Assembly (NCBI RefSeq): GCF_007990635.1
Contig: NZ_AP019846.1
Span: forward strand, 1 to 64,000
Direction of reading: 5' to 3'
From: Leptotrichia hongkongensis
Lineage (GTDB): Bacteria; Fusobacteriota; Fusobacteriia; Fusobacteriales; Leptotrichiaceae
DNA length: 64,000 bases
Shown here: piece after piece, positions 1-64,000 of the stretch
Numbering within the stretch: the first letter of the stretch is position 1
Layout of the letters: each line of letters starts with the position of its first letter
The notes under the pieces: generated by a model
Database searches by the model: none
Told to the model about the DNA's origin: nothing
Seen by the model: only the letters and a program-made list of their open reading frames with translations
Made by a program: the position numbers and the translations under genes

Positions 1-376
1 ATTTTTAGAGTTTTTGTTAATTATTTTTATCCACACTCCTATAATATTTAATATTATATATATTATTAAATATATTATTATTATGCACTGTGGAAATGTG
101 GAAACATATATAAATAGAGCGGTTGCAAGAGAATATCCTGTGGAAAAAAAATTTGATTTTTGTGGAGAAATATTATCAACAAAGTTTCGCACATGATTGT
201 CAACAGCTTATGTGGGAAAATGAAAACTATGTGTATAATATGTGGGAATGCAATAGAAATCACTATATATAATTATTGTGGAAAAAATTATACAAAAGTT
301 ATAAAGCATTGTAAATACTGAAAGAATTAATATTTTTTCTTGTGGGAAAGCATGTGGAAAACTTTTGTGGAAAATC
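1..376. other. origin region, upstream DnaA-box cluster
   Basis: This stretch carries no believable gene. It has one exact TTATCCACA box at 27-35 and six exact TGTGGAAA octamers at 89, 97, 139, 277, 353 and 366, all in the same orientation, plus TGTGGGAA-type variants near 211, 241 and 341. DnaA boxes on both sides of dnaA are the classic arrangement of a bipartite bacterial origin. The last two octamers sit directly upstream of the dnaA promoter and could mediate autoregulation. The boxes are seen; origin activity is inferred. Confidence 0.75.
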
Positions 377-405
377 TTGATTATTTATTTTATATATGTT
401 ATAGT
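377..405 (+). promoter_or_regulatory. dnaA promoter
   Basis: TTGATT at 377-382 and TATAGT at 400-405 are separated by 17 bases, with a TGT extended -10 just before the hexamer. Transcription would start near 412. DnaA-box-like octamers abut the -35. Confidence 0.55.
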
Positions 406-490
406 TAAGGCAAATAGAAAGGCTGGAATTATTGTGAAATTTAAAATTTTTATTTATAGGAATACTGTTAAAAAAGGAGAGAAAAAATAA

Positions 491-1843
491 ATGGATGTTG
501 TGAAATTGTGGGAAAAAATTAAGAAAATTATGAAAAAAAGAGTTAATGAAGGGGAATTTGAGCTGTTTTTTGAAAATGTGGAGGCAACTAAACTTGAAGA
601 GAGTGTCTTTACTCTTACTTGTAATTCGAAGCTAATAAAGGAAAATATGGAAAAATATAAAAGCCAGATGGAAGAAATTATAGAAATTGTGACAGATGAA
701 GAAGTTACGATAAACTTTGAGATAAAAAAACAGGATGTGATGTCATATAAGCCTGAAACTCACAGTTTTCCAAAAGAAACAATGGAAAAAGCTTCACTTG
801 TTCACACAGGACTAAATCCAAAGCACAGGCTTGATAATTTTGTTGTTGGTGAAAACAGTAAGCTTGCATATAATGCCTGTCTAGCAGTTGTAAAAAATCC
901 AACGGTTTATAACCCTCTTTTTATTTTTGGAAGTTCAGGGCTTGGAAAAACCCATCTTATGCAGGCTGTAGGAAATGCAATTTTAGAAAATGACCCAAGT
1001 AAGCGTGTTTATTACTCTACATCTGAAGAATTTGCAAATGAGTTTTTTAAAGTTTTGAACAGCGGAAGAATTCAGCATTTTCGTGATACATTCCGTGCTT
1101 TAGATGTACTTCTTCTAGATGATATACAATTTTTTGAAAAGGTGTTTGGACGTGGAGAAGGGACTGTGGAAGAAGAATTTTTCCACACATTTAACAAGTT
1201 GCAGGAACTGGGAAAACAGATAATAATGATAAGTGACAAGTCGCCAAAGGAAATAAAAAATCTGTCAAAACGTCTAGAATCAAGATTTTTGTCAGGTTTA
1301 ACAGTGGAAATCCAAAGTCCAGGATATGAAACTCGTATGATGATTCTAAAAAATATGGCAAAGGCACAGGGAATAGAAATAGACGACAGCATTTTAGAAT
1401 ATATTTCAGACTCTCTTGATACAAATGTAAGGGAACTGGAAGGAACACTTACAAACTTAAATGCCCGTGCAAAACTTCTAGATGAACAGATAACATTAGA
1501 GCTTGTGCAGGAAATGCTTATGCATAATGTAAAACGAGAACAGTCTAAAGTAACAGCAAAAAAAGTAATAGAAATGATTTCTGCACAGTATGGTGTCAGC
1601 GTAACTGACATGAAATCCAAAAAACGTCAGAAAAAAATAGTAGAAACAAGACAAATCGCTATGTATTTGCTAAAGAATAATGATGAATTGGATTTAAGCC
1701 TGACAGCAATTGGTGGGCTTTTTGGTGGAAAAGATCATAGCACGGTTATAAGCAGTATTAGAAAAATTGATAAGAAAACAAAGGAAGATGTTGCATTCAA
1801 AAAAGAAATTGAATCTTTAAACAAGAAGATTTTCAGAGCTTAA
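491..1843 (+). CDS. dnaA: chromosomal replication initiator DnaA
   Basis: The 450-residue product matches DnaA in length and domain order. An N-terminal oligomerisation domain (about 1-85) and a short linker precede the AAA+ domain, with Walker A GSSGLGKTH near residue 147 and Walker B LLLDDIQ. The C-terminal DNA-binding domain carries the family signature GGKDHSTVISSI. DnaA binds DnaA boxes, opens the origin and directs loading of the replicative helicase. The start is fixed by AAGGAGA at 474-480, ten bases before the ATG. Box clusters flank the gene on both sides, so it sits inside the origin and is probably autoregulated. Identification is secure. Confidence 0.98.
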   Translation: MDVVKLWEKIKKIMKKRVNEGEFELFFENVEATKLEESVFTLTCNSKLIKENMEKYKSQMEEIIEIVTDEEVTINFEIKKQDVMSYKPETHSFPKETMEKASLVHTGLNPKHRLDNFVVGENSKLAYNACLAVVKNPTVYNPLFIFGSSGLGKTHLMQAVGNAILENDPSKRVYYSTSEEFANEFFKVLNSGRIQHFRDTFRALDVLLLDDIQFFEKVFGRGEGTVEEEFFHTFNKLQELGKQIIMISDKSPKEIKNLSKRLESRFLSGLTVEIQSPGYETRMMILKNMAKAQGIEIDDSILEYISDSLDTNVRELEGTLTNLNARAKLLDEQITLELVQEMLMHNVKREQSKVTAKKVIEMISAQYGVSVTDMKSKKRQKKIVETRQIAMYLLKNNDELDLSLTAIGGLFGGKDHSTVISSIRKIDKKTKEDVAFKKEIESLNKKIFRA

Positions 1844-1849
1844 AAAAAT

Positions 1850-2420
1850 TGTGGAAAATGTGGAAAGAATGTTGAAAATTTTGTGGGGAAAAAATGATAA
1901 TATTTTAAAAATTATCCACAGTTGAAAAAGTTTTCTACATAAATTGTTTTTATAAAAAAATTTTATTAAAAAAATTAAATTATATTTAATAAAATAAATT
2001 GTAAAATTACAATGTGTAAAAACAAAAATTAATTTCCACTATATGTTGAAAATTTATACACAAAAATTGTGGAAAAATTTAATCAAAAATATTGTATTAA
2101 AACAAGTTTTGTGGAAAAATAAAATTTTATTGTGTAAAACTAAAATTTAGATACCCACAATAATAAACAAAATTTTCCACATTTGTGGATAAATCAAAAA
2201 CAATTAATTTTAAATTAAAGAAAAGTTGTGATAAAATAATAAAAATAAAAACATATAAATTTTCTCCACATATGAAAAAATTAATTACACAATTTAAGGA
2301 GGAAAAAAATTCACAAAGAAGTTCTTTAAAAATAAGAATATATCATAACTGTGGAAAAGATGTGGAAATATTTGTGGGAAAAGTTTTCAACGTAAAAATC
2401 GGATTTTCCACAATAAAATT
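1850..2420. other. origin region, downstream DnaA boxes and AT-rich unwinding candidate
   Basis: Exact boxes occur at 1912-1920 (TTATCCACA) and 2184-2192 (its reverse form). TGTGGAAA octamers lie at 1850, 1859, 2068, 2110, 2350 and 2361, with reverse-strand TTTCCACA at 2174 and 2405. Between about 1925 and 2060 the sequence is almost pure A and T, a plausible duplex-unwinding element. An 86-codon frame starting with GTG inside the 2184 box crosses this region but is not believed to be a gene. Origin function is inferred from the box density and the neighbouring dnaA. Confidence 0.75.
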
Positions 2421-2504
2421 AAACATTAATTTGGTTAATGGTTAAATTAGTAATAGATAGATTCTAAGTTATAATAATATAAGGTGTGAAGGTGTTGAAA
2501 TAAG

Positions 2505-3458
2505 ATGAAAAAAATGATGACGTTGTTATTAATTATACTTTCCATGCTATGTCTTCATTCCTGCAGAGACCCTGAAGAAGTAACGGCTATGAATGAAGAA
2601 AAAATGCTAGATGACTATATGGAGATGCTCAAAAAAGAATTTAACTTGAGAATGAACAAGGGAGCATATTATGTAAAAGAAGAACAGCTTGTAGCTGGAG
2701 ATCTGATACATAATCCATACTCCTATGTCCTGTACAGCTATAACATTCCTAGGTATAAATCAGAATTCTTTTATAACAGAGAAGTAATACATGTAGAATA
2801 TCCTCCAACAAAATTTCGTTTTGAAGGAGGAGATAGGTTAATATGGCCTCTTGAATTCGAAGCTTTAAAAGACATTCCATTTTTTAATAAAACAACAAAA
2901 TCAAGATTATTGCTTGAAATTATTGATTACTATGGATTAAGACCGTATTTATGGAGCAGTCTCATATACGATAAATCTAAAGGAAATGATTTTGAAAAGA
3001 TAGAAAAAATATTAAAAAAACATGGTATAAAATATGATAAAAAAGTACCAGTTGGAGTTTCTAAAAGAACATGGGTATGTGGCACAATGCTCAAAGAATC
3101 AAATGATGAAAGTTTTGAAAAAAATTTGATAAGTAAAAATACAGTACTAATAGTAATAGATGAAGAATGTGGGAATCAAATAGTGGAAGGGAAAGTAGAA
3201 AGGCTGAAAATGTATGGCAAAAAATTAGAGGAATATTTTTCAAAGCCTAGAAATTTTGAGGAGATAGACTGGTATGAATTTATGAAATTTAATAATATTC
3301 ATCCTATTATAACAATTTATGTAGGATATTTTTCGAAAGAAAAAATTGAAAAAATTAGAGATGAAATAAAGCCATACTATAATCAAAAAGATTTTACAAT
3401 TCTGTTTTACTATTTGGTAGATAATGGTAATGGATATGATGAAAAATATGTTTGGTAA
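2505..3458 (+). CDS. hypothetical lipoprotein
   Basis: This 317-residue protein has a typical lipoprotein signal: a charged start, a hydrophobic stretch at about 5-17 and a lipobox LHSC with the lipid-anchored cysteine at residue 20. It is therefore expected to be membrane-anchored outside the cytoplasm. The rest is hydrophilic, rich in Lys, Glu and Tyr, with a late hydrophobic strand (HPIITIYVGYF) and no motif I recognise. It lies between the downstream DnaA boxes and the S4-domain gene, possibly as first gene of the yaaA-recF group. Function unknown. Confidence 0.75.
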   Translation: MKKMMTLLLIILSMLCLHSCRDPEEVTAMNEEKMLDDYMEMLKKEFNLRMNKGAYYVKEEQLVAGDLIHNPYSYVLYSYNIPRYKSEFFYNREVIHVEYPPTKFRFEGGDRLIWPLEFEALKDIPFFNKTTKSRLLLEIIDYYGLRPYLWSSLIYDKSKGNDFEKIEKILKKHGIKYDKKVPVGVSKRTWVCGTMLKESNDESFEKNLISKNTVLIVIDEECGNQIVEGKVERLKMYGKKLEEYFSKPRNFEEIDWYEFMKFNNIHPIITIYVGYFSKEKIEKIRDEIKPYYNQKDFTILFYYLVDNGNGYDEKYVW

Positions 3459-3482
3459 AAAATAAGTTATGGAGGGAAATTA

Positions 3483-3719
3483 ATGAAAAATATAAATAAT
3501 GATATTGAAGAAGTTATCATAAATACTGAGTTTATAAAATTGGATCAGCTTTTGAAGTGGGCAAACTTTACAGGTTCTGGAGTGGAAGCAAAAATGTTTA
3601 TTCAGAATGGTGAAGTAAAGGTAAATAACGCTGTAGAAACTAGACGTGGGAAAAAAATTTATGATGGGGATATTGTGGAGTTTGCTGGAGAAAAAGTTCT
3701 TGTAAGGGCAAAAAATTAA
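3483..3719 (+). CDS. yaaA: S4-domain RNA-binding protein, YaaA/RlbA type
   Basis: The 78-residue protein is essentially one S4 domain, with the pattern FIKLDQLLKWANFTGSG, an IQNGEVKVNN turn and a GDIVEF strand. Small S4 proteins of this type sit immediately before recF in many bacteria and are thought to bind RNA, possibly the ribosome. GGAGGG lies about seven bases upstream of the ATG. Here the usual yaaA-recF adjacency is interrupted by the following ATPase/nuclease-like gene. Family assignment is firm; the cellular role is known only by analogy. Confidence 0.88.
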   Translation: MKNINNDIEEVIINTEFIKLDQLLKWANFTGSGVEAKMFIQNGEVKVNNAVETRRGKKIYDGDIVEFAGEKVLVRAKN

Positions 3720-3791
3720 ATAGTTTGCTGATTTACTAAACAGATGAATAGTTGTGGAAGCAGACTGTGGAGAATTTAAGGGGAGATTTTT

Positions 3792-5429
3792 ATGAAAAAA
3801 GGTATAGGAATTGGAGTAGAAGATTTTAGTGAAGTAATAAAAGAGAATTGCTACTATATTGATAAAACAAAATGGATAGAGGAAATTTTAGAGGATAAAT
3901 CAAAAATAAAGCTGTTCACACGTCCAAGAAGATTTGGGAAAACGCTTAATATGTCGATGTTAAAATATTTCTTTAATGTTGAAAATAAAGAAGAAAATAA
4001 AAAGTTATTTAGTGGACTTGATATTGAAAAATCTGAATATATGTCTGAACAGGGACAGTATCCAGTAATTTTTATTTCACTGAAAAGCATAAAGGCAAAA
4101 ACTTGGGAGGAAGCAATACAGGAAATTAGACTGCTGGTTTTAGAATTGTTTTCTGAGTACAAGTATCTTCTAGAAGATTTGGATGAGTATGACTTGCCTA
4201 GATTTAAGAAGTATTTACTGGGCAATGCAGATTTTTCTGAGTTAAAAAATGCCTTGCTGTTTTTAACTAGAATATTATTTCAGAAGTATAAAAAAGAAGT
4301 TATCTTATTAATTGATGAATACGATAGTCCTTTGATTTCTGCTTATGAATATCATTATTATAGCGATGCCATCGCATTTTTTAAAGTATTTTACGGAGAA
4401 GCGCTGAAAACTAACCAATATTTAAAAATGGGAGTTATGACTGGGATTATAAGGGTTATTAAGGCTGGAATATTTTCTGACTTGAATAATCTAAATGTTT
4501 ATTCTATTTTAGAAAATGAATATTCCGAGTTTTTTGGTTTTAATCAAGATGAGGTTGAAGAAACTCTTGAATATTTTGATGTAAAGTATGAACTTTTTGA
4601 TGTTAAGGCTTGGTATGACGGTTACAAATTTGGTGATTCTGATGTGTATAACCCTTGGAGTATTTTAAAATTTTTAAAATCTAAAAAAATTGGTTCTCAC
4701 TGGATTGATACTTCTGGAAATTTCTTGATTAATCAGATTTTGAAAAATACAGATTCTGAAATTATGGAAACTTTGGAAGCTCTTTTTAATGGAGAAACTG
4801 TTGAAGAAAATATCAGTGGTAATTCTGATTTATCTAGTTTATTGGGGCAAGAAGAAATTTGGGAACTTCTTTTATTTAGCGGATATTTAACTATTGATGA
4901 AAAAATTGGGGAAGACTATGAGGATGTGTATTCCTTGAGACTGCCTAATAGGGAGGTAAGGGAGTTTTTTAGGAAGAAATTTATTGATGTAAATTTTGGG
5001 GAAAGTATGTTTAGAAAGGCTATGGAAGGGCTTAAAAACCTTAAATTTGATATTTTTCAAAAATATTTACAAAATATTTTATTAAAATCAACAAGTTTTA
5101 TGGATACTAAAAATGAAGACTTCTATCATGGATTAGTCTTAGGAATGATATTTTATCTGGATAATCATTATTATGTAAAATCTAATGAAGAAAGTGGCCT
5201 TGGAAGGTATGATGTTGTAATTGAGCCAAAGAATAAGAATAGTAGAGGGTTTATTCTGGAGTTTAAAGTTGTGAAAAATGAAGATGATTTGGAGAAAGTT
5301 TCGGAAGAGGCGATAGAGCAGATAATAGAGAAGAAGTATGATATTGGGTTAAGAGATAGAGGTATTAAGGATGTTACTTTTGTTGGAGTTGCTTTTTGCG
5401 GAAAAGTGGTAAAAGTCAGTTACAGATAG
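3792..5429 (+). CDS. AAA-ATPase-like protein with C-terminal PD-(D/E)XK domain
   Basis: This 545-residue protein has the architecture of the widespread AAA-ATPase_like plus DUF1703 family. The N-terminal half opens with the family hallmark IGVEDFSEVIKENCYYIDKT, followed by the P-loop-like RPRRFGKTLNMSML near residue 42 and a Walker B LLIDEYDSPL. The C-terminus carries a PD-(D/E)XK-type core (GRYDVVIEP...GFILEFKVVK, about 467-490). Members occur in many copies in anaerobes and their role is unsettled, with mobile or defence functions suggested. It sits between the S4 gene and recF, replacing the tight conserved spacing, which suggests insertion. Confidence 0.82.
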   Translation: MKKGIGIGVEDFSEVIKENCYYIDKTKWIEEILEDKSKIKLFTRPRRFGKTLNMSMLKYFFNVENKEENKKLFSGLDIEKSEYMSEQGQYPVIFISLKSIKAKTWEEAIQEIRLLVLELFSEYKYLLEDLDEYDLPRFKKYLLGNADFSELKNALLFLTRILFQKYKKEVILLIDEYDSPLISAYEYHYYSDAIAFFKVFYGEALKTNQYLKMGVMTGIIRVIKAGIFSDLNNLNVYSILENEYSEFFGFNQDEVEETLEYFDVKYELFDVKAWYDGYKFGDSDVYNPWSILKFLKSKKIGSHWIDTSGNFLINQILKNTDSEIMETLEALFNGETVEENISGNSDLSSLLGQEEIWELLLFSGYLTIDEKIGEDYEDVYSLRLPNREVREFFRKKFIDVNFGESMFRKAMEGLKNLKFDIFQKYLQNILLKSTSFMDTKNEDFYHGLVLGMIFYLDNHYYVKSNEESGLGRYDVVIEPKNKNSRGFILEFKVVKNEDDLEKVSEEAIEQIIEKKYDIGLRDRGIKDVTFVGVAFCGKVVKVSYR

Positions 5430-5456
5430 TTATAGTGTGAAAGGGAAGAAATAGCG

Positions 5457-6545
5457 ATGTATTTGGATCAGATTAGTTTTAATAACTTTCGTTGCCTTGT
5501 AGACGGGAAGTTGAAGTTTGACAGATATTTTAATTTAATATATGGGAAGAATGGACAGGGGAAGACATCGCTTATTGAGGCTGTTCATTTTTTAGCTACT
5601 GGGAAAAGCTTTAGGACTAAGAAAGTGAAAGAGATTCGCAAGTATAATTTGAACAGGCTGATTGTATTTGGGAAATATAAAAATAAAGATTTATCCGAAA
5701 ATGCTATTGCTATTGATGTGAATGAGGATAAGAAAGATTTTTACATTGATAGGGAAAAAGATAAATATATAAACTATGTGGGGTCACTTAACATTATTTC
5801 ATTTATTCCTGAGGATATTGAACTGATTATTGGGAATCCTGGTGTTAGGAGGAACTTTTTTAATTACGAGATTTCGCAGGCAAAAAAGGAGTATTTACAG
5901 TCGATTGTGAATTTTGAGAAAATATTGAAGGTGCGGAACAAGCTTATAAAGGAAAAAAAGACTGGCGAGGAAATTTATAAGATCTATAACGAAAAATTTA
6001 TAGAGGAAGGGCTAAATATTGTTTTAAGTCGGCAGGAATTTATAAAAAAAATATCAATTTTGTTGAACTTGAATTATCGTAAGTTATTTGATGAAAATTC
6101 AGAGCTGAAATTAAAATATGACTGTTTTCTTGGGGATGTGGAAAAGAAGACTAGAGAAGAACTGAAGGAAAAATTTGAAATGTTATGCAAAAGGAAAAGT
6201 GAGAGGGAAAAGTTTCTTGGATACAGCCTGCTCGGACCTCAAAAAGATGATTTTATCTTTGAGCTGAACGGGAAAAATGCAAAGGCATATTCTTCACAAG
6301 GGGAGAAAAAATCTATAATATTCTCGCTAAAAATTTCAGAAATTGATATTTTAATAAAGGAAAAAAAGGAATATCCGATATTTCTGATGGATGACATTGC
6401 TTCATATTTTGATGAAGTGAGAAAAAAAAGTATTTTAAGTTATTTTGTAAATAAAAAAATCCAATGTTTTATAACTTCGACAGAGGATTTGGGAATAGAG
6501 GGGAAAAAATTTATTGTGGAAAAGGGGAAGATTATTAATGAGTAA
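5457..6545 (+). CDS. recF: DNA replication/repair protein RecF
   Basis: RecF is an SMC-like ATPase that helps load RecA at gapped DNA. The 362-residue product has Walker A YGKNGQGKTSL at about 29-39, an ABC-like signature segment YSSQGEKKSIIFSLKISE, and Walker B IFLMDDIASYFDE. Length and motif order fit the family. It begins 28 bases after the ATPase/nuclease-like gene with a GGGAAG ribosome site and is followed 15 bases later by the DciA-like gene, so these genes are probably co-transcribed. Confidence 0.95.
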   Translation: MYLDQISFNNFRCLVDGKLKFDRYFNLIYGKNGQGKTSLIEAVHFLATGKSFRTKKVKEIRKYNLNRLIVFGKYKNKDLSENAIAIDVNEDKKDFYIDREKDKYINYVGSLNIISFIPEDIELIIGNPGVRRNFFNYEISQAKKEYLQSIVNFEKILKVRNKLIKEKKTGEEIYKIYNEKFIEEGLNIVLSRQEFIKKISILLNLNYRKLFDENSELKLKYDCFLGDVEKKTREELKEKFEMLCKRKSEREKFLGYSLLGPQKDDFIFELNGKNAKAYSSQGEKKSIIFSLKISEIDILIKEKKEYPIFLMDDIASYFDEVRKKSILSYFVNKKIQCFITSTEDLGIEGKKFIVEKGKIINE

Positions 6546-6559
6546 AAAGGGGTTGAAAA

Positions 6560-7603
6560 ATGGAAGGAATTAAGGATTTAAAGAATTTAGCACTGGAAGC
6601 AATTGAGAAAAGAAGTTCGCTTTTGAAAAATGAAAAATATATTTTGTGGAAAATCAAGAAAAATTGGAAGCAGATTGTGAGTGGGCCAATTGGTGAGAAA
6701 ACTTATCCGAAAAGTCTATTTAATGGAAATCTTATTGTGGTTATCAATGATGGTGTTATTTACCATACGACGATAATGTATGCGGAAAATATAAAGGAAA
6801 AAGTAAACACATTTTTGAATGGGAAATTTTTGGAAAGTATTGAATTTTCGAAGATAAATTACAAAATAAAGCGAGATTTGCTGGATGAACTTATTGAAAA
6901 TGATGAAAATAGAGGGACAATTCGGGCTGGGGAAATTCCAAGAGGAAATGTTAGGAAAAAAAATAGAAATATTGATTCTGAAAATAAAATTGCAGAAAAA
7001 GTAAAGGATATTGTGCTTTTGCCTGAAGAAGTTAAGGAAATTCATGAGAATATTGATAAAATTGACAAAAAGTATGAAGATATTGCCAGAAGGCTGGAAA
7101 AAATTGCGATAAAACTGAAAAAGAGAGAAAAATACTTAAAGAATAATGGATATATTGAGTGTGAAAACTGTAAAATTTTATTTTTGCAGGAAAATAGCGA
7201 GAAAATGTGCTTTGAGTGTAGAATGAATGAAAAAAATCGAAAATTTCAGAAAATGGCTGATTTAATAAGAAATAAACCGTATATTTCAGAAAAACAGGCA
7301 GTCCGAATGACAAATACCGACAAATCTACATATTATAAAGCAAGAGATATATTGGCACAGCAGACTTACAATGATATGCTTTATTATTGCCTTGAAAAAA
7401 ACAGGGAAATTTCTTTAAATGAAGATTATGAGTTTGAAATTCGAAGTGAGTCGAGGGAAGATGTGGAAAAATTTATAAAAAATTATGTGGACTATAAAAT
7501 TGGAAGCGATAATGAGGAGGTTTTTAAGATTGAGAGAAAGTGGGCTTTGAGAAGATTAAGAAAGGATATGAAATTTAGGCTTGAGAATAATAGGAGATAT
7601 TGA
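6560..7603 (+). CDS. DciA-like (DUF721) protein with C-terminal extension
   Basis: Residues 1 to about 95 fit the DUF721/DciA fold: WKQIVSGPIGEKTYPKSLFNGNLIVVINDGV followed by an I-K-E-K-V-N-T-F-L helix. DciA loads the replicative helicase in bacteria lacking DnaC or DnaI, and the position after recF supports this. At 347 residues it is far longer than typical DciA. The extension has a coiled-coil-like Lys/Glu segment (about 155-200), a CxxC...CxxC zinc-ribbon-like element (CENCKI...CFECRM), and a possible helix-turn-helix (ISEKQAVRMTNTDKSTYYKARD). Function of the extension is unknown. Confidence 0.7.
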   Translation: MEGIKDLKNLALEAIEKRSSLLKNEKYILWKIKKNWKQIVSGPIGEKTYPKSLFNGNLIVVINDGVIYHTTIMYAENIKEKVNTFLNGKFLESIEFSKINYKIKRDLLDELIENDENRGTIRAGEIPRGNVRKKNRNIDSENKIAEKVKDIVLLPEEVKEIHENIDKIDKKYEDIARRLEKIAIKLKKREKYLKNNGYIECENCKILFLQENSEKMCFECRMNEKNRKFQKMADLIRNKPYISEKQAVRMTNTDKSTYYKARDILAQQTYNDMLYYCLEKNREISLNEDYEFEIRSESREDVEKFIKNYVDYKIGSDNEEVFKIERKWALRRLRKDMKFRLENNRRY

Positions 7604-7838
7604 TTTTTATAGTAAAATTTTTTTAAAACATATTTCAATATCATGATTTATTCGGATTAATATTATTACTCATTTAAAAAATAAATGTTTAATAAATTTT
7701 GAATTATGCACTATTTAGTAGGGAATTAAAACTTCTTGTTTTCAATATAGTTTCTATTTTTTTATTGGATTTAGTATTAGATTATTTGTTTAATAACAGT
7801 TTTTATTATTTTTATTATGTTTTTTCTTTTATTTTCAC
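7604..7838. other. AT-rich intergenic stretch
   Basis: No gene is seen between the dciA-like gene and the repeat that begins at 7839. The sequence is almost all A and T with no clear promoter or terminator. Confidence 0.5.
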
Positions 7839-8023
7839 AGGATTGCTCGTTGCCGCAAATCCTATCTTGCAGTAAAAGTTTATCCTGAGAATCAAAATGT
7901 ATGGCAAGATTGCTACGAACACCTATGGCTAGACTCTGACTTTTATTTGACCAACTCCGAAACTCCTCCTTCTAGTCGTCAAACAGTCGTAGTTGAACAA
8001 ATAAAAGCTCCGTCGGTTTATTA
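7839..8023. repeat. intergenic repeat, long copy
   Basis: This non-coding block is visibly richer in G and C than its surroundings. It opens with a 26-base imperfect palindrome (7839-7864; arms GGATTGC and GCAAATCC) that recurs with one mismatch at 11053-11078. Shared segments CCTATGGCTAG and GCTCCG-CG-TTTA follow in the same order in both copies. It contains no open frame. Function unknown. Confidence 0.6.
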
Positions 8024-8095
8024 AAACTAAAAAATATGATAAAATAATATATCTTAACTATTTGATAAAAAATTTTGAAAGAAGGTAAAAAGGAT

Positions 8096-8887
8096 ATGAA
8101 GAAAATATTTTTAATGATTGGAATGTTATTGGGAATTAATGGGTTTGCAGAAAAAAATATTAATAAAAATAATGTGAAAATAAAGCAGTCTGTGATAGCT
8201 ACAACATATACGTATCCAGATGGTAAAAATTCGTTTTGGAATGATGTCTTGACACTTGGGAAAGATAAAGTTCCTTACGTGCTGATAAATCCAAATAATG
8301 GTGCAGGAAAAAAGGTAGAAGTGAATTATGCAGCTCAGATTAAGAAAAATAAAGAGGCTGGAATTAAGAACATTGCTTATATTCCGACAACATATCAGAA
8401 GCGAAATATTAAGGAAGTAAAGGCGGAAGTTGATAAGTATTTTGAATTTTATGGAAAGGATAGTATAAATGGATTCTTTTTTGATGAAATTGCGACTAGT
8501 ACTCCTCAGCAGGTAAGCTATATGAAGGAAGTTTTTGAATATGTAAAAAGTAAGTCAAAAAATAACCTTGTGATTGCTAATCCTGGAGCATCTATTACAG
8601 ATGCAATTTCGCCGTATGCAGATATTTTTGTGACAAGCGAGGTAAGTGCAAATACGTATATTAACAAATTTGAAAAGCCAAAATCTAATTTTGAAAATAA
8701 TCAGTCAAATGCAAAACATATCTGGCATATTGTGCATAGTGCGACTCCTAAGGAATATGCTGAGATTGTAAGGCTTTCTCGACAAAGAAATGCAGGATGG
8801 CTAATGATAACGGATGACATTATGCCAAATCCGTATGATAAGAAGCCGTCTAAATTTATAGAAATCGTAAATATGATTAATAATTAA
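8096..8887 (+). CDS. secreted spherulation-specific family 4-like protein
   Basis: The 263-residue product has a cleavable-looking signal peptide (MKKIFLMIGMLLGINGFA, about 1-18) and a mature part resembling spherulin-4 family proteins, which adopt a TIM-barrel glycosidase-like fold. Hallmarks are YPDGKNSFWNDV, VPYVLINPNNG, a GFFFDEIAT strand with acidic residues at the barrel end, and VIANPGA. A periplasmic or extracellular sugar-related role is plausible but not shown. A longer frame begins at TTG 8075; ATG 8096 is chosen because the signal peptide starts there and GAAGG lies at 8081-8085. Confidence 0.75.
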   Translation: MKKIFLMIGMLLGINGFAEKNINKNNVKIKQSVIATTYTYPDGKNSFWNDVLTLGKDKVPYVLINPNNGAGKKVEVNYAAQIKKNKEAGIKNIAYIPTTYQKRNIKEVKAEVDKYFEFYGKDSINGFFFDEIATSTPQQVSYMKEVFEYVKSKSKNNLVIANPGASITDAISPYADIFVTSEVSANTYINKFEKPKSNFENNQSNAKHIWHIVHSATPKEYAEIVRLSRQRNAGWLMITDDIMPNPYDKKPSKFIEIVNMINN

Positions 8888-8965
8888 TTTTGATATTATT
8901 TGATTTTACGATTGTTTAGTTTTTATCAGTTGATTTTAAAAAGTTAAAATATAGATGGAGAAAAG

Positions 8966-10012
8966 ATGTATATAGAAGAGTTATTGAAGGAAGCGGATAA
9001 ATCAATGGAAAATTACAAGTTCGATGATGCGCTTGTATATTTAAAGTCAGTGCTTGAAATTGATGAAAATAATTATTCGGCACTGATGACACTTTCCAAA
9101 CTTTATTCAGACTTTGGAATGTTTGAACAGGCGAAGGAATATGCGGAAAAACTGCAACAAAAGTATCCTGACAGCAGGGATACGCTTTTTACGTTGGGAT
9201 TTGTCTATCAGTCGCTTGGAAGATTGAAAAAGGCGATTTCACTTTATAAAAAATTTCTGGAAATAGAAAAAAATTATTTTGTGTATCTGAATATGGGAAT
9301 GTCCTACGCTTTGTTAAAGTATTATAGAAAGGCGATAGAAAACATTGACAAAGCGATAGAAATGGAGCCTGAAAGCTCAGAAGCATATGTGGAAAAAGGT
9401 GATTGCCTTACAATGATGGGCAGATACGACGAAGCAATTTCTGAATACAAAAAACTTTTAAATGCAAAATTTAACGAAGTTGAAGAATTTTCCCTCTATG
9501 CCCGAATGGGCGACACAATGGCGTATTCAAATAATATAAAAGGAGTTGTAAAATATTATAATATCGCTATAAATTGTGAAAATGTGGAAGATTATATATT
9601 TGAAGATTATTTTGAGATATTGTTTAGAGTGGAGGAGTTTGAGGAAATAAAACTTCTGCTTTTGAATTATGAAAATGCGACGAATGAGAATAAAGGGCTT
9701 TCAAGAATAAAAATGCTAAATTTGCAGGGAAGATTTTTTGTGAAAACGGAAGATTATGAAAATGCACAGAAGGTTTGTAATAAGATGATTATTTTAGAAC
9801 CTGAAAATTCTCGTCATTATATGAATTTAGCATACGTACTGGAATTGCAGAATAAATATGATGAAGCACTTGAATATGTTGAAAAGATGGATAAATTGGT
9901 AGAAGACAAAGAGTTTTTGAAGGAATTGAAAAAAAGATTAAAGAAAAATAAGAGAAAATTTGAAAGGAAAAATGAGAAAAGGCTTGAAAAAAATAAAAGC
10001 GAAAAAATTTAG
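8966..10012 (+). CDS. tetratricopeptide repeat protein
   Basis: Most of this 348-residue protein consists of about eight tandem TPR-like helix pairs, for example MENYKFDDALVYLKSVLEID, FGMFEQAKEYAEKLQQKYP and LGRLKKAISLYKKFLEIE. There is no signal peptide, so it is probably a cytoplasmic protein-interaction scaffold. The C-terminal ~25 residues are almost entirely Lys, Arg, Asn and Glu, suggesting binding to nucleic acid or membrane. GGAGAAAAG precedes the ATG. The LPS-kinase-like gene starts 19 bases downstream, suggesting an operon. Partner unknown. Confidence 0.85.
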   Translation: MYIEELLKEADKSMENYKFDDALVYLKSVLEIDENNYSALMTLSKLYSDFGMFEQAKEYAEKLQQKYPDSRDTLFTLGFVYQSLGRLKKAISLYKKFLEIEKNYFVYLNMGMSYALLKYYRKAIENIDKAIEMEPESSEAYVEKGDCLTMMGRYDEAISEYKKLLNAKFNEVEEFSLYARMGDTMAYSNNIKGVVKYYNIAINCENVEDYIFEDYFEILFRVEEFEEIKLLLLNYENATNENKGLSRIKMLNLQGRFFVKTEDYENAQKVCNKMIILEPENSRHYMNLAYVLELQNKYDEALEYVEKMDKLVEDKEFLKELKKRLKKNKRKFERKNEKRLEKNKSEKI

Positions 10013-10030
10013 AAATTATGAGGATTTTAA

Positions 10031-10927
10031 ATGGAAGAAAAAAATTATGAAGTTAACAAAAAATATGATGAGAAAATATTGATAAATGTACTGAAAAATT
10101 TTGATAAAAGCGGAGAATATGTTGTAGAGCCAGGAAGAAATGAAATAAAAAAATTTGAAATAGATATTAAAAATAATTTGGAAAAACAAAATAATAAGAG
10201 TGAAAACCTTGAAACCAAAAAGATGATAAATATAAAAAAATTTAAACAAAAAGGTTTTATTACAAACTTTTTCTACAGGTTTAAAGGCTCAAAAGCAAAG
10301 CGTTCTTATGAATATGCAAAAAAATTATTAGAATATAAAATAAAGACGCCAGAGCCAATCGCATATTTTGATGACTTTGTAAATAAAAATAATAAAAAGA
10401 ACAGTTATTATATAAGCGAGGAATTAAAATATGATTTTACCTGTCGGGAAGTTTTTTGGCCTGAGGATATTGAGCGGGACAAGGCTGAGCAGGGAGAAAA
10501 CTACAAGATAAGCGAAGAAACTGAAAGAATGCTTGCAAAAGTAGAAAAAAATCGTGAAAAAATCATAAGACAATTTGCAAAATTTTCGTTTGACTTACAT
10601 GAAAGCGGTGTGGAATTTGAAGATTATTCACCAGGAAATGTACTGATTAAAGATAAAAGTGGAAATTACGAGTTTTATCTGGTTGACTTAAATAGAATGA
10701 AATTTGGAGTGAAACTGAATTTGGATAAAAGAATGAAAAATGTTTCACGTATGATGGAAGATGAAAAAATAGCCAGAATTTTTGCAAATGAATATGCGAA
10801 GTACTGCAAACAGAGTGAAGAATTGGTTTTTAGATATTTAAGATATTATATTAGAAAACACAAAAGTTATGTTTATTTCAAGGATATTACTCGTCCAGTA
10901 AGGAATGTTTTTAAAAAGAAGAAGTAA
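10031..10927 (+). CDS. Kdo/lipopolysaccharide kinase-like protein (WaaP family)
   Basis: This 298-residue protein resembles the small Kdo/WaaP kinases that phosphorylate LPS core sugars. It has the kinase-like catalytic loop HESGVEFEDYSPGNVLI, with D and N in place of the usual HxDxxxxN, followed by the metal-binding strand YLVDLNRMKFG. The N-terminal ~70 residues are a charged extension. A second WaaP-like kinase lies at 17425-18063 on the other strand. The exact sugar acceptor cannot be told from sequence. Confidence 0.72.
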   Translation: MEEKNYEVNKKYDEKILINVLKNFDKSGEYVVEPGRNEIKKFEIDIKNNLEKQNNKSENLETKKMINIKKFKQKGFITNFFYRFKGSKAKRSYEYAKKLLEYKIKTPEPIAYFDDFVNKNNKKNSYYISEELKYDFTCREVFWPEDIERDKAEQGENYKISEETERMLAKVEKNREKIIRQFAKFSFDLHESGVEFEDYSPGNVLIKDKSGNYEFYLVDLNRMKFGVKLNLDKRMKNVSRMMEDEKIARIFANEYAKYCKQSEELVFRYLRYYIRKHKSYVYFKDITRPVRNVFKKKK

Positions 10928-11052
10928 ATTTGTTTAATAATTTTAAAATTTATCTAATACTAAACCCTGTTTAAAAATAAGAATAAATTTTATAATAGGG
11001 TTGTTCGATAGTTAATTTATAATTATTCAAGTTTTTTCTTTTTTATTTTCGT
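10928..11052. other. AT-rich intergenic with hairpin
   Basis: AACCCT at 10963-10968 and AGGGTT at 10997-11002 can form a short stem after the kinase gene. No T-tract follows, so it is not a convincing terminator. Nothing else is seen. Confidence 0.35.
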
Positions 11053-11180
11053 AGGATTGCTCATTGCCGCAAATCCTACAACCTATGGCTAGTCTACGAC
11101 ATTTTTCTGCACTGACAAAAAACTCGCTATGCTCAAACAGTTTTGCCAGCACAGAAAAATGCTCCGACGAATTAGTTTAT
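11053..11180. repeat. intergenic repeat, short copy
   Basis: This is a second, shorter copy of the element at 7839-8023. The opening 26 bases differ at one position, and the CCTATGGCTAG and GCTCCG-CG-TTTA blocks follow in the same order. The middle part (AACTCGCTATGCTCAAACAG) also resembles the equivalent part of the long copy. No coding frame. Confidence 0.6.
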
Positions 11181-11683
11181 ATTATGCTCTATTTAAAAAA
11201 TGAAAATTATATTTTAATTATTTGAAAACATTAGGTTTATAATCCTTTATTAGAAAAATTTGTAATAAATTCGTTATTTAAAAGGGGGTTAGTATTAGTT
11301 AAATAATCTGTATATAATTAAATTAAAATTGTCGTGATTTTTTTGGAATGAAATTGACTGTTTGAGCTTTTTCAGACTTTTTAAATTTTGATTAGTTTAA
11401 AGAGTTGACAATAACTTTTGTTAAAAAGCGAGTTTCAATTTTATTTCAAAAAAATGCTTAGACGAGCGGGGATTGTAAAGGGGATGGCGACTGATCCTCT
11501 TTACGTTTAGAAAAAATAAAAGTATTGAGATAGATAAAAAAATAAATATTAATAAAAATAATATTTGTCAATTTTAAATACAATTATTAAGATAAATATT
11601 TAGAGTTAAAATTAAATTTTTTGATAAGGTTATAAAATAAGAATAGTAAAAAAATAGATAAAATTGAAAGGAAAAGTTAAAAA
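11181..11683. other. non-coding region with strong hairpin
   Basis: About 500 bases without a gene precede mnmG. The notable element is an 11-bp hairpin at 11475-11504 (arms GTAAAGGGGAT and ATCCTCTTTAC, one G-U pair, 8-base loop GGCGACTG) inside an unusually GC-rich patch. It is not followed by a T-run, so it is not a standard terminator. It may be a structured leader or another repeat. Confidence 0.45.
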
Positions 11684-13576
11684 ATGAAAAATTATGACAT
11701 AATTGTTGTTGGAGCGGGGCATGCTGGGGTGGAAGCAGCACTTGCTGCGGCAAGGCATGGATTGAAAACAGCGTTGTTTACGATATATCTTGACAATATT
11801 GCAATGATGTCGTGCAATCCGTCAGTTGGAGGTCCTGGAAAAAGCCATCTGGTGTCGGAACTTGGAATGCTTGGCGGAGAAATGGCAAGGCATATTGACA
11901 ATTACAATTTGCAGTTAAAGAACTTGAATCATACAAAGGGACTAGCCTCTCGGATTACACGGGCTCAAGCTGATAAATACTGGTACAGGGTTAAAATGAG
12001 GGAAATTATCGAAAAGCAGGAAAATCTGGATTTGGTGCAGGGAATTGTTGTAGATTTGATTGTGGAAAATAAGAAAGTTATGGGAGTTGAAGACAATCTT
12101 GGAATAAAATATGGGGCAAAGGCTGTTGTTTTATGTACAGGAACGTTCTTAGGCGGAGAATATGTTATGGGGGATGTAAAATATTCGTCAGGACGGCAAG
12201 GAGAGCCTGCAAGTGTAGATTTGCCTGATAAACTAGTGGAATATGGCTTTGAGCTGGATAGATACCAGACTGCCACTCCTCCGAGAATTGACAAATCTTC
12301 AATTGATTTTTCAAAAACAGAGGAATTAAAGGGAGAGGACAAGCCACGATATTTTTCTTACGAAACAAAAAAAGAATATAATTCTACTTTACCAACTTGG
12401 CTTACATTCACTACACCTGAAACAATAAGAGTGGGACAGGAAATGCTTAAATATTCACCAATTGTTACAGGAATTGTAAGTACGAAAGGTCCACGGCACT
12501 GCCCTTCCCTTGACAGAAAGATTATGAATTTTCCAGAAAAGACAAATCATCAGATATTTCTAGAGCAGGAATCTGTAGAATCAGATGAAATCTACATAAA
12601 TGGATTTACGACAGCAATGCCTCCATTTGCACAGGAAGCAATGTTAAAAACAATCAGTGGGCTAGAAAATGCTAAAATTGTACGTTACGGGTATGCGGTA
12701 GAGTATAACTTTGTTCCTGCGTACCAGTTAAAATTGACTCTTGAAACAAAAGTTCTGGATGGACTTTACACAGCGGGAACGATTAATGGAACGAGTGGAT
12801 ATGAAGAAGCAGCCTGTCAAGGATTTATGGCGGGAGTGAATGCTGCGAGAAAAATTTTAGGGAAAAAGGAAATTGTGATTGACAGAAGTGAAGGATATAT
12901 TGGGGTTTTGATAGATGATATAATAAATAAAAAAACGCCAGAGCCTTATCGTGTACTGCCTTCAAGAGCTGAATACAGACTGACTTTGCGTCAAGACAAC
13001 ATTTTTATAAGACTTTTGGAAAAATCGAAGGAAATTGGGTTATTAAATGCTGAAAAATTAGCCGAACTTGAAAATACGTGTCAGGAAATTGAAAATGAAG
13101 TTGAAAGATTGAAGGGAATTACGGTTTATCCGACTAAGGAAAATAATGAAAAATTACTTGAAATTGTAGAAAAACAAAATCAATCTGAAAGTCCGGAAAT
13201 TGAAAAAAATAGTAAAAATAGTATGAACAGCCCTGTTTCAGCCTTTGAATTTCTTGCGAGAAAAGAAATTAACTATGATAATTTAAGTGAATTTGTAGAA
13301 ACTGTGGAATTGTCGGATTTAGCGAAGGAACAAGTAGAAATAAATGCGAAATATAATGTATTTATTGAAAGGGAAAAGGCACAGATTGAGAAATTTAAGA
13401 AGCTGGAAAAAATGATAATTCCAAAAGGATTTGACTATGAAAGCGTAAAAGGGCTTAGCAATATTGCTATTTCTGGGCTTATGTATGGACAGCCTGAAAC
13501 AATTGGACAGGCTAGCAGAATTAGTGGAGTTACTTATAATGATATTTCGCTTTTAATTGCGATTTTGAAGAATTGA
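11684..13576 (+). CDS. mnmG: MnmG/GidA paralogue 1, tRNA uridine-modification family
   Basis: MnmG, with MnmE, installs the carboxymethylaminomethyl group on the wobble uridine of certain tRNAs. This 630-residue protein has the FAD-binding start [36 protein letters not shown], a PRHCPSLDRK segment and the AGTINGTSGYEEAACQG region. It departs from the canonical family in places, for example GTFLGGEYVMGD where the second copy has [13 protein letters not shown] canonical-looking mnmG begins at 63317, so this is the divergent member of a pair. Whether both modify tRNA is unknown. Confidence 0.88.
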   Translation: MKNYDIIVVGAGHAGVEAALAAARHGLKTALFTIYLDNIAMMSCNPSVGGPGKSHLVSELGMLGGEMARHIDNYNLQLKNLNHTKGLASRITRAQADKYWYRVKMREIIEKQENLDLVQGIVVDLIVENKKVMGVEDNLGIKYGAKAVVLCTGTFLGGEYVMGDVKYSSGRQGEPASVDLPDKLVEYGFELDRYQTATPPRIDKSSIDFSKTEELKGEDKPRYFSYETKKEYNSTLPTWLTFTTPETIRVGQEMLKYSPIVTGIVSTKGPRHCPSLDRKIMNFPEKTNHQIFLEQESVESDEIYINGFTTAMPPFAQEAMLKTISGLENAKIVRYGYAVEYNFVPAYQLKLTLETKVLDGLYTAGTINGTSGYEEAACQGFMAGVNAARKILGKKEIVIDRSEGYIGVLIDDIINKKTPEPYRVLPSRAEYRLTLRQDNIFIRLLEKSKEIGLLNAEKLAELENTCQEIENEVERLKGITVYPTKENNEKLLEIVEKQNQSESPEIEKNSKNSMNSPVSAFEFLARKEINYDNLSEFVETVELSDLAKEQVEINAKYNVFIEREKAQIEKFKKLEKMIIPKGFDYESVKGLSNIAISGLMYGQPETIGQASRISGVTYNDISLLIAILKN

Positions 13577-13678
13577 TAAAATTAAATAATACTGGAGTCT
13601 AGAAAGTATAGTTATAGTTTTTGAGTTCAGTTTTAATAAATTTTATTGAAATGTTTGAAAATTTAGGAAGGAAAAAGA

Positions 13679-15082
13679 ATGGAAGAAAGTATAAAGATAA
13701 AAAACAGCTTGGTAGATAATAAAAAAATGAGATTTGGGACGGAATCAATTCCAAAATTGCTAGTTTCACTTGCAGTACCAGCAATTATTGCTAATCTTGT
13801 AAGTGCACTTTATAATATTGTGGATCAGATTTTTATTGGACAGAAAATTGGATTTCTAGGAAATGCAGCTACGAATGTGGCTTTTCCGCTTACGACAATT
13901 TGTCTTGCGATTGGACTTATGACGGGAGTGGGGGCTGCAACGAACTTTAATCTGGAATTAGGTAGAAAGCGTCCAAAAAGAGCAAAAAGTGTGGCTGGAA
14001 CGGCAGTAACAATGCTTCTTTTAGGTGGAATTATATTATGCATATTGATTAATATATTTTTAAAACCTATGTTAACAGCATTCGGTGCGACAAATCAGAT
14101 TTTTGACTATGCTATTGAATATACTCGGATTACATCTTTAGGGATACCATTTTTATTATTTTCAATAGGTGCAAACCCTTTGGTAAGAGCTGATGGAAAT
14201 GCCTTTTATTCGATGCTTGCGATAGTTGTTGGATCGCTTGTAAATACTATATTAGATCCGTTATTTATGTTTGGATTTGATATGGGGATGGATGGTGCGG
14301 CTTGGGCAACTGTAATTGGGCAGTTTGTATCGGCAGTTATGCTAGCTTTGTATTTTTTCAGATTTAAAAGCGTGAAATTTGAGTTAAGGGATTTTAAGAT
14401 AAGAATACGAGAAATAGGGATTTTATTTGCATTGGGAACATCGCCTTTTATTTTTCAATGTTCTGCTTTAGTTATTCAAATTGTAACAAATAATCTGCTA
14501 AAGATATACGGGGCAAAATCCATTTATGGAAGTGAAATTCCAATTGCTGTTGCTGGAATTGTTATGAAAATAAATGTTATATTTATAGCGATTGTATTGG
14601 GACTGACACAGGGGGCACAGCCTATTGCAGGATACAACTATGGAGCAAGGAAATATACGAGAGTCCGTGAAATATTAAAATTGACATTAAAAGCCGCTTT
14701 TGTTATTTCAATAGTAGCATTTGCGATATTCCAAATTTTCCCGGTACAGATAATTTCTGTATTTGGAAGTGGAAGCGAACTTTACTTTAAATACGGAACA
14801 AAATATATGAGAATATTTTTATTTTTCATATTTTTAAATGGTATTCAAGGTGCAATTACATTGTTCTTAACATCAATTGGAAGGGCATTCCAAGGGGCTG
14901 TCCTATCGCTTGTAAGACAGATTATATCATTATTGCCGCTACTTATAATTTTACCGTACTTTATGGGAGTTGATGGAATTATGTTCGCTTTTCCAATAGC
15001 GGATCTGGTGGCATTTATTGTATCGGTAATCATTTTGAAAAAGGAAATGAAAAGAATTCCAAAAAAAGATGAAGATGATTAA
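13679..15082 (+). CDS. MATE-family multidrug efflux transporter
   Basis: The 467-residue protein is an integral membrane protein with about 12 hydrophobic segments in two homologous halves, as in MATE cation/drug antiporters (DinF/NorM/MepA type). Diagnostic stretches are IPKLLVSLAVPAIIANLVSALYNIVD near the N-terminus, FIGQKIGFLG, and GLTQGAQPIAGYNYGARKY opening the second half. AGGAAGG lies about nine bases before the ATG. Substrate unknown. Confidence 0.9.
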   Translation: MEESIKIKNSLVDNKKMRFGTESIPKLLVSLAVPAIIANLVSALYNIVDQIFIGQKIGFLGNAATNVAFPLTTICLAIGLMTGVGAATNFNLELGRKRPKRAKSVAGTAVTMLLLGGIILCILINIFLKPMLTAFGATNQIFDYAIEYTRITSLGIPFLLFSIGANPLVRADGNAFYSMLAIVVGSLVNTILDPLFMFGFDMGMDGAAWATVIGQFVSAVMLALYFFRFKSVKFELRDFKIRIREIGILFALGTSPFIFQCSALVIQIVTNNLLKIYGAKSIYGSEIPIAVAGIVMKINVIFIAIVLGLTQGAQPIAGYNYGARKYTRVREILKLTLKAAFVISIVAFAIFQIFPVQIISVFGSGSELYFKYGTKYMRIFLFFIFLNGIQGAITLFLTSIGRAFQGAVLSLVRQIISLLPLLIILPYFMGVDGIMFAFPIADLVAFIVSVIILKKEMKRIPKKDEDD

Positions 15083-15112
15083 ATAGTTTGAAATAAAGGA
15101 GAAAAGAATTTA

Positions 15113-15679
15113 ATGAAATTAATAGTGGGACTTGGAAATCCTGGAGAACAATATAAATTAACAAGGCATAATATTGGGTTTATATTTATTGACGAATATT
15201 TGAAGGAAAATAATATAAATGATGTAAGGGAAAAGTTTAAGTCATTGTTTGTACAGACTACTTACAATGGAGACAAGATTTTTTATCAGAAGCCAACTAC
15301 GTTTATGAATTTAAGTGGAGAAGCAGTTGGAGAAGCTGTCAGATTTTTTAAGATTGATCCGAAAACGGAACTTTTTGTAATTTACGACGATATGGATATG
15401 CAGTTTGGAAAACTGAAAATTAAGCAAAATGGAAGTGCAGGTGGGCACAATGGGATAAAATCCATTATTTCCCATGTTGGAAATGAATTTGTGCGAATAA
15501 AATTTGGAATTGGAAAACCAAAAACAAAGGAAGAAACATTGGGATTTGTACTAGGAAAATTTTCGCCTGAGGAAAAAGAAGTTGTGAAAGATTCAAAAGA
15601 GAAAATATTTAACTTGATTGACGATATAAAAGACGATATGACGATTTCAAAGTTAATGAATAAATATAACACTAAATAA
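15113..15679 (+). CDS. pth: peptidyl-tRNA hydrolase
   Basis: Pth releases tRNA from prematurely dropped peptidyl-tRNA. The 188-residue product has the complete family pattern: LIVGLGNPGEQYKLTRHNIGF with the catalytic His at residue 19, KPTTFMNLSGEAV, VIYDDMDM with the catalytic Asp, and GSAGGHNGIKSI. Length is normal. It sits between the MATE gene and the ABC exporter genes, each about 20-30 bases apart. Confidence 0.96.
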   Translation: MKLIVGLGNPGEQYKLTRHNIGFIFIDEYLKENNINDVREKFKSLFVQTTYNGDKIFYQKPTTFMNLSGEAVGEAVRFFKIDPKTELFVIYDDMDMQFGKLKIKQNGSAGGHNGIKSIISHVGNEFVRIKFGIGKPKTKEETLGFVLGKFSPEEKEVVKDSKEKIFNLIDDIKDDMTISKLMNKYNTK

Positions 15680-15699
15680 AAATGGAAAGGAATGGTTTA

Positions 15700-16401
15700 A
15701 TGGGTAACGTTATTTTAAAATGCACTAATTTATCCAAAACTTATGATTTTGATAATGCATTAAATAATGTAAATTTATCAATAGAAACTGGTAAAATTAT
15801 TGGATTATTAGGACCAAATGGAAGTGGAAAAACAACTTTTATAAAGCTGTTAAATGGACTTCTGAAACCTACTGAAGGAGAAATTTTTATAGACGGAAAA
15901 AATCCAGGAGTAGAAACTAAAAAGATTGTTGCATATTTGCCTGATAAAAATTATTTGGATAATTCTAAGACAGTAAAGGCGATTTTACAGCTATTTGCAG
16001 ACTTTTACGATGATTTTGACCTGGAAAGGGCACAAAATATGTTAAAAGATTTGGGAATTGATATAACAAGAAGATTTAAGTTGCTCTCAAAAGGAACGAA
16101 GGAAAAGGTCCAGTTAATACTGGTTATGTGCAGACGTGCCAAGTTATACCTGTTGGACGAGCCAATAGCAGGAGTTGATCCTGCGGCAAGGGATTATATT
16201 TTAAATACTGTTATAAAAAATTATAACAGGGAAGCAACAGTTATTATTTCCACACATTTAATAGCCGATGTGGAAAAGGTGCTGGATGAAGCAATTTTCA
16301 TAAGAAAAGGAGAAATTTTACTTTATCAGGATGTGAAAAGTATAATAAATGAACATAATAAAACAGTTGATGAATACTTTAGGGAGGTGTTTAAATATTG
16401 A
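15700..16401 (+). CDS. ABC transporter ATP-binding protein
   Basis: The 233-residue ATPase has Walker A LLGPNGSGKTTF, a divergent signature LLSKGTKEKVQ, Walker B LYLLDEPIAGVDP and switch His ISTHL. It belongs to the exporter-type ABC-2 group (YtrB-like). A longer frame starts at ATG 15682, but AAAGGA at about 15686-15691 lies within it and correctly precedes ATG 15700. Its stop overlaps the TTG start of the permease gene by four bases, showing translational coupling. With the permease broken, the transporter may be non-functional in this strain. Confidence 0.9.
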   Translation: MGNVILKCTNLSKTYDFDNALNNVNLSIETGKIIGLLGPNGSGKTTFIKLLNGLLKPTEGEIFIDGKNPGVETKKIVAYLPDKNYLDNSKTVKAILQLFADFYDDFDLERAQNMLKDLGIDITRRFKLLSKGTKEKVQLILVMCRRAKLYLLDEPIAGVDPAARDYILNTVIKNYNREATVIISTHLIADVEKVLDEAIFIRKGEILLYQDVKSIINEHNKTVDEYFREVFKY

Positions 16402-17239
16402 AAAATTTAGGTAAATTAATTAAATATGATTTTATGGATGCGAGCAAGCTGATAATACCATTTTATATTGGAATGGGAGTAATGGGAATTGTTATAAGAA
16501 TATTTTGGTTTGTTTTATTAAATGAGAAAATTGATGATAGAATAAAAATTTCTACAGGTGTTTTTCAGTTTATGTCGTATTTTGGCTATGTAGTTGTAAT
16601 TATTGGGATAATTTTGATGACTTATTATGTAGTAATAATCCGTTATTATCGTTCTATTTATGGAAATGAAGGGTACTTGACAAACACTCTTCCTATTGAA
16701 ACATATGAAATAATTTTAGCAAAATTAATAACATTTATTAGCTGGTTTATTGTAAATGGAATTATAATATTTTTTACTTTCTGGTTCATTATACCTCTGG
16801 AAGAAGTATTTAAGGCAAATATATTTCGACCTGAAGCCTTTCGTGAGATAGAGATGATTTTACGTCATTCTGTAGGAACGACTCTAATTATAGGTATCAT
16901 TTCATTGTTAGTTATGACAATTGAAAAATATTATTTTTATTTCTTTGTGTAAGTATTGCAAATATGGTAAAGTCTTACAGAATTTTGACTGGAGTTGGGG
17001 CATACATAATTCTTGGTGGAGTTATAAATTTAATAAAACGAATGATTTTGACAGTTTCATATATATTTGATATTAAGAATTATAGTAATATTTATAACAA
17101 TACAGACTTGGGAGCTTTAAAAACATTTGAATATATTTTTAATACCAATCTGGGACTGATTTATATAAGTATAATGTTTTCGATTATATTATTTTTTATA
17201 GTAAATTATTTATTAAAAAATAAATTGAATTTAGAATAA
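16398..17239 (+). pseudogene. ABC-2 type permease, frameshifted
   Basis: Two adjacent frames, 16398-16952 and 16964-17239, together look like one six-helix ABC-2 permease. The first starts at TTG 16398 with AGGGAGGTG eight bases upstream and stops at TAA 16950-16952, just after a hydrophobic run ending FYFFV. The second frame is open across the same place and continues VSIANMVKSYRILTGVGAY. The total of 842 bases is one base short of a whole number of codons, so a single missing base, probably in the T-rich TTATTTCTTTG stretch near 16940, would restore about 280 residues. It may be a true mutation or a sequencing error. Confidence 0.7.
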
Positions 17240-17249
17240 ACAAGTAAAT

Positions 17250-17296
17250 AAAAACTCTAAAAAACTAATGTAGGTTAGTTAAATTTAGAGTTTTTT
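17250..17296. terminator. bidirectional rho-independent terminator
   Basis: Arms AAAACTCTAAA (17251-17261) and TTTAGAGTTTT (17284-17294) pair, with an inner AACTAA/TTAGTT stem. A-rich and T-rich flanks on both sides fit termination of the converging ABC operon (+) and the LPS-kinase gene (-). Confidence 0.8.
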
Positions 17297-17424
17297 ACAT
17301 TTTATGGATTCATATTGCTTCCCGTTTAAATAACTAATTTATTAGAAACTTTTTATAAAGAATATAAACTTAATATTTTCAAATAATTAAGATATAATTT
17401 TCATTTTTAAACTAGGTTTAGTAT

Positions 17425-18063
17425 TTATCTATTTAAAATTTTTTTAGTCATTTCCAAATCTTTTTTTCTCGAAATAACACCATACTGCTTTTTAATCTCT
17501 TCTAGTCTATCAATAACTTTCTGATTCTCTTCCCTTGAAAATCTTTTTACTGATAAAAAAAATTTCATTGAGCCTTCAAAACTTCTGATGGATTTTGTCA
17601 AATAGAGACGTTTTCTAAAAAAAGGAGGTTTTCTAACAATATCGTCAAAATCAATAAAGGCAATTTTACCATTTTCTTTATCTATAAAAAAATTTCCTAA
17701 ACTAAAATCCATATGATAATATTCCTTTTCAAAAAAATTTTTTTCAAAATTAAGCCATAAATCAAGCGTTTTATACGTAAGACGAAAATCATTTTTTTCG
17801 ATTAGATAATTGTAATAAGATATAAAGTTACTGTTAAATGTCTTATTTATATTTTCTGATACAGTTTCTATCTTTATGTGAAAGGGAGTATATTTTATAA
17901 CTTTATATTCTGTTATCTTCATGAAATTAAGTTCTGGAAAATCATTTTTTAAGTGTTTTGCAATTTCGAAAGAATTTTTTCCTTTTTCCCTTGTAAATCC
18001 CAAAAATATTTTTAGAGCTTTTGTATTTTTGTATTCATAAGTTTTTATAAAAAATTTTTTCAT
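17425..18063 (-). CDS. WaaP/RIO-like LPS core kinase
   Basis: The 212-residue protein has a compact kinase-like core: catalytic loop YYHMDFSLGNFFID (H-x-D-x-x-x-x-N) at about residues 116-129, and metal-binding IAFIDFDDIVRKP. These are the two hallmark motifs of lipopolysaccharide core heptose/Kdo kinases and their bacterial relatives. There is no signal peptide, consistent with action on nascent LPS core at the cytoplasmic face. It is transcribed away from the glycosyltransferase cluster that starts at 18309. Acceptor sugar unknown. Confidence 0.75.
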   Translation of the reverse strand: MKKFFIKTYEYKNTKALKIFLGFTREKGKNSFEIAKHLKNDFPELNFMKITEYKVIKYTPFHIKIETVSENINKTFNSNFISYYNYLIEKNDFRLTYKTLDLWLNFEKNFFEKEYYHMDFSLGNFFIDKENGKIAFIDFDDIVRKPPFFRKRLYLTKSIRSFEGSMKFFLSVKRFSREENQKVIDRLEEIKKQYGVISRKKDLEMTKKILNR

Positions 18064-18196
18064 TATCTATATTTAAATTTTTAGTTTCCTGCATTTTCTT
18101 TTTTCCTTTATCTAATTTTTATTTTCTTTTGACAATTCTAACATATTATATTTTTTATTTCAATATACCTGTTAACCTATGTAAAAAAATACTAAA

Positions 18197-18208
18197 ATAT
18201 GGTATAAT
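18197..18208 (+). promoter_or_regulatory. promoter of the LPS glycosyltransferase cluster
   Basis: TATAAT at 18203-18208 is preceded by TGG, giving an extended -10. The -35 position is weak. It lies about 100 bases upstream of the first GT9 gene in the divergent intergenic region. Confidence 0.45.
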
Positions 18209-18308
18209 AACTCTATATATAAAGATAAATGAAATATTTATAAAAAAGCTTAAAAATAGGATGTTTTAGAAGATTTTGGATTAATGGGGTTTTGAAAAAG
18301 GAGAAGAA

Positions 18309-19325
18309 ATGAAAATATTGGTAATACATACAGCATTTATTGGAGATATTGTATTGTCTACGCCTTTGATACAAAGGTTAAAGGACATGTATCCTGAATC
18401 AGAAATTGATTATTTGACATTGCCGACAAATAAAAGTGTGATAAGTAACAATCCAAATTTAAATGAAATAATTCTTTATGACAAAAAAGGGCAAGATAAA
18501 GGGATAAAAGGTTTTTTGAGAGTTCTAAAGATTTTAAAACAAAAAAAATACGACTATGCGGTAATTCCACATAGATTTATAAAATCCATATTACTTGCAA
18601 AATTAGCAAAAATTCCTAATATTGTAGGATTTGATGTAGCGACAGGCTCATTCCTGCTAAATAAGAAAGTTCATTATGATATGAAAAAGCATGAAGTGGA
18701 AAGATTGCTTGATTTAGTGGAATATAAAGGAGAAAAAATTCCAATTAGAATTTATCCTGCAAAAGAAAATTTTACTAAAATTAATAAAATTCTGGAACAT
18801 CACGGCTACTTTGGAAATGAGGGACAAAAACTCATATTAGTTGCACCAGGTAGCCAAAGAGCAGAAAAAATGTGGCCAATAGAAAAATATCGTGAGATTA
18901 TTGAAAGATTGAAAAAAAATAAAAATTATTTTATTGGTATAACTGGCTCAAAAGCCGAAAAAAAATTATCTCTAAATTTCCCAAATGATAAAAATGTTAT
19001 TGATTTTCGTGGAGAAATTAATCTTGTAGAATTTGGAGCTTTGATTTCAAAGGCTGATATTGTCGTTGGAAATGACAGTTCTCCAATTCATATTGCAAGT
19101 GGATTTGAAAAACCGTTTGTGATTGGGATTTTTGGTCCAGGAAAACGAGATTTGGGTTTTTTTCCGTATACTGAAAAAAGTAATGTTATTGAGGATAATG
19201 AATTTTATGAAAATAACATTGTGAAAATTCCTGAGAAAAGACACGAATATAAAAAAGACTACTATAAAGGAATTCCTTTAATTAGTGTGGATAGAGTCTT
19301 TAAAGAAATTATGAATCGGATTTAA
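18309..19325 (+). CDS. glycosyltransferase family 9, heptosyltransferase II-like
   Basis: GT9 enzymes transfer ADP-heptose to the LPS inner core. The 338-residue protein opens with the family start ILVIHTAFIGDIVLSTPLIQRLK and has LVAPGSQRAEKMWPIEKY in the donor-binding half and VGNDSSPIHIASGFEKPFVIGIFGP near the C-terminus. Length is typical. GGAGAAG lies just before the ATG. It leads a run of sugar-transferase genes extending to about 27.6 kb. The sugar is inferred from the family. Confidence 0.88.
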   Translation: MKILVIHTAFIGDIVLSTPLIQRLKDMYPESEIDYLTLPTNKSVISNNPNLNEIILYDKKGQDKGIKGFLRVLKILKQKKYDYAVIPHRFIKSILLAKLAKIPNIVGFDVATGSFLLNKKVHYDMKKHEVERLLDLVEYKGEKIPIRIYPAKENFTKINKILEHHGYFGNEGQKLILVAPGSQRAEKMWPIEKYREIIERLKKNKNYFIGITGSKAEKKLSLNFPNDKNVIDFRGEINLVEFGALISKADIVVGNDSSPIHIASGFEKPFVIGIFGPGKRDLGFFPYTEKSNVIEDNEFYENNIVKIPEKRHEYKKDYYKGIPLISVDRVFKEIMNRI

Positions 19326-19371
19326 GATAAAGTTATCATTTTAAAAATAAAAAAGAAAGAGAACTTATATT

Positions 19372-20673
19372 ATGAATAAAAAAATTAATTTAATTATAAA
19401 TAAAACAGGATTTGTTTTTTGTTTATTGGCTGGAATTGCTTTGTTTTTATCAGAAAAATTTGAAAATAACATTGTGATACATGTCTTATTATTAGCATTT
19501 GTAATTTCTATGATTTTTAGAGAAAATCGAAAAAAATTCTTTGAAAATTTAGATATAGAATTTTCTATAGAGTTATTGCTTTTTGTGTTTGTACCTTTTA
19601 TAATAGCATATTTTGATGGTGGGATAGATACTCGTTTAGATAATTATCTTTTAAAATATTTGATCTTTTTTCCATTTATATTTTTTATAAGAAGTATGAA
19701 AAGGGTCATGATTTTTTTGAAAGCGACTTTGGCTGGAGCTATGATAGTAATGTTTCTTGCAACTTATAATTTTATAAAAGATTATAAGGCCTGGGCAACG
19801 CCAGTAGGGTCTTATTATCCAAGAATTACTGCAATCTTAACAGTGCAAGACTTTGCTAATATCATGTGTATAGTTTTGTTATTTTTAATATCTTTTCTAC
19901 TTTTTTATAAAAGATAAGATAAAAAGAAAAATAGGATAATAAAGATAGTTTTAGCTGCAATAACAATATTGACATTGTTTTTAGTCATTGTAAACAGATC
20001 TAAAATGGTTTATATTTGTTTATTGCCAACAATTTTTTACATTGCTTTAAAAAAAAGAAAAAGATATATTCTAGCAGTTTTTTTGGTTTGTGTAGGCGGG
20101 TATTTTTTATTACCAAGTTCAATTTCAGAAAGAATGCAATACATTGTGAATTATGAAAAAGATCCTTCAAGTAAATTAAGAATAATTTTTTGGAAAACAG
20201 GAATGGAAGCTTTTAGGCAAAAGCCGGTACTTGGATGGAAATGGGAAGATAGAAAGGAATTTAATCTTGACTATTATGAAAAAATAGGTGTCAGTAAATA
20301 TGTACACGAAAATTTTCTTGATAAATTAAGCGAATGGCCGATTTATTATGTGCATACACACAATACTTATCTTCAGTTCCTGCTGGATTTTGGGATTGTA
20401 GGAATTCTGTTCTTTGTGATATTTTTTGTAAGTACTTTCATGAAAGCAGTTTCTATAAACTTTTCTAAAAATAAGGAAAATAATGATAGCAAGCTAGTTG
20501 CTCTTGAAATTGGTACAAAAACGGCTCTTGCGGCATGGGCAATACAGGGAATTACTGATATAAACCTAAATAATAAATATATGATTATAATTTCAGTAAT
20601 ATTGCTGTTTTTGTTGAATTATTTATGGAGAGAAAAAATAAAACTGGAAAAGGGACAAGATGAGAATGAATAA
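19372..20673 (+). pseudogene. O-antigen ligase-like (WaaL family) gene with in-frame stop
   Basis: The open frames 19372-19917 and 19969-20673 are in the same phase and separated only by the TAA at 19915-19917. Read through, they give one ~433-residue polytopic membrane protein. The second half has the Wzy/WaaL-type pattern LTLFLVIVNRSKMVYICLLPT, LGWKWEDRKEF and the periplasmic-loop YYVHTHNTYLQFLLDFGIVG. WaaL joins O-antigen to lipid A-core in the periplasm. The second frame could start only at TTG 19969, with no good ribosome site. The gene is probably inactivated, unless the stop is a read error. Confidence 0.75.
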
Positions 20674-21676
20674 TTACAAATTTAATATTTCAAAACTTGA
20701 TAGGCTTAACAAAAAGTTAAGGCAAAAACCATATAAATATATATACAAGGAAATGATGCCAAAAAAATTATTTAATAAAATCCAAAACAGAGTTTACTTT
20801 ATAACTCAAAAAATGGTTGGAGAAGACTGGAATGAGCTTTTAAATGAATATTTTACAAAAGGTATCAAAGCAGAGCAAATTAAGCCTAAAAAATCATTTG
20901 AGAATGAAAAAATTATATGGCAGTTCTGGGGGCAAGGATGGGATTTTGAAAAATTGCCTGATGTAGTGAAAATAAGCTATAAATCTGTACAAAAATATAA
21001 AAAAGACTACACAGTAATACACTTGGATATGAATAATATAAACGATTATCTTGAAATACCAGAATATATTTTACAAAAGCTTGAAGCAAAAAAAATAAAT
21101 TTTGCACATTTTACAGATATAATAAGACTGGCTTTACTAATTAACTATGGTGGTGTATGGATTGATGCGACAATTTTGCTTACAGACTATTTGCCGCAGG
21201 AATATTTTGAAATGGACTATTTTATGTTTCAAAGAGATGACAGCCTTAGTTTGGAAGAGAAAAAGGACTGGGAAGATTATGATGATTTTTATTTTTCGTG
21301 GAATGATGAAATGAAAGTCAGAGTCTTAAACAGCGTAATTTTTGCAAAGAAAAACAATCAAGTATTGAAGGTCTTGCTTGATATGCTGCTAATCTTTTGG
21401 AAATATAACGATTTAGCTCCAAACTACTTTTTCTTTCAAGTGCTGTATACTGAGTTAATTGAAAATTATTACAAAGATAAAAAATGTAAAGTTGTCTCAG
21501 ATACATTGACACACGAAATGATAAGAGTCTGGTTTGATAAATTTTCACAGCAAAAGCTGGATGAAATAACTAAAAGAATCAATATTCACAAACTTACATA
21601 TAAAATTGATGCTGGAAAACGGGATACAGCAGGAAGTTTTCTGGAACATTTTAAAAAAATGTATGAAATAGACTAA
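20660..21676 (+). CDS. capsular polysaccharide-type glycosyltransferase (DXD sugar-binding)
   Basis: The 338-residue protein has the features of the Caps_synth/GT32-like family: IIWQFWGQGWDFEKLPDVVKISYKSVQKY followed by FAHFTDIIRLALLINYGGVWIDATI, where the D-A/D-x-D region binds nucleotide sugar. It overlaps the end of the ligase-like gene by 14 bases, so it is translationally coupled. ATG 20666 is an alternative start. Donor and acceptor cannot be told from sequence. Confidence 0.8.
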   Translation: MRMNNYKFNISKLDRLNKKLRQKPYKYIYKEMMPKKLFNKIQNRVYFITQKMVGEDWNELLNEYFTKGIKAEQIKPKKSFENEKIIWQFWGQGWDFEKLPDVVKISYKSVQKYKKDYTVIHLDMNNINDYLEIPEYILQKLEAKKINFAHFTDIIRLALLINYGGVWIDATILLTDYLPQEYFEMDYFMFQRDDSLSLEEKKDWEDYDDFYFSWNDEMKVRVLNSVIFAKKNNQVLKVLLDMLLIFWKYNDLAPNYFFFQVLYTELIENYYKDKKCKVVSDTLTHEMIRVWFDKFSQQKLDEITKRINIHKLTYKIDAGKRDTAGSFLEHFKKMYEID

Positions 21677-21819
21677 AATAGCTGTATAAAGTGATTAAAA
21701 TAATGTTTTTTACAATATTTCTTTTGAAAAATTTATAATAATATAAATTTTAAATTTTTAGAGTATTGTAGATTAATATAAAAAAGAAGATTTTTATAGT
21801 AATTAAGAATGGGGAAAAA

Positions 21820-22956
21820 ATGAAAGTATTGGTATTGCACGGACATCTTAGTATGGGTGGCGAAGAAAGAGTTTTACTTAGTGTTTTAAAAAATCTGGTG
21901 GAACTGAATTACGATGTTGATTTACTTATAACTTGGAATCATGGAGAAAATAACTTATTTGAAAATGAAATTCCTGAAAAGGTAAATTATAAATTCTTAT
22001 TTGATAACTATAATGGTAAAAATAAACTTATTAAAGAAATTTATCGAATAAGGGCAAAGGTAACTTATTTGAAAAAGATTGAAAAAATAATAAAAAAAAA
22101 TAAATATGATGTTATTATAGATTATTCTTCAAATTTATTGAAATATAATAATTTTGATATAAAAGTGCCTGTATTTGCCTGGATTCATTTCTCACTTACT
22201 TTTGGAGAGAAACTAAGTGCAGACAAAATAGAAAAATATAAAAAACAATATAAAAAATATGATAAGATACTGGCAATCTGTGATACAATGAGAGATGAAT
22301 TTTTCGAAATTTTAGGAATGGATAAAAACAAAGTGGAACTTGTTTACAATCCGATAGATTTAGAAGCTATTCGTAAAAAAGCTGAAAATATTGATAAAAA
22401 GTATGAAAATTATTTAAAGCAGGACTATTTCCTGCAAGTTTCACGTTTGACAGAACAAAAGCAGCCTGAACATCTTGTTGATATTTACTATAAATTAAAA
22501 CAGCGCGGAATAAAAGAGAAGCTTTATTTCATCGGAAATGGTGAAAAAGTGGAGCTGATTAAACAAAAAATTAAAGAATATAAGCTGCAAAACGATGTAA
22601 TTCTGCTTGGACAAATTGAAAATCCATATCCATTCTTTAAAAATGCTAAATTATTTGTACATACTGGAAAGTATGAAGGTTTGCCAACTGTATTACTGGA
22701 AAGCCTTGCTTTGGGAACACCTGTTGTGGCATATGACTGCCCTACGGGACCAAAGGATATATTAGGAAAAAATAGTGAATATGGGAAATTGATTCCTTTA
22801 AATGATAAAGATGTATTCGTAGAAAAAGTTTGTGAGTTGATGAATGATGATGAAAAATATAAAAATTATAGAAAAATATCATTAGTTAGAGCCGATGATT
22901 TTTCGATGAAAAATAATAAAATAAAATTACAGACATTAATAGAGAATATTAAATAA
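21820..22956 (+). CDS. glycosyltransferase family 4
   Basis: The 378-residue product has the GT-B fold of family 4 transferases. The acceptor half opens with LVLHGHLSMGGEERVLLSVLKNL; the donor half carries FLQVSRLTEQKQPEHLVDIY and the E-x7-E-type motif HTGKYEGLPTVLLESLALGTPVVAYD. GGGG precedes the ATG by seven bases. It is one of the LPS/O-antigen assembly genes in this cluster. Confidence 0.9.
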   Translation: MKVLVLHGHLSMGGEERVLLSVLKNLVELNYDVDLLITWNHGENNLFENEIPEKVNYKFLFDNYNGKNKLIKEIYRIRAKVTYLKKIEKIIKKNKYDVIIDYSSNLLKYNNFDIKVPVFAWIHFSLTFGEKLSADKIEKYKKQYKKYDKILAICDTMRDEFFEILGMDKNKVELVYNPIDLEAIRKKAENIDKKYENYLKQDYFLQVSRLTEQKQPEHLVDIYYKLKQRGIKEKLYFIGNGEKVELIKQKIKEYKLQNDVILLGQIENPYPFFKNAKLFVHTGKYEGLPTVLLESLALGTPVVAYDCPTGPKDILGKNSEYGKLIPLNDKDVFVEKVCELMNDDEKYKNYRKISLVRADDFSMKNNKIKLQTLIENIK

Positions 22957-23050
22957 ATATATTGACACTATATAATTTAGATAGCGCATTTGAAATACTG
23001 TAAAAAGTTAAAACTTGAATGGTAGACTCTAATATAAGGAAAGGTTATAC

Positions 23051-24154
23051 ATGGATATAATAAACAGTATAAAATCTAAAATAATAATATGGCTATTTGG
23101 TACTAAAAAAAAGTATAAAGACATTGATTTAAAAAGAGTAAATACTATATTGCTTAATCCAAAGGATTCTATTGGGGATACGTTAATGTCTTTTTGTTAT
23201 GCAAGGCAACTAAAAAAAATGTATCCTAGTGCAAAATTGGGAATTATAGTAACAGACAGAAATATAGAATTTACAAAACTGTGTAATGAAAATGAAAAAA
23301 TAATTGATAGTATTGTAAAACGTAAGGATGTGCTTAAAAATCGTAAAAAGTGGGATTTATTATTGGATTTTTTGAGCAAGGAAAATACAAAGCGTATGAT
23401 TTGGAAAAAAATATTAAGTCCAAAAATTACAATGATTTTTGGAGAAAGTGACGAGAAGCATTATTATAACAGAAAAAACTTAAAAAATTATGATTTTGAC
23501 TGTACTCCGCGAATCGAAACTCATATTATTGATTATCTTATAAATTCTGAATTTTCAAAATATTTTAAGATAAAAAATGAAAAGCCGCATATAGAAATTT
23601 TAGAAAAAGACATTGTTAAAATGGAAAAATTTTGGAAAACTGATTCTGAAAAATTTGATTCAAAAATAAAAATTTTATTAGTTCCGCAAGGTAGCGATAG
23701 AGAAATGAAAGCTAAAGAGGTTGCCGAACTATTAAATAGCATTGAAAAAGAAATAAGAAAAAAAGTCAAGATTATCATGGGGAAAACATCAGGAAGTGAA
23801 GAATATTACAAAAATTTGATGAGATATGTAAATACAGATTTGGATATTACTTTATCTGAAAAATTTAATATTAGGGAATATGTATTTTTTATGGCATTGG
23901 CTGATTTAGTAATAGGAGTTGATGGAGGAGCACTTCACATAGCCTCTTCTTTAAATAAGCCATTATTAAGTTTTTATGCTAATGATAAGTATAATATTTT
24001 TAGATGGTCACCAAAGACTACTGCTGATAGTCTTCAAGTTGTTTCTAAAAATATTGGAGATCACAATCATACATATGGCTTTCCATTAGCAGAGGCAACA
24101 AAATGGTTAAATTCTAAAATAAAAGAATTGTCAGAAAAAAATAATTACGACTAA
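23051..24154 (+). CDS. glycosyltransferase family 9 (heptosyltransferase-like)
   Basis: The 367-residue GT9-family protein has an N-terminal extension of about 30 residues before the family core NTILLNPKDSIGDTLMSFCYARQLKKMYPSAKLG. The C-terminal donor site is VIGVDGGALHIASSLNKPLLSFY. Three GT9 genes in one cluster imply several heptose or related core residues. AAGGAAAGG lies upstream of the ATG. Confidence 0.82.
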   Translation: MDIINSIKSKIIIWLFGTKKKYKDIDLKRVNTILLNPKDSIGDTLMSFCYARQLKKMYPSAKLGIIVTDRNIEFTKLCNENEKIIDSIVKRKDVLKNRKKWDLLLDFLSKENTKRMIWKKILSPKITMIFGESDEKHYYNRKNLKNYDFDCTPRIETHIIDYLINSEFSKYFKIKNEKPHIEILEKDIVKMEKFWKTDSEKFDSKIKILLVPQGSDREMKAKEVAELLNSIEKEIRKKVKIIMGKTSGSEEYYKNLMRYVNTDLDITLSEKFNIREYVFFMALADLVIGVDGGALHIASSLNKPLLSFYANDKYNIFRWSPKTTADSLQVVSKNIGDHNHTYGFPLAEATKWLNSKIKELSEKNNYD

Positions 24155-24159
24155 AGGAT

Positions 24160-24188
24160 TATGCGTTATCCTGAACTAACGTAAATAA
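24160..24188. repeat. 29-bp dispersed repeat, copy 1
   Basis: This segment, beginning TATGCGTT and ending TAACGTAAATAA, matches 62115-62143 at 26 of 29 positions. Both copies lie between genes, shortly before a start codon. Function unknown. Confidence 0.5.
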
Positions 24189-24217
24189 AAATATCTGTAT
24201 AAGGAATAAAAAAAATA

Positions 24218-25312
24218 ATGAAAAAAATAAATTGGAAATTTTACAGACCATACAGGGATAAACTCATTGATAAAAAAAATGAAGTTTTGAGCCGTATATT
24301 TGATAAAAATAAAAAAGATATTAATTTGGTACCTTCAAAAATAAAACGTATTTTATTTTTAAGAACAGATGGTAAAATTGGTGATTATATAATAAGTTCA
24401 TTTATTTTTAGAGAGATAAAAAAAAATTACCCTAATATACAAATTGATGTTGTTGCCGACAAGTCTTTGGAAAATTTATTAAAACTAAACCCCAATATAG
24501 ATAAATATTATATTCTTGATAGAAAAAAAATGCATGAGTGGAGAAATATAGTAAAAGTGTTAAGAAAAAATAAATATGATGTATTATTTGATTCAACCGA
24601 AGGATTAAAGTATAAGCAGGTTTATCTTTTAAACAGGGTAAATGCCATTGTAAATGTTGGCTATAATAAAGATGAATATAAGATATATAACAAAAATATA
24701 AAACAGAATAATACTTTAAAAATGATTCAAATTTATAGACAGATGATGGAAAGCGTAAATGTTGAAATAAAAGATACAAAATATGATGTTCCTGTTTCTG
24801 AAGAGTCTAAAAAAAATGTAGATAAATTTCTTGAAGAAAATAACGTGAAAGATAAAATAATAGCATTAAATTTTTTTGGAGCTTCAAGAGGGAGAAAGAT
24901 AAACGAGGAGAATGCGCTTATTATAATAAAAAGACTGGGAGAAATGTATAAGGATTATACAATTATAATTCTAGATTCACCAAATGATAGGGAAACAATA
25001 CATAATATCCTAAAAAAAACAGATAATAAAAATGTTTTATTTTTTGAAAAATCTAAAACAATCTTGGATTCTATATCAATAATTAAGAACAGCGATTTGG
25101 TAGTGTCACTTGATACTTCGATTTTACATATTGCCGAAGGGCTGGATAAGAAAATAATGGCTTTTTATGGTCCGAAAATTAATAAAAATAAATGGCGTAT
25201 AAGGGAAGAAGGCAATATATTAATTGATTATCCTGAAAATCGTATTAATGATGTAAACTTTGAAAAAATGTTTGATGAATTGTGTCAAAAGAATGCTCTG
25301 CCTGCTGTTTAG
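24218..25312 (+). CDS. glycosyltransferase family 9 (heptosyltransferase-like)
   Basis: The 364-residue GT9-type protein has ILFLRTDGKIGDYIISSFIFREIKKNYP at the start of its first Rossmann domain and SDLVVSLDTSILHIAEGLDKKIMAFYGP in the second. The N-terminal ~40 residues are basic and may associate with the inner membrane. It is the third GT9 in the cluster and lies 26 bases before the GT2 gene. Confidence 0.82.
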   Translation: MKKINWKFYRPYRDKLIDKKNEVLSRIFDKNKKDINLVPSKIKRILFLRTDGKIGDYIISSFIFREIKKNYPNIQIDVVADKSLENLLKLNPNIDKYYILDRKKMHEWRNIVKVLRKNKYDVLFDSTEGLKYKQVYLLNRVNAIVNVGYNKDEYKIYNKNIKQNNTLKMIQIYRQMMESVNVEIKDTKYDVPVSEESKKNVDKFLEENNVKDKIIALNFFGASRGRKINEENALIIIKRLGEMYKDYTIIILDSPNDRETIHNILKKTDNKNVLFFEKSKTILDSISIIKNSDLVVSLDTSILHIAEGLDKKIMAFYGPKINKNKWRIREEGNILIDYPENRINDVNFEKMFDELCQKNALPAV

Positions 25313-25343
25313 TAATTAAAAAATATGAAATAGGAGAATGCTG

Positions 25344-26900
25344 ATGAAATTATCCGTAGGAATAATAACTTTTAATGAGGAAAACAGAATTGGGAAAACT
25401 TTGGATTCGGTAAGAGAAATAGCTGATGAAATAATAGTTGTGGACAGTGGAAGTAACGACAGAACTGTGGAAATTGCACTTGCGAAGGGAGCAAAAGTTT
25501 TTGTAGAAAAATGGAAAGGATATGGACCGCAAAAAAATTCTGTTTTAAAAAAATGCAAGGGTGAATGGATTTTATTGATAGATGCTGACGAAGTAATATC
25601 GCCACAGCTGAAAGCAAAAATAAAATCAATTATAAACAATGAAAATCCATCAGGTGATGTTTACAAAATTAAACTGCGAAATATAGCTTTTAAAAAAGAA
25701 ATAAAATTTGGCGGATGGGATGATTATGTAATCAGATTATGGAAAAATGGAAAAGTAAAAATAAATAGCCGCGAAGTTCATGAGCAGTATCAAACTGACA
25801 GTCAAATAAAAAAAATAAAAGAAATGATAATCCATTATACTTACGATAGTATAGAGGAATTTCTTGAAAAATTAAATAGATATACTTCCCAAAGTGCTAA
25901 AGAATATATAAAAAAAGGTAAAAACCCAAGTTTTATAAAAATATATTCCAAAATGCTGTTCAGGTTTATAAAGATGTATATTTTGCAACTGGGGTTTCTG
26001 GATGGCTATGAAGGGTATTTACTTGCTAAATATAGTTCTATCTATACAATGACAAAATATACAAAATTACGTGAAGAATATTATAATAACTTAGGAAACG
26101 ATACTTCTCTTGTTATTACTACATACAATTGGCCAAAAGCTTTGGAAGCTTGTTTAAATAGTGCATTAGATCAAACTGTTACACCAAAGGAAATCATAAT
26201 TGCTGATGATGGCTCAAAGCAGGAAACAATAGATTTAGTAAAAAGATTTCAGCAAAGCTATCCTCAAAGCAATATTATCCATTCGTGGCAGGAAGATAAG
26301 GGATTTCGGGCTGGAATGTCTAGAAATAGGGCGATAAGCAAGGCAACGGGTAATTATATAATAATAATTGATGGTGATTTGATATTAAATAGGCATTTTG
26401 TTGAAGACCATATAAAAAATATGGAAAGAGGTTGTTTTATTCAAGGTTCACGAGTTATAACTTCACCAGCTGTGGCAAAGGAAATAATGGAAGGCAAAAA
26501 AATAAATCTTTTTACAAAAGGACTTAAAAACAATATGAATATGGTAAGAAGTAAACTTCTTTCAAAAATTTTTACAAAAGTAGATAGAAATTTACGTGGA
26601 GTAAGATCTTGCAACATGTCCTTCTTTAAAGATGATTTAATTAGAGTAAATGGCTTTGAGGAAGAAATAGAAGGTTGGGGAAGAGAGGATAGTGAACTTG
26701 CCGTAAGGCTGTTTAATATTGGATGTAAAAAGAAAAAACTCAAGTTTGAGGCTTTGACTTGCCATTTATATCATAATGAAAATGATAGAAGCAGGTTGAA
26801 AAAAAATGATGAATATTTGGCAAAGGCAATAGAAAATAAAAAAACAAAAGCTAAGAAAGGGCTTGATAGATATGAAAGAAGTAACGCTGGTAATAACTAG
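25344..26900 (+). CDS. two-domain family 2 glycosyltransferase
   Basis: Two GT2 domains are fused in 518 residues. Domain 1 (about 1-240) resembles WaaE/KdtX-type LPS core transferases: SVGIITFNEENRIGKTLDSV, DEIIVVDSGSNDRT, WILLIDADE. Domain 2 (about 253-500) starts with SLVITTYNWPKALEACLNSALDQ and has IIADDGSKQETIDLV, IIIDGDLILN and EEEIEGWGREDSELAVRL, as in chondroitin/galactosyl-type transferases. ATG 25344 is chosen over 25338 because AGGAG at 25332-25336 is correctly spaced. Fusion of two transferases suggests sequential addition of two sugars. Confidence 0.85.
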   Translation: MKLSVGIITFNEENRIGKTLDSVREIADEIIVVDSGSNDRTVEIALAKGAKVFVEKWKGYGPQKNSVLKKCKGEWILLIDADEVISPQLKAKIKSIINNENPSGDVYKIKLRNIAFKKEIKFGGWDDYVIRLWKNGKVKINSREVHEQYQTDSQIKKIKEMIIHYTYDSIEEFLEKLNRYTSQSAKEYIKKGKNPSFIKIYSKMLFRFIKMYILQLGFLDGYEGYLLAKYSSIYTMTKYTKLREEYYNNLGNDTSLVITTYNWPKALEACLNSALDQTVTPKEIIIADDGSKQETIDLVKRFQQSYPQSNIIHSWQEDKGFRAGMSRNRAISKATGNYIIIIDGDLILNRHFVEDHIKNMERGCFIQGSRVITSPAVAKEIMEGKKINLFTKGLKNNMNMVRSKLLSKIFTKVDRNLRGVRSCNMSFFKDDLIRVNGFEEEIEGWGREDSELAVRLFNIGCKKKKLKFEALTCHLYHNENDRSRLKKNDEYLAKAIENKKTKAKKGLDRYERSNAGNN

Positions 26901-27585
26901 CTGCGGAAGATTCGATTTGCTGGAAGAAACGCTTGACAGCTTTTTTGAATGCAATACTTATCCAATTAAAAAGATAATAATTACAGAAGACAGTACTGAA
27001 GGGAAAAAATTGGAGAGATTAATTTCAAAATATAACGATAAAAATAATAATTTCAAGCTTATAGTTAATGAAACACGGCTGGGGCAATTAAAGTCAATTG
27101 ATAAGGCTTACCGTGAGGTTGATACTAAGTATATTTTTCACTGTGAAGATGACTGGAAATTTTTGAAAAAAGGTTTTATTGAAAAATCAATGGAACTGAT
27201 GGAGGAAGATGAAAAAATTCTAGTTGTTGGACTACGTGATAAAAAAGATTTTGCAAAAGATTTTTTTTATGACGAAGACTATATTTCAAAAAATGGCGAA
27301 AAATATTATAGTGTAAAAGGTGAAATATTTACTTATAATCCAGCCCTAAGAAGAAAAAAAGATATGGACTTGTTTGGACTTCACGAAAAATTAGAAAATC
27401 AGAGATATGAAGAAGTTTTGTCTGATTTTTATAAAGAACATGGGTTTAAAACAATATTTTTTAAGGAACCATATGTAACACATATTGGAAATAAAAGACA
27501 TGTTCATTTTAGTAAAAATCGTAAAAATACTGTATTAAGCTTTAAAATTGATAGATTGATAAAAAAATCAGAGCAAAAATCTTAA
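26872..27585 (+). CDS. family 2-like glycosyltransferase
   Basis: The 237-residue protein begins VTLVITSCGRFDLLEETLDSFFE and has IFHCEDDWKF at the expected nucleotide-sugar acidic motif, consistent with a small GT-A fold transferase. The ATG lies inside the end of the preceding gene (28-base overlap), with AGAAAGG upstream. The frame could also start at TTG 26863. It appears to be the last gene of the main transferase run. Confidence 0.75.
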   Translation: MKEVTLVITSCGRFDLLEETLDSFFECNTYPIKKIIITEDSTEGKKLERLISKYNDKNNNFKLIVNETRLGQLKSIDKAYREVDTKYIFHCEDDWKFLKKGFIEKSMELMEEDEKILVVGLRDKKDFAKDFFYDEDYISKNGEKYYSVKGEIFTYNPALRRKKDMDLFGLHEKLENQRYEEVLSDFYKEHGFKTIFFKEPYVTHIGNKRHVHFSKNRKNTVLSFKIDRLIKKSEQKS

Positions 27586-27926
27586 AACTGAAAGGAAAGT
27601 TATAATTATATTTTAATAAATATTTTTCTTATTTTTAGTTGTTATTTTTTATGTTTCGTATAAAATATAGGTACAAATGGTTATAATAATTCCATTTTAC
27701 ATTTAATATCAAACTTGTATATCAAATAATCTTAGGTTTGGCTTAAATATTTATAATTTTTGAATTTGTTTTTAAAATAATATAAAATTAAAAAGAATAA
27801 ATATAAAAACCTTTAATTTATGTTGAAGTATAAAATTAATATCTATTAAAATAAAAAATATTTACTAAAGTAATTATTTTTCAGTATTTAGAATAATTTT
27901 ACTATTTGTAAATAAAGGATGGAAAA
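27586..27926. other. AT-rich intergenic, nothing identified
   Basis: These 341 bases are nearly all A and T. No open frame of note, terminator or confident promoter is seen between the glycosyltransferase run and the deacetylase gene. Confidence 0.5.
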
Positions 27927-28997
27927 ATGATATATTTATTTTTAATAATAATTCTACTATTTTTTATATTTGTCATTTATAACAAAACTAGAAAAAATTT
28001 TGTTTTATGTCTTATGTATCATAGTGTTGACAATGAAAAAGGAAAAGGTGGAATTTTTGTAGATGAATTTGAAGAACATATAAAATGGATAAAAGATAAA
28101 AAAACTTTTAAAATGGAGGAACTAAAGGGATTAAATTATACATTGCCGCAAAATTCAATATTAATAACTTTTGATGATGGCTATAAAAATAATTACACTT
28201 TAGCTTTTCCAATTTTGAAAAAGTATAATATGAAAGCTACAATATTTTTGAATACAAAATTTATTGAAAAAGATGAAGCGTATTTAAACTGGGATGAAAT
28301 AAGAGAAATGTATGAAAGCGGACTGATTGACTTTCAGCTTCACACACATTCTCATCAGTTAACAGTAAAGGATATTGAAGTGCTTGATTTTTATGATAAT
28401 GAAAGTTCGCCATATTTTAAAAGAGAAAGCTATAATTTATTTTTTGAAGGAAATTATGATGAAAAAAAAGATATGGAAAAATTAAATGAACTTCCAGTAT
28501 TTAAATTAAGAAGTAAAATTTCAATTCCTGGATATAAGCCAAAGAAGGACTTTGTAGAAAAATATAGAAATATAACAGAGTTACAAAAAAATAATAAATC
28601 TGAAAAAGAAAAAAAAGAATTTTTAAATAAATTATTTAAAGAAAATCAAAAAAAATTTTTTGATAAAGTTAGTGAAGAAGAGTTTAGAAAGATTGTGGAA
28701 TTTGAAATTCTGGAAAATAAAAAAATTATTGAAGAAAAACTTGGAAAAACTCCAGATTGCCTTGCATATCCTTGGGGTCATCGATACAAAGGAAACCGTG
28801 AAGACATAAGAAATTTGGGAGTTGATGTATTTATTACTACAAGAAAAGGTGTGAATCCATTAAAACTTAATAAAAACTGGATTTATCGTGTAAGTGGAGA
28901 CGATTTTAAGAGTTTTGACGAATTTAAAAATGAACTGACTGATGGAAGCAGTCCATATTATAGAAAATTGAGAAATATTTTTGTAAAAAAACGTTAA
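27927..28997 (+). CDS. membrane-anchored polysaccharide deacetylase (NodB domain)
   Basis: The 356-residue protein starts with an uncleaved-looking membrane helix (YLFLIIILLFFIFVIY) and continues into a carbohydrate esterase 4 domain: LCLMYHSVDNEKGKGG, the metal/catalytic motif ILITFDDGYKNNY, LNTKFI, and FQLHTHSH. About 100 charged residues are inserted before the closing motif LAYPWGHRY. It probably deacetylates a surface or LPS-linked sugar at the membrane. GGATGG precedes the ATG. Confidence 0.85.
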   Translation: MIYLFLIIILLFFIFVIYNKTRKNFVLCLMYHSVDNEKGKGGIFVDEFEEHIKWIKDKKTFKMEELKGLNYTLPQNSILITFDDGYKNNYTLAFPILKKYNMKATIFLNTKFIEKDEAYLNWDEIREMYESGLIDFQLHTHSHQLTVKDIEVLDFYDNESSPYFKRESYNLFFEGNYDEKKDMEKLNELPVFKLRSKISIPGYKPKKDFVEKYRNITELQKNNKSEKEKKEFLNKLFKENQKKFFDKVSEEEFRKIVEFEILENKKIIEEKLGKTPDCLAYPWGHRYKGNREDIRNLGVDVFITTRKGVNPLKLNKNWIYRVSGDDFKSFDEFKNELTDGSSPYYRKLRNIFVKKR

Positions 28998-29118
28998 TCA
29001 GATATTTTACAAAAAGTAATTTAAAATTTATTTGAGCCTAGAAAAGATTGAGCGAGTTAGAAAAAATAACCTACAAATTTTAGTTCGATTTTAAAATGGT
29101 TTCATATAAAAGCAAATA

Positions 29119-30897
29119 ATGAAAGGCAAATTTAAATATATGAAAAAGATAGAACTCGATTTTGGAGTAATTAAAAAATTAAAAAAATATATAAAAAAAT
29201 ATTATATATTAATCATACTGAATATTTTATTAGCAACCATGTCATCTCTTGTTTCATCTGCTCCAATAATGCTTATACAAAGGTTATTTGATAAAGGGAT
29301 TGCAGGAAGAAATGAAAAAGATATTCTTTATGCAGCTGGAGCAATGATAATGCTTGCTATAATTGGTGCAATACTGATGTATTGGAATACTATTTTTTCA
29401 ACAGTAATATCATCATCTATTTATAAAGACATTGTCACCGATATTTATAATAAAATACAAACTTTGGATATGGAATATTTTGCAGGGAAAAAAATAGGAG
29501 ATATGATGACACGGGTAATGACAGATCCAAGCAATATAAATTCCATTATACTTGAAGTTTTTAATATGATACCTGAAATAATAAAAGTAATAATTTGTAT
29601 GGGTATAGCATTCTACATAGATTTTGATTTGACACTTGGAGTGATGATTATAGCTCCAATATTAGTAGTAACAGTCAGAAGATATGCTAAAAGACTAAAA
29701 CGGTCGGGAAAAGACAGACAAGAAGCAATTGATAACCTAAATTCTAAATTGCAAGAAACATTATCTGGTATTAGAATTATAAGAGCATTTGCTACAGAAA
29801 AATCTGAAATAAAGGATTTTAATAAAAAAAATAAAAGTCTTAAAAAAATCGCAATAAGAACAGCAAGATATAATGCAAAAGCTAATTCTATAATGGAAGC
29901 ATTGAATTATATAATTGTGGCTTTATTATTATTATTTGGTGGTTATCGTGTATTAAGAGCGAAAGATTTTTCACCTGGAGACTTTATAACAATAGTAGGT
30001 GCTATTTCATCAATGTATACGCCTGCAAGACGTGCCATAACAAGATTTAATGCAATAAGCGTAAACTTATCTTCAATTACAAGAGTTTCTGAAATCTTAG
30101 AAGAAATGCCATCTATTGTAAATAAAGAAAACTGCATAAAATTTGAGAATTTTACAGATGGAATAAGCTTTGAAAATGTAGATTTTGAATATAAAGATAA
30201 TCCTGAAAAAATATTGAAAAACATTAATTTAGATGTTAAAAAAGGTGAAACAGTTGCTTTTGTAGGGAACTCAGGTGGTGGAAAATCAACACTTGTAAAT
30301 TTAATACCAAGATTTTTTGATGTATCAAATGGTTCATTAAAAATTGATGGAATTGATGTTAGAGATTATGAAATAAAGAGTTTACGTAAAGCAATAGGAA
30401 TCGTACCACAGGAAACATTCCTTTTTTCTGGGACGATACTTAGTAATATAAAATATAGCCGTCAGGATGCTACTTTTGAAGAAGTTGTAGAAGCTGCAAA
30501 ACAAGCTAATGCACATGAATTTATTGAAAATCTTCCTGATGGGTATGATACAGAAATTGGAGAACGTGGAGTAAAATTATCAGGTGGACAGAAACAAAGG
30601 ATTGCAATTGCACGTGCAATCTTAGAAAATCCTCAAATATTAATTTTGGATGAAGCAACTTCAGCTCTTGATAATGAGTCTGAAAAGCTGGTTCAGGACG
30701 CGCTTGAAAAACTTATGGAAGGAAAAACAACATTTATTATCGCTCATAGGTTGACAACAATCGAAAATAGTAATAAAATAGTAGTGATACAGAAAGGTGA
30801 AATAAAAGAAGTAGGAAGTCATAATGAATTATTAAGCAAAGAGGGTATTTACAAAGCATTATATAATAAAAACTTTGATAATAATATAAAAAATTAA
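29119..30897 (+). CDS. msbA: MsbA-like lipid A/multidrug ABC exporter
   Basis: The 592-residue half-transporter has a six-helix membrane domain (about 20-325) and an ATPase domain (about 340-580) with Walker A VGNSGGGKSTL, signature LSGGQKQRIAIARA, Walker B ILILDEATSALD and switch IAHRL. MsbA flips lipid A-core across the inner membrane, which fits the adjoining LPS genes. A multidrug exporter is the alternative. ATG 29140 (MKKIELDFG) is an alternative start; neither has a strong ribosome site. Confidence 0.85.
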   Translation: MKGKFKYMKKIELDFGVIKKLKKYIKKYYILIILNILLATMSSLVSSAPIMLIQRLFDKGIAGRNEKDILYAAGAMIMLAIIGAILMYWNTIFSTVISSSIYKDIVTDIYNKIQTLDMEYFAGKKIGDMMTRVMTDPSNINSIILEVFNMIPEIIKVIICMGIAFYIDFDLTLGVMIIAPILVVTVRRYAKRLKRSGKDRQEAIDNLNSKLQETLSGIRIIRAFATEKSEIKDFNKKNKSLKKIAIRTARYNAKANSIMEALNYIIVALLLLFGGYRVLRAKDFSPGDFITIVGAISSMYTPARRAITRFNAISVNLSSITRVSEILEEMPSIVNKENCIKFENFTDGISFENVDFEYKDNPEKILKNINLDVKKGETVAFVGNSGGGKSTLVNLIPRFFDVSNGSLKIDGIDVRDYEIKSLRKAIGIVPQETFLFSGTILSNIKYSRQDATFEEVVEAAKQANAHEFIENLPDGYDTEIGERGVKLSGGQKQRIAIARAILENPQILILDEATSALDNESEKLVQDALEKLMEGKTTFIIAHRLTTIENSNKIVVIQKGEIKEVGSHNELLSKEGIYKALYNKNFDNNIKN

Positions 30898-30966
30898 TAA
30901 AAATTCAAAATTATGGAATATAAAATTATATTTTACTAAAAAAAATAAAAAGTTAGGAGTGTAAAA

Positions 30967-31557
30967 ATGAAACAGATAAAAGGTATTTTTTTATTTTTAA
31001 TGTCAATTGTACTTGTGGCATTTGGAAGTCAAGATTCAAAGAGCTCGAAAAATTTAGTAAAACAATTAGAAGATGAAACTAAAAAAGTAGGAGATAAAAT
31101 AAAAGAAGTTAAGGAAGTAAAAACAGCAAAAGTAGAAGCTAAAAAAGAAGAGAAAAAACCTGAACAGAAAAAAGAGGTTCAACAGCAGCCTTTAGCAGCA
31201 AACGTTCAGGCACAGCCTCAGTCTCAAACACAGCAACCAGCTGTAAATACTCCTCCGCAACAACCTGCAGCATTAACAGAAGGTACAGTTAATCCAGAAT
31301 TTGCTCTTAATGAAGGTAACAAAGCTAATGGTAAAAAAGAAAATAGAAAAAATAGAAGAAATAATAGAAACGGATTATCTAAAGCGCCAAGACATAGCCG
31401 TTTAAAAGATAGTTCGGAAGCAGCATCAAAAGAAACTACATCCAAAATTAAATCTCAAGATTCTGCTCCAAAATCATCTGGAAGCAGTAGTTCTAGTGGA
31501 AGTAGCAGTTCAGGTTCGTCTTCATCAGGTGGAGGAGATTCAAGCTCTTCAGAATAA
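30967..31557 (+). CDS. secreted low-complexity Lys/Gln/Ser-rich protein
   Basis: The 196-residue protein has a signal-peptide-like start (MKQIKGIFLFLMSIVLVAFGS) and then almost only low-complexity sequence. A Lys/Glu helix-forming segment (about 28-65) is followed by a Gln/Pro/Ala stretch (66-103), an Asn/Lys/Arg basic patch (115-130) and a C-terminal tail of Ser-rich runs broken by Gly (171-196). GTAAAAATG with TTAGGAG upstream supports translation. No family is recognised. The layout suggests an intrinsically disordered envelope protein. Confidence 0.65.
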   Translation: MKQIKGIFLFLMSIVLVAFGSQDSKSSKNLVKQLEDETKKVGDKIKEVKEVKTAKVEAKKEEKKPEQKKEVQQQPLAANVQAQPQSQTQQPAVNTPPQQPAALTEGTVNPEFALNEGNKANGKKENRKNRRNNRNGLSKAPRHSRLKDSSEAASKETTSKIKSQDSAPKSSGSSSSSGSSSSGSSSSGGGDSSSSE

Positions 31558-31691
31558 CAGTATTCAAATTTTTTGAAAACATAGTTGATGTAAATTAAAT
31601 AAATTTTTGATTTTAGCAACTAATTATAGAAAATTATATTTATCAAAATATGGAAATATCAAAATATAAAAGAAAGGTAGTGAAATTTAAT

Positions 31692-32729
31692 ATGTTTAGA
31701 AGTAGGAGAAAAGAATTACAGGAAAATTTAACAAAAACTAATATAGATATTTTAGTATCTCTAATTCCCATGTTGCTTGTGGCATTCTTTATTTATGAAA
31801 TAACGCCAGTTTTAGTGATATTATCAGCAGTTGTTGCTTCAGAACTGATAGAAATAATATTTTCATTCTTAATACAGAAGAACAGAGATGCTTTAAAAGA
31901 TTTTTCGGGAGTTGTAATAGGGGCTTTAACAGGATTTGTGCTCGCTCCATTTACACCATTTTACGTAGCGGCATTTGCTGGTGGAATGGCCACACTGTTT
32001 GGAAAAGTTATATACAGAGGAATGGATAAGAAAATTTTTAATCCTGTGATTTTGGGGAAATTATTTGTGTTAACATTTTTCCCAGCAGTTCTTGCACCTA
32101 ATTCTACAGCATGGACTAATTCAGAAATTTTGAATATTTCCAATGAAAAGATATCAGGGTTAGCATCTTTGATTTTAATAAATAAAGGTATAATTGGCGA
32201 ATTTTCAATAATTGCAATGGTTTTAGGAGCTATATATTTAATGTTTAGAACAAAAATAACTTGGCATGTGTCAGTAGCATTTTTCGTTACAATTTTCATT
32301 GGATATTATGTATCTTCTAGTCATAATGTCGATGTAACGACTTCGCTTGGAGAAGTAATATTTATGGGAATTTTTGTTTTGACAGATACTTTCACTACTC
32401 CTCAACATGGGTTTGGAAAAATATTCTTTGGATTTTTAGCTGGACTTTCCACAATAATATTTTGGTTTTTAGGAATTCATACTGAAGCAATTATTTATTC
32501 AGTATTAATTTTGAACCCTTTCACAAAACCTATAAATACAATTTTCAAGCCAAATGTATTTGGTGATGAATCAGTTTCCTTTGCTGAAATAATACAAGGG
32601 ATCGGTTTTGCAATTATTGTAGTTTTAATTGTATTTGCAACATCTTACCTGCATACTTATGGATTTATTCCATATATTGTTTATATTTATGTTGTATACG
32701 GAATATGGCGATTATATAACAACAGATAA
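31692..32729 (+). CDS. orphan RnfD/NqrB-family membrane protein
   Basis: About 345 residues with roughly nine membrane helices fit the RnfD/NqrB fold. Recognisable parts are FSGVVIGALTGFVLAPFTPFYVAAFAGGMATLFGK, KIFNPVILGK and EVIFMGIFVLTDTFTTPQHGFGK. The S-G-A-T segment that carries covalent FMN in typical RnfD is not seen; the equivalent place reads SGLASLIL. None of the other rnf genes is adjacent. ATG 31692 is preferred over ATG 31650, which lacks a ribosome site, though AAAGG at 31673 is rather far upstream. It may be a repurposed RnfD relative. Confidence 0.65.
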   Translation: MFRSRRKELQENLTKTNIDILVSLIPMLLVAFFIYEITPVLVILSAVVASELIEIIFSFLIQKNRDALKDFSGVVIGALTGFVLAPFTPFYVAAFAGGMATLFGKVIYRGMDKKIFNPVILGKLFVLTFFPAVLAPNSTAWTNSEILNISNEKISGLASLILINKGIIGEFSIIAMVLGAIYLMFRTKITWHVSVAFFVTIFIGYYVSSSHNVDVTTSLGEVIFMGIFVLTDTFTTPQHGFGKIFFGFLAGLSTIIFWFLGIHTEAIIYSVLILNPFTKPINTIFKPNVFGDESVSFAEIIQGIGFAIIVVLIVFATSYLHTYGFIPYIVYIYVVYGIWRLYNNR

Positions 32730-32747
32730 AAATAGGGAAGGCTTTTT

Positions 32748-35700
32748 ATGAACTTTAACTTAAGTTTTTAGATAAAATAGAAAAATTAAAAGATAAAAAA
32801 ATAGATATTTTACAATCTGAAAATAATTTTTACCGCGGTGCAATTCCGTGGTTTTTATTATGTTCGGGAAAGAAAAAGATAATTTATATTTCCACATCCA
32901 ACAGAAATTTGGAAAATTATCATGCAATGCTGGAAAATTACTATGAAATGTCAGAAAAACAAAAAGATATTTTAATGAAAAAATCTAAAACTGGCAAAAA
33001 AAATAGCAAAGAGAATATAAATAAGCTAGAAGATAAAAAAATAATTGATATTTTTCAAAATATTTCACAAAATAAGGAAGATATAACAGGAATAAATATA
33101 AGACTGCTGGATATTTTAAAAAATCAGGAAAAATTTATTTTATTTGTGAATTTACAGATTACTTTGGATATATTTTTTGAAAAAGTTAAGTTTTTTTCTT
33201 TTGAGATTGGAAAAGAATATAGTTTTACGAAAATTGTAGAATTTCTTGTGGAAAATGGGTATGAAAATTCATATTTGATTGAAAAAAAGGGGCAGTACAG
33301 CAGACGTGGGGATATTCTTGATATTTTCCCACCAGACTTGGAACATCCTGTTAGACTCGAATTTTTTGGTGATGAACTGGAAAGTATAAGAGTTTTTGAT
33401 ATTGATAGCCAGATTTCTGTGGAAAAGATGGAAGAAACAAAAGTTTTTGGAAATTTGCTTTCTGGAAATAATTATGAATTGATAGAGCTTATTGATGAAT
33501 TAAGGGCAGAAGACGTAACGATTGTTGTTGAAAATGAGGAATTGCTGGACTATAAAATGGAAGAGTTTATTTTGCTTGACAGAAGCCGTGAGGAAATTTA
33601 TCGAAAAAGATATGAAAATCTGAAGAAAAAAAGTATTTTTGTGCAGACTAAAAATTTCTCGCAGGAACAGATTGAGACTTTCAGGGATAAAAATAGGATT
33701 GAAAAATTGTCAAAAATTGAAGATATTTATATTTTTACGAATAACTATGAGAAGAAAATGGCTGAATTTGGACAAATTCTGACTGAAAAAGAAAACAATC
33801 TGGAAATTGAAAAATATGAGCTGTTTGAAGGATTTATCTTTAATGACAGTTCAGAAAATCTAGATACTAAAAATAGAAAAAATAATTTTATTGTGCTTAC
33901 AGACAGGGAGCTTGACGGATATATTTACGAGCGAAAGAAAAAAACAGCAAAAGCTATAAAATATAAAAAAGTCAATCAGATAATCGAAGGTGACTATGTA
34001 ATCCACGTTCAATATGGTGTTGGAATTTATAAAGGAATTCAGACAATGGAAGAGCGGGATTATTTGAAAATCAAGTATGCTGACGAGGATATTTTGTATA
34101 TTCCTGTGGAAAAGCTGGACAGACTTGAAAAATATGTGTCAAATGATACGGAACCGCAGTTATTCAGGCTAGGAACACGTGGATTTAAGCGAAAAAGGAA
34201 AAAACTCGAAGAAGATATTCAGAAATTTGCGGCAGAACTTATCAAAATACAGGCAAGAAGACAAAGCCAGAATGGTTTTGTATACCAGAAGGATACTGTA
34301 TGGCAGGAGGAATTTGAAGCAAATTTTCCATTTGAGGAAACGGAAGATCAGAGAAATGCCATAAATGATGTGAAAAAGGATATGGAAAGTCCGCAAATAA
34401 TGGATAGGATTGTCTGTGGAGATGTTGGATATGGGAAAACGGAAGTTGCGATGAGAGCTGCATTCAAAGCGATTGACAATGGAAAGCAGGTTGTTATGGT
34501 AGCTCCAACTACGGTACTTGCAGAACAGCATTTTGAACGGTTTAAAAGAAGATTTGAAAATTATCCGATTACAATTGAGAATTTATCACGGCTTACGAAA
34601 AGTAAATCAAAGGACATTTTAAAAAATCTGAAAAGTGGAATTATTGACTTGGTTATTGGAACTCACAGGCTTTTGAGTGATGATGTGCAGTTTAAGAACT
34701 TAGGACTTTTAATTATTGATGAAGAGCAGAAATTTGGGGTTAAAGCTAAAGAGAAATTAAAATCTCAAAGGGAAAAACTGGATGTGCTGACATTAACTGC
34801 AACTCCGATTCCACGTACTCTAAACCTTGCAATGCTTGGAATCCGTGAAATTTCCATAATTGACACTCCGCCAACAAACAGGCTTCCCATTATAACAGAA
34901 ATTCTCGATTGGGATGAGGAAACAATAAAAATGGCAATACTGCGTGAACTGTCACGTGATGGGCAAGTTTTCTATATTTATAATGATGTAAAAAATATGA
35001 AGGAAAAATTGAAGGAACTGAAGGAAATGCTTCCAGATTTTGTAAAAATCGAATTTATAAATGGACAGCTCCCGCCAAAGGAAATTAAGGATAAGTTGTT
35101 GCGTTTTGAAAGCGGGCAGTTTGACATTCTGATTGCTTCAACAATTATTGAAAATGGAATTGATGTGGGAAATGCCAATACCATTTTGATTGAAAACTTT
35201 ACTGGTCTAGGATTATCGCAGGTGTATCAGCTGAAAGGGCGTGTAGGGCGTAGCAACAGGCAAGGTTACTGTTATTTATTAAAAACGAGAAATATTACAA
35301 AGCAGGGACGTCAAAAGGAAGAAAGCATGCTAAAAGTGGAAGGAATAAAATCAGGAGGTTTTCAAATTTCGATGGAAGACTTGAAAATACGTGGTGCTGG
35401 GGAAATTTTGGGAGATAAACAGCACGGAACAATTGAAACTTTTGGATATGATTTATATATAAAAATGCTAAATGAGGAAATTCGTAGGCAAAAGGGCGAG
35501 TTTGTCGAAAAAATTGAAAATGTGGAAATTATTCTGGATGAAAGAGGATTTATTCCGGAAACATATATTGAAAAGGATGAGAGACTGAATATCTATAAAC
35601 GTTTTGCAATGCTGGAAACAGATAGCGAATTAACTGATTTGCTTGATGAAATTAGAGATAGATTTGGGAAAATTCCAGAACAGATGAAAAAATTTATTTT

Positions 35701-35962
35701 AAGCATTAAATTAAAATTATTTGCTGAAAAATACAAAATTCAGAGAATTTTTGAAACAAGAAATCATTTTGAGCTGTACTTTTTAGGAAACGCTCAAAAA
35801 GAACAGGCAGAATTAAATGAAAAATTTGAGATGAAGAAAGTTGTAAAAACTATTGATGCAGTAAGTCCGAAAGGAAAAAATAAAGAGGAGGATACAGTTG
35901 ATAATCTTGTTGTAATGAAAGTAAGAAAATCGGATTTTTTAACTGTTGTGGGATGTGAATAA
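32748..35962 (+). CDS. mfd: transcription-repair coupling factor Mfd, apparent N-terminal frameshift
   Basis: Mfd removes stalled RNA polymerase and recruits UvrA. The continuous frame (from TTG 32909, 1017 residues) holds a UvrB-like domain, the CarD-like polymerase-interaction domain (VIHVQYGVGIYKGIQ), a RecG-like helicase with GDVGYGKTEVAMRA and IIDEEQKFGV, and the TRCF C-terminal domain. In the same frame, coding-like sequence continues upstream (YRGAIPWFLLCSGKKKIIYI). The only ATG with a good ribosome site (AGGGAAGG, 32733-32740) is 32748, in another phase, reading MNFNLSF then stop at 32769-32771. One extra T in the T5 run at 32765-32769 would join them into about 1071 residues. Confidence 0.85.
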
Positions 35963-36014
35963 AATTGTCAAAACTTTTAGGTTCAGGATTAAAAAAATTT
36001 TGTCATAAATATAT

Positions 36015-36055
36015 AAAAGCTTTAGTCAGTTAAAGGCTAGAGCTTTTTTTGTATT
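36015..36055 (+). terminator. mfd terminator
   Basis: Arms AAAAGCTTTAGTC and GGCTAGAGCTTTT pair (with G-U pairs) around a 7-base loop and run into a T-tract. It separates mfd from the eut promoter. Confidence 0.8.
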
Positions 36056-36111
36056 TTTTAAAATTAATTATACAAAATTAAATATGATTTTAAATTTTTT
36101 CACAAATGCTA

Positions 36112-36139
36112 TTGACAAAATGAAAAATCGTAGTATACT
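36112..36139 (+). promoter_or_regulatory. eut operon promoter
   Basis: TTGACA at 36112-36117 and TATACT at 36134-36139 are 16 bases apart, a near-consensus housekeeping promoter. The predicted start near 36146 falls just before the first leader hairpin. Confidence 0.75.
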
Positions 36140-36149
36140 CAAAGTGGAA

Positions 36150-36292
36150 GTTGTGTTACAATGGGGTATGCAAAACTTTTGAAAAGACTATTAAATAGTG
36201 AAAAAATCAACTAAACTAAACATATTTAAGAACAATAATATTTAAAGCAAAGGAGCTTGAGAAATTATTTATTTTTTTAGTTCCTTTTTTAT
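36150..36292 (+). promoter_or_regulatory. EutV (ANTAR) antitermination leader with dual hexaloop hairpins and terminator
   Basis: Hairpin P1 (36150-36176) has loop AATGGG and hairpin P2 (36245-36258) has loop AAAGGA. Both are hexaloops with A at position 1 and G at position 4, the signature recognised by ANTAR proteins such as EutV. P2 overlaps the 5' arm of a terminator: AAAGGAGCT (36249-36257) pairs with AGTTCCTTT (36279-36287), followed by T residues. Binding of phosphorylated EutV to P1/P2 would block the terminator and allow eut transcription. The ~68-base gap between P1 and P2 is longer than usual. P1 has one bulge and one mismatch. Confidence 0.72.
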
Positions 36293-36403
36293 TTTTGTCA
36301 ATTAATAATTTTTTATATATAGACAAATTATTGATTTTAGAAAAATTAAGGAGGTGAAAAATTCGAATATTTTGTTAATAAAACAATTTAGGAGGAAAAA
36401 ACT

Positions 36404-36688
36404 ATGGCAACATTAAATGCACTAGGAATGATTGAAACAAAAGGATTAGTAGCGGCAATAGAAGCAGCAGATGCGATGGTAAAAGCAGCAAACGTTACTC
36501 TAATCGGAAAAGAACACGTAGGTGGAGGACTAGTAACAGTATTAGTAAGAGGAGATGTAGGAGCAGTTAAGGCTGCAACAGATGCAGGAGCTGCGGCTGC
36601 CGAAAGAGTAGGAGAGTTGATTTCAATTCACGTAATCCCACGTCCACATGCTGAAGTTGAGACAATTCTGCCAAAAGGAAGAGAATAA
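36404..36688 (+). CDS. eutM: BMC hexameric shell protein EutM, copy 1
   Basis: This 94-residue single BMC-domain protein forms hexamers that tile the microcompartment facets. It has the family start [30 protein letters not shown], the pore-region turn, and [40 protein letters not shown] lies seven bases upstream of the ATG. It is the first gene of the eut operon and is nearly identical in DNA to the next gene and, in part, to the copy at 38622. Confidence 0.97.
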
Positions 36689-36758
36689 TTTTTAAGTTCT
36701 TAAAATGACATAGCATATAAACAATGTTTATAAATAAAATTTTTAGGAGGAAAAAACT

Positions 36759-37034
36759 ATGGCAACATTAAATGCACTAGGAATGATTGAAACAAAAGGA
36801 TTAGTAGCGGCAATAGAAGCAGCAGATGCGATGGTAAAAGCAGCAAACGTTACTCTAATCGGAAAAGAACACGTAGGTGGAGGACTAGTAACAGTATTAG
36901 TAAGAGGAGATGTAGGAGCAGTTAAGGCTGCAACAGATGCAGGAGCTGCGGCTGCTGAAAGAGTAGGAGAATTGATTTCAATTCATGTAATCCCACGTCC
37001 ACATGCTGAAGTTGAAACTATTTTGCCTAGATAA
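36759..37034 (+). CDS. eutM: BMC hexameric shell protein EutM, copy 2
   Basis: A 91-residue tandem duplicate of the preceding gene. The DNA is identical for about the first 195 bases, including the ribosome site, and then differs at a few silent positions before a shorter C-terminus ending LPR. Function is as for copy 1. Near-identity at the DNA level points to recent duplication or ongoing gene conversion rather than specialisation. Assembly collapse is possible in short-read data, so the copy number deserves a check. Confidence 0.96.
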
Positions 37035-37060
37035 AGGGATTTTTAGAAAGGATTTGTCAG

Positions 37061-37411
37061 ATGGAAGAAGAAAAAAAACAGAGAATGATACAGGAATATG
37101 TGCCCGGTAGACAGTTGACTCTGGCTCACATAATTGCAAATCCACAAAGAGATTTATCAAAAAAGATAGGGCTTTCCGAAAATAATACAAATGCGATAGG
37201 AATACTTACAATAACTCCAGGAGAAGCGGCAATAATTGCGGCAGATCTGGCTACTAAAAGTGCAGGAGTTGAAATAGGATTTGTTGACAGGTTTACAGGA
37301 TCGGTTGTAATAAACGGAGATGTGGGAAGCGTAGAAGCTGCTGTAAATGAAGTAGTTTCATATTTTAAAAATGTACTAAGATTTAGCATAACTCAAATAA
37401 CGAGGTCATAA
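37061..37411 (+). CDS. eutS: microcompartment shell protein EutS
   Basis: The 116-residue protein is the circularly permuted BMC protein EutS: the family signature [18 protein letters not shown] near the N-terminus is followed by [49 protein letters not shown]. EutS forms bent hexamers thought to shape shell edges and start assembly. AGAAAGGA lies upstream. It is followed two bases later by eutP. Confidence 0.95.
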
Positions 37412-37413
37412 AA

Positions 37414-37863
37414 TTGAAAAAGATACTTTTAATAGGAAAATCAATGTGCGGTAAGACAACATTGACTCAAAGAATACACGGTCTGGATATACAATATGAA
37501 AAAACACAGATGTTAAAGTATTCTGATGATATTTTAGATACGCCTGGTGAATATATGGAAAATAGAATGCTTTACAAGGCTTTGATTATAAGTTCGTATG
37601 ACTGTGATGTTATAGGAATGGTACAGGCGTGTAATGAGGAGCATAATGTTTTTCCGCCAGGATTTTCCACAGCTTTTACAAAACCTGTAATTGGAATTGT
37701 AACAAAATCTGATTTGGGTGGAGATGTGGAAAGAGCTTGTGAAATATTAGAAAATGCAGGAGCCCAAAAAGTTTTTGTTGTAAGTTCTTATGAAAATAAA
37801 GGAATTGAAGAGCTTGTCAAATATCTGGAAGATGATAACGGGCAGTTAGAAGGTGATAAATAA
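37414..37863 (+). CDS. eutP: EutP/PduV-type small GTPase-like protein
   Basis: The 149-residue protein has a P-loop LIGKSMCGKTTLTQ at about 5-18, a switch-like DTPGEYMENRMLY and a TKSDL nucleotide-base motif, as in EutP/PduV. In other bacteria this protein is reported as an acetate kinase or as a shell-associated GTPase, so its exact job is unsettled. The TTG start 37414 sits two bases after eutS. The stop directly adjoins the ATG of the next gene. Confidence 0.9.
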   Translation: MKKILLIGKSMCGKTTLTQRIHGLDIQYEKTQMLKYSDDILDTPGEYMENRMLYKALIISSYDCDVIGMVQACNEEHNVFPPGFSTAFTKPVIGIVTKSDLGGDVERACEILENAGAQKVFVVSSYENKGIEELVKYLEDDNGQLEGDK

Positions 37864-38619
37864 ATGGATTCGTACGGATATGTGGAAACACGGGGACTTG
37901 TAACGGCAATAGAGGCTGCCGATGCTGCATTGAAAGCTGCTAATGTAACATTGACAAACTATTACTATGTAAAAGGTGGAATTGTAACCATTGAAGTGAT
38001 GGGAGATGTTGCTGCTGTAAATGCCGCTGTGGATGCCGCCGTTGAAAGTGCTAAAAGACTTGGCAATTTCCTGAGTAGCAATGTCATTGCGAGAATGGCT
38101 GCTGAAACGAAGAAAATCCTAATAAGTGATAATGGAAAAAAATCAGACGAAAAGACAGTTGTCCAAGAAAAATCTGAAGAAAAGGTTATTGAAGAAACTC
38201 TAGAAGAGAAAATAGAGGAACAGTCAATAATTGATAATACAGATAAAAAAGAGACAATAGTTGAGCAAACGGAGGATATAGTAGTAAAAGAGCCTGTTCA
38301 AGAAATTTTTGAAAAAGCATCTGAAGAAATTTCAGAAAAAATTGAAACAATAGAAAAAATGGAAGATGTACCTCAAAAAGAAGAAGTAAAATCAGAATTA
38401 AATGACGGTAATCAGGAAAATAAGGAAATCTCACTAAAGAAAACTTCCAAAAAAGAAGAAGAAATAAAAAAATTGAGAAAAGAGTATCAGGATACGAAGG
38501 TAGCCGATTTAAAAACAAAGGTAAATAACCTTAAACTTGGCTATACTTGGAACCAGATAAAGACAATGCCAAAGAAAAAATTGATAGAAATTTTGATAAA
38601 AAATAATCAGGAGGAATAG
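37864..38619 (+). CDS. BMC-domain protein with long acidic tail and C-terminal helical module (EutK/PduK-like)
   Basis: Residues 1 to about 85 are a BMC domain ([27 protein letters not shown]...[20 protein letters not shown]). About 100 residues of Glu/Lys/Val/Ile low complexity follow. The last ~45 residues ([41 protein letters not shown]) form a compact basic helical module. EutK likewise joins a BMC domain to a C-terminal helical nucleic-acid-binding-like domain, but the sequence here is different and the linker much longer. The tail could tether cargo or link shell and cytoplasm. The ATG abuts the eutP stop. Confidence 0.8.
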
Positions 38620-38621
38620 AG

Positions 38622-38918
38622 ATGGCAACATTAAATGCATTAGGAATGATTGAAACTAAAGGATTGGTAGCGGCAGTAGAAGCTGCAGATGCAATGGTAA
38701 AAGCTGCAAATGTTACTTTAATTGGAAAAGAACACGTAGGTGGAGGACTAGTAACAGTATTAGTAAGAGGAGATGTAGGAGCAGTTAAGGCTGCAACAGA
38801 TGCAGGAGCTGCGGCTGCTGAAAGAGTAGGAGAATTGATTTCAATTCACGTAATTCCTCGTCCTCATACTGAAATTGAAGCTATATTGCCTAAATCAAGA
38901 GTAGTTGAGGGTGAATAA
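38622..38918 (+). CDS. eutM: BMC hexameric shell protein EutM, copy 3
   Basis: A 98-residue EutM with a slightly longer tail (KSRVVEGE). The first third and the end have diverged from copies 1 and 2 at silent sites, but about 38723-38850 is essentially identical to copy 2. This mosaic pattern indicates gene conversion. CAGGAGG lies just upstream and the gene begins two bases after the tailed BMC gene. Confidence 0.96.
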
Positions 38919-38969
38919 GAGAACTTAAGGTAATCAGATAACAGTAATTATTTATAGAAAGGACAAACT

Positions 38970-40436
38970 ATGGATAAAGATTTACAATCAATACAAGAAG
39001 TAAGAGATTTATTAAATAGCGCAAGTAAAGCATTTGAAGAATATAGTCAGTTCTCGCAAGGTCAAATTGATGAAATAGTAAGGGAAATCTGTGAAGAAGC
39101 CCAAAAACATGAAGTTGAGCTAGCAAAACTTGCTAATGAAGAAACAGGATTTGGACGTTGGGAAGACAAAGTTCTAAAAAATAGACTTGCTTCAGTAGGA
39201 GTATATGAAACTATAAAAGATCAGAAGACAAAAGGGATAATTCTTGATGACAAGGAAAAAGGGATAACTGAAATAGGAGTTCCAATGGGTATAATTGCAG
39301 CCTTGATTCCATCAACTAATCCTACTTCGTCAACAATTTATAAAATAATGATAGCATTAAAGGCAGGAAACGCAGTAATTGTAAGTCCACACCCAAATGC
39401 AAAGGACTGTATAATTAAGACTGCAGAATACTTGATAAAAGCTGCTGAAAGAAAAGGTGCTCCAAAAGGACTTATTGGAGTTATAAAAACACCTACATTA
39501 CAAGCTACACAAGAACTTATGAAACATAAAAAGACTTCATTAATTCTTGCAACAGGTGGAGAAGCAATGGTAAAAGCTGCTTACAGTTCAGGAACACCTG
39601 CAATAGGAGTAGGACCTGGAAATGGACCTGCGTTTATTGAAAGAAGTGCTGATATAAGAAAAGCCGTTAAAAGAATTATTGACAGTAAAACTTTTGATAA
39701 TGGAGTAATTTGTGCTTCAGAACAATCAATAGTTACAGAAGAAGTAATTAAAAATCAAGTAGTAGATGAACTAAAAAGACAAGGAGCATATTTCCTTAAC
39801 AAAGATGAAAGAAATAAAGTTGGAAGCATTCTTATGCGTGCAAACAACACAATGAATCCAAAAATAGTTGGAAAAACAGCTTTATATATAGCTGCAATGG
39901 CAGGAATAACAGTTCCTACAACTACAAAAGTACTTGTTTCTGAAGAAACAGAAGTTTCTCATTTAAATCCATATTCAAGAGAAAAATTATGTCCTGTATT
40001 AGGATTTTATACAGAAGAAACTTGGGAAAAAGCATGTGAAAAATGTATAGAAATTCTTGAAAATGAAGGAATTGGACATACAATGTCAATGCACACAAAT
40101 AACGAAAATATCGTAAGAGAATTTTCATTGAAAAAACCTGTGTCAAGACTACTTGTAAATACAGCTGCGGCACTTGGAGGAGTAGGAGCAACAACTAATC
40201 TTTTACCTGCATTTACATTAGGATGTGGAACTGTTGGAGGAAGTTCAACTTCTGACAATATTGGACCATTAAACCTTATAAATATTAGAAGAGTAGCTTA
40301 TGGTACAAAGGAACTGGAAGAATTGAAAGAAGAAGGTTCATGTGTAAATACATGTTCAGTTGATAATTCACGAGTGAACGAAAATGAAATTGAAGATATC
40401 ATAAGAAAAGTATTGGACGGAATTATAAAAAAATAG
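38970..40436 (+). CDS. eutE: CoA-acylating acetaldehyde dehydrogenase EutE
   Basis: EutE oxidises acetaldehyde to acetyl-CoA inside the microcompartment, recycling NAD+ and CoA. The 488-residue protein has GVPMGIIAALIPSTNPTS, LATGGEAMVKAAYSSG, the catalytic Cys in FDNGVICASEQS, and GCGTVGGSSTSDNIGP. It lacks the short N-terminal targeting helix known from Salmonella EutE. Instead it ends with an amphipathic helix ENEIEDIIRKVLDGIIKK after a flexible linker, a likely C-terminal encapsulation peptide. GAAAGGA precedes the ATG. Confidence 0.95.
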   Translation: MDKDLQSIQEVRDLLNSASKAFEEYSQFSQGQIDEIVREICEEAQKHEVELAKLANEETGFGRWEDKVLKNRLASVGVYETIKDQKTKGIILDDKEKGITEIGVPMGIIAALIPSTNPTSSTIYKIMIALKAGNAVIVSPHPNAKDCIIKTAEYLIKAAERKGAPKGLIGVIKTPTLQATQELMKHKKTSLILATGGEAMVKAAYSSGTPAIGVGPGNGPAFIERSADIRKAVKRIIDSKTFDNGVICASEQSIVTEEVIKNQVVDELKRQGAYFLNKDERNKVGSILMRANNTMNPKIVGKTALYIAAMAGITVPTTTKVLVSEETEVSHLNPYSREKLCPVLGFYTEETWEKACEKCIEILENEGIGHTMSMHTNNENIVREFSLKKPVSRLLVNTAAALGGVGATTNLLPAFTLGCGTVGGSSTSDNIGPLNLINIRRVAYGTKELEELKEEGSCVNTCSVDNSRVNENEIEDIIRKVLDGIIKK

Positions 40437-40453
40437 ATAGGGTGTGATAAAAA

Positions 40454-41239
40454 ATGCCTGTTATAACAGAAGGAATGCTTAGAAAATTAGATAAGGAAGG
40501 GCAGCTTGAAAAAGTACATATAACTGAAAAAGACATCCTTACACCGTCAGCAAGAGAGTTTTTAAATGTAAAAAAAATTGATTTTAGAATAAAAAGATCA
40601 CAGGATCAAGTTGTGAATAACGAATCAGACGATGTAAACAAAGATAAAGACTCTCAAGCAAATACTTCCGAAGAAAAAGCCCCTCCAAAAAGACAGTATA
40701 AAGACTATATTACAGGAGCAACTTATGATAAAAAGCCTGAATTTATGACTCAACTGTTTGGAAATGAACTTGTTGTAAAAAATCATAAGAGAATTGTTTT
40801 ACGAGGTAAGTTTGATATTTTGCAGGCTGAGGTAATAAGATACTGGAAAAAATATGAAAAGAATAAAAAATTGGAAAGTGACTTTGCACAGGCATATAGA
40901 TTTGTAAGAGATTTGTTTATAAGTGAAATGACTGATACACCGTTTCAGGAAAGAGATGTTCTTGGATATGATATTGATACGTTAAAAGATATAACTCATA
41001 ATACAATTAAATATTACAAAACAGGACATCTCTTTGAAATAAATGCTGATTTTGATGAAGCAGTCATTGATATAAACTGTCTTAGAGCTTTGTCAAGAGA
41101 GTGTGAAGTTGCTGCAGTAGATGCTTTTTATAAGGAAGGGAAGACGGAAAGAGTAGACATGCTAAAGGCACTAAACCGTCTGAGCAGTATATTGTACTTG
41201 ATGATGTTAAAAGCAAATAACGGAGATTATAAATCATAA
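40454..41239 (+). CDS. eutT: cobalamin adenosyltransferase EutT
   Basis: EutT makes adenosylcobalamin, the cofactor of ethanolamine ammonia-lyase, from ATP and cob(I)alamin. The 261-residue protein has the family N-terminus VITEGMLRKL and DILTPSAREFL, a Lys/Asp/Glu linker, and a helical adenosyltransferase domain (about 90-255). The double-cysteine metal motif of Salmonella EutT is not seen. Only isolated cysteines are present, as in INCLRALSRECEV, so the metal dependence may differ. It lies 17 bases after eutE. Confidence 0.88.
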   Translation: MPVITEGMLRKLDKEGQLEKVHITEKDILTPSAREFLNVKKIDFRIKRSQDQVVNNESDDVNKDKDSQANTSEEKAPPKRQYKDYITGATYDKKPEFMTQLFGNELVVKNHKRIVLRGKFDILQAEVIRYWKKYEKNKKLESDFAQAYRFVRDLFISEMTDTPFQERDVLGYDIDTLKDITHNTIKYYKTGHLFEINADFDEAVIDINCLRALSRECEVAAVDAFYKEGKTERVDMLKALNRLSSILYLMMLKANNGDYKS

Positions 41240-41259
41240 GCTCTGAATTGGGAGATATT

Positions 41260-41898
41260 ATGGACAAAAATGAATTGGAGAGAATAATAAGAGATAAGTT
41301 GCAGGAAATTCTGACAACAGAAAAAGAAGATACCTTTATGGTGGAAGCATCAGGTCGTCATGTGCATCTTACCAAAGAACACGTGGAAGCACTTTTTGGA
41401 GAAGGATATGAGTTGACACCTGTAAAAGATTTATCACAGCCTGGACAGTTTGCCGCAAAGGAAAGAGTTAGAGTAATTGGACCAAAAGGAGAATTTTCGA
41501 GTGTTGCAATATTAGGACCATGTAGAAATTTTTCTCAAGTGGAGTTATCACTTACTGACTGCCGTGAAATTGGAGTCAAAGGAGTGATAAGAGAAAGTGG
41601 AAAAATTGAAGGGACACCAGGAATACTTATAGGTGTAGGTGATAAATATATACAGTTGGATAAAGGGCTTATAGTTGCAAGAAGACATATACACATGACA
41701 AGTGAAGATGCAAAAAGATTTTCTGTAAATGATGGTGAAACTGTGAAAGTAAAAATTCATAGTGACAGACCATTAATATTTGATGATGTTTTAATAAGAG
41801 TAAAGGACAGTTTCAGATTGAGCATGCATATTGATTTTGATGAAGCAAATGCTTGTGGATATACTTCAGGAGTAACTGGAAGCATTGTAAAAGATTAA
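41260..41898 (+). CDS. eutD: PduL-type phosphotransacylase EutD
   Basis: This enzyme converts acetyl-CoA to acetyl phosphate, recycling CoA inside the shell. The 212-residue PduL-family protein has the metal-binding histidine motifs SGRHVHLT and ARRHIHMT plus LSMHIDFDEANAC, and its N-terminus MDKNELERIIRDKLQEIL is a typical encapsulation peptide. The frame extends to TTG 41248, but ATG 41260 is chosen because GGGAG at 41250-41254 is well placed. It replaces the unrelated Pta-type EutD of proteobacteria. Confidence 0.92.
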   Translation: MDKNELERIIRDKLQEILTTEKEDTFMVEASGRHVHLTKEHVEALFGEGYELTPVKDLSQPGQFAAKERVRVIGPKGEFSSVAILGPCRNFSQVELSLTDCREIGVKGVIRESGKIEGTPGILIGVGDKYIQLDKGLIVARRHIHMTSEDAKRFSVNDGETVKVKIHSDRPLIFDDVLIRVKDSFRLSMHIDFDEANACGYTSGVTGSIVKD

Positions 41899-41920
41899 AG
41901 TGAAAAGGGCAGGAGATGAA

Positions 41921-42565
41921 ATGGATACTCAAGATTTAATAGAAGTGCTTGCAAGGGAAGTATTAAAGGAAATTGCCAAAAGAGAAAATCAAAGTTTATC
42001 TGAAAATATCAAACATTCTCCTGAAAAATCAATAATAACAGCTTTTTTAGGAAATGATGAAGTCTTGAAGGATGAACTTAAAAAAGAGACATCAGTTGTA
42101 GACAACATAAAGTTGGACAGTACATGGGAAGAAATAGAAAAAAATGAAAATCAAAAGAGACTTGTTGTATCAACTCTTGGAATAAATGATTTAATTGATC
42201 TCTCACAAGGGAAAAAAAGTATCATAACAGAATTTCTTTTTAATGAAGGAGAAGTTCTGCTTGTCGAAGAAGGGCTGGAATATAAAAAATATACTAAACC
42301 TGCTGCATTAATAAGCCTTTATGATGAATATGTCAAAAAAGTTCAAGAATTTGGAATAAAGGTTGTGAAAAGAACAGAAGTAAAAAATACTTTTGATGCT
42401 AAAGAAAAATTGTATTTAAAAGGTTTGGTAACAGAAAGCAGACTTAGAAAGCTAGGATTAAAAAATCAGATACTCGAAGTTGATGCAAAATCTAAAGTAA
42501 CTTCCCTTGCGATGGATTATATAAAAGAAAATAGCATTGAACTGTGCTATGAAAGAGGACAATAA
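41921..42565 (+). CDS. ethanolamine utilisation protein of unknown function (Firmicutes-type eut family)
   Basis: The 214-residue protein matches, by position and size, an uncharacterised family found in eut loci of non-proteobacteria between pduL and eutN. It begins with an amphipathic helix (DTQDLIEVLAREVLKEIAKRE) like the encapsulation peptides of its neighbours, so it is probably cargo. The middle contains hydrophobic strands such as KSIITEFLFNEGEVLLVEEGLEYKKY, and the C-terminus ends in SLAMDYIKENSIEL. Start ATG 41921 is set by AGGAG at 41911; GTG 41900 is an upstream alternative. No enzymatic motif recognised. Confidence 0.75.
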   Translation: MDTQDLIEVLAREVLKEIAKRENQSLSENIKHSPEKSIITAFLGNDEVLKDELKKETSVVDNIKLDSTWEEIEKNENQKRLVVSTLGINDLIDLSQGKKSIITEFLFNEGEVLLVEEGLEYKKYTKPAALISLYDEYVKKVQEFGIKVVKRTEVKNTFDAKEKLYLKGLVTESRLRKLGLKNQILEVDAKSKVTSLAMDYIKENSIELCYERGQ

Positions 42566-42566
42566 C

Positions 42567-42836
42567 ATGTTAATTGGAAAAGTTGTAGATAATGTCTGGG
42601 CAACAAGAAAGGATGAAAAGCTAAGAGGACTAAAACTTATGGTAGTTGAAGTGGAAGGTACAGGCGAAGGTCATGGAAGCAGAAAAATGGTGGCAGCCGA
42701 TTATATTGGTGCTGGACAGGGCGATAAGGTAATAATCGTTACTGGAAGTTCTGCAAGACATGTATTTGATGCTGAAACTCCTGTAGATGCGACTATTGTA
42801 GGAATAATAGACAGTTTGGAATCGGAAAAGGAGTAA
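42567..42836 (+). CDS. eutN: microcompartment vertex protein EutN
   Basis: EutN/CcmL proteins form pentamers that cap shell vertices. The 89-residue protein has MLIGKVVDNVWATRKDEKLRGLKLMVVEV, the loop YIGAGQGDKVIIVTGSSARHVF, and ends in the DATIVGIIDSLE strand-helix. The true start is ATG 42567, one base after the stop of the preceding gene and preceded by GAGGA at 42555; an upstream in-frame ATG at 42537 overlaps the previous gene and is not believed. Confidence 0.95.
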   Translation: MLIGKVVDNVWATRKDEKLRGLKLMVVEVEGTGEGHGSRKMVAADYIGAGQGDKVIIVTGSSARHVFDAETPVDATIVGIIDSLESEKE

Positions 42837-42840
42837 AAAA

Positions 42841-43143
42841 ATGGGAAAAAGATTGATAACAGTAAAAAATCTTTTTGAATATATTCAAGATAAGGAACTG
42901 GTGGTTCAGGCTGATATGATTATTACTCCCGGAGCAAAAGACATGATCAGAGAACAAGGAATAGAAGTGAGATACGAAAAGACTTGTGGCGTGTCAAATT
43001 CTGCATCGGGAAATGAAATCAGAAAAAATACAAGAGATTGTGATGATTTGGAAAAGAAAGTAATTGAAATACTTGTAAAAAATTATAAAATTACAGATTC
43101 TGACACAATCCGAAAAATATTATCCAAAATAAAGGAATTATAG
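42841..43143 (+). CDS. small EutQ-N-terminal-like protein
   Basis: The 100-residue protein has LITVKNLFEYIQDKELVVQADMIITPGAKDMIREQGIEVRYE, resembling the N-terminal segment of proteobacterial EutQ and of EutT (the I-T-P-x-A-x pattern is shared with EutT at 40454). Its C-terminus (LEKKVIEILVKNYKITDSDTIRKILSKIKEL) is amphipathic and may be a targeting helix. The cupin part of EutQ is encoded separately at 53438. It follows eutN by four bases. Function unknown; it may be a split-off EutQ domain or a small assembly factor. Confidence 0.65.
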   Translation: MGKRLITVKNLFEYIQDKELVVQADMIITPGAKDMIREQGIEVRYEKTCGVSNSASGNEIRKNTRDCDDLEKKVIEILVKNYKITDSDTIRKILSKIKEL

Positions 43144-43261
43144 TAAGATTACTTTGGAATAAAATTTAAAAGTAATAACTATTTTCTCAACTCTAGACTT
43201 TTTAGATTTATTAGTAAAATGTTACGGAGATTGAGAGCACAATAGAAAGGAAGTGGATTTA

Positions 43262-44380
43262 ATGGGTTTATTTCAAATAAAGCCGGATATTCATTACGGA
43301 GCTAATTCTTTGGATATATTAAGAACAATGGAAATCGAAAAAGTATTTTTAGTAACAGACGAGAATATGGTCAAACTAAAAGTAGTGAATAGAATAACAA
43401 ATATCTTAAAATCAAGAGGAATAGATGCTAAAATATATTCGGATGTTAAACCAGATCCCACAGATGAAGAAATTATAAAGGGTATGCTTGAGCTTAGCGC
43501 TTATGATCCTGACTGTATAATAGCACTAGGAGGAGGATCACCAATAGATGCCTGTAAATCAATGATTTATTTTACAAATAAAATAAAAAGGGCAATGGGA
43601 GAATATAAAAAGCCTAAATTTATTGCAGTGCCAACAACAAGTGGAACAGGATCAGAAGTAACATCTTATGCAGTTGTTACAACTCAAAGTAAAAAAATAC
43701 CGCTGAGTGATAGTGAAATGCTGCCTGATATAGCAATTTTAAATCCAGAGTTTATAAAAACTCTTCCGCCATCAATAATTGCGGATACAGGAATGGATGT
43801 TTTGACACACGCTATAGAAGCTTATGTTTCAAGATCTAGAAACTTGTTTACAAATACACTTGCCATAGGAGCAATAAAAACTGTTTTTGCTGATTTAGTA
43901 AGCAACTTTGAAAATCCTGAACTTGAAAGAGAAAGAATTGATTTACAAATTGCTTCATGTATGGCAGGAGTAGCATTTAGCAATGCAGGACTGGGAATAA
44001 ACCACAGTATAGCACATTCGCTAGGCGCAAGATTTCATAAACCGCATGGACGGCTTAATGCGATAATAATGCCAAAAGTTATAGAGTTTAATGCACAAAA
44101 TAAGAATGCGGCTAGATATTATCGTGAAATTGCTGAAGCATTGGGATTTGCACCTAAGGAAGATGCAGAAGGAGTACAAATTTTAGCAAAAGCTATTAAA
44201 ATGCGAGCTGCTAAAATGTCAATACCAGGTAGCTTAAGAGAACTTGGTATACCTGAAGATCAATATTTTTCAGAAATGGAAAGCGTAATTGATCAGATAG
44301 AAAATGATATGTGTACTGGGGAAAACCCAAGAAGATTTAGCAGAATAGAAATGAAGCAGCTACTGACAGATTTATATTAA
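43262..44380 (+). CDS. eutG: iron-containing alcohol dehydrogenase EutG
   Basis: EutG reduces acetaldehyde to ethanol and regenerates NAD+. The 372-residue protein has the NAD-binding ALGGGSPIDACKSM, PTTSGTGSEVTSYAV, and the metal-ligand region DTGMDVLTHAIEAYVS with NHSIAHSLGARFHKPHGRLNAI. Start ATG 43262 follows AAAGGAAG at 43246-43253; GTG 43253 lies inside the ribosome site. The 118-base gap before it can form a long-range TCTCAA/TTGAGA stem but no clear EutV-type terminator. Confidence 0.93.
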   Translation: MGLFQIKPDIHYGANSLDILRTMEIEKVFLVTDENMVKLKVVNRITNILKSRGIDAKIYSDVKPDPTDEEIIKGMLELSAYDPDCIIALGGGSPIDACKSMIYFTNKIKRAMGEYKKPKFIAVPTTSGTGSEVTSYAVVTTQSKKIPLSDSEMLPDIAILNPEFIKTLPPSIIADTGMDVLTHAIEAYVSRSRNLFTNTLAIGAIKTVFADLVSNFENPELERERIDLQIASCMAGVAFSNAGLGINHSIAHSLGARFHKPHGRLNAIIMPKVIEFNAQNKNAARYYREIAEALGFAPKEDAEGVQILAKAIKMRAAKMSIPGSLRELGIPEDQYFSEMESVIDQIENDMCTGENPRRFSRIEMKQLLTDLY

Positions 44381-44401
44381 ATTCGAGGAAAAGGAAAAAA
44401 A

Positions 44402-44980
44402 ATGAGAAAAATAATAGTTGTAGATGATGAGCCGATAACAAGAATGGATATATGTGAAATATTGAAAGAAGCAAATTATGATGTGGTTGCTCAGGCGGGA
44501 GACGGATTTGATGCAATTGAACAGAGCAGAAAACATAAACCTGACTTTGTCATAATGGATGTCAAAATGCCGATACTTGATGGACTGAAAGCAGCAAAAG
44601 TCATAACGGAGGAAAAATTGTCTAGAGGTATTGTTTTACTCACAGCCTATTCCAATAAGGAATTTATAGAAGAAGCCAAGAATATAGGAATAATAGGATA
44701 TATAGTAAAACCCATTGATGAAAAATCCTTTATTCCTAATCTTGAAATCATATTTAATAAGCAAGAAGAATTTGAAAAGCTGGAAAAAAAATATTTAAAA
44801 ACAAGTCAGAAGCTGGAGGATAGAAAAAAAATTGATATTGCCAAAAGTATTTTGATGAAAACAAGAAACTTTACTGAAAATGAGGCATATGAATACATAA
44901 GAACGCTTAGTATGAATAAAAGATGTGACATGGGAAAAATAGCAGATATTATAATTTTATCTGGAGATGAAGATGCTTAG
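44402..44980 (+). CDS. eutV: EutV response regulator with ANTAR RNA-binding domain
   Basis: EutV is the RNA-binding antiterminator of eut genes. The 192-residue protein has a receiver domain (DDE at residues 8-10, phosphoacceptor D53 in IMDVKMP, conserved T in LLTAYS, K in IVKPID). A coiled-coil linker leads to an ANTAR domain (about 130-185, KIDIAKSILMKTRNFTENEAYEYIRTLSM). The dual-hexaloop leader at 36150-36292 is its likely target. It overlaps eutW by a few codons. Confidence 0.95.
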   Translation: MRKIIVVDDEPITRMDICEILKEANYDVVAQAGDGFDAIEQSRKHKPDFVIMDVKMPILDGLKAAKVITEEKLSRGIVLLTAYSNKEFIEEAKNIGIIGYIVKPIDEKSFIPNLEIIFNKQEEFEKLEKKYLKTSQKLEDRKKIDIAKSILMKTRNFTENEAYEYIRTLSMNKRCDMGKIADIIILSGDEDA

Positions 44981-46376
44981 AACGATATGTAGACAATATA
45001 CGCAACTTTCAAATAAAGATATTGAAAAGCTGGAAAAAATATGTGAAGGGCTGCCTGTAATGAGTAAACTTCTAAAGGCAGACGTGTTTATAGACTGCAT
45101 GACAGAAAATAGAGATACAGCAATTGTAGTTGCTGAGGCAAAACCAAGAATAGGATCGAGCTATACTCAAAGTGTAGTAGGAAAATTTGCCTATAGGAAG
45201 AATGAACCAGCTGTACTTAGAACTCTTGAAACTGGGCATCCATCAAGAGATTATAAGGCATTGACGCAAGAAAATAAAAGTGTAACGCAAAATGTAGTAC
45301 CCATAAGAAGTGATGAACAGGATGGAAAAATAATAGCCGTTCTTATAGTTGAAGAAGGAATGAATGAGGAAAATATCGGCAAGGGGCTGAGTTTTTTGAA
45401 CAATGCAACTGATGATATACTTATGAGTTCTGTTGGAATGATGCGGGAGCGGAAAATTATTGACTATATAAATGATGGAATTATAATCTTTAATGAGGAA
45501 GGCATGTGCATATATGCTAATTCCAGAGCAAAATATGTTTACAGAAAAATTGGCTATAAGGATTCTTTCCTTGGAGAAAAATTTGATAATATTGTAATTG
45601 ATAATGTTGAATTTGAAGATGTGCTAAGTGGAAAAGTAAATAAAAGATCTGATATAAATATATCAAATATGGTTTTAAGCCTTGAATACATATTAGTAAA
45701 GGAAACAAATAACGTTAAAAATGTAGTCTTATTTATAAAAGATATTACCGAAATTAAAGTGAAGGAAAAGGAATTAGTCCTAAAATCTGTTGCAATAAAG
45801 GAAATACACCATCGAGTAAAGAACAATTTGCAGACAATAGCAAGCTTACTTAGAATACAGGCTAGAAAGACTGATGATAAAGCTGTAAAGGCTGCATTTA
45901 GTGATAGTATAAATAGAATTTTAAGTATTTCAGTTACTCATGAACTGCTTGCACAGAATGGACTTGATGAACTTGAAATAAAGGAAGTTATAAATAAGAT
46001 TCTGAAAAATTCAGTGAGAGAGAATTTAGACGGGCATCTGAAGCTTAAAATAGATGTCATTGGAGACAACTTTGAAATAAGTTCAGATAAGGCAACAACA
46101 ATAGCCTTGATAGTAAACGAACTTGTAGAAAATTGTATAAAGCATGCCTTTAAAGGAAAAACTAAAGGACAAATAACGATAAGGGTAAAAAGAGGGGAAA
46201 TGAAATCTCGTGTTTCCATAAGTGATAATGGAATAGGAATGGATGAAAGGGATTTTGAAAAAGGAAGCATTGGATTGCAAATAGTTAAAAGTCTTGTGAA
46301 GGAGAAACTATATGGGAATCTGGATATAAAGACTGGCAATAAAGGAACTGAGATTAGTTTTGGATTTGAAAATTGA
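44973..46376 (+). CDS. eutW: EutW sensor histidine kinase
   Basis: EutW autophosphorylates in response to ethanolamine and activates EutV. The 467-residue protein lacks membrane helices, so it senses inside the cell. The N-terminal ~145 residues form the sensor domain typical of this family, followed by a PAS-like segment (IIDYINDGIIIFNEEGMCIYANSRAKY). A HisKA_2 motif carries the phosphorylated His (IKEIHHRVKNNLQTIASLLRIQAR), and an HATPase domain follows (VNELVENCIKHAF, SDNGIGM). ATG 44973 follows GGAG and overlaps the eutV end; ATG 44967 is an alternative. Confidence 0.93.
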   Translation: MLRTICRQYTQLSNKDIEKLEKICEGLPVMSKLLKADVFIDCMTENRDTAIVVAEAKPRIGSSYTQSVVGKFAYRKNEPAVLRTLETGHPSRDYKALTQENKSVTQNVVPIRSDEQDGKIIAVLIVEEGMNEENIGKGLSFLNNATDDILMSSVGMMRERKIIDYINDGIIIFNEEGMCIYANSRAKYVYRKIGYKDSFLGEKFDNIVIDNVEFEDVLSGKVNKRSDINISNMVLSLEYILVKETNNVKNVVLFIKDITEIKVKEKELVLKSVAIKEIHHRVKNNLQTIASLLRIQARKTDDKAVKAAFSDSINRILSISVTHELLAQNGLDELEIKEVINKILKNSVRENLDGHLKLKIDVIGDNFEISSDKATTIALIVNELVENCIKHAFKGKTKGQITIRVKRGEMKSRVSISDNGIGMDERDFEKGSIGLQIVKSLVKEKLYGNLDIKTGNKGTEISFGFEN

Positions 46377-46407
46377 TAGATTTATGTAAAGACAAAGGAG
46401 TCTTGAG

Positions 46408-47838
46408 ATGACAGAAGAAATACTAAGTGTGGGGATAGACATTGGGACTTCCACAACACAGCTTATTTTTTCAAAGATATATATTGAAAATAGGGGAAGC
46501 GCATTTACAGCTCCTCAAATAAAAATAATAGGAAAAGAAGTTGTTTATAGAAGTGAAATTTATATTACCCCATTAGAAAATGAAACAAAAATAGATGCAA
46601 AAAAAGTTAAGGAAATAATAGAATCTGAATACAAAAAAGCAAATATACAATATAAGGATGTTTCAACAGGAGCTGTAATAATAACAGGAGATACTGCAAG
46701 AAAGGAAAACGCTAAGGAAGTATTACAGATACTTAGTGGAATGGCAGGAGATTTTGTTGTAGCAACTGCAGGTCCTGATCTTGAAAGCATTATTGCTGGA
46801 AAAGGTTCGGGAGCCTATGGATATTCTGAAGAAAAAAATACAAGTATCGTAAACTTTGATATAGGAGGAGGTACTACAAATAATGTTGTCTTTAATAGGG
46901 GAGAAGTGGAAGACACTACTTGCCTTGATATAGGAGGACGACTTATAAAATTTGATGAAAACAGGAATACACGTTATATTTTCAAAAAAATGTACGATAT
47001 TGCTGAAGATGTGAATGTAAAGCTGGAACTAGGAAAACCTATAAGTGAATCTGATTTGAGAAAAATAACAAGAAGAATGGCACAACTTATTTTTGAAAGT
47101 GTAGAAATTTTTCCAAAAACAGAACTGTATCATAAAATCGTAACATATAATGACTTCAGAAAGCACAATAAAGACATTCAACATTACTCATTTACTGGAG
47201 GAGTTGCAGATTTCATCTATGGACGTGTAGAAAAAGATTTGTACAAGTATAATGACATTGGAGTAGTTCTTGGTGAAGAAATTGTAAAAGTTCTAAAAGA
47301 ATTGAATATAGAGCCTTTGAAGTTAAGTGAAACAATAGGAGCGACAGTAGTTGGAGCAGGAAGCCATACTACAGAAATAAGCGGAAGCACAATTACTTAT
47401 ACTGAAGGAATCTTCCCAATAAAAAATATTCCTGTATTAAAAATGTCTGAGTCAGATGAGAATTTGCCTGTTAATGAACTGGGAAAAGTGATAGAAGGTA
47501 AGCTAGACTGGTTTAGTTCTGAAAATGAACTCGAAAATGTGGCTCTTGCATTTAAAGGAAAGCATAATATGGCATATAACGAAATAATGGAATTATCTTT
47601 AGTAATTTCAGATATTATCAAAAGAAAGCATGACAAAAAACATCCTGTAATCGTCATAGTTGAAAATGATATGGCAAAAGTCCTTGGACAATGTATGAAA
47701 CTGGAGCTTGCTGATTATGACATAATCTGTATAGATAGTGTTAAAGTAAGAGACGGAGACTACATTGATATAGGAGCGCCGCTAGGAAACGGAAATGTTT
47801 TGCCTGTCGTAATAAAAACATTGGTATTCAGTTATTAA
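46408..47838 (+). CDS. eutA: ethanolamine ammonia-lyase reactivating factor EutA
   Basis: EutA is an ATP-dependent chaperone that exchanges damaged cobalamin in EutBC. The 476-residue protein has actin-like ATPase signatures [17 protein letters not shown] and [15 protein letters not shown], and ends with [26 protein letters not shown] as expected for the family. CAAAGGAG precedes the ATG. It directly precedes eutB, the usual order. Confidence 0.95.
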
Positions 47839-47868
47839 ATTAATAAATTTTAGAGAGGTGGCAATAAG

Positions 47869-49233
47869 ATGGTATTAAAAACAAAATTATTCGGTCATAC
47901 GTATGAATTTAAATCTGTAAAAGATGTACAGAATAAGGCAAGTGAATTTAGATCAGGAGATGAACTTGCGGGAGTAAGTGCAAGTACAGCGGAAGAAAGA
48001 GTTGCCGCAAAAGCTGTGTTGGCTGAGTTAACATTGGCAGACTTAAGAAACAATCCTGCAGTACCTTATGAAGAAGATGAAGTTACAAGAATTATCCAGG
48101 ATGCTGTAAATGAAAAGATTTATGGAGAAATAAAAAACTGGACTGTAAGTGAATTAAGAGAATGGATTTTGGATTCTCATACAAGTGGTGATGACATAAA
48201 GAGAATCAGTAAAGGTCTTACAAGTGAAATGGTAGCAGCAGTTGCTAAACTTATGAGTAATATGGATCTTATTCAAGGAGCAAGCAAAATAAGAATTAAA
48301 AAATTCTGTAATACTGAAATAGGTGGAGAAGGAATACTTGCAACAAGATTGCAGCCTAACCATACAACAGATGATCCAGATGGAATTATGCTTTCAACTT
48401 ATGAAGGGCTTAGCTTTGGGCAAGGAGATGCTTTGCTAGGATTAAACCCAGTTGATGACAGTGTTGACAGTGTTATGAGAGTGTTGCATAGATTCCACGA
48501 AATAAAAACTAAATGGCAAATTCCTACTCAAATATGTGTATTAGCTCACGTAACTACACAAATGGAAGCAATTAGAAGAGGAGCACCTACAGACTTAGTT
48601 TTCCAAAGTATTGCAGGATCTGAAAAAGGAAATGAAGCATTTGGAATAAATGGAACAATGATTCAGGAAGCAAGAGATTTGGCATTAAAACATGGAACAG
48701 CGACAGGACCTAACGTAATGTACTTTGAAACAGGACAAGGTTCAGAATTGTCATCAGATGCTCACCATGGTTGCGATCAGGTTACAATGGAAGCAAGATG
48801 TTACGGATTTGCGAAAAAATTTGATCCATTTATTGTAAATACGGTTGTTGGATTTATCGGACCAGAATATTTGTATAACAGTAAACAAGTAATAAGAGCT
48901 GGACTTGAAGATCATTTTATGGGTAAACTTACTGGAATCTCAATGGGAGTTGACGCTTGCTACACTAACCACATGAAAGCAGATCAAAATGATATTGAAA
49001 ACTTGAAAGTATTATTAACAGTAGCAGGATGTAACTACTTTATGGCTATTCCTGCAGGAGATGACATAATGCTTAACTATCAAACATCTTCTTATCATGA
49101 TGATGCTACATTAAGAGAACTATGTAACAGAAGACCTATAAAACCTTTTGAACAATGGTTAGAAAAAATGGGAATAATGAAAGATGGAAAACTTACAGAT
49201 AGAGCCGGAGACGCTTCAATTTTCTTAAAATAG
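47869..49233 (+). CDS. eutB: ethanolamine ammonia-lyase large subunit EutB
   Basis: With EutC and adenosylcobalamin, EutB cleaves ethanolamine to acetaldehyde and ammonia. The 454-residue protein is full length. Recognisable parts are LANADL-type ELTLADLRNNPAVPYEEDEVTR, TRLQPNHTTDDPDGIMLSTYEGLSFGQGDALLGLNPVDDS, YFETGQGSELSSDAHHGCDQVTMEARCYG, and GVDACYTNHMKADQND. GAGAGGTGG lies upstream. The cofactor requirement links this operon to the B12-riboswitch-controlled transporter downstream. Confidence 0.97.
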   Translation: MVLKTKLFGHTYEFKSVKDVQNKASEFRSGDELAGVSASTAEERVAAKAVLAELTLADLRNNPAVPYEEDEVTRIIQDAVNEKIYGEIKNWTVSELREWILDSHTSGDDIKRISKGLTSEMVAAVAKLMSNMDLIQGASKIRIKKFCNTEIGGEGILATRLQPNHTTDDPDGIMLSTYEGLSFGQGDALLGLNPVDDSVDSVMRVLHRFHEIKTKWQIPTQICVLAHVTTQMEAIRRGAPTDLVFQSIAGSEKGNEAFGINGTMIQEARDLALKHGTATGPNVMYFETGQGSELSSDAHHGCDQVTMEARCYGFAKKFDPFIVNTVVGFIGPEYLYNSKQVIRAGLEDHFMGKLTGISMGVDACYTNHMKADQNDIENLKVLLTVAGCNYFMAIPAGDDIMLNYQTSSYHDDATLRELCNRRPIKPFEQWLEKMGIMKDGKLTDRAGDASIFLK

Positions 49234-49246
49234 GGAGGAAAAATCA

Positions 49247-50173
49247 ATGTTATCAGAAAGAGAACTAAAAGACGTAATTGAAAAAATAATAGGTGAAATG
49301 AAAATAGACGAACCATCAACAACTGTTGAAGAAAAAGCACCAGTTGTCAGTACAAGCTCAGTTTATATCGAAAGCGGAGATGAGCCACGTGAAAATCCAC
49401 ATATTGTAAACGGAGAAGTAAGAGATATTGGAAAAATAAACATAAAAGATCAAATGCTTGTGGATAATCCTGAAGACAGAGAAGAATATATGAAGTTAAA
49501 ACAAAAAACATCTGCAAGACTTGGAATTGGAAGAGCTGGAACAAGAATGAGAACAGAAGTTTTGTTAAGATTAAGAGCAGACCACGCTGCAGCGCAAGAT
49601 GCCGTGTTCAATGACGTGCCTACAGAATTTCTTGATGAACTTGGATTGTTTGAAGTTACTACTGAATGTGAAAGCAGAGACCAATATATCACACGTCCTG
49701 ATTTAGGAAGAAGAATTTCTGAAGAAGGAATAAAGACAATAGAAGAAAAATGTAAAAAAAATCCAACAGTTCAAATATTATTGTCAGATGGATTAAGTTC
49801 AACTGCAGTTGAAGCAAATGCAAAAAATATAATACCTGCATTGTTAAATGGGCTTAAAGGATATGGAATTGAGACAGGAACACCATTTTTTATCAAATAT
49901 GGAAGAGTTGGAGCAGGAGATCATGTTGGAGAAATTTTAAATGCTGATGTAGTTTGTATATTAATAGGAGAACGTCCTGGACTTACAACTGCAGAAAGTA
50001 TGAGTGCCTACATTACTTACAAGGCTCGTCCTGGAATTTCTGAAGCAAAAAGAACAGTTGTTTCAAATATTCATAAGGATGGAACTCCATCTTCAGAAGC
50101 AGGAGCTCACGTTGCTACATTAATTAAGAAAGTAATTGATGCAAAAGCAAGTGGACAAGATTTAAAATTATAA
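49247..50173 (+). CDS. eutC: ethanolamine ammonia-lyase small subunit EutC
   Basis: EutC binds the cobalamin with EutB. The 308-residue protein has the conserved SARLGIGRAGTRMRTEVLLRLRADHAAAQDAV and VQILLSDGLSSTAVEANAKN, with IGERPGLTTAESMSAYITY near the end. The N-terminal ~60 residues are an extension: an amphipathic helix ERELKDVIEKIIGEMKI followed by a flexible linker, the recognised way EutBC is targeted to the shell. GGGAGGAAAAATC precedes the ATG. Confidence 0.97.
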   Translation: MLSERELKDVIEKIIGEMKIDEPSTTVEEKAPVVSTSSVYIESGDEPRENPHIVNGEVRDIGKINIKDQMLVDNPEDREEYMKLKQKTSARLGIGRAGTRMRTEVLLRLRADHAAAQDAVFNDVPTEFLDELGLFEVTTECESRDQYITRPDLGRRISEEGIKTIEEKCKKNPTVQILLSDGLSSTAVEANAKNIIPALLNGLKGYGIETGTPFFIKYGRVGAGDHVGEILNADVVCILIGERPGLTTAESMSAYITYKARPGISEAKRTVVSNIHKDGTPSSEAGAHVATLIKKVIDAKASGQDLKL

Positions 50174-50217
50174 ATTAACTTAATAAAAAATAAAAATTAA
50201 AAACTTTAGGAGGAACA

Positions 50218-50871
50218 ATGAAAGGCGATAGATTAAAAGCAAATGTACTAGCTGTAAGATTAATTCCAAATGTAGATAATGATATGGCTAAAGAGCTGGA
50301 ATTACCTGAAGGACATAGAAGTATAGGAATTATAACAGCAGATTGTGATGATGTTACATATACTGCACTTGATGAAGCTACAAAAAAAGCTGTGGTTGAT
50401 GTGGTTTACGGAAAATCATTCTATGGTGGAGCTGCAAATGCGAATACGAAACTTGCAGGAGAAGTAATAGGGATATTGTCAGGACCTACTCCTGCGGAAG
50501 TAAAAAGTGGACTAGCTGCAGCAGTTGACTTTATTGAAAATGAAGGAGCATTCATAAGTGCAAATGATGATGATAGCATTGCATATTATGCACATTGTGT
50601 ATCAAGAACAGGAAGTTATTTATCAAAAACAGCAGGAATTGCAGAAGGGGAATCATTAGCATACCTAATAGCACCTCCGCTTGAAGCAATGTACGCTTTA
50701 GATGTTGCATTAAAAGCAGCAGATGTAAGTTTAGTTGCATTCTTTGGACCACCTTCAGAAACAAACTTTGGTGGAGCACTTTTAACAGGAAGTCAGTCAG
50801 CATGTAAAGCTGCGTGCGATGCTTTCGCTGAAGCAGTAAAATCTGTGGCAGATAATCCATTAAATTATTAA
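50218..50871 (+). CDS. eutL: tandem-BMC shell protein EutL
   Basis: EutL is a trimer of fused BMC domains with a large gated pore. The 217-residue protein starts KGDRLKANVLAVRLIPNVDNDMAKELELPEGHRSIGI and repeats the domain in its second half (AMYALDVALKAADVSLVAFFGPPSETNFGGALLTG). Length and features match the family. TTAGGAGG lies just before the ATG. Confidence 0.96.
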   Translation: MKGDRLKANVLAVRLIPNVDNDMAKELELPEGHRSIGIITADCDDVTYTALDEATKKAVVDVVYGKSFYGGAANANTKLAGEVIGILSGPTPAEVKSGLAAAVDFIENEGAFISANDDDSIAYYAHCVSRTGSYLSKTAGIAEGESLAYLIAPPLEAMYALDVALKAADVSLVAFFGPPSETNFGGALLTGSQSACKAACDAFAEAVKSVADNPLNY

Positions 50872-50893
50872 TTGAAGAACCATTGTTATAAAC

Positions 50894-50960
50894 TAGAATT
50901 GCCTTGTAAATTTATAGCATTAAATGTTTAAATAAAAAATATTTTTATTGGGCAATTCTA
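50894..50960 (+). terminator. possible attenuator between eutL and eutH
   Basis: A perfect 10-bp stem TAGAATTGCC (50894-50903) with GGCAATTCTA (50951-50960) encloses a 47-base AT-rich loop containing its own AATAAAAA/TTTTTATT stem. A short T-run follows. It could limit read-through into eutH or stabilise the upstream message. Loop shape does not show the EutV A1/G4 signature. The rest of the 50872-51133 gap is AT-rich without other features. Confidence 0.4.
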
Positions 50961-51133
50961 AATTTTTATAAAATATTTAAAAAATTTTTAAGTGTAGTTA
51001 TATTTGTGTAATTAAAGTTTTTGTAATCCAAATTAATAAAAAGTATTTTATAGAAAATGATTTTGAATAAATATAATTTTGAGTATTTTCATTTAAACAA
51101 AATAATTAAATGAAAATTTGGGAGGAATATAAA

Positions 51134-52231
51134 ATGGGAATAGATAAAATAATAATTATTATTATGACTATCTTTATGGCAATAGGTGGAATAGATAAAA
51201 TATTTGGAAATAAACTGGGATATGGTGAAAAATTTGAAGAAGGAATAATGGCTATGGGTTCACTTGCGGTTGCTATGGTTGGGATTATTTCTTTAGCACC
51301 AGTTTTAGGAAATATTTTGACACCAATAGTAGGACCAATTTATTCAGCATTAGGAGCAGATCCGGCTATGTTTGCAACAACACTTCTTGCAAATGATATG
51401 GGAGGAGCTCCGCTTGCATTAGGAATGGCTAAAAATCCAGAAGCTGGAAGATTAGCGGCATTTATATTAGGTTCGATGATGGGACCAACTATCGTGTTTA
51501 CAATACCAGTAGCATTAGGAATTATTGAAAAAGATGACAAGCCATTTTTGGCAAAAGGAATTTTAGCTGGAATTACTACAATACCGTTAGGAGTACTTGC
51601 AGGAGGATTAGTGGCTGGATTCCCAATAGGATTAATTTTGGTGAATTTGATACCAATAATAATAGTTGCTGCATTAATTATTTTAGGATTAATTTTTATG
51701 CCTGAAAAAATGACAAAAGGATTTGCAGTTTTTGGTCAAGCAGTAGTAATTATAATTACAATAGGATTAGTAGCTTCAATAATTGAAGCATTGACAGGTT
51801 TTGTAGTAATTCCTGGAATGGCTCCAATAGCTGATGGTTTAGGAACAGTTGGAGCAATTGCGATAGTTCTTGCTGGAGCATACCCATTAGTACATTTTAT
51901 TACAAAAGTATTTGGTAAACCGCTTGAAGTATTAGGAAAAAGTCTTGGAATGAACGAAGCTGGTGCAGCTGGATTAGTTGCAACTTTGGCTAATAATATC
52001 CCTATGTTTGGAATTTTAAAAGATATGGATGCAAATGGAAAAGTTATGAATATTGCCTTTGCAGTAAGTGCAGCATTCGTTTTTGGAGACCATTTAGGAT
52101 TTACAGCTGGATTTGATGGTGGAAAATATACTCAAATGATTTTCCCAATGATAGTTGGAAAATTAGTAGCAGGAGTAACAGCGATATTTGTAGCAAAAGT
52201 ATTATTCTGCAAAAAAGAAACTGCAAAATAA
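51134..52231 (+). CDS. eutH: ethanolamine transporter EutH
   Basis: EutH is an inner-membrane protein that admits ethanolamine when it is scarce or protonated. The 365-residue protein has about ten hydrophobic helices and family stretches IIIIIMTIFMAIGGIDKIFGNKLGYG, MGSLAVAMVGIISLAPVL, and the conserved FGDHLGFTAGFD near the C-terminus. ATG 51134 is chosen because GGGAGGA at 51119-51125 precedes it; the in-frame ATG 51110 lies upstream of this site. Confidence 0.93.
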   Translation: MGIDKIIIIIMTIFMAIGGIDKIFGNKLGYGEKFEEGIMAMGSLAVAMVGIISLAPVLGNILTPIVGPIYSALGADPAMFATTLLANDMGGAPLALGMAKNPEAGRLAAFILGSMMGPTIVFTIPVALGIIEKDDKPFLAKGILAGITTIPLGVLAGGLVAGFPIGLILVNLIPIIIVAALIILGLIFMPEKMTKGFAVFGQAVVIIITIGLVASIIEALTGFVVIPGMAPIADGLGTVGAIAIVLAGAYPLVHFITKVFGKPLEVLGKSLGMNEAGAAGLVATLANNIPMFGILKDMDANGKVMNIAFAVSAAFVFGDHLGFTAGFDGGKYTQMIFPMIVGKLVAGVTAIFVAKVLFCKKETAK

Positions 52232-52266
52232 AAATATGAAAAAATGATTATCTGAGGAGATGAAAG

Positions 52267-53412
52267 ATGAAATTTAGTATGAAAAAATTGATTGGATTAT
52301 TGGTATTTTTAGTTATGGCATTCGCTTTATCAGCTGCTAATTTGGACGAATTGAGATGGGTTCCAAAAAACAGGGAAGCTTTATCAAAACTTATAGATGA
52401 AAATAAAAATCAAGGAAATTATGTAGTCTTTGACTGGGATTATACATCAATTTATCAAGATACACAAGAAAATTTGTTTAGATATCAGATAGATAATTTA
52501 AAGTTCAAAATGACACCGGCACAATTTTCAAAAGCAATAAGAAAAGATATTCCGCTTGATAACTTTGCAAAAGACTATGTTAATGTAAAAGGTCAGCCTA
52601 TTAACATTACAAAAATAGCAAATGATTTGGATAAAAGATACACTTTTCTTTACAATAACTACATAAAAACTCAAAAAATGTCTTTGGAAAAAATTAAACA
52701 AACTGAAGAATTTAAAGATTTTAGAGGAAAATTAGCATTTCTTTATGAAGCAATAGGTGGAAGTTTTTCGCATGATGTAGCTTATCCGTGGGTACTTTAC
52801 CTATTTGAAAATATGAGCGTATCAGAAGTTCAAAAACTAGCTAAGGAAGCAAATGATTTTGGAATTGGGAATAAACTTGGAAAATATGTTCTTGAGTCAA
52901 GTGATAAACTAACAGGTGAAGCAGGTAAAGTAAGCCATCAATATAAGAGTGGTTTAAGAACTCAGCCTGAAACAGCCAATTTATTTCATGAATTTGAAAA
53001 AAATGGTATAAAAGTATATATAGTTTCAGCTTCTCTTGAAGATATTGTAAAAGTATTCGCAAGCAATAAGTCTTATGGATATAATTTAAGTTCTGATAGT
53101 GTTTATGGAATGCGTCTTGAAATGAATGGAGACAAATATGTTGCCGAATATAAGCATGGCTATCCACAAACACAGACTAAAGGAAAAGTTGAAGTAATCA
53201 ATAAATACTTGAAACCTAAACATGGTGGAAAAGATCCGCTTCTAGTGGCAGGAGACAGTGAAGGAGATGTAAATATGCTTTCTGAATACAAAGGTACAAA
53301 AACACTTCTTCTTATGAAAAGAAAAGGAAAACTTGACAATCTTGCAAAAGATGCTAGAGCGTTAATTCAAACAAGAAACGAAGAAACAGGGTTATTCGTT
53401 CCTGAAAATTAA
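52267..53412 (+). CDS. secreted HAD-superfamily phosphatase, candidate phosphoethanolamine/phosphocholine phosphatase
   Basis: The 381-residue protein has a cleavable signal peptide (hydrophobic 7-20, cleavage near ALSA-AN) and HAD motifs: motif I VVFDWDYTS with D56 and D58, motif II YIVSAS, and motif IV AGDSEGDVNML. The layout recalls the periplasmic phosphorylcholine phosphatase of Pseudomonas, a HAD enzyme that also accepts phosphoethanolamine. It sits between the ethanolamine transporter eutH and eutQ, 35 and 25 bases from them, so generating ethanolamine outside the inner membrane is an attractive role. The substrate is inferred from context only. Confidence 0.75.
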   Translation: MKFSMKKLIGLLVFLVMAFALSAANLDELRWVPKNREALSKLIDENKNQGNYVVFDWDYTSIYQDTQENLFRYQIDNLKFKMTPAQFSKAIRKDIPLDNFAKDYVNVKGQPINITKIANDLDKRYTFLYNNYIKTQKMSLEKIKQTEEFKDFRGKLAFLYEAIGGSFSHDVAYPWVLYLFENMSVSEVQKLAKEANDFGIGNKLGKYVLESSDKLTGEAGKVSHQYKSGLRTQPETANLFHEFEKNGIKVYIVSASLEDIVKVFASNKSYGYNLSSDSVYGMRLEMNGDKYVAEYKHGYPQTQTKGKVEVINKYLKPKHGGKDPLLVAGDSEGDVNMLSEYKGTKTLLLMKRKGKLDNLAKDARALIQTRNEETGLFVPEN

Positions 53413-53437
53413 TTGAAAGATTTTGGAGGAAGAAATA

Positions 53438-53899
53438 ATGGACTTAAAAAATTTAGATAAGGAAACATTGGAAAAAATATTAAGAAAAGTAGTACAAGAA
53501 GAACTTGGAAGAAAAGTTGGAGGATTTGAAAAACATATTGATAAAAGTGGAGTAGGAGTTGTTAAAATTCCTTCAGTAAAACCTGAAAGATTTGATACTG
53601 GAAATCCTAATGACAAAGTATTCTTAACCGATGTATTTACAATAGAAGAAAGCGGAAGATTGAGTTGCGGAGTTATGGAAATGGAAGAATCTGCATTTGA
53701 TTGGGAACTGAACTACGATGAAATAGATTATGTAATAGACGGAACATTAGAAATTATAGTAGATGGACGTAAAGTTACAGGAAACAGGGGAGATGCCATT
53801 TTAATCCCTAAAGGTTCAAAAATAAAATTTAGTGCTCCTAACTTTGCAAGATTTTTATATGTAATCTATCCTGCAAATTGGCAAGACACTTGTAAATAA
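53438..53899 (+). CDS. eutQ: EutQ cupin protein (acetate-kinase-type family)
   Basis: EutQ is a cupin reported to have acetate kinase activity in Salmonella. The 153-residue protein has the cupin core SCGVMEMEESAFDWELNYDEIDYVIDGTLEIIVDGRKV and GDAILIPKGSKIKFSAPNFARFLYVIYPANW. Instead of the proteobacterial N-terminal domain it begins with an amphipathic helix KNLDKETLEKILRKVVQEEL, probably an encapsulation peptide. ATG 53438 follows GGAGGA at 53425-53430; TTG 53423 is rejected. It is the last gene of the eut operon. Confidence 0.92.
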   Translation: MDLKNLDKETLEKILRKVVQEELGRKVGGFEKHIDKSGVGVVKIPSVKPERFDTGNPNDKVFLTDVFTIEESGRLSCGVMEMEESAFDWELNYDEIDYVIDGTLEIIVDGRKVTGNRGDAILIPKGSKIKFSAPNFARFLYVIYPANWQDTCK

Positions 53900-53923
53900 G
53901 TTAAATAAATACCCCTAAAAAAT

Positions 53924-53965
53924 AGAGGCTGTAAAATAATATAACAATAACAGCCTCTTTATTTA
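53924..53965. terminator. bidirectional terminator between eut and nik operons
   Basis: AGAGGCTGT (53924-53932) pairs with ACAGCCTCT (53950-53958) around a 17-base loop. A T-rich stretch follows on the + strand and a run of T on the - strand, suiting both converging operons. Confidence 0.8.
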
Positions 53966-54064
53966 TAGTAAAACTTATTTAAAACTAAACTCAAAAGCTA
54001 CGACTATTTTACTCAAACCATAAATTTATATAATTTTAGCAGTTTAATTTAAAATAGGTTTGAG
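53963..54064 (+). repeat. left arm of ~100-bp inverted repeat flanking the nik operon
   Basis: This segment is the reverse complement, with a handful of mismatches, of 59512-59613. Within it CTCAAACC (54012-54019) and GGTTTGAG (54057-54064) form a further stem. A related fragment appears at about 13610-13637. No open frame. It may be a MITE-like or other dispersed palindromic element. Confidence 0.75.
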
Positions 54065-54104
54065 CATATTTTAGAAAAATAATAAAAAATACCTAGAGAG
54101 TTAT

Positions 54105-54875
54105 TTATTGAATAGTTTCAATAAAATTTACAGCTTTTCCCAAAATACGTTTTATCCGTTCATTTTTTATTATGACAGGAGAATCAAGATTTTCAATAAT
54201 ATCAGCTATTTCTCCATTTTCTATTATAACTATTTTATCACATAGGTAATAACACGCTTCAAAATCATGGGAAATGAAAATATATGTTAAATTCATAGTT
54301 TCCTTTAGTGAGCCAAGAAGTTCAAGTATTTGCTCTTGAATAATAGGATCAAGCCCGCTCACAGATTCATCAAATATAATTATTTCAGGTTCCAGTATTA
54401 ATGCTCTTGCAATACAGATCCTTTGCAGCTGTCCTCCACTTAGCTGAATGGCTTTTTGTGACATAAATTCGGGATTAAGTCCTACCTTTTCTAAAAAAAT
54501 TTCTGCACGTTTTTTCATTTCATCGTATGTAATTTCTTTTTTATAGTGTATTTTTAGAGGTTCAGTTAAAACTTCCTCTACTGTATATTTGGGATTTACT
54601 GCTCCAAAAGCATTTTGAAAAACTAGCTGAATTTTACGATGAATTAAGGATAATTGCTTTTTATTGATATTTTTATATGATATTTCATTAAATACGATAT
54701 TTCCTTCATCAAAATGTTCCAATCCCACAAGCAGTTTTGCTAATGTACTTTTTCCAGAACCACTTTCTCCCATAATGCCAATACATTCATTTTGTGAAAT
54801 AGATAAATTTATTTTGGATAAAATAGCTTTTCTATCATAGTGTTTGCTTACATTTTCAATTACTAATTTTTTCAT
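54105..54875 (-). CDS. nikE: NikE/OppF-type ABC transporter ATPase
   Basis: The 256-residue ATPase belongs to the peptide/nickel importer group: Walker A IMGESGSGKSTLAKLLVGLEH, HRKIQLVFQNAFGAVNPKYTVEEVLTEPL, signature LSGGQLQRICIARAL, Walker B IIIFDESVSGLDP and switch ISHDFEACYYLCD. It is the last gene of the five-gene operon, one base from the preceding ATPase gene. The cargo assignment follows the binding protein and the riboswitch. Confidence 0.88.
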   Translation of the reverse strand: MKKLVIENVSKHYDRKAILSKINLSISQNECIGIMGESGSGKSTLAKLLVGLEHFDEGNIVFNEISYKNINKKQLSLIHRKIQLVFQNAFGAVNPKYTVEEVLTEPLKIHYKKEITYDEMKKRAEIFLEKVGLNPEFMSQKAIQLSGGQLQRICIARALILEPEIIIFDESVSGLDPIIQEQILELLGSLKETMNLTYIFISHDFEACYYLCDKIVIIENGEIADIIENLDSPVIIKNERIKRILGKAVNFIETIQ

Positions 54876-54876
54876 A

Positions 54877-55662
54877 TCAAATTCCTTCTTTTTTGTATCT
54901 TGTGTAGTGTTTTCTCAATATTAATGATTTTCCGTAGTCACTTTGAGGATTTTTTAACATATCAGAAGTATTACCTTTTTCAATCAAATTTCCATTTTTC
55001 ATAATAATTATTTTTCCGTCAAGTTCTTTTGCGAGATTGTAATCGTGAGTAATTACTATGAGTGAAGTGTTTTGGGATTGCAGATTTTTTAGTAATTCAG
55101 TAACTTTTTCGGTATTATAGTAATCAAGGGCCGAAGTAGGCTCGTCAGCTATCAGCAGTTCAGGTTCTAGCTGAATCATCATAGAAAACATTATTCTTTG
55201 CAACATTCCTCCACTTAATTGAAATGGATATTTTTTCATTAGTGCTTCTGGATTTAGAAGATTTAATTTTTTCATTTCTTCAATCATCTTATTTATACAT
55301 TCTTTTTTTGATAAGCCGAGCCTGCTTTGAAATAGTTCTACAGCGTGAGATTCCACATTTTGAAAAGAGTTAAACACAGCCATAGGATTTTGGGAAATGT
55401 ATGAAATTTTTTTACCTCTGTATTCATTCCACTCCTTTTCTGATATTTTCAATAAATCTTTTTCATCAAAGAATATATTCCCATTTATGTTGGCATTGTC
55501 AGGCTTTATTCCTACTAATAATCTGGAAAGCATTGTTTTTCCTGAACCGCTTTCACCGATGATAATAAGAGTTTCTCCCTTTGGTAATGTAAATGAAATG
55601 TCATTTAGTATTGTTTTGTTATCAATACTGACTTTTAGTGTATTTATATCTAATTTTTCCAT
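54877..55662 (-). CDS. nikD: NikD/OppD-type ABC transporter ATPase
   Basis: The 261-residue ATPase has Walker A IIGESGSGKTMLSRLLVG, ISYISQNPMAVFNSFQNVESHAVELF, signature LSGGMLQRIMFSMMI, Walker B LLIADEPTSALD and switch ITHDYNLAKELDG. Its start overlaps the end of the upstream permease gene by 13 bases, so translation is coupled. It works as a heterodimer with the neighbouring NikE-like ATPase. It is shorter than OppD (about 330 residues) and close to NikD in length. Confidence 0.88.
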   Translation of the reverse strand: MEKLDINTLKVSIDNKTILNDISFTLPKGETLIIIGESGSGKTMLSRLLVGIKPDNANINGNIFFDEKDLLKISEKEWNEYRGKKISYISQNPMAVFNSFQNVESHAVELFQSRLGLSKKECINKMIEEMKKLNLLNPEALMKKYPFQLSGGMLQRIMFSMMIQLEPELLIADEPTSALDYYNTEKVTELLKNLQSQNTSLIVITHDYNLAKELDGKIIIMKNGNLIEKGNTSDMLKNPQSDYGKSLILRKHYTRYKKEGI

Positions 55663-56462
55663 AATTTTTTAATTCCTTTATTATCAAAAGTTTCTCCTAA
55701 CAGGTTAAATGCTAAAACTGTTATGAATATAGCAAGTCCTGGATACAGTACCAGCCCTGGAATTCGTCTGAAGTAAGGTTTTGCGTCATTTAGCATCATT
55801 CCCCATTCGGATATGTTTGGCTGTACTCCTATTCCTAAAAAGGAAAATCCTGAAATCATTAAAATTATATTTCCAATATTTATTAGGGCTGCAATTAAGA
55901 CAGGCTTGAAAACAAAAGGAAGAATATGCTTTCTTATTATGAAAAAGGGCGAAGCTCCGATTGCCCGTGTTGCCTGAACATACTCCTGCTGTTTGACGCT
56001 AGAAACTGTATTTCTTAAAATTCTTGCATAGTAAATCCATTCAATAGCGCTTACAGCAATTACAATATTCCCTATTCCTTGTCCTAAAATACCGACAAAT
56101 GCCATTGACAAAAGAAAACTCGGGAAAGCCATGAAGACATTTACAATCCATAAAAATATTTTATCCAGCTTTCCTCCAAACCAGCCTGCCAAAATTCCTA
56201 TAGGAAAGCTTATACATAATGTAACAACTGTAATTAGACTTGAAATCATGAGTGACAGCCTTGTTCCGTAGATTAACCTTGAAAGAACATCCCTTCCCAT
56301 ATGATCTGTTCCCAGCTTATGAATTTTGCTTGGAAGCTGAAGTTTTTGTGAAATATCAGTAAACTGTGGATCATAAGGAGCAAGTAAAGGTGCAAAAATA
56401 GCAATGAAGATCAATCCAGCAAGTAATGATACTGAAAAATAAAATAATTTTCTTTTTTTCAT
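55650..56462 (-). CDS. nikC: NikC/DppC-type ABC transporter permease
   Basis: The 270-residue permease has about six membrane helices, a PLLAPYDPQFTD-type periplasmic N-terminal segment, LGTDHMGRDVLSRLIYGTRLSL, and the cytoplasmic EAA-type loop EYVQATRAIGASPFFIIRKHILPF that contacts the ATPases. These are standard for NikC/DppC/OppC. It starts three bases after the nikB-like gene. Confidence 0.88.
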   Translation of the reverse strand: MKKRKLFYFSVSLLAGLIFIAIFAPLLAPYDPQFTDISQKLQLPSKIHKLGTDHMGRDVLSRLIYGTRLSLMISSLITVVTLCISFPIGILAGWFGGKLDKIFLWIVNVFMAFPSFLLSMAFVGILGQGIGNIVIAVSAIEWIYYARILRNTVSSVKQQEYVQATRAIGASPFFIIRKHILPFVFKPVLIAALINIGNIILMISGFSFLGIGVQPNISEWGMMLNDAKPYFRRIPGLVLYPGLAIFITVLAFNLLGETFDNKGIKKLWKN

Positions 56463-56464
56463 AA

Positions 56465-57415
56465 TTACAATACACCTCCAGCTTTGGATTTTTCTTTTAT
56501 TCTTATTCTTAATCTTGGATCCATATATTTTACAAGTGCTTGAGTAAATTCATTTACAATAATAGACATTATTCCAAAAAACAAAAGACAAATTTGAATT
56601 AATGGAAAATCTCCAGTTTTTACAGCTGTAGTAAATAATTTTCCAATACCAGGCCAAGCAAAAATTTCTTCAATTAACACACTTCCTGTCAGTAAATACA
56701 TAATATTTGAACTTAGAACTGTAATAATTGGAATAGATGTATTTCTTAGCAAATGGTTAAGAATTATTCTTTTTTTGGAAACACCTCGAATAATTGCATT
56801 TTCAACATGAGCTTTATCCATTTCTTCAAGTATATTTTTTCTTATAAAAAAAGTTGTCTGTGCTATTAAAGGCAGTACAAGCGTTATACAAGGTAAGATA
56901 AAATTTTTCCAGTCGCCTCTTCCTGAAACAGGCAGGATTTTTAATGAAACTGAAAAGAAAATAATTAGTATATAGCCTAGCCAAAAAGTGGGAAGTGATA
57001 CTCCTGCGTATGATAAAGCTTGAACTGTATAGTCAAAAATTGTATTTTTCTTGATTGCGCTTAAGACTCCTAATAAAGGAGATAATATAATTAAAATTAC
57101 AAATGAAAAAATTCCAAGCTGAAAAGTTGGAACAATAGCTTCATTTACAAGTTCTATAACAGGAATTTTTTTTGTATATGATATTCCAAAATTGCCTTTT
57201 AATATATCTGTGAGCCAGTTAAAATATTGAATATATAAAGGTTTGTCTAATCCTAAATTTTTTCTGGCTGCTGTTAATGTTTCAGCAGTTATGCTTACAT
57301 GAGATGCCCTTAAATAATTTTGGGCAGGATCTCCTGGCGACAGTTTTACAAGGAAAAATGTAATAACTGATATTGCCAGAAAGATTGAAAATAATGATAT
57401 TAATTTTTTTATCAC
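56465..57415 (-). CDS. nikB: NikB/DppB-type ABC transporter permease
   Basis: The 316-residue permease shows the family start LISLFSIFLAISVITFFLVKLSPGDPAQNYLR, the YAGVSLPTFWLGYILIIFFS helix region and an EAA-type loop AHVENAIIRGVSKKRIILNHLLRN. ILIEEIFAWPGIGKL near the C-terminus is also typical, here read as VLIEEIFAWPGIGKLFTTAV. It pairs with the NikC-like permease to form the membrane channel. A 128-base AT-rich gap separates it from the binding-protein gene. Confidence 0.88.
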   Translation of the reverse strand: MIKKLISLFSIFLAISVITFFLVKLSPGDPAQNYLRASHVSITAETLTAARKNLGLDKPLYIQYFNWLTDILKGNFGISYTKKIPVIELVNEAIVPTFQLGIFSFVILIILSPLLGVLSAIKKNTIFDYTVQALSYAGVSLPTFWLGYILIIFFSVSLKILPVSGRGDWKNFILPCITLVLPLIAQTTFFIRKNILEEMDKAHVENAIIRGVSKKRIILNHLLRNTSIPIITVLSSNIMYLLTGSVLIEEIFAWPGIGKLFTTAVKTGDFPLIQICLLFFGIMSIIVNEFTQALVKYMDPRLRIRIKEKSKAGGVL

Positions 57416-57543
57416 AAAATCATCCCTTAAAATTGAATATTTTAAATCTCTCCAAAATCCAACTTTTAAAAATTATTTGAATAAATTAGTTGTAATTTCT
57501 AGATTCAATTTTGAAGAGGCTTCACTATTTTGATATTTTTAAT

Positions 57544-59166
57544 TTATTTTACTTTTACAGTTGTCCATACAGGAATTCTATTTTCTTCTGGCATAAATTT
57601 CACGCCTTTCAGCTCTCCAGTTCTATAAACACTTAGTAAAGCTTGATAGCTGATTGGAATATATACAGCTTGCTCTTGCAAAGTAGTTAATACATATTTA
57701 TACATTTCATTTAATTTAGTTTCATCAGGTTCAATTAATAAAGCTTTAATAGTTTTATCTAGTTCAGATTTCATTGGTAAACCTAGTTGTGCAGCGTAGG
57801 CAGGGTTTGTTCCTTTAACTGAATCATCAGCCATTGCAGTCAGGTAAGCATGTGGATCCCAAGGAGCTCCCCATGAATAGTCAGACATTAAGTCATAATT
57901 TTTTGCAGTTGCATTTTCCCAGTATGCTTTTTCTTCCATTGCCTTTAAGTCAACTTGTATACCAATTTTTTTCCATTCTCCTTGAATGTATTCTCCTACA
58001 TTTTTATCTGTAACTTTAGAGCTAATGTAAGGGAAAGATAGAATCATTTTTTTACCATCTTTTTCTCTCATACCGTCAGTACCTTTTTTCCATCCTGCTT
58101 CATCAAGCAATGTCTCTGCTTTTGCCAAGTCAAAATTATATTTTGTAAGTTCTATATTTGTATGAGGTACATTTGGAGCAAAAATTGTATCAGCAGGTTT
58201 TTCAACACCACCAAATATATTTTTTGCGATACTTTGTTTATCTACAGCATGACTTAATGCTTGTCTTACTTTAAGATCTTTTAAAATAGGACTTGTAGTA
58301 TTTAAAAGTATCATTCTTGTAGACATTGGTTCAGAAGTGGCAGTAGTGTATTTTTTATCTTGTCTGTATGTTTCAAATCTATCTAGGCTGATTAAACCGT
58401 TTCCATAAATCAAATCAATATCTCCAGCTTCAAATTGAAGAGCAAGTGTTTCGCTATCTGGAATATTTTTAATTACAACTTCTGAAGCGGCAGGTTTTTC
58501 TCCCCAGTAATATTCATTTCTTACGAAAACTGCATATTCATTATTTTTATGTTCTTTTAACACCCAAGCACCTGTCCCTATAGGTTTTTTTATACCTTTA
58601 GAAGTATCTCCATTTTCAGGGAAACCAGCGTCTCCTAAAAAACGTATAGGACGTATCATTGCCAAGTCATAGAGTGTTGCAGTATAAGCTGTATCTAGAA
58701 CTATTTCAAATGTATAATCGTCAACTGCTCTGTATGATTTTAAATGATTAGTAAATGCAAACCATGAGTGATTTGATTTGTTTTGTTTAGAAAAGATAGT
58801 GTCAAAGTTTTTTACAACATTTTTTGCATTAAAGTCTGAACCGTCTGAGAATTTTACATTTTTTCTCAATTTAAAAGTGTAAGTTTTTCCATCTTTGGAA
58901 ATATCCCAAGATTCAGCCAGCATAGGCTTAATTTTTCCATTTTCTCCATAAGATACAAGTCCATCGTAAACCATATCCTGTGTAATAAATTGACTTGGCA
59001 AATATTCATGCGGATTTAGATTCCCAACAGGATCCTGATTAAATGCCAACGTGATTTTACTAGATTTTTCAGCTTTTCCTTTTGCCGTCTCTTTTTGTTT
59101 TGGCTGACAAGCAAAAATAATTCCCATTATCAGCAAAATGATAATCATCTTGAATGAATTTTTCAT
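57544..59166 (-). CDS. nikA: NikA-like substrate-binding lipoprotein, candidate cobalt/nickel binder
   Basis: The 540-residue lipoprotein has a signal with lipobox IFAC and lipidated Cys20. The mature part reads like E. coli NikA across its length, for example GNLNPHEYLPSQFITQDMVYDGL, IGTGAWVLKEHKNNEYAVFVRNE, YYWGEKPA and SWGAPWDPHAYLTAM. From memory of NikA, the residue aligned with its nickel-coordinating His appears to be Asp here, so metal preference may differ. It is the first gene behind a cobalamin riboswitch, which argues for cobalt or a corrin-related ligand rather than peptides. Nickel or a metallophore complex remains possible. Confidence 0.85.
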   Translation of the reverse strand: MKNSFKMIIILLIMGIIFACQPKQKETAKGKAEKSSKITLAFNQDPVGNLNPHEYLPSQFITQDMVYDGLVSYGENGKIKPMLAESWDISKDGKTYTFKLRKNVKFSDGSDFNAKNVVKNFDTIFSKQNKSNHSWFAFTNHLKSYRAVDDYTFEIVLDTAYTATLYDLAMIRPIRFLGDAGFPENGDTSKGIKKPIGTGAWVLKEHKNNEYAVFVRNEYYWGEKPAASEVVIKNIPDSETLALQFEAGDIDLIYGNGLISLDRFETYRQDKKYTTATSEPMSTRMILLNTTSPILKDLKVRQALSHAVDKQSIAKNIFGGVEKPADTIFAPNVPHTNIELTKYNFDLAKAETLLDEAGWKKGTDGMREKDGKKMILSFPYISSKVTDKNVGEYIQGEWKKIGIQVDLKAMEEKAYWENATAKNYDLMSDYSWGAPWDPHAYLTAMADDSVKGTNPAYAAQLGLPMKSELDKTIKALLIEPDETKLNEMYKYVLTTLQEQAVYIPISYQALLSVYRTGELKGVKFMPEENRIPVWTTVKVK

Positions 59167-59223
59167 TTTTTTCTCCTTCTGTTTAAATTATTTTTTATTA
59201 TATTCATATTACTTTATAAAAAC

Positions 59224-59475
59224 AAAAAAACCGTTTATGCTTATCTAAAGCGAACGGTTAAAGACTGATATATTAAAAAAGCTGAATAACTTCAGGAATT
59301 TAAATTTCATTTAACCATCTGCCGTAGTCAATCTATGAATAATTATTATGGATAGTTATCCGACTTAAAAACTATTAAAATATAGTTTTTTCACGGTTGC
59401 GGGACAGTGTAAGAATTTCACTTACTTCCCTATCTTTCGATTTTTTCAAATCACTCATAATAATGTTTAGGTTTA
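59224..59475 (-). promoter_or_regulatory. cobalamin riboswitch with intrinsic terminator
   Basis: Read on the - strand, 59392-59430 gives the B12-box layout GGGAAG...GTGAAATTC...CACTGTCCCGCAACCGTG, followed by AAGTCGGA near 59368, matching the conserved core of adenosylcobalamin-type aptamers. Nearer the gene, AACCGTT (59253-59259) pairs with AACGGTT (59229-59235) and is followed by seven U residues, a classic off-switch terminator 58 bases before the nikA start codon. High cobalamin should therefore shut the transporter off. The aptamer is recognised by conserved segments; the full fold was not computed. Confidence 0.88.
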
Positions 59476-59511
59476 TGTTTAATGTATTTTTCTAGATTTT
59501 ATAATATATAT

Positions 59512-59613
59512 TCAAACCTACTTAAAATTAAACTGCTAAAAATTATATAAATTTAGGGTTTGAGTAAAATAGTCATAACTTTTGAGTTTAGTTTTAAAGC
59601 AGTTTTACTATAA
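59512..59613 (-). repeat. right arm of ~100-bp inverted repeat flanking the nik operon
   Basis: Reverse complement of 53963-54063 with few differences, including CAAACC near 59513-59518 and GGGTTTGAG about 40 bases on. It sits just upstream of the riboswitch region, so the whole nik unit, including its control element, lies between the arms. Confidence 0.75.
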
Positions 59614-60034
59614 TAACTGTTAAAAATAAAAAATCTGTAGAGCTATAATAATCTAGTTTGGAGTAGTTTTGTTATGTAAAGTAATAATCTCATAATTTAC
59701 AAGAATTTTAACATATTATGCATATTTTTTCAATGTATTTGTTAATAAAATAAAGTAAAAATTATTATATTATTAGATAGAATTAAAAACAAAAAATAAT
59801 AAAAAAATAAAATGAAGTTATTTTTTTAAATTTAAATTTTTGTTTTGAAAAAAAATAGTTGTATAGATTTTTTACAAAAAGAAAGTATTACCTCAAATTC
59901 ATAGTTTCTAATTTTTTGAGATTATAGATTGTAAAATATATTGTTTTTATTAGATTTTTTTAATATTTTTTAGCACTATATTTGATTGTGTAACGTACCT
60001 AAAAATTTTACCATATTTTATTAATTCCTAACTG
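59614..60034. other. AT-rich intergenic, nothing identified
   Basis: About 420 bases between the repeat arm and the gap promoter are almost entirely A and T. No open frame or convincing structure is seen. The promoter for the minus-strand nik leader must lie at or near the repeat arm but is not obvious. Confidence 0.5.
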
Positions 60035-60063
60035 TTGAAAATTCAACGAAAATATGATATACT
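60034..60063 (+). promoter_or_regulatory. gap promoter with overlapping inverted repeat
   Basis: TTGAAA (60035-60040) and TATACT (60058-60063) are exactly 17 bases apart. GTTGAA-AA-TTCAAC (60034-60047) overlaps the -35 and could be an operator. Confidence 0.75.
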
Positions 60064-60124
60064 CAAATTGTATAGAATAATATATTTTTTTAATATATTA
60101 AAATTTTTAGGAGGTATTATTAAA

Positions 60125-61138
60125 ATGGCAGTTAAAGTAGCAATTAATGGATTTGGAAGAATCGGGAGATTAGCATTGAGATTAATGTCTGAACAAACAG
60201 ATAAATTTGAAGTTGTAGCAATTAATGACTTAACAGATGCTAAAATGTTAGCACACTTATTCAAATATGATTCATCTCAAGGAAGATTCAATGGAACTAT
60301 TGAGGTTAAAGAAGGAGCTTTCGTAGTAAACGGAAACGAAATCAAAGTTTTCGCAGAAGCTGATCCTGAAAAATTACCTTGGGGTAAATTAGGAGTAGAT
60401 GTAGTATTAGAAGCAACAGGTTTCTTTGCAACTAAAGAAAAAGCTGAAAAACACGTAAAAGCAGGAGCTAAAAAAGTAGTTATTACTGCACCTGGTGGAA
60501 ATGATGTTAAAACTGTAGTTTACAATGTAAACCACGAAATTTTAGATGGATCTGAAACAGTTATTTCAGGAGCTTCTTGTACAACTAACTGTTTAGCACC
60601 AATGGCTAAAGCATTAAACGATAACTTTGGTGTTGTAACTGGTACAATGACAACTATCCACGCTTACACTGGAGACCAAAACACTTTAGATGCACCTCAC
60701 AGAAAAGGTGACTTAAGAAGAGCAAGAGCTGCAGCTGTAAATATTGTTCCTAACTCAACAGGAGCTGCAAAAGCAATTGGATTAGTAGTACCTGAATTAA
60801 ACGGAAAATTAGATGGAGCTGCTCAAAGAGTACCTGTTCCAACTGGTTCATTAACTGAATTAGTATCAATCTTAAACAAAAAAGTAACTGTAGAAGAAGT
60901 AAATGCAGCTATGAAAGCAGCAGCTAACGAATCATTCGGATATACTGAAGAAGAATTAGTATCTTCTGACATCGTTGGAATTCACTTCGGATCATTATTT
61001 GATGCAACACAAACAAAAATCGTTCAAAACGGAGATACTCAATTAGTTAAAACAGTATCTTGGTATGACAACGAAATGTCTTATACAGCTCAATTAATCA
61101 GAACTTTAGGATACTTCGCAAGCAAAATTGCTAAATAA
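60125..61138 (+). CDS. gap: glyceraldehyde-3-phosphate dehydrogenase
   Basis: This glycolytic enzyme converts glyceraldehyde-3-phosphate to 1,3-bisphosphoglycerate with NAD+. The 337-residue protein has the nucleotide-binding start [17 protein letters not shown], the catalytic Cys in [12 protein letters not shown], and the C-terminal [17 protein letters not shown]. The frame is open 30 codons upstream, but ATG 60125 is the start: AGGAGG at 60109-60114 precedes it and the upstream part lies over the promoter. Codons are strongly biased, as in a highly expressed gene. Confidence 0.98.
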
Positions 61139-61172
61139 TTGATTTAAACAGAAATCTTAAAAATTAATTTTG

Positions 61173-61207
61173 AAAATCGGCTAGAAATAGTCGGTTTTCT
61201 TTTTTTA
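61173..61207 (+). terminator. gap terminator
   Basis: AAAATCGGCTA and TAGTCGGTTTT pair (with G-U pairs) around loop GAAA, followed by CTTTTTTT. A strong intrinsic terminator about 35 bases after the gap stop. Confidence 0.85.
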
Positions 61208-61313
61208 TATTATTTTTGCAAATTTAATTCTTATTTTGTAAAATTTATGTTATAATAATCTAAAATTATAACTTTGCTGTTAAAATTCAAAAATTTTAAA
61301 ATTTGGGGAAAAT

Positions 61314-62039
61314 ATGGAAAATAAAGAAAACATGAAGAAGTTTTACGATACAATAGCAGAAAAATATGATTTTATCTTTTCACTTTCAGATGTTCAGAAG
61401 AATTTTTTTCAAAAATATATTACAGGGAAAAAAGTGCTTGATGTGGGAGCTGCAACAGGTAATTTGTCAAAATTTCTAAAAAAAGAAGGATATGAAGTAA
61501 ATTCCATTGATATAAATGAAAAACTGATTGAGCAGGCTAGAGAAAAAAATATCGACGTAAAAAATTTGGATATGCTGAAAATTGATGAATTGGGAAAATT
61601 CGACACAATAATAAATGTTGGAAATACGTTACCGCATTTGAATAGCAAAGATGAGATTTTTTTATTTTTAAAAAAGGCTTATTCACAGCTTGAAAATAAT
61701 GGGAAACTGATTATTCAACTAATAAATTTTTATAAATTTTTTGAAAATCAAAAATCTGAATCTAATTTTTTGGGAAATTTACCATTGATTGAAAATGAAA
61801 ATGTAAAATTTGAGCGTTATTATTACAAAAATACTGATAATAACGTGATTTTTAAAACTATTTTGGATGACAAGCTTGAAAATGAGGAAATTTTAACAAA
61901 TGTTAATTATTTTGATTTTATGAAATTTTTTGAACAGTTAGGTATAAGCAATGTAAAAGTATTTGGAGGCTTTAACGAGTCTGAGTTTGTTTTGGAAAAA
62001 TCACAGCCACTAATATTTGTGATTACAAAAGATGATTAG
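61314..62039 (+). CDS. class I SAM-dependent methyltransferase
   Basis: The 241-residue protein has the SAM-binding motif I KVLDVGAATGNLSKFL (about 41-56), an acidic residue at the end of strand 2 (NSIDINEKLI) and a motif IV-like FDTIINVGNTLPHL. It lacks membrane segments. The substrate, whether a small molecule or another type, cannot be deduced. It stands alone between gap and the membrane export gene, with GGGG upstream of the ATG. Confidence 0.85.
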   Translation: MENKENMKKFYDTIAEKYDFIFSLSDVQKNFFQKYITGKKVLDVGAATGNLSKFLKKEGYEVNSIDINEKLIEQAREKNIDVKNLDMLKIDELGKFDTIINVGNTLPHLNSKDEIFLFLKKAYSQLENNGKLIIQLINFYKFFENQKSESNFLGNLPLIENENVKFERYYYKNTDNNVIFKTILDDKLENEEILTNVNYFDFMKFFEQLGISNVKVFGGFNESEFVLEKSQPLIFVITKDD

Positions 62040-62114
62040 ATTTAGTTTGAAATATGTTGTAAATATATAAATTTTTGTAAGAATTAAGATGAAATTTTAA
62101 ATAATAAAATAGAG

Positions 62115-62143
62115 TATGCGTTCTCTTGAATTAACGTAAATAA
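62115..62143. repeat. 29-bp dispersed repeat, copy 2
   Basis: Matches 24160-24188 at 26 of 29 positions, beginning TATGCGTT and ending TAACGTAAATAA. It lies just upstream of a ribosome site. Function unknown. Confidence 0.5.
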
Positions 62144-62161
62144 TCAATAAAGGAGAAATTT

Positions 62162-62221
62162 ATGATAATTAATGGATTTAATTATTATAAAGTAAAAAGT
62201 AAAAATTATGAAATCTTTTAA
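62162..62221 (+). CDS. 19-codon upstream mini-ORF
   Basis: AAAGGAG at 62150-62156 is ideally spaced for ATG 62162, which opens a 19-residue frame (MIINGFNYYKVKSKNYEIF) ending at 62221. It overlaps the start of the export gene (62208) by 14 bases, and that gene has no ribosome site of its own. It could be a coupling leader peptide. Alternatively a one-base shift in the TTTTAAAAA run near 62217-62225 would fuse it in frame to the export protein. Confidence 0.45.
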   Translation: MIINGFNYYKVKSKNYEIF

Positions 62222-62711
62222 AAATTTTATAAAGGTAACTTTAATTGGAGCTCCGCTTTTAAATAAAATTATAGGAATATTTCTTATATCAATGTTGCCT
62301 ATAATTGAACTTCGTGGAGCAATACCGATTGGAGCAGCTATTGGATTACCTTGGTACTTAAATATGATTGTTTCGATTATTGGAAATATGCTTCCTGTGC
62401 CATTTATTCTTTTATTTGTAGTAAAATTATTTGAATTTATGAAAAAGAAGAATATATTGGTAAACTTTATTGAAAAAATTGAAAAAAGGGCGATGAGCAG
62501 AAGTGAAAGTATCGCAAATAAAGAATTTTTGGGACTTATGATTTTTGTAGCTATTCCATTTCCAGGAACAGGTGCTTGGACAGGAGCATTGATTGCGGCA
62601 TTGCTTCAATTTGACAGAAAAAAATCTTTTTTATATATTCTTTTTGGGGTATTGATTGCAGCAGCTCTTGTAACATTGGGAGTATATGGAGTGATAGGGT
62701 TTTTAATATAA
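62208..62711 (+). CDS. small multi-drug export-type membrane protein (COG2426 family)
   Basis: The 167-residue protein has four or five hydrophobic helices and the family hallmarks MLPIIELRGAIPIGAAIGLPW near the start and FVAIPFPGTGAWTGALIAALL in the second half. The family is annotated as a putative small multidrug exporter but its real substrate is unknown. It lacks its own ribosome site and probably depends on the overlapping mini-ORF for translation, or its true N-terminus lies at 62162. Confidence 0.82.
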   Translation: MKSFKNFIKVTLIGAPLLNKIIGIFLISMLPIIELRGAIPIGAAIGLPWYLNMIVSIIGNMLPVPFILLFVVKLFEFMKKKNILVNFIEKIEKRAMSRSESIANKEFLGLMIFVAIPFPGTGAWTGALIAALLQFDRKKSFLYILFGVLIAAALVTLGVYGVIGFLI

Positions 62712-62726
62712 TTTTTAAATAATATC

Positions 62727-62755
62727 TTTTCAAAATCTTAAATATGTGCTATACT
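62727..62755 (+). promoter_or_regulatory. ssrA promoter
   Basis: TTTTCA (62727-62732) and TATACT (62750-62755) are 17 bases apart, with TGC forming an extended -10. It lies about 20 bases before the mature tmRNA 5' end. Confidence 0.65.
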
Positions 62756-62777
62756 AAAAAAGTAAATTTTAAAATAA

Positions 62778-63116
62778 GGGAATGTTTTGGTTTCGACAGG
62801 ATAAAAAGATTATTATTGGCAAGTAAGCGGGAGCTTTAAAATCCAACTTAAAAATAATCGGAAACGATAATTACGCATTAGCTGCCTAAGATAGCGGCTC
62901 ATCTCTTTTGGGAATGCCATTTTTCCATTAGGTGATGTCATTTTTAATGGCTTACTTGGATGTATGATTATGTCATCTAAGGAAAATTTATAATCTCGCC
63001 TTTAGACTTTTGTCTGTTTAATATCTAACGGTTAAAGCGTTAAATAGACTAAACTTGTAGAAGATAGTAAGAACTTTTTATTTTGGACACGGGTTCGATT
63101 CCCGTCATTTCCACCA
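62778..63116 (+). ncRNA. ssrA: transfer-messenger RNA (tmRNA)
   Basis: tmRNA rescues stalled ribosomes and tags the truncated protein for degradation. The 5' end GGGAATG pairs with CATTTCC near the 3' end to form the acceptor stem, and the 3' end carries an encoded CCA (63114-63116). TTTGGTTTCGACAGG after the 5' arm and GGGTTCGATTCCC (T-arm) near the 3' end are diagnostic. The tag frame 62860-62889 reads GNDNYALAA then TAA, assuming the resume codon is GGA. Pseudoknot regions lie between 62890 and 63075. Confidence 0.96.
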
Positions 63117-63153
63117 AAACAGAAAATAAAAATCAAATTATTAAATAAACTGT

Positions 63154-63187
63154 AAGCGAGTTGCATAACTCGTTTTTTCTTTTTTGA
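63154..63187 (+). terminator. ssrA terminator
   Basis: GCGAGTT (63156-63162) pairs with AACTCGT around loop GCAT, followed by TTTTTCTTTTTT. Confidence 0.85.
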
Positions 63188-63197
63188 AAATACTTTA

Positions 63198-63226
63198 TTG
63201 AAAAAAACAAAATATTAATATATAAT
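63198..63226 (+). promoter_or_regulatory. promoter of the second mnmG
   Basis: TTGAAA (63198-63203) and TATAAT (63221-63226) are exactly 17 bases apart. AAAGGAG at 63252 in the leader is followed immediately by ATG-TAA and does not serve the gene, whose start is at 63317. Confidence 0.7.
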
Positions 63227-63316
63227 GGATTTATAAAAAGAATTGGAAGCGAAAGGAGAATGTAATTTTAGGTCAAAGTATTATTTTGAGAATAAAAATT
63301 ACAATTTATAAATAAA

Positions 63317-64000
63317 ATGAGAAATTATGATGTAATTGTAGTTGGTGCTGGACACGCGGGAATTGAAGCAGCATTGGCATCAGCTAGATTAGGGTTGAAT
63401 ACAGCAATTTTTACAATAACATTAGATAATATAGGTGTTATGTCTTGTAACCCATCAGTTGGAGGGCCTGCAAAAAGCCATCTGGCTAAGGAAGTTGACG
63501 CATTAGGTGGAGAAATCGGACGAAATATGGATAAAAGCTTTGTACAAATGAGAATTCTGAATACAAAAAAAGGACCAGCAGTTCGTTCGTTAAGAGCTCA
63601 GGCAGATAGAAAAATTTATGCAAGGGAAATGAAAAAAACAATAGAAAATCAGCAAAATTTAGATACTGTTCAAGATATTGTCACAGAATTAATTGTAGAA
63701 GAAATTGAAATTTTAGAAGGTAATTCTAAAAGAATTGAAAAGGTTATAAAAGGGATAAGAACTAAGACAGGAATGGAGTTTTTTGCAAAAGCGGTTGTAC
63801 TTGCAACAGGAACATTCTTGAGAGGACTTTTATACATTGGAGATAAAAGGGTGAAAGGTGGAAGAATGGGAGAGTTATCGGCAGATGACCTTACAGATTC
63901 CTTAAAATCTTTAGGATTTAAAATGGATAGATTCAAGACAGGGACACCTCCTAGACTTGATATTAGAACATTAAATCTGGAAAAATTGGAAGAACAGCCA
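63317..64000 (+). CDS. mnmG: MnmG/GidA paralogue 2, canonical tRNA uridine-modification enzyme (partial at window end)
   Basis: The first 228 codons are present and the frame runs off the window. It begins [27 protein letters not shown] and has [47 protein letters not shown] and KTGTPPRLD, all matching canonical MnmG. It is clearly different from the paralogue at 11684, which lacks several of these residues. ATG 63317 has no obvious ribosome site nearby. Confidence 0.95.

What the first reader, a model, noticed from the sequence alone, without database searches (positions are those of the whole stretch)
36112..36292. EutV antitermination leader with P1 and P2 hexaloops far apart
Two hairpins have the A1/G4 hexaloops (AATGGG, AAAGGA) that ANTAR proteins recognise, and P2 shares its 3' half with the 5' arm of a terminator. 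This is the known EutV logic. The two hairpins are about 68 bases apart instead of nearly adjacent, and P1 is at the very 5' end of the message. The site may represent an unusual spacing class, or a closer P1 may have been missed.
Basis: partly seen in the sequence, partly recalled or inferred. Interest (0 to 1): 0.7.

Follow-up and report, generated by a model that had tools for sequence, protein, structure and literature searches.

The report
Long-range EutV antiterminator leader
This looks like a genuine ethanolamine-operon RNA switch of the known EutV type, but its two protein-binding hairpins sit about 60-76 bases apart (over 100 in a sister genus) where the studied system needs 5-12, so the accepted spacing rule seems not to hold in this bacterial family.

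Summary
The leader of an ethanolamine (eut) microcompartment operon in a Leptotrichia-genus genome has a promoter, P1 (hexaloop AATGGG, 36160-36165), an A-rich linker, P2 (AAAGGA, 36249-36254) and a terminator whose 5' arm is the P2 loop and 3' stem. The operon encodes EutV, the genome's only ANTAR match. P1, P2 and long spacing recur in all 7 genus members with EutV (loop-to-loop 77-89 nt) and in 4 of 4 genomes of a sister genus (125-133). Of 13 genus members, the site is in exactly the 7 with EutV and EutB. P1 keeps the closing pairs known to matter and covaries. No separate closer A1/G4 hairpin of 3 bp or more lies in the seven linkers. The nearest P1 in 27 other complete sites (16 in a second Fusobacteriota family, 11 in Bacillota) is at 19-28. 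Published work finds that a 14-nt linker, or +20 nt, drastically reduces or abolishes antitermination. Most likely EutV loads on P1 and stays tethered until P2 emerges; that step is inferred. Two unexpected leads: a P1-like hairpin inside eutW where a P2/terminator follows it in Fusobacteriota, and a EutV-type hairpin over the eutA ribosome site in 7 of 7 Leptotrichia. New variant of a known kind.

The parts
36112..36139 (+). promoter: TTGACA (36112-36117), 16 nt, TATACT (36134-36139); predicted +1 at 36146
   Evidence: read; TTGACA...TATACT found within 140 nt upstream of P1 in 6 of 7 Leptotrichia leaders and 149 nt upstream of the P1 loop in the seventh, G008. Start site inferred
36146..36180 (+). 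P1 hairpin, hexaloop AATGGG at 36160-36165, closing pairs A-U and C-G; the stem has a bulge and a lower part that not all relatives share
   Evidence: fold; P1 in 11 of 11 leaders; covariation
36181..36233 (+). A-rich linker with no A1/G4 hairpin of 3 bp or more and no conserved fold
36234..36269 (+). possible extended P2: AATAAT (36234-36239) pairing with ATTATT (36264-36269) below the P2 core; invariant, so unproven
   Evidence: appears in 6 of 7 Leptotrichia constrained folds (not G002) and in neither sister-genus fold
36245..36258 (+). P2 core AAGC[AAAGGA]GCTT, hexaloop 36249-36254
   Evidence: GC[AAAGGR]GC in 11 of 11 leaders
36249..36297 (+). intrinsic terminator: arms 36249-36265 and 36271-36287, then U-rich tract; its 5' arm is the P2 loop and 3' stem
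36404..53899 (+). eut microcompartment operon behind the leader (BMC shell genes, EutP, acetaldehyde dehydrogenase, EutT-like, EutD, EutV, EutW, EutA, EutB, EutC, EutH, EutQ)
   Evidence: co-transcription inferred from spacing and strand
44402..44980 (+). EutV, response regulator with ANTAR domain
   Evidence: ANTAR match at 44801-44956, the only one in the genome; matches E. faecalis EutV chain 6wsh, E 3.3e-56
44967..46376 (+). EutW, sensor histidine kinase; its G1 box here is DNGIG with GAT and no P1-like hairpin (2-bp stem)
46389..46404 (+). AAGAC[AAAGGA]GTCTT: EutV-type hexaloop hairpin with AC/GT closing over the ribosome-binding site of eutA; second candidate EutV target
   Evidence: 7 of 7 Leptotrichia, stems 4-6 bp; stem almost invariant, so no covariation test

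Best explanation
A EutV (ANTAR) antitermination leader of a long-linker class. Without ethanolamine, RNA polymerase reads P1 and the linker, then stops at the terminator. When EutW phosphorylates EutV, the EutV dimer binds P1 as soon as it emerges and stays tethered by the flexible A-rich linker. It then captures, or is handed to, P2 as P2 emerges, holding P2's short stem and loop and so denying the terminator its 5' arm; the whole operon, eutVW included, is read. Shown: both hairpins in sequence, the overlap of P2 with the terminator, conservation, P1 covariation, co-occurrence with EutV, and the long spacing. Inferred: binding, phosphorylation, tethering and the order of events, from E. faecalis work.
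For: P1 and P2 with A1/G4 hexaloops in 11 of 11 leaders of two genera; loop-to-loop 77-89 (7) and 125-133 (4). P1 closing A-U/C-G pairs invariant in 10 of 10 distinct rows and 21 of 21 with the near-P1s of a second family added; these are the pairs shown to be sequence-specific in E. faecalis (PMC3369931). Covariation: 10 cells changed on both sides, 0 of 500 shuffles; combined set score 0.613 against 0.188, 0 of 500. In the genus the site is in 7 of 13 genomes, exactly those with EutV and EutB. EutV keeps R142, K143, E160, Y164, M172, N173, R175 of the E. faecalis RNA contacts and is of ordinary length. Leptotrichia linkers are no more folded than shuffled ones, so a flexible tether fits better than a compact fold. 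EutV binds each isolated hairpin with similar affinity and a successive-binding model has been proposed (PMC8934654).
Against: In E. faecalis a 14-nt linker drastically cut induction and +20 nt abolished antitermination in vitro; nothing here explains why this family would escape that. Two of nine contact residues differ (K147I, R177D), though Bacillota protein L213, with canonical sites, has the same two. In the covariation tests two of five measures did not exceed the shuffles (69 and 151 of 500; 384 and 91 of 500), and related sequences inflate such tests. In sister-genus leader G023 the unconstrained fold already holds P2 rather than the terminator. G014 has EutV at 82% identity but no site that I could see. 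Three genus members without EutV have weak partial ANTAR matches. No binding or expression data.
Confidence: 0.72

Rival explanations
1. P2 alone is the antiterminator; EutV binds P2 directly and P1 is not needed for the switch (for example it only protects the 5' end, or stores EutV).
For: Isolated P2 is bound by EutV in E. faecalis (PMC8934654). In Leptotrichia a longer P2 (AATAAT/ATTATT lower stem) could make P2 more self-sufficient. The second site in the sister genus has P2 and terminator but no near P1.
Against: P1 keeps the EutV loop signature and closing pairs while its stem covaries. In G008 P1 is far from the 5' end yet keeps its distance to P2, which does not fit 5'-end protection. 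The lower-stem pairing is invariant and not seen in the sister genus.
Confidence: 0.13
2. The linker folds so that P1 and P2 are brought to the canonical distance.
For: In the sister genus AGGTTA before P1 and TAACCT in the linker recur in 4 of 4 leaders and could pair around P1.
Against: That pairing never varies, so it is untested. In Leptotrichia the mean path between P1 and P2 in sampled structures (21-45 steps) lies within two standard deviations of 20 shuffled linkers in all 7 and above their mean in 6 of 7 (window 45.3 against 33.1, sd 6.7); it stays well over 5-12.
Confidence: 0.1
3. A closer P1 with a non-canonical loop exists and the distal P1 is incidental.
For: One genome of the second family (G035) has a near P1 with G instead of A at loop position 1, so loops can vary.
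Against: No separate A1/G4 hexaloop of 3 bp or more in the 7 Leptotrichia linkers; chance of the distal P1 0-1.6% per leader, yet present in 11 of 11. I did not scan systematically for other loop types.
Confidence: 0.05

Closest known systems
EutV dual-hairpin antiterminators of Enterococcus faecalis eutP, eutG, eutS, eutA (Ramesh et al. 2012, PMC3369931; PMC8934654 of 2022)
   Same: two hexaloop hairpins with A1 and G4, A-U/C-G closing pairs of P1, P2 exclusive with the terminator, EutV and EutW present
   Different: linker 5-12 nt there; 60-76 nt in Leptotrichia and 109-115 nt in the two sister-genus leaders measured
ANTAR sites of a second Fusobacteriota family and of Bacillota
   Same: same P1 and P2 signatures and terminator overlap
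   Different: nearest P1 at loop-to-loop 19-28 in all 27 complete sites found; most of those in the second family lie after eutW, not in the operon leader
Actinobacterial ANTAR RNAs (PMC8164766)
   Same: dual hexaloop hairpins
   Different: curated with a linker of 2-25 nt, so long-linker sites would not pass that filter
EutX / AdoCbl-II riboswitch decoy of E. faecalis (recalled; not read here)
   Same: an AdoCbl-II riboswitch lies near this eut operon (59345-59452, minus)
   Different: no P1/P2 pair follows it

Membership tests
EutV/ANTAR dual-hairpin antiterminator | two hairpins with hexaloops, A at 1 and G at 4 | tested here: met
   11 of 11 leaders
EutV/ANTAR dual-hairpin antiterminator | P1 closing pairs A-U, C-G conserved | tested here: met
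   10 of 10 distinct rows
EutV/ANTAR dual-hairpin antiterminator | P2 overlaps and excludes an intrinsic terminator | tested here: met
   weakest in sister-genus leader G023, where the fold favours P2
EutV/ANTAR dual-hairpin antiterminator | short linker (5-12 nt in E. faecalis; 14 nt or +20 nt fails). The 2012 search model itself allowed a variable linker, so this is an experimental constraint rather than part of the definition | tested here: not met
   60-76 nt in Leptotrichia, 109-115 in two sister-genus leaders; papers
EutV/ANTAR dual-hairpin antiterminator | a cognate ANTAR response regulator in the genome, with its kinase | tested here: met
   one ANTAR match in the genome; histidine kinase adjacent
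EutV/ANTAR dual-hairpin antiterminator | RNA-contact residues of EutV kept | tested here: inconclusive
   7 of 9 kept; K147I and R177D
EutV/ANTAR dual-hairpin antiterminator | EutV binds this RNA and read-through depends on ethanolamine | not testable with these tools
   needs the bench

The most novel reading that the evidence does not exclude
In Fusobacteriota P1 is a long-range loading site for EutV whose distance from P2 is free from about 20 to 260 nt, and one such P1 is hidden inside the coding sequence of the sensor kinase eutW. The codons for its ATP-site motif DNGVG (GAC AAY GGN GTY GGN) form a 6-7 bp P1-like hairpin in 21 of 21 EutW genes from the second family (17) and the sister genus (4), where a P2/terminator follows eutW (seen in 20; the contig of G062 ends too soon), and in 0 of 9 EutW genes without a P2/terminator behind them. 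In the sister genus, where no near P1 exists, it would be the only P1 for that site, 157-259 nt upstream. In Leptotrichia, which lacks both, a single EutV-type hairpin instead covers the eutA ribosome-binding site.
Probability: 0.3. Interest if true: 0.82.

Novelty: new variant of a known kind. Interest (0 to 1): 0.62.

Why it matters
The strict P1-P2 spacing is a pillar of the current model of how an EutV dimer passes from one hairpin to the other. A natural class that keeps both hairpins but spaces them 5 to 20 times further apart suggests the rule is not general and gives a ready test of simultaneous, successive or tethered binding. It also means that surveys limited to short linkers (2-25 nt) would miss such sites.

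Tried and rejected
Rfam: nothing at gathering scores in the leader and only five chance-level matches at E up to 10. Similarity search of the leader in plasmids: no match. A missed closer P1 of the A1/G4 type: rejected. Compact linker: no support in Leptotrichia. The changed EutV residues as a mark of the long class: rejected, because Bacillota locus L213 with canonical spacing has the same K147I/R177D. EutX-like decoy at the AdoCbl-II riboswitch: no P1/P2 there.

The P1-like hairpin in eutW I first dismissed as a by-product of the DNGVG codons, then reopened. Its Asp codon is GAC in 20 of 21 genes (18 of 19 in the codon alignment), against at most 6 of 17 at the other 10 near-invariant Asp columns of EutV and EutW in the same genomes and 3 of 20 in other histidine kinases (30 best-scoring loci given, 10 without a readable motif; 1 of 20 had an A1/G4 hairpin of 6 bp or more, 3 of 20 of 5 or more). 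Against it: four Bacillota EutW genes with a P2/terminator behind or near them (L195, L196, L197, L199) use GAT and form no such hairpin; and in Leptotrichia another Asp column is GAC in 8 of 9 by inheritance alone.

Rows dropped or not counted: 4 of the 22 second-family genomes with EutV were not fetched (G037, G039, G042, G045). G062's contig ends before the site. G049 has EutV and a plain terminator after eutW but no P2. G035's near P1 has G at loop position 1 (spacing 22) and is not in the 16. L137 has one further weak P2-like hit without P1, and G048 (L131) an extra 3-bp P1-like hit at 103 besides its near P1 at 28. L092-L094 gave no site. Nine further Bacillota P2/terminator hits had no P1 by my scan, one of them with an imperfect near P1 at 20 nt (L199); 23 of the 36 Bacillota loci had no P2/terminator hit. 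Weak A1/G4 hairpins without AC/GT closing at 66-200 nt in three Bacillota loci were not counted.

Full report
Setting. The window lies in a 2.28 Mb genome. From 36404 to 53899 runs an ethanolamine microcompartment operon with shell genes, EutP, acetaldehyde dehydrogenase, a EutT-like protein, EutD, EutV, EutW, EutA, EutB, EutC, EutH and EutQ. EutV (44402-44980) is the only ANTAR match in the genome. It aligns over nearly its whole length with E. faecalis EutV, chain 6wsh (E 3.3e-56).

The leader. Promoter TTGACA/TATACT puts +1 near 36146 (inferred). P1 folds at 36146-36180 with hexaloop AAUGGG. P2 is AAGC[AAAGGA]GCTT at 36245-36258. The terminator 36249-36287 takes the P2 loop and 3' stem as its 5' arm, so the two exclude each other. 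The energy of the whole stretch is not unusual (z -0.67); conservation carries the argument. No other P2 with a terminator exists in the window on either strand, and a P2/terminator pattern matches once in the genome.

Conservation. Of 13 genomes of the genus, 7 have EutB, the same 7 have a EutV match at E 1e-40 or better, and the same 7 have the P2/terminator pattern. All 7 have P1 (TTAC[AAYGRN]GTA) at loop-to-loop distances 89, 89, 87, 83, 83, 77 and 88 nt. In the sister genus g9 (one contig is labelled Sebaldella sp. and one only Fusobacteriales), all 4 genomes have a leader with P1 TCTGAC[AATGGA]GTTRGA and P2 GAGC[AAAGGG]GCTC at 125, 133, 132 and 133 nt. In G008 an insertion moves P1 to 121 nt after the -10 box while the distance to P2 stays 83, so P1's partner seems to be P2 and not the 5' end. 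G014, another genus of the family, has EutV (82%) but no site that I could find.

Covariation and chance. On the 11 leader P1s (10 distinct rows, 24 columns without gaps, A1), the closing A-U and C-G pairs never change. The third pair is U-A in 7 rows and G-U in 3. Ten cells change on both sides (0 of 500 shuffles), and 78.8% of cells pair against 68.7% (1 of 500); the number of pairs with changes (69 of 500) and of pair types (151 of 500) is not remarkable. The stem below is imperfect: three of the outer pairs fail in 4 of 10 rows. With the near-P1s of the second family added (26 rows, 21 distinct), pairing is 89.8% against 65.3% and the score 0.613 against 0.188 (0 of 500 each; the same two other measures, 384 and 91 of 500). 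A P1 of this grade arises in 0-16 of 1000 shuffles of the 156 nt upstream.

Spacing elsewhere. In the second family of the order (f2; I take it to be Fusobacteriaceae, from memory), 22 genomes have EutV and I fetched 18. Fifteen have complete sites with AC[ANNGNN]GT as P1: 16 sites, nearest P1 at loop-to-loop 21-28, 15 of them just after eutW. G035 has the same spacing with a G1 loop, G049 has no P2 and G062 is cut by the contig end. Among 398 Bacillota genomes, 34 had EutV-like matches at 36 places; I fetched all 36. Eight loci hold 11 complete sites at 19-27. So 27 sites have their nearest P1 at 19-28 and 11 leaders at 77-133, with nothing between.

Against published rules. In E. faecalis the linker is 5-12 nt; 3 or 14 nt drastically reduced induction (PMC3369931: outline, passages, section 7 and the first part of section 10). 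A 20-nt extension abolished antitermination in vitro, and the authors propose that the dimer binds P1 first and then moves to P2 (PMC8934654, passages). The actinobacterial survey kept linkers of 2-25 nt (PMC8164766, passages). Searches for EutV, ANTAR, hairpin and antitermination, ANTAR, hexaloop, linker (20 of 1,940 listed), Leptotrichia with ethanolamine (10 of 26 listed), ANTAR with Fusobacteri and eutV, ANTAR with eutW and coding region and ANTAR, antitermination, long linker (8 of 101 listed) showed no title or abstract that I recognised as describing this. A 2024 F. nucleatum paper says that whether this mechanism operates there remains to be examined (PMC11796344, passages). The library holds open-licence papers only.

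How it could work. Leptotrichia linkers are A-rich and fold no more than shuffled ones, so a flexible tether is the simplest picture: EutV loads on P1 early and waits for P2. The sister genus has an invariant AGGTTA/TAACCT pair that might fold the linker. The EutV proteins have ordinary length and keep seven of nine contact residues in Leptotrichia; the two changes also occur in a Bacillota protein with canonical spacing. What lets this family use a long linker is therefore unknown.

An unexpected lead in eutW. The eutW codons for DNGVG form CTGAC[AAYGGN]GTYGG, a 6-7 bp hairpin with the EutV loop and closing pairs, in 21 of 21 EutW genes examined from the second family (17) and the sister genus (4) (in one, G048, the closing pair is U-G). 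The Asp codon is GAC in 20 of 21, while local GAC use is 6-29%, the other near-invariant Asp columns reach at most 6 of 17, and other histidine kinases show 3 of 20. The sixth pair is standard in 16 of 16 distinct rows with five pair types, coupling the first base of one codon with the wobble base of another; cells paired 95.5% against 86.8% (0 of 500), while two other measures are not remarkable (395 and 106 of 500). The 9 EutW genes without a P2/terminator behind them (7 Leptotrichia, G014, G049) all use GAT, and their stems are 2-5 bp. For the Leptotrichia genes and G014 I checked 100 nt before to 260 nt after the eutW stop and found no P2 with a terminator. In the sister genus the P2/terminator after eutW has no near P1, and the eutW hairpin lies 255-259 nt (3 genomes) or 157 nt (G023) upstream. 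Against this being a general EutV element: Bacillota EutW genes with such a site lack it, and related sequences inflate shuffle tests. I give this reading about 0.3.

A second lead at eutA. In the checking round I found that 7 of 7 Leptotrichia carry AAGAC[AAAGGA]GTCTT (one with AAAGGG and 4 bp) just before eutA, at 46389-46404 in the window: a hexaloop with A1, G4 and AC/GT closing whose loop is the ribosome-binding site. It stands where the relatives have P1, P2 and a terminator. Only 0-2 of 2000 simple shuffles give such a hairpin, but the ribosome site is conserved for its own reason and the stem hardly varies, so this is a lead, not a finding. A published note that some ANTAR sites overlap ribosome sites (PMC3369931) makes it plausible.

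Noticed in passing
46389-46404: EutV-type hexaloop hairpin over the eutA ribosome-binding site, in 7 of 7 Leptotrichia; possible translational EutV target.
   Followed up: partly
L085:15966-15989, L124:10733-10756 and 19 further loci: P1-like hairpin inside the eutW coding sequence at the DNGVG motif, with an unusual conserved GAC codon; absent in Leptotrichia eutW. Motif scans also report it as a distant P1.
   Followed up: partly
36348-36357: A strong ribosome-binding-like AAGGAGGTGA about 40 nt before the real one; AGGAGGTGA recurs in 7 of 7 Leptotrichia leaders with no clear start codon after it.
   Followed up: partly
L085, L087, L088, L090, about +2000 from eutV: Sister-genus second site: P2 and terminator after eutW with no near P1; in L085, L087 and L088 a GTGTTTT...AAAACAC stem stands just before P2.
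   Followed up: partly
59345-59452 (minus): AdoCbl-II riboswitch upstream of an ABC transporter operon with a family-5 binding protein, about 5 kb beyond the eut operon; no ANTAR hairpin pair follows it.
   Followed up: partly
L084 and L086 (G026, G024): 256-257 aa frames with two ANTAR matches each that also match EutV over residues 3-187: possible receiver-ANTAR-ANTAR proteins.
   Followed up: no
L157 (G021): P2-like loop with a terminator very like the Leptotrichia one, before a gene that looks like an M20 peptidase (my reading of the translation, not searched), in a genome with no ANTAR match.
   Followed up: no
L034, between promoter and P1 (G008): Insertion of about 100 nt holding a near-perfect inverted repeat AAACCTC...GAGGTTT, which may be a small palindromic element.
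   Followed up: no
36404-37034: The first two shell genes of the operon begin almost identically, which looks like a tandem duplication.
   Followed up: no
L082 (G014): EutV at 82% identity but no P1/P2 or terminator site found in the operon leader or after eutW; regulation may have changed.
   Followed up: partly

Follow-up and report, generated by a model that had tools for sequence, protein, structure and literature searches.

In Leptotrichia hongkongensis, the operon of a five-gene Nik-family importer is preceded by a leader that is almost certainly a cobalamin riboswitch; the importer is probably repressed by B12, with chelated cobalt as its cargo. We analyzed the first 64,000 nucleotides of contig NZ_AP019846.1 (the window) and a comparison set of 33 genomes of the same family. 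The leader carries a cobalamin aptamer with covarying helices and, downstream of it, mutually exclusive terminator and antiterminator arms, and the arrangement recurs in front of every close nikA ortholog in the comparison set. The original prediction had proposed a NikABCDE-type importer with a NikA-like binding protein, a cobalamin riboswitch and terminator in its leader, and a cargo of cobalt or a corrin-related ligand. The results below support the importer, the riboswitch with terminator, and a cargo belonging to B12 metabolism, most likely cobalt.

The nikA leader and its operon

In an Rfam scan, the leader matched RF01689 (AdoCbl-II) at 59452-59345 with 39.4 bits (gathering score 36.5; E 7e-6 over 64 kb x 4227 families) and likewise passed RF00174 at 59470-59334 (36.8 bits; gathering score 31.5). 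When the six orthologous leaders were aligned, 96.4% of 247 cells paired and 6 pairs were altered on both sides, with covarying pairs located in P1, in P4, and in the extension of P6; 0/500 shuffles reached the observed pairing, and slid control structures paired at 35-52%. P1 falls outside the AdoCbl-II match, and in genome G002 an A-U pair there is replaced by G-C, with both sides changed. With n = 6 related sequences, the covariation support is good rather than overwhelming; combined with the Rfam matches, it makes the identity of the aptamer secure.

Downstream of the aptamer, AUUGACUACGGCAGAUGGUU and the terminator and antiterminator arms are all kept in 6/6 leaders. Across these leaders the P13-like hairpin has 100% of its cells paired, with one pair varying on one side, and by itself it is weak (-0.3 kcal/mol). 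Its 3′ arm shares GAUGGU with the 5′ arm of the antiterminator, and its loop ACGGC (GCGGU in G020) could pair with CCCGC of L5. The terminator has the form AACCGUU...AACGGUU-U7 and is excluded by pairing of the two antiterminator arms. The computed antiterminator fold of the L. hongkongensis leader is at -21.5 kcal/mol vs -18.4 kcal/mol for the terminator fold, and in 6/6 leaders masking the 5′ arm gives a computed fold of higher energy than the antiterminator fold. A promoter and terminator scan returned sites no more numerous than in shuffles and missed this terminator, its stem being interrupted.

Bound cobalamin favoring the terminator is the usual riboswitch design. An AdoCbl-type riboswitch would control nikABCDE through transcription termination as follows. 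At low B12, GAUGGUUAAA (59319-59310) would pair with UUUAACCGUU (59262-59253), blocking the terminator and allowing nikABCDE to be transcribed. At high B12, the liganded aptamer would hold the P13 hairpin via a contact between its loop and L5, the antiterminator arm would be occupied, and the terminator (59259-59224) would form and stop transcription. In this scheme we infer that the aptamer binds its ligand, that binding has this sign, and that the loop meets L5.

The importer itself is a complete ABC system of five ORFs in one operon at 54105-59166, in the order nikA-B-C-D-E. NikA clears the NCBIfam nickel_nikA model (TIGR02294; 659 bits vs a cut-off of 393). The genes after nikA match Nik, Opp2, and Cnt models, but NikB, NikC, NikD, and NikE all fall short of the NCBIfam nik equivalog cut-offs (305/447, 302/358, 206/319, and 236/333 bits, respectively). 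Because the genes other than nikA fall under these cut-offs, the importer, judged by its profile matches, belongs to the Nik family yet departs from the orthodox nickel system of E. coli. A CntABCDF opine-metallophore importer was rejected: the binding protein reaches 413 bits against the NCBIfam CntA model, short of the cut-off of 800, and no opine dehydrogenase or opine synthase (CntM, PF10100) was found in the L. hongkongensis genome.

Table 1. Features of the nik locus and its surroundings, in window coordinates.
Feature	Position	Strand	Details
eut locus (eutP ... eutQ)	37414-53899	+	convergent with nik operon; EutT 40454-41239, EutBC 47869-50173
dispersed repeat copy (~120 bp), right flank	53963-54088	.	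probably lies outside the switch
nikE, ATPase	54105-54875	-	nickel_nikE 236 bits (cut-off 333)
nikD, ATPase	54877-55662	-	CntF 242, CntD 239, nikD 206 bits, each under cut-off
nikC, permease	55650-56462	-	nickel_nikC 302 bits (cut-off 358)
nikB, permease	56465-57415	-	Opp2B 316 bits (cut-off 350); nikB 305 bits (cut-off 447)
nikA, substrate-binding lipoprotein (Cys20)	57544-59166	-	540 aa; TIGR02294 nickel_nikA 659 bits
nikA ribosome-binding site	59172-59180	-	AGAAGGAGA; from sequence
intrinsic terminator	59224-59259	-	AACCGUUCGCUU...AAACGGUU + U-run; -10.5 kcal/mol with flank; kept in six leaders
antiterminator 3′ arm	59253-59262	-	UUUAACCGUU; overlaps terminator 5′ arm; from sequence
antiterminator 5′ arm	59310-59319	-	GAUGGUUAAA; pairs with 59262-59253
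P13-like hairpin	59314-59332	-	AUUGACU-ACGGC-AGAUGGU; kept in 6/6 leaders
cobalamin riboswitch aptamer	59343-59463	-	Rfam matches and covariation in six orthologous leaders
P1 of aptamer	59463-59456 paired with 59350-59343	-	UUAUUAUG:CAUAAUAA
other aptamer parts	P2 59452-59439; P3 from 59434; L5 near 59406-59398	-	
inverted copy of the same repeat	59487-59613	.	just upstream of aptamer

The binding protein and its pocket

Pocket residues were read off a 26-sequence alignment, and a tree was built. By profile scores as well as alignment and tree, the binding protein groups with the metal-chelate binders NikA and CntA. In the tree its clade is shared with proteins of Peptostreptococcaceae, streptococci, and Granulicatella and is separate from both CntA and the NikA of E. 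coli and Brucella; the protein is ~57% identical to PDB 9pl3, which is a 99.2% match to S. agalactiae. It shares a fold family with E. coli/Brucella NikA (PDB 1zlq, 4oer) at ~40% identity and retains E. coli W100 and R137 as Trp135 and Arg172, along with Trp432 in the pocket, whereas R97 is replaced by Asn132, H416 by Asn454, and M27 and Y402 by Phe and Trp. L. hongkongensis further differs in having no NikR.

His416 is essential in E. coli NikA. The original prediction had this nickel-ligand His seemingly changed to Asp, a reading that the alignment rules out, with Asn454 in the H416 column and an Asp pair 6-7 residues off. Asn454 sits in a loop with a 4-residue insertion; the same column holds His in the streptococcal orthologs and Gly in Peptostreptococcaceae, and CntA has no His there. 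Loss of the His alone is no sign of cobalt, because the riboswitch-free paralogs, which have Tyr in this column, lost it too. R97 and H416 fix the chelate in E. coli and are both Asn here, so the bound chelate is probably something other than Ni-(His)2; which metal is bound, the sequence does not say.

A nickel importer whose riboswitch is incidental or regulates the use of nickel is highly improbable. NikA does pass nickel_nikA, and the single Fusobacteria genome in Zhang 2009 had its NikABCDE classed as nickel-specific (PMC2667541), but the nickel_nikA model has no power to separate nickel from cobalt carriers, R97 and H416 are not kept, and 6/6 close orthologs are under B12 control. Of the nickel markers searched for (NikR, NiFe hydrogenase, and urease), none was found in the L. 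hongkongensis genome, and none of the 33 genomes has a NiFe hydrogenase; a nickel-using glyoxalase or lactate racemase could be present. Marginal urease matches in four relatives were set aside as short partial hits inside other ORFs.

Distribution, B12 regulon, and cargo

Close nikA orthologs (82-97% identity) occur in 6/33 genomes of the family, with the aptamer in front in 6/6; the aptamers of G002 and G007 score under the RF00174 gathering threshold yet pass AdoCbl-II. No cobalamin aptamer was found at the ~40%-identical paralogs or at the F. vincentii ortholog (61%), and no gathering-score cobalamin riboswitch was found at the nearest Firmicutes orthologs (54-74% identity). Because all of these have none, the riboswitch was probably gained within the family or lost elsewhere. 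The reading frame of nikA is broken in G020.

Cobalamin riboswitches in the 33 genomes nearly all precede cbiMNQO, a second Nik/Opp operon, or nikABCDE; the exceptions, one of each, stand before cbiA, before another family-5 binding protein (G020), and before gene remnants (G005). Cobalamin riboswitches occur in 21 genomes, and CobS is found in precisely the same 21. L. hongkongensis carries cbiA, cbiC, cbiD, cbiF, cbiL, and cbiK and has three importers under cobalamin riboswitches: nikABCDE; cbiMNQO, which lies beside cbiA and cbiC and not beside eut; and a second Nik/Opp-type operon of order B-C-A-D-E beside cbiK. Less expected is that this control extends to three importers, among them two of the Nik/Opp type. 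CbiMNQO, an ECF cobalt importer, shares the cobalamin riboswitch and the B12 regulon with nikABCDE, but it is of an unrelated type that has no binding protein.

B12-linked contexts were also found outside the family. The orthologs of S. merionis and Granulicatella sp. WM01 lie directly beside hemL-like, cobU, cobS, and cobC-like genes, and the Granulicatella sp. WM01 neighborhood adds EutP/PduV, CobD-like, and PduX-like genes, these last assignments resting on the look of the sequences. Both S. merionis and Granulicatella encode CbiM; the importer occurs without CbiM in S. agalactiae, S. ictaluri, F. vincentii, and a Filifactor MAG. A cobalamin riboswitch or a B12 gene cluster context is what marks a B12-regulated cobalt importer, and such a mark was found here. 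We infer that cobalt is the physiological cargo, which the Nik-family importer would take up in the form of a small chelate to supply B12 synthesis. Against cobalt stands CbiMNQO, already under its own cobalamin riboswitch; extra cobalt routes need explaining, by high and low affinity or by different chelates.

Uptake of cobinamide or other corrin fragments, with the importer replacing BtuFCD, is very unlikely. B12 riboswitches often control corrinoid uptake, no BtuC was seen in L. hongkongensis (the only strong FecCD permease lies among TonB receptor and heme-utilization-like genes), and heme binding is possible in family-5 binding proteins (PDB 3tpa and 6ofq are among the matches). The binding protein nevertheless falls with NikA and CntA, with Trp135, Arg172, and Trp432 kept; orthologs exist in S. 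agalactiae, which has no CbiM and no cobalamin riboswitch at the locus; and the three riboswitch targets in L. hongkongensis do not include an outer-membrane receptor for corrinoids.

The S. agalactiae NikABCDE (PDB 9pl3; PMC10470527) belongs to the same subclade and has the same gene order, but it has no cobalamin riboswitch, no CbiM, and a His in the H416 column, and it is tied to copper and nutritional immunity. Its nikA is induced when metal is limiting, and the nikA mutant contained less copper (PMC10470527). The importer family may be promiscuous, because this ortholog, which has no B12 link, is tied to copper. A broad importer of metal chelates (Ni, Co, Cu, and Zn, with His-like or other chelators), with B12 control reflecting only that cobalt is the limiting member here, is unlikely. 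It fits the lower copper of the S. agalactiae mutant, the induction of that operon in infection and by calprotectin, the probable departure from Ni-(His)2 at Asn132/Asn454, and a genome in which no opine dehydrogenase was found that could make a staphylopine-like carrier. Cobalamin control of 6/6 close orthologs and the two Firmicutes orthologs within B12 gene clusters argue against it and for cobalt. There is a small chance that the cargo is new for the family, either an intact corrinoid fragment, in an organism lacking BtuFCD, or cobalt on a novel chelator (a cobaltophore), with Asn454 and Asn132 replacing the His and Arg of the nickel site; if so, such a cobalt complex, imported under B12 repression, would represent a new class of substrate.

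Cobalamin riboswitches before NikABCDE have been predicted in Clostridium tetani and Desulfitobacterium hafniense, set apart from nickel-specific ones (PMC2667541). These are likewise five-gene Nik-family importers with a cobalamin riboswitch, in another phylum; L. hongkongensis differs in having two Nik/Opp-type operons and cbiMNQO, each with its own riboswitch. In Sporomusa ovata, also of another phylum, the riboswitch has the same position upstream of nikA and was measured to respond to corrinoids (PMC9600662), whereas that of the L. hongkongensis leader is predicted. The arrangement, already predicted or tested in other bacteria, is a solid but largely expected finding, here in a new lineage and in the NikA subclade described above. 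Genes of this family are routinely labeled 'nickel' or 'peptide' importers. The control by RNA, the content of the genome, and an independent Firmicutes neighborhood all point to cobalt and give a testable cobalt assignment for a NikA subclade that includes the crystallized S. agalactiae NikA, whose metal remains in dispute.

The eut neighbor and the flanking repeats

The eut genes recognizable beside the operon are eutP, E, T, D, G, V, W, A, B, C, L, H, and Q (eutV and eutW by sequence), and eutQ ends at 53899, ~205 bp from nikE. The original prediction had placed metal uptake together with the activation and use of the cofactor by an adjacent eut locus. The adjacency is real here, with EutT and EutBC encoded, but it is not general: nik and eut are convergent neighbors in G000, G005, G007, and G012, that is, in 4/6 genomes with a close nikA. 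They are ~690 kb apart in G002, and G020 has no EutB; both retain the riboswitch and nik. Thus, nik is not tied to eut. In G003, which belongs to another genus, a riboswitch-cbiMNQO unit (L032) follows eutQ. Because two kinds of B12-controlled importer stand beside eutQ, a selective link between eut and B12-controlled metal importers is plausible, and different genera place more than one type of B12-controlled importer beside eut.

Trans-acting RNAs of the EutX/Rli55 kind are known from Enterococcus and Listeria. A cobalamin riboswitch near a eut locus with eutV and eutW could suggest that the leader is such an RNA, sequestering EutV of the adjoining locus. We give this practically no chance and dismissed it: from P13 to the terminator, conservation is limited to the antiterminator arms, with no conserved ANTAR hairpins in that interval, and both switch and nik are retained in G002, where eut is distant, and in G020, where EutB is absent.

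The original prediction had delimited the locus at 53963-59613. These positions are set by a pair of inverted repeat copies, whose outer ends they mark, and not by the limits of the operon, and the repeats were ruled out as ends of a mobile module, being two of ~91 dispersed copies.

B12-controlled importers beside eutQ and elsewhere

The site beside eutQ carries the nik operon in the window, whereas in the related genome G003 it carries a cobalamin riboswitch followed by cbiMNQ; the importer types differ, and both are B12-controlled. The window's own genome has a second Nik/Opp-type operon, which adjoins cbiK and is controlled by its own cobalamin riboswitch (79 bits). Its binding protein shares just 26% identity with NikA of the window and has Opp5A as its nearest model (355 bits, below the cut-off of 600).

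Coordinates of features in the window and in other loci
Feature	Locus coordinates	Genome position or context
HAD-IB-type phosphatase gene, product predicted exported	window 52267-53412	within eut locus, eutH-eutQ interval
Second Nik/Opp-type operon, order B-C-A-D-E	L005 7453-12848	G000:C1 about 2197452-2202847
cobS in two frames	L165 13223-13989	G000:C1 about 1817223-1817989 (window's genome)
Dispersed intergenic repeat (~120 bp), two inverted copies	window 53963-54088 and 59487-59613	
HAD phosphatase, eutQ, cobalamin riboswitch, cbiMNQ, in tandem	L032 1-2519	G003
Flavin-reductase-like genes	L191 11725-12297; L192 10915-11490	S. merionis and S. sanguinis

Candidate genes for substrate and metal release

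The phosphatase of the eut locus is kept in relatives (77-91%), and our guess is that it may supply ethanolamine from phosphoethanolamine. In S. merionis, a flavin-reductase-like gene lies immediately 3′ of nikE, and S. sanguinis has one closely resembling it; the product might release metal by reducing the imported chelate.

Damaged frames and the flanking repeat

cobS is a single intact frame in relatives but is split in the window's genome, reflecting either real damage or a sequencing error. The related genome G020 (L014/L022) retains the riboswitch and nikBCDE, with nikA, 3′ of the riboswitch, split across two frames. The window's genome contains ~91 copies, each 95 nt or longer, of the repeat that flanks the nik operon, and two of these copies overlap ORFs of at least 150 aa. 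For the repeat's consensus the folding energy is about -19 kcal/mol whichever strand is folded, and related copies are present in relatives' genomes.
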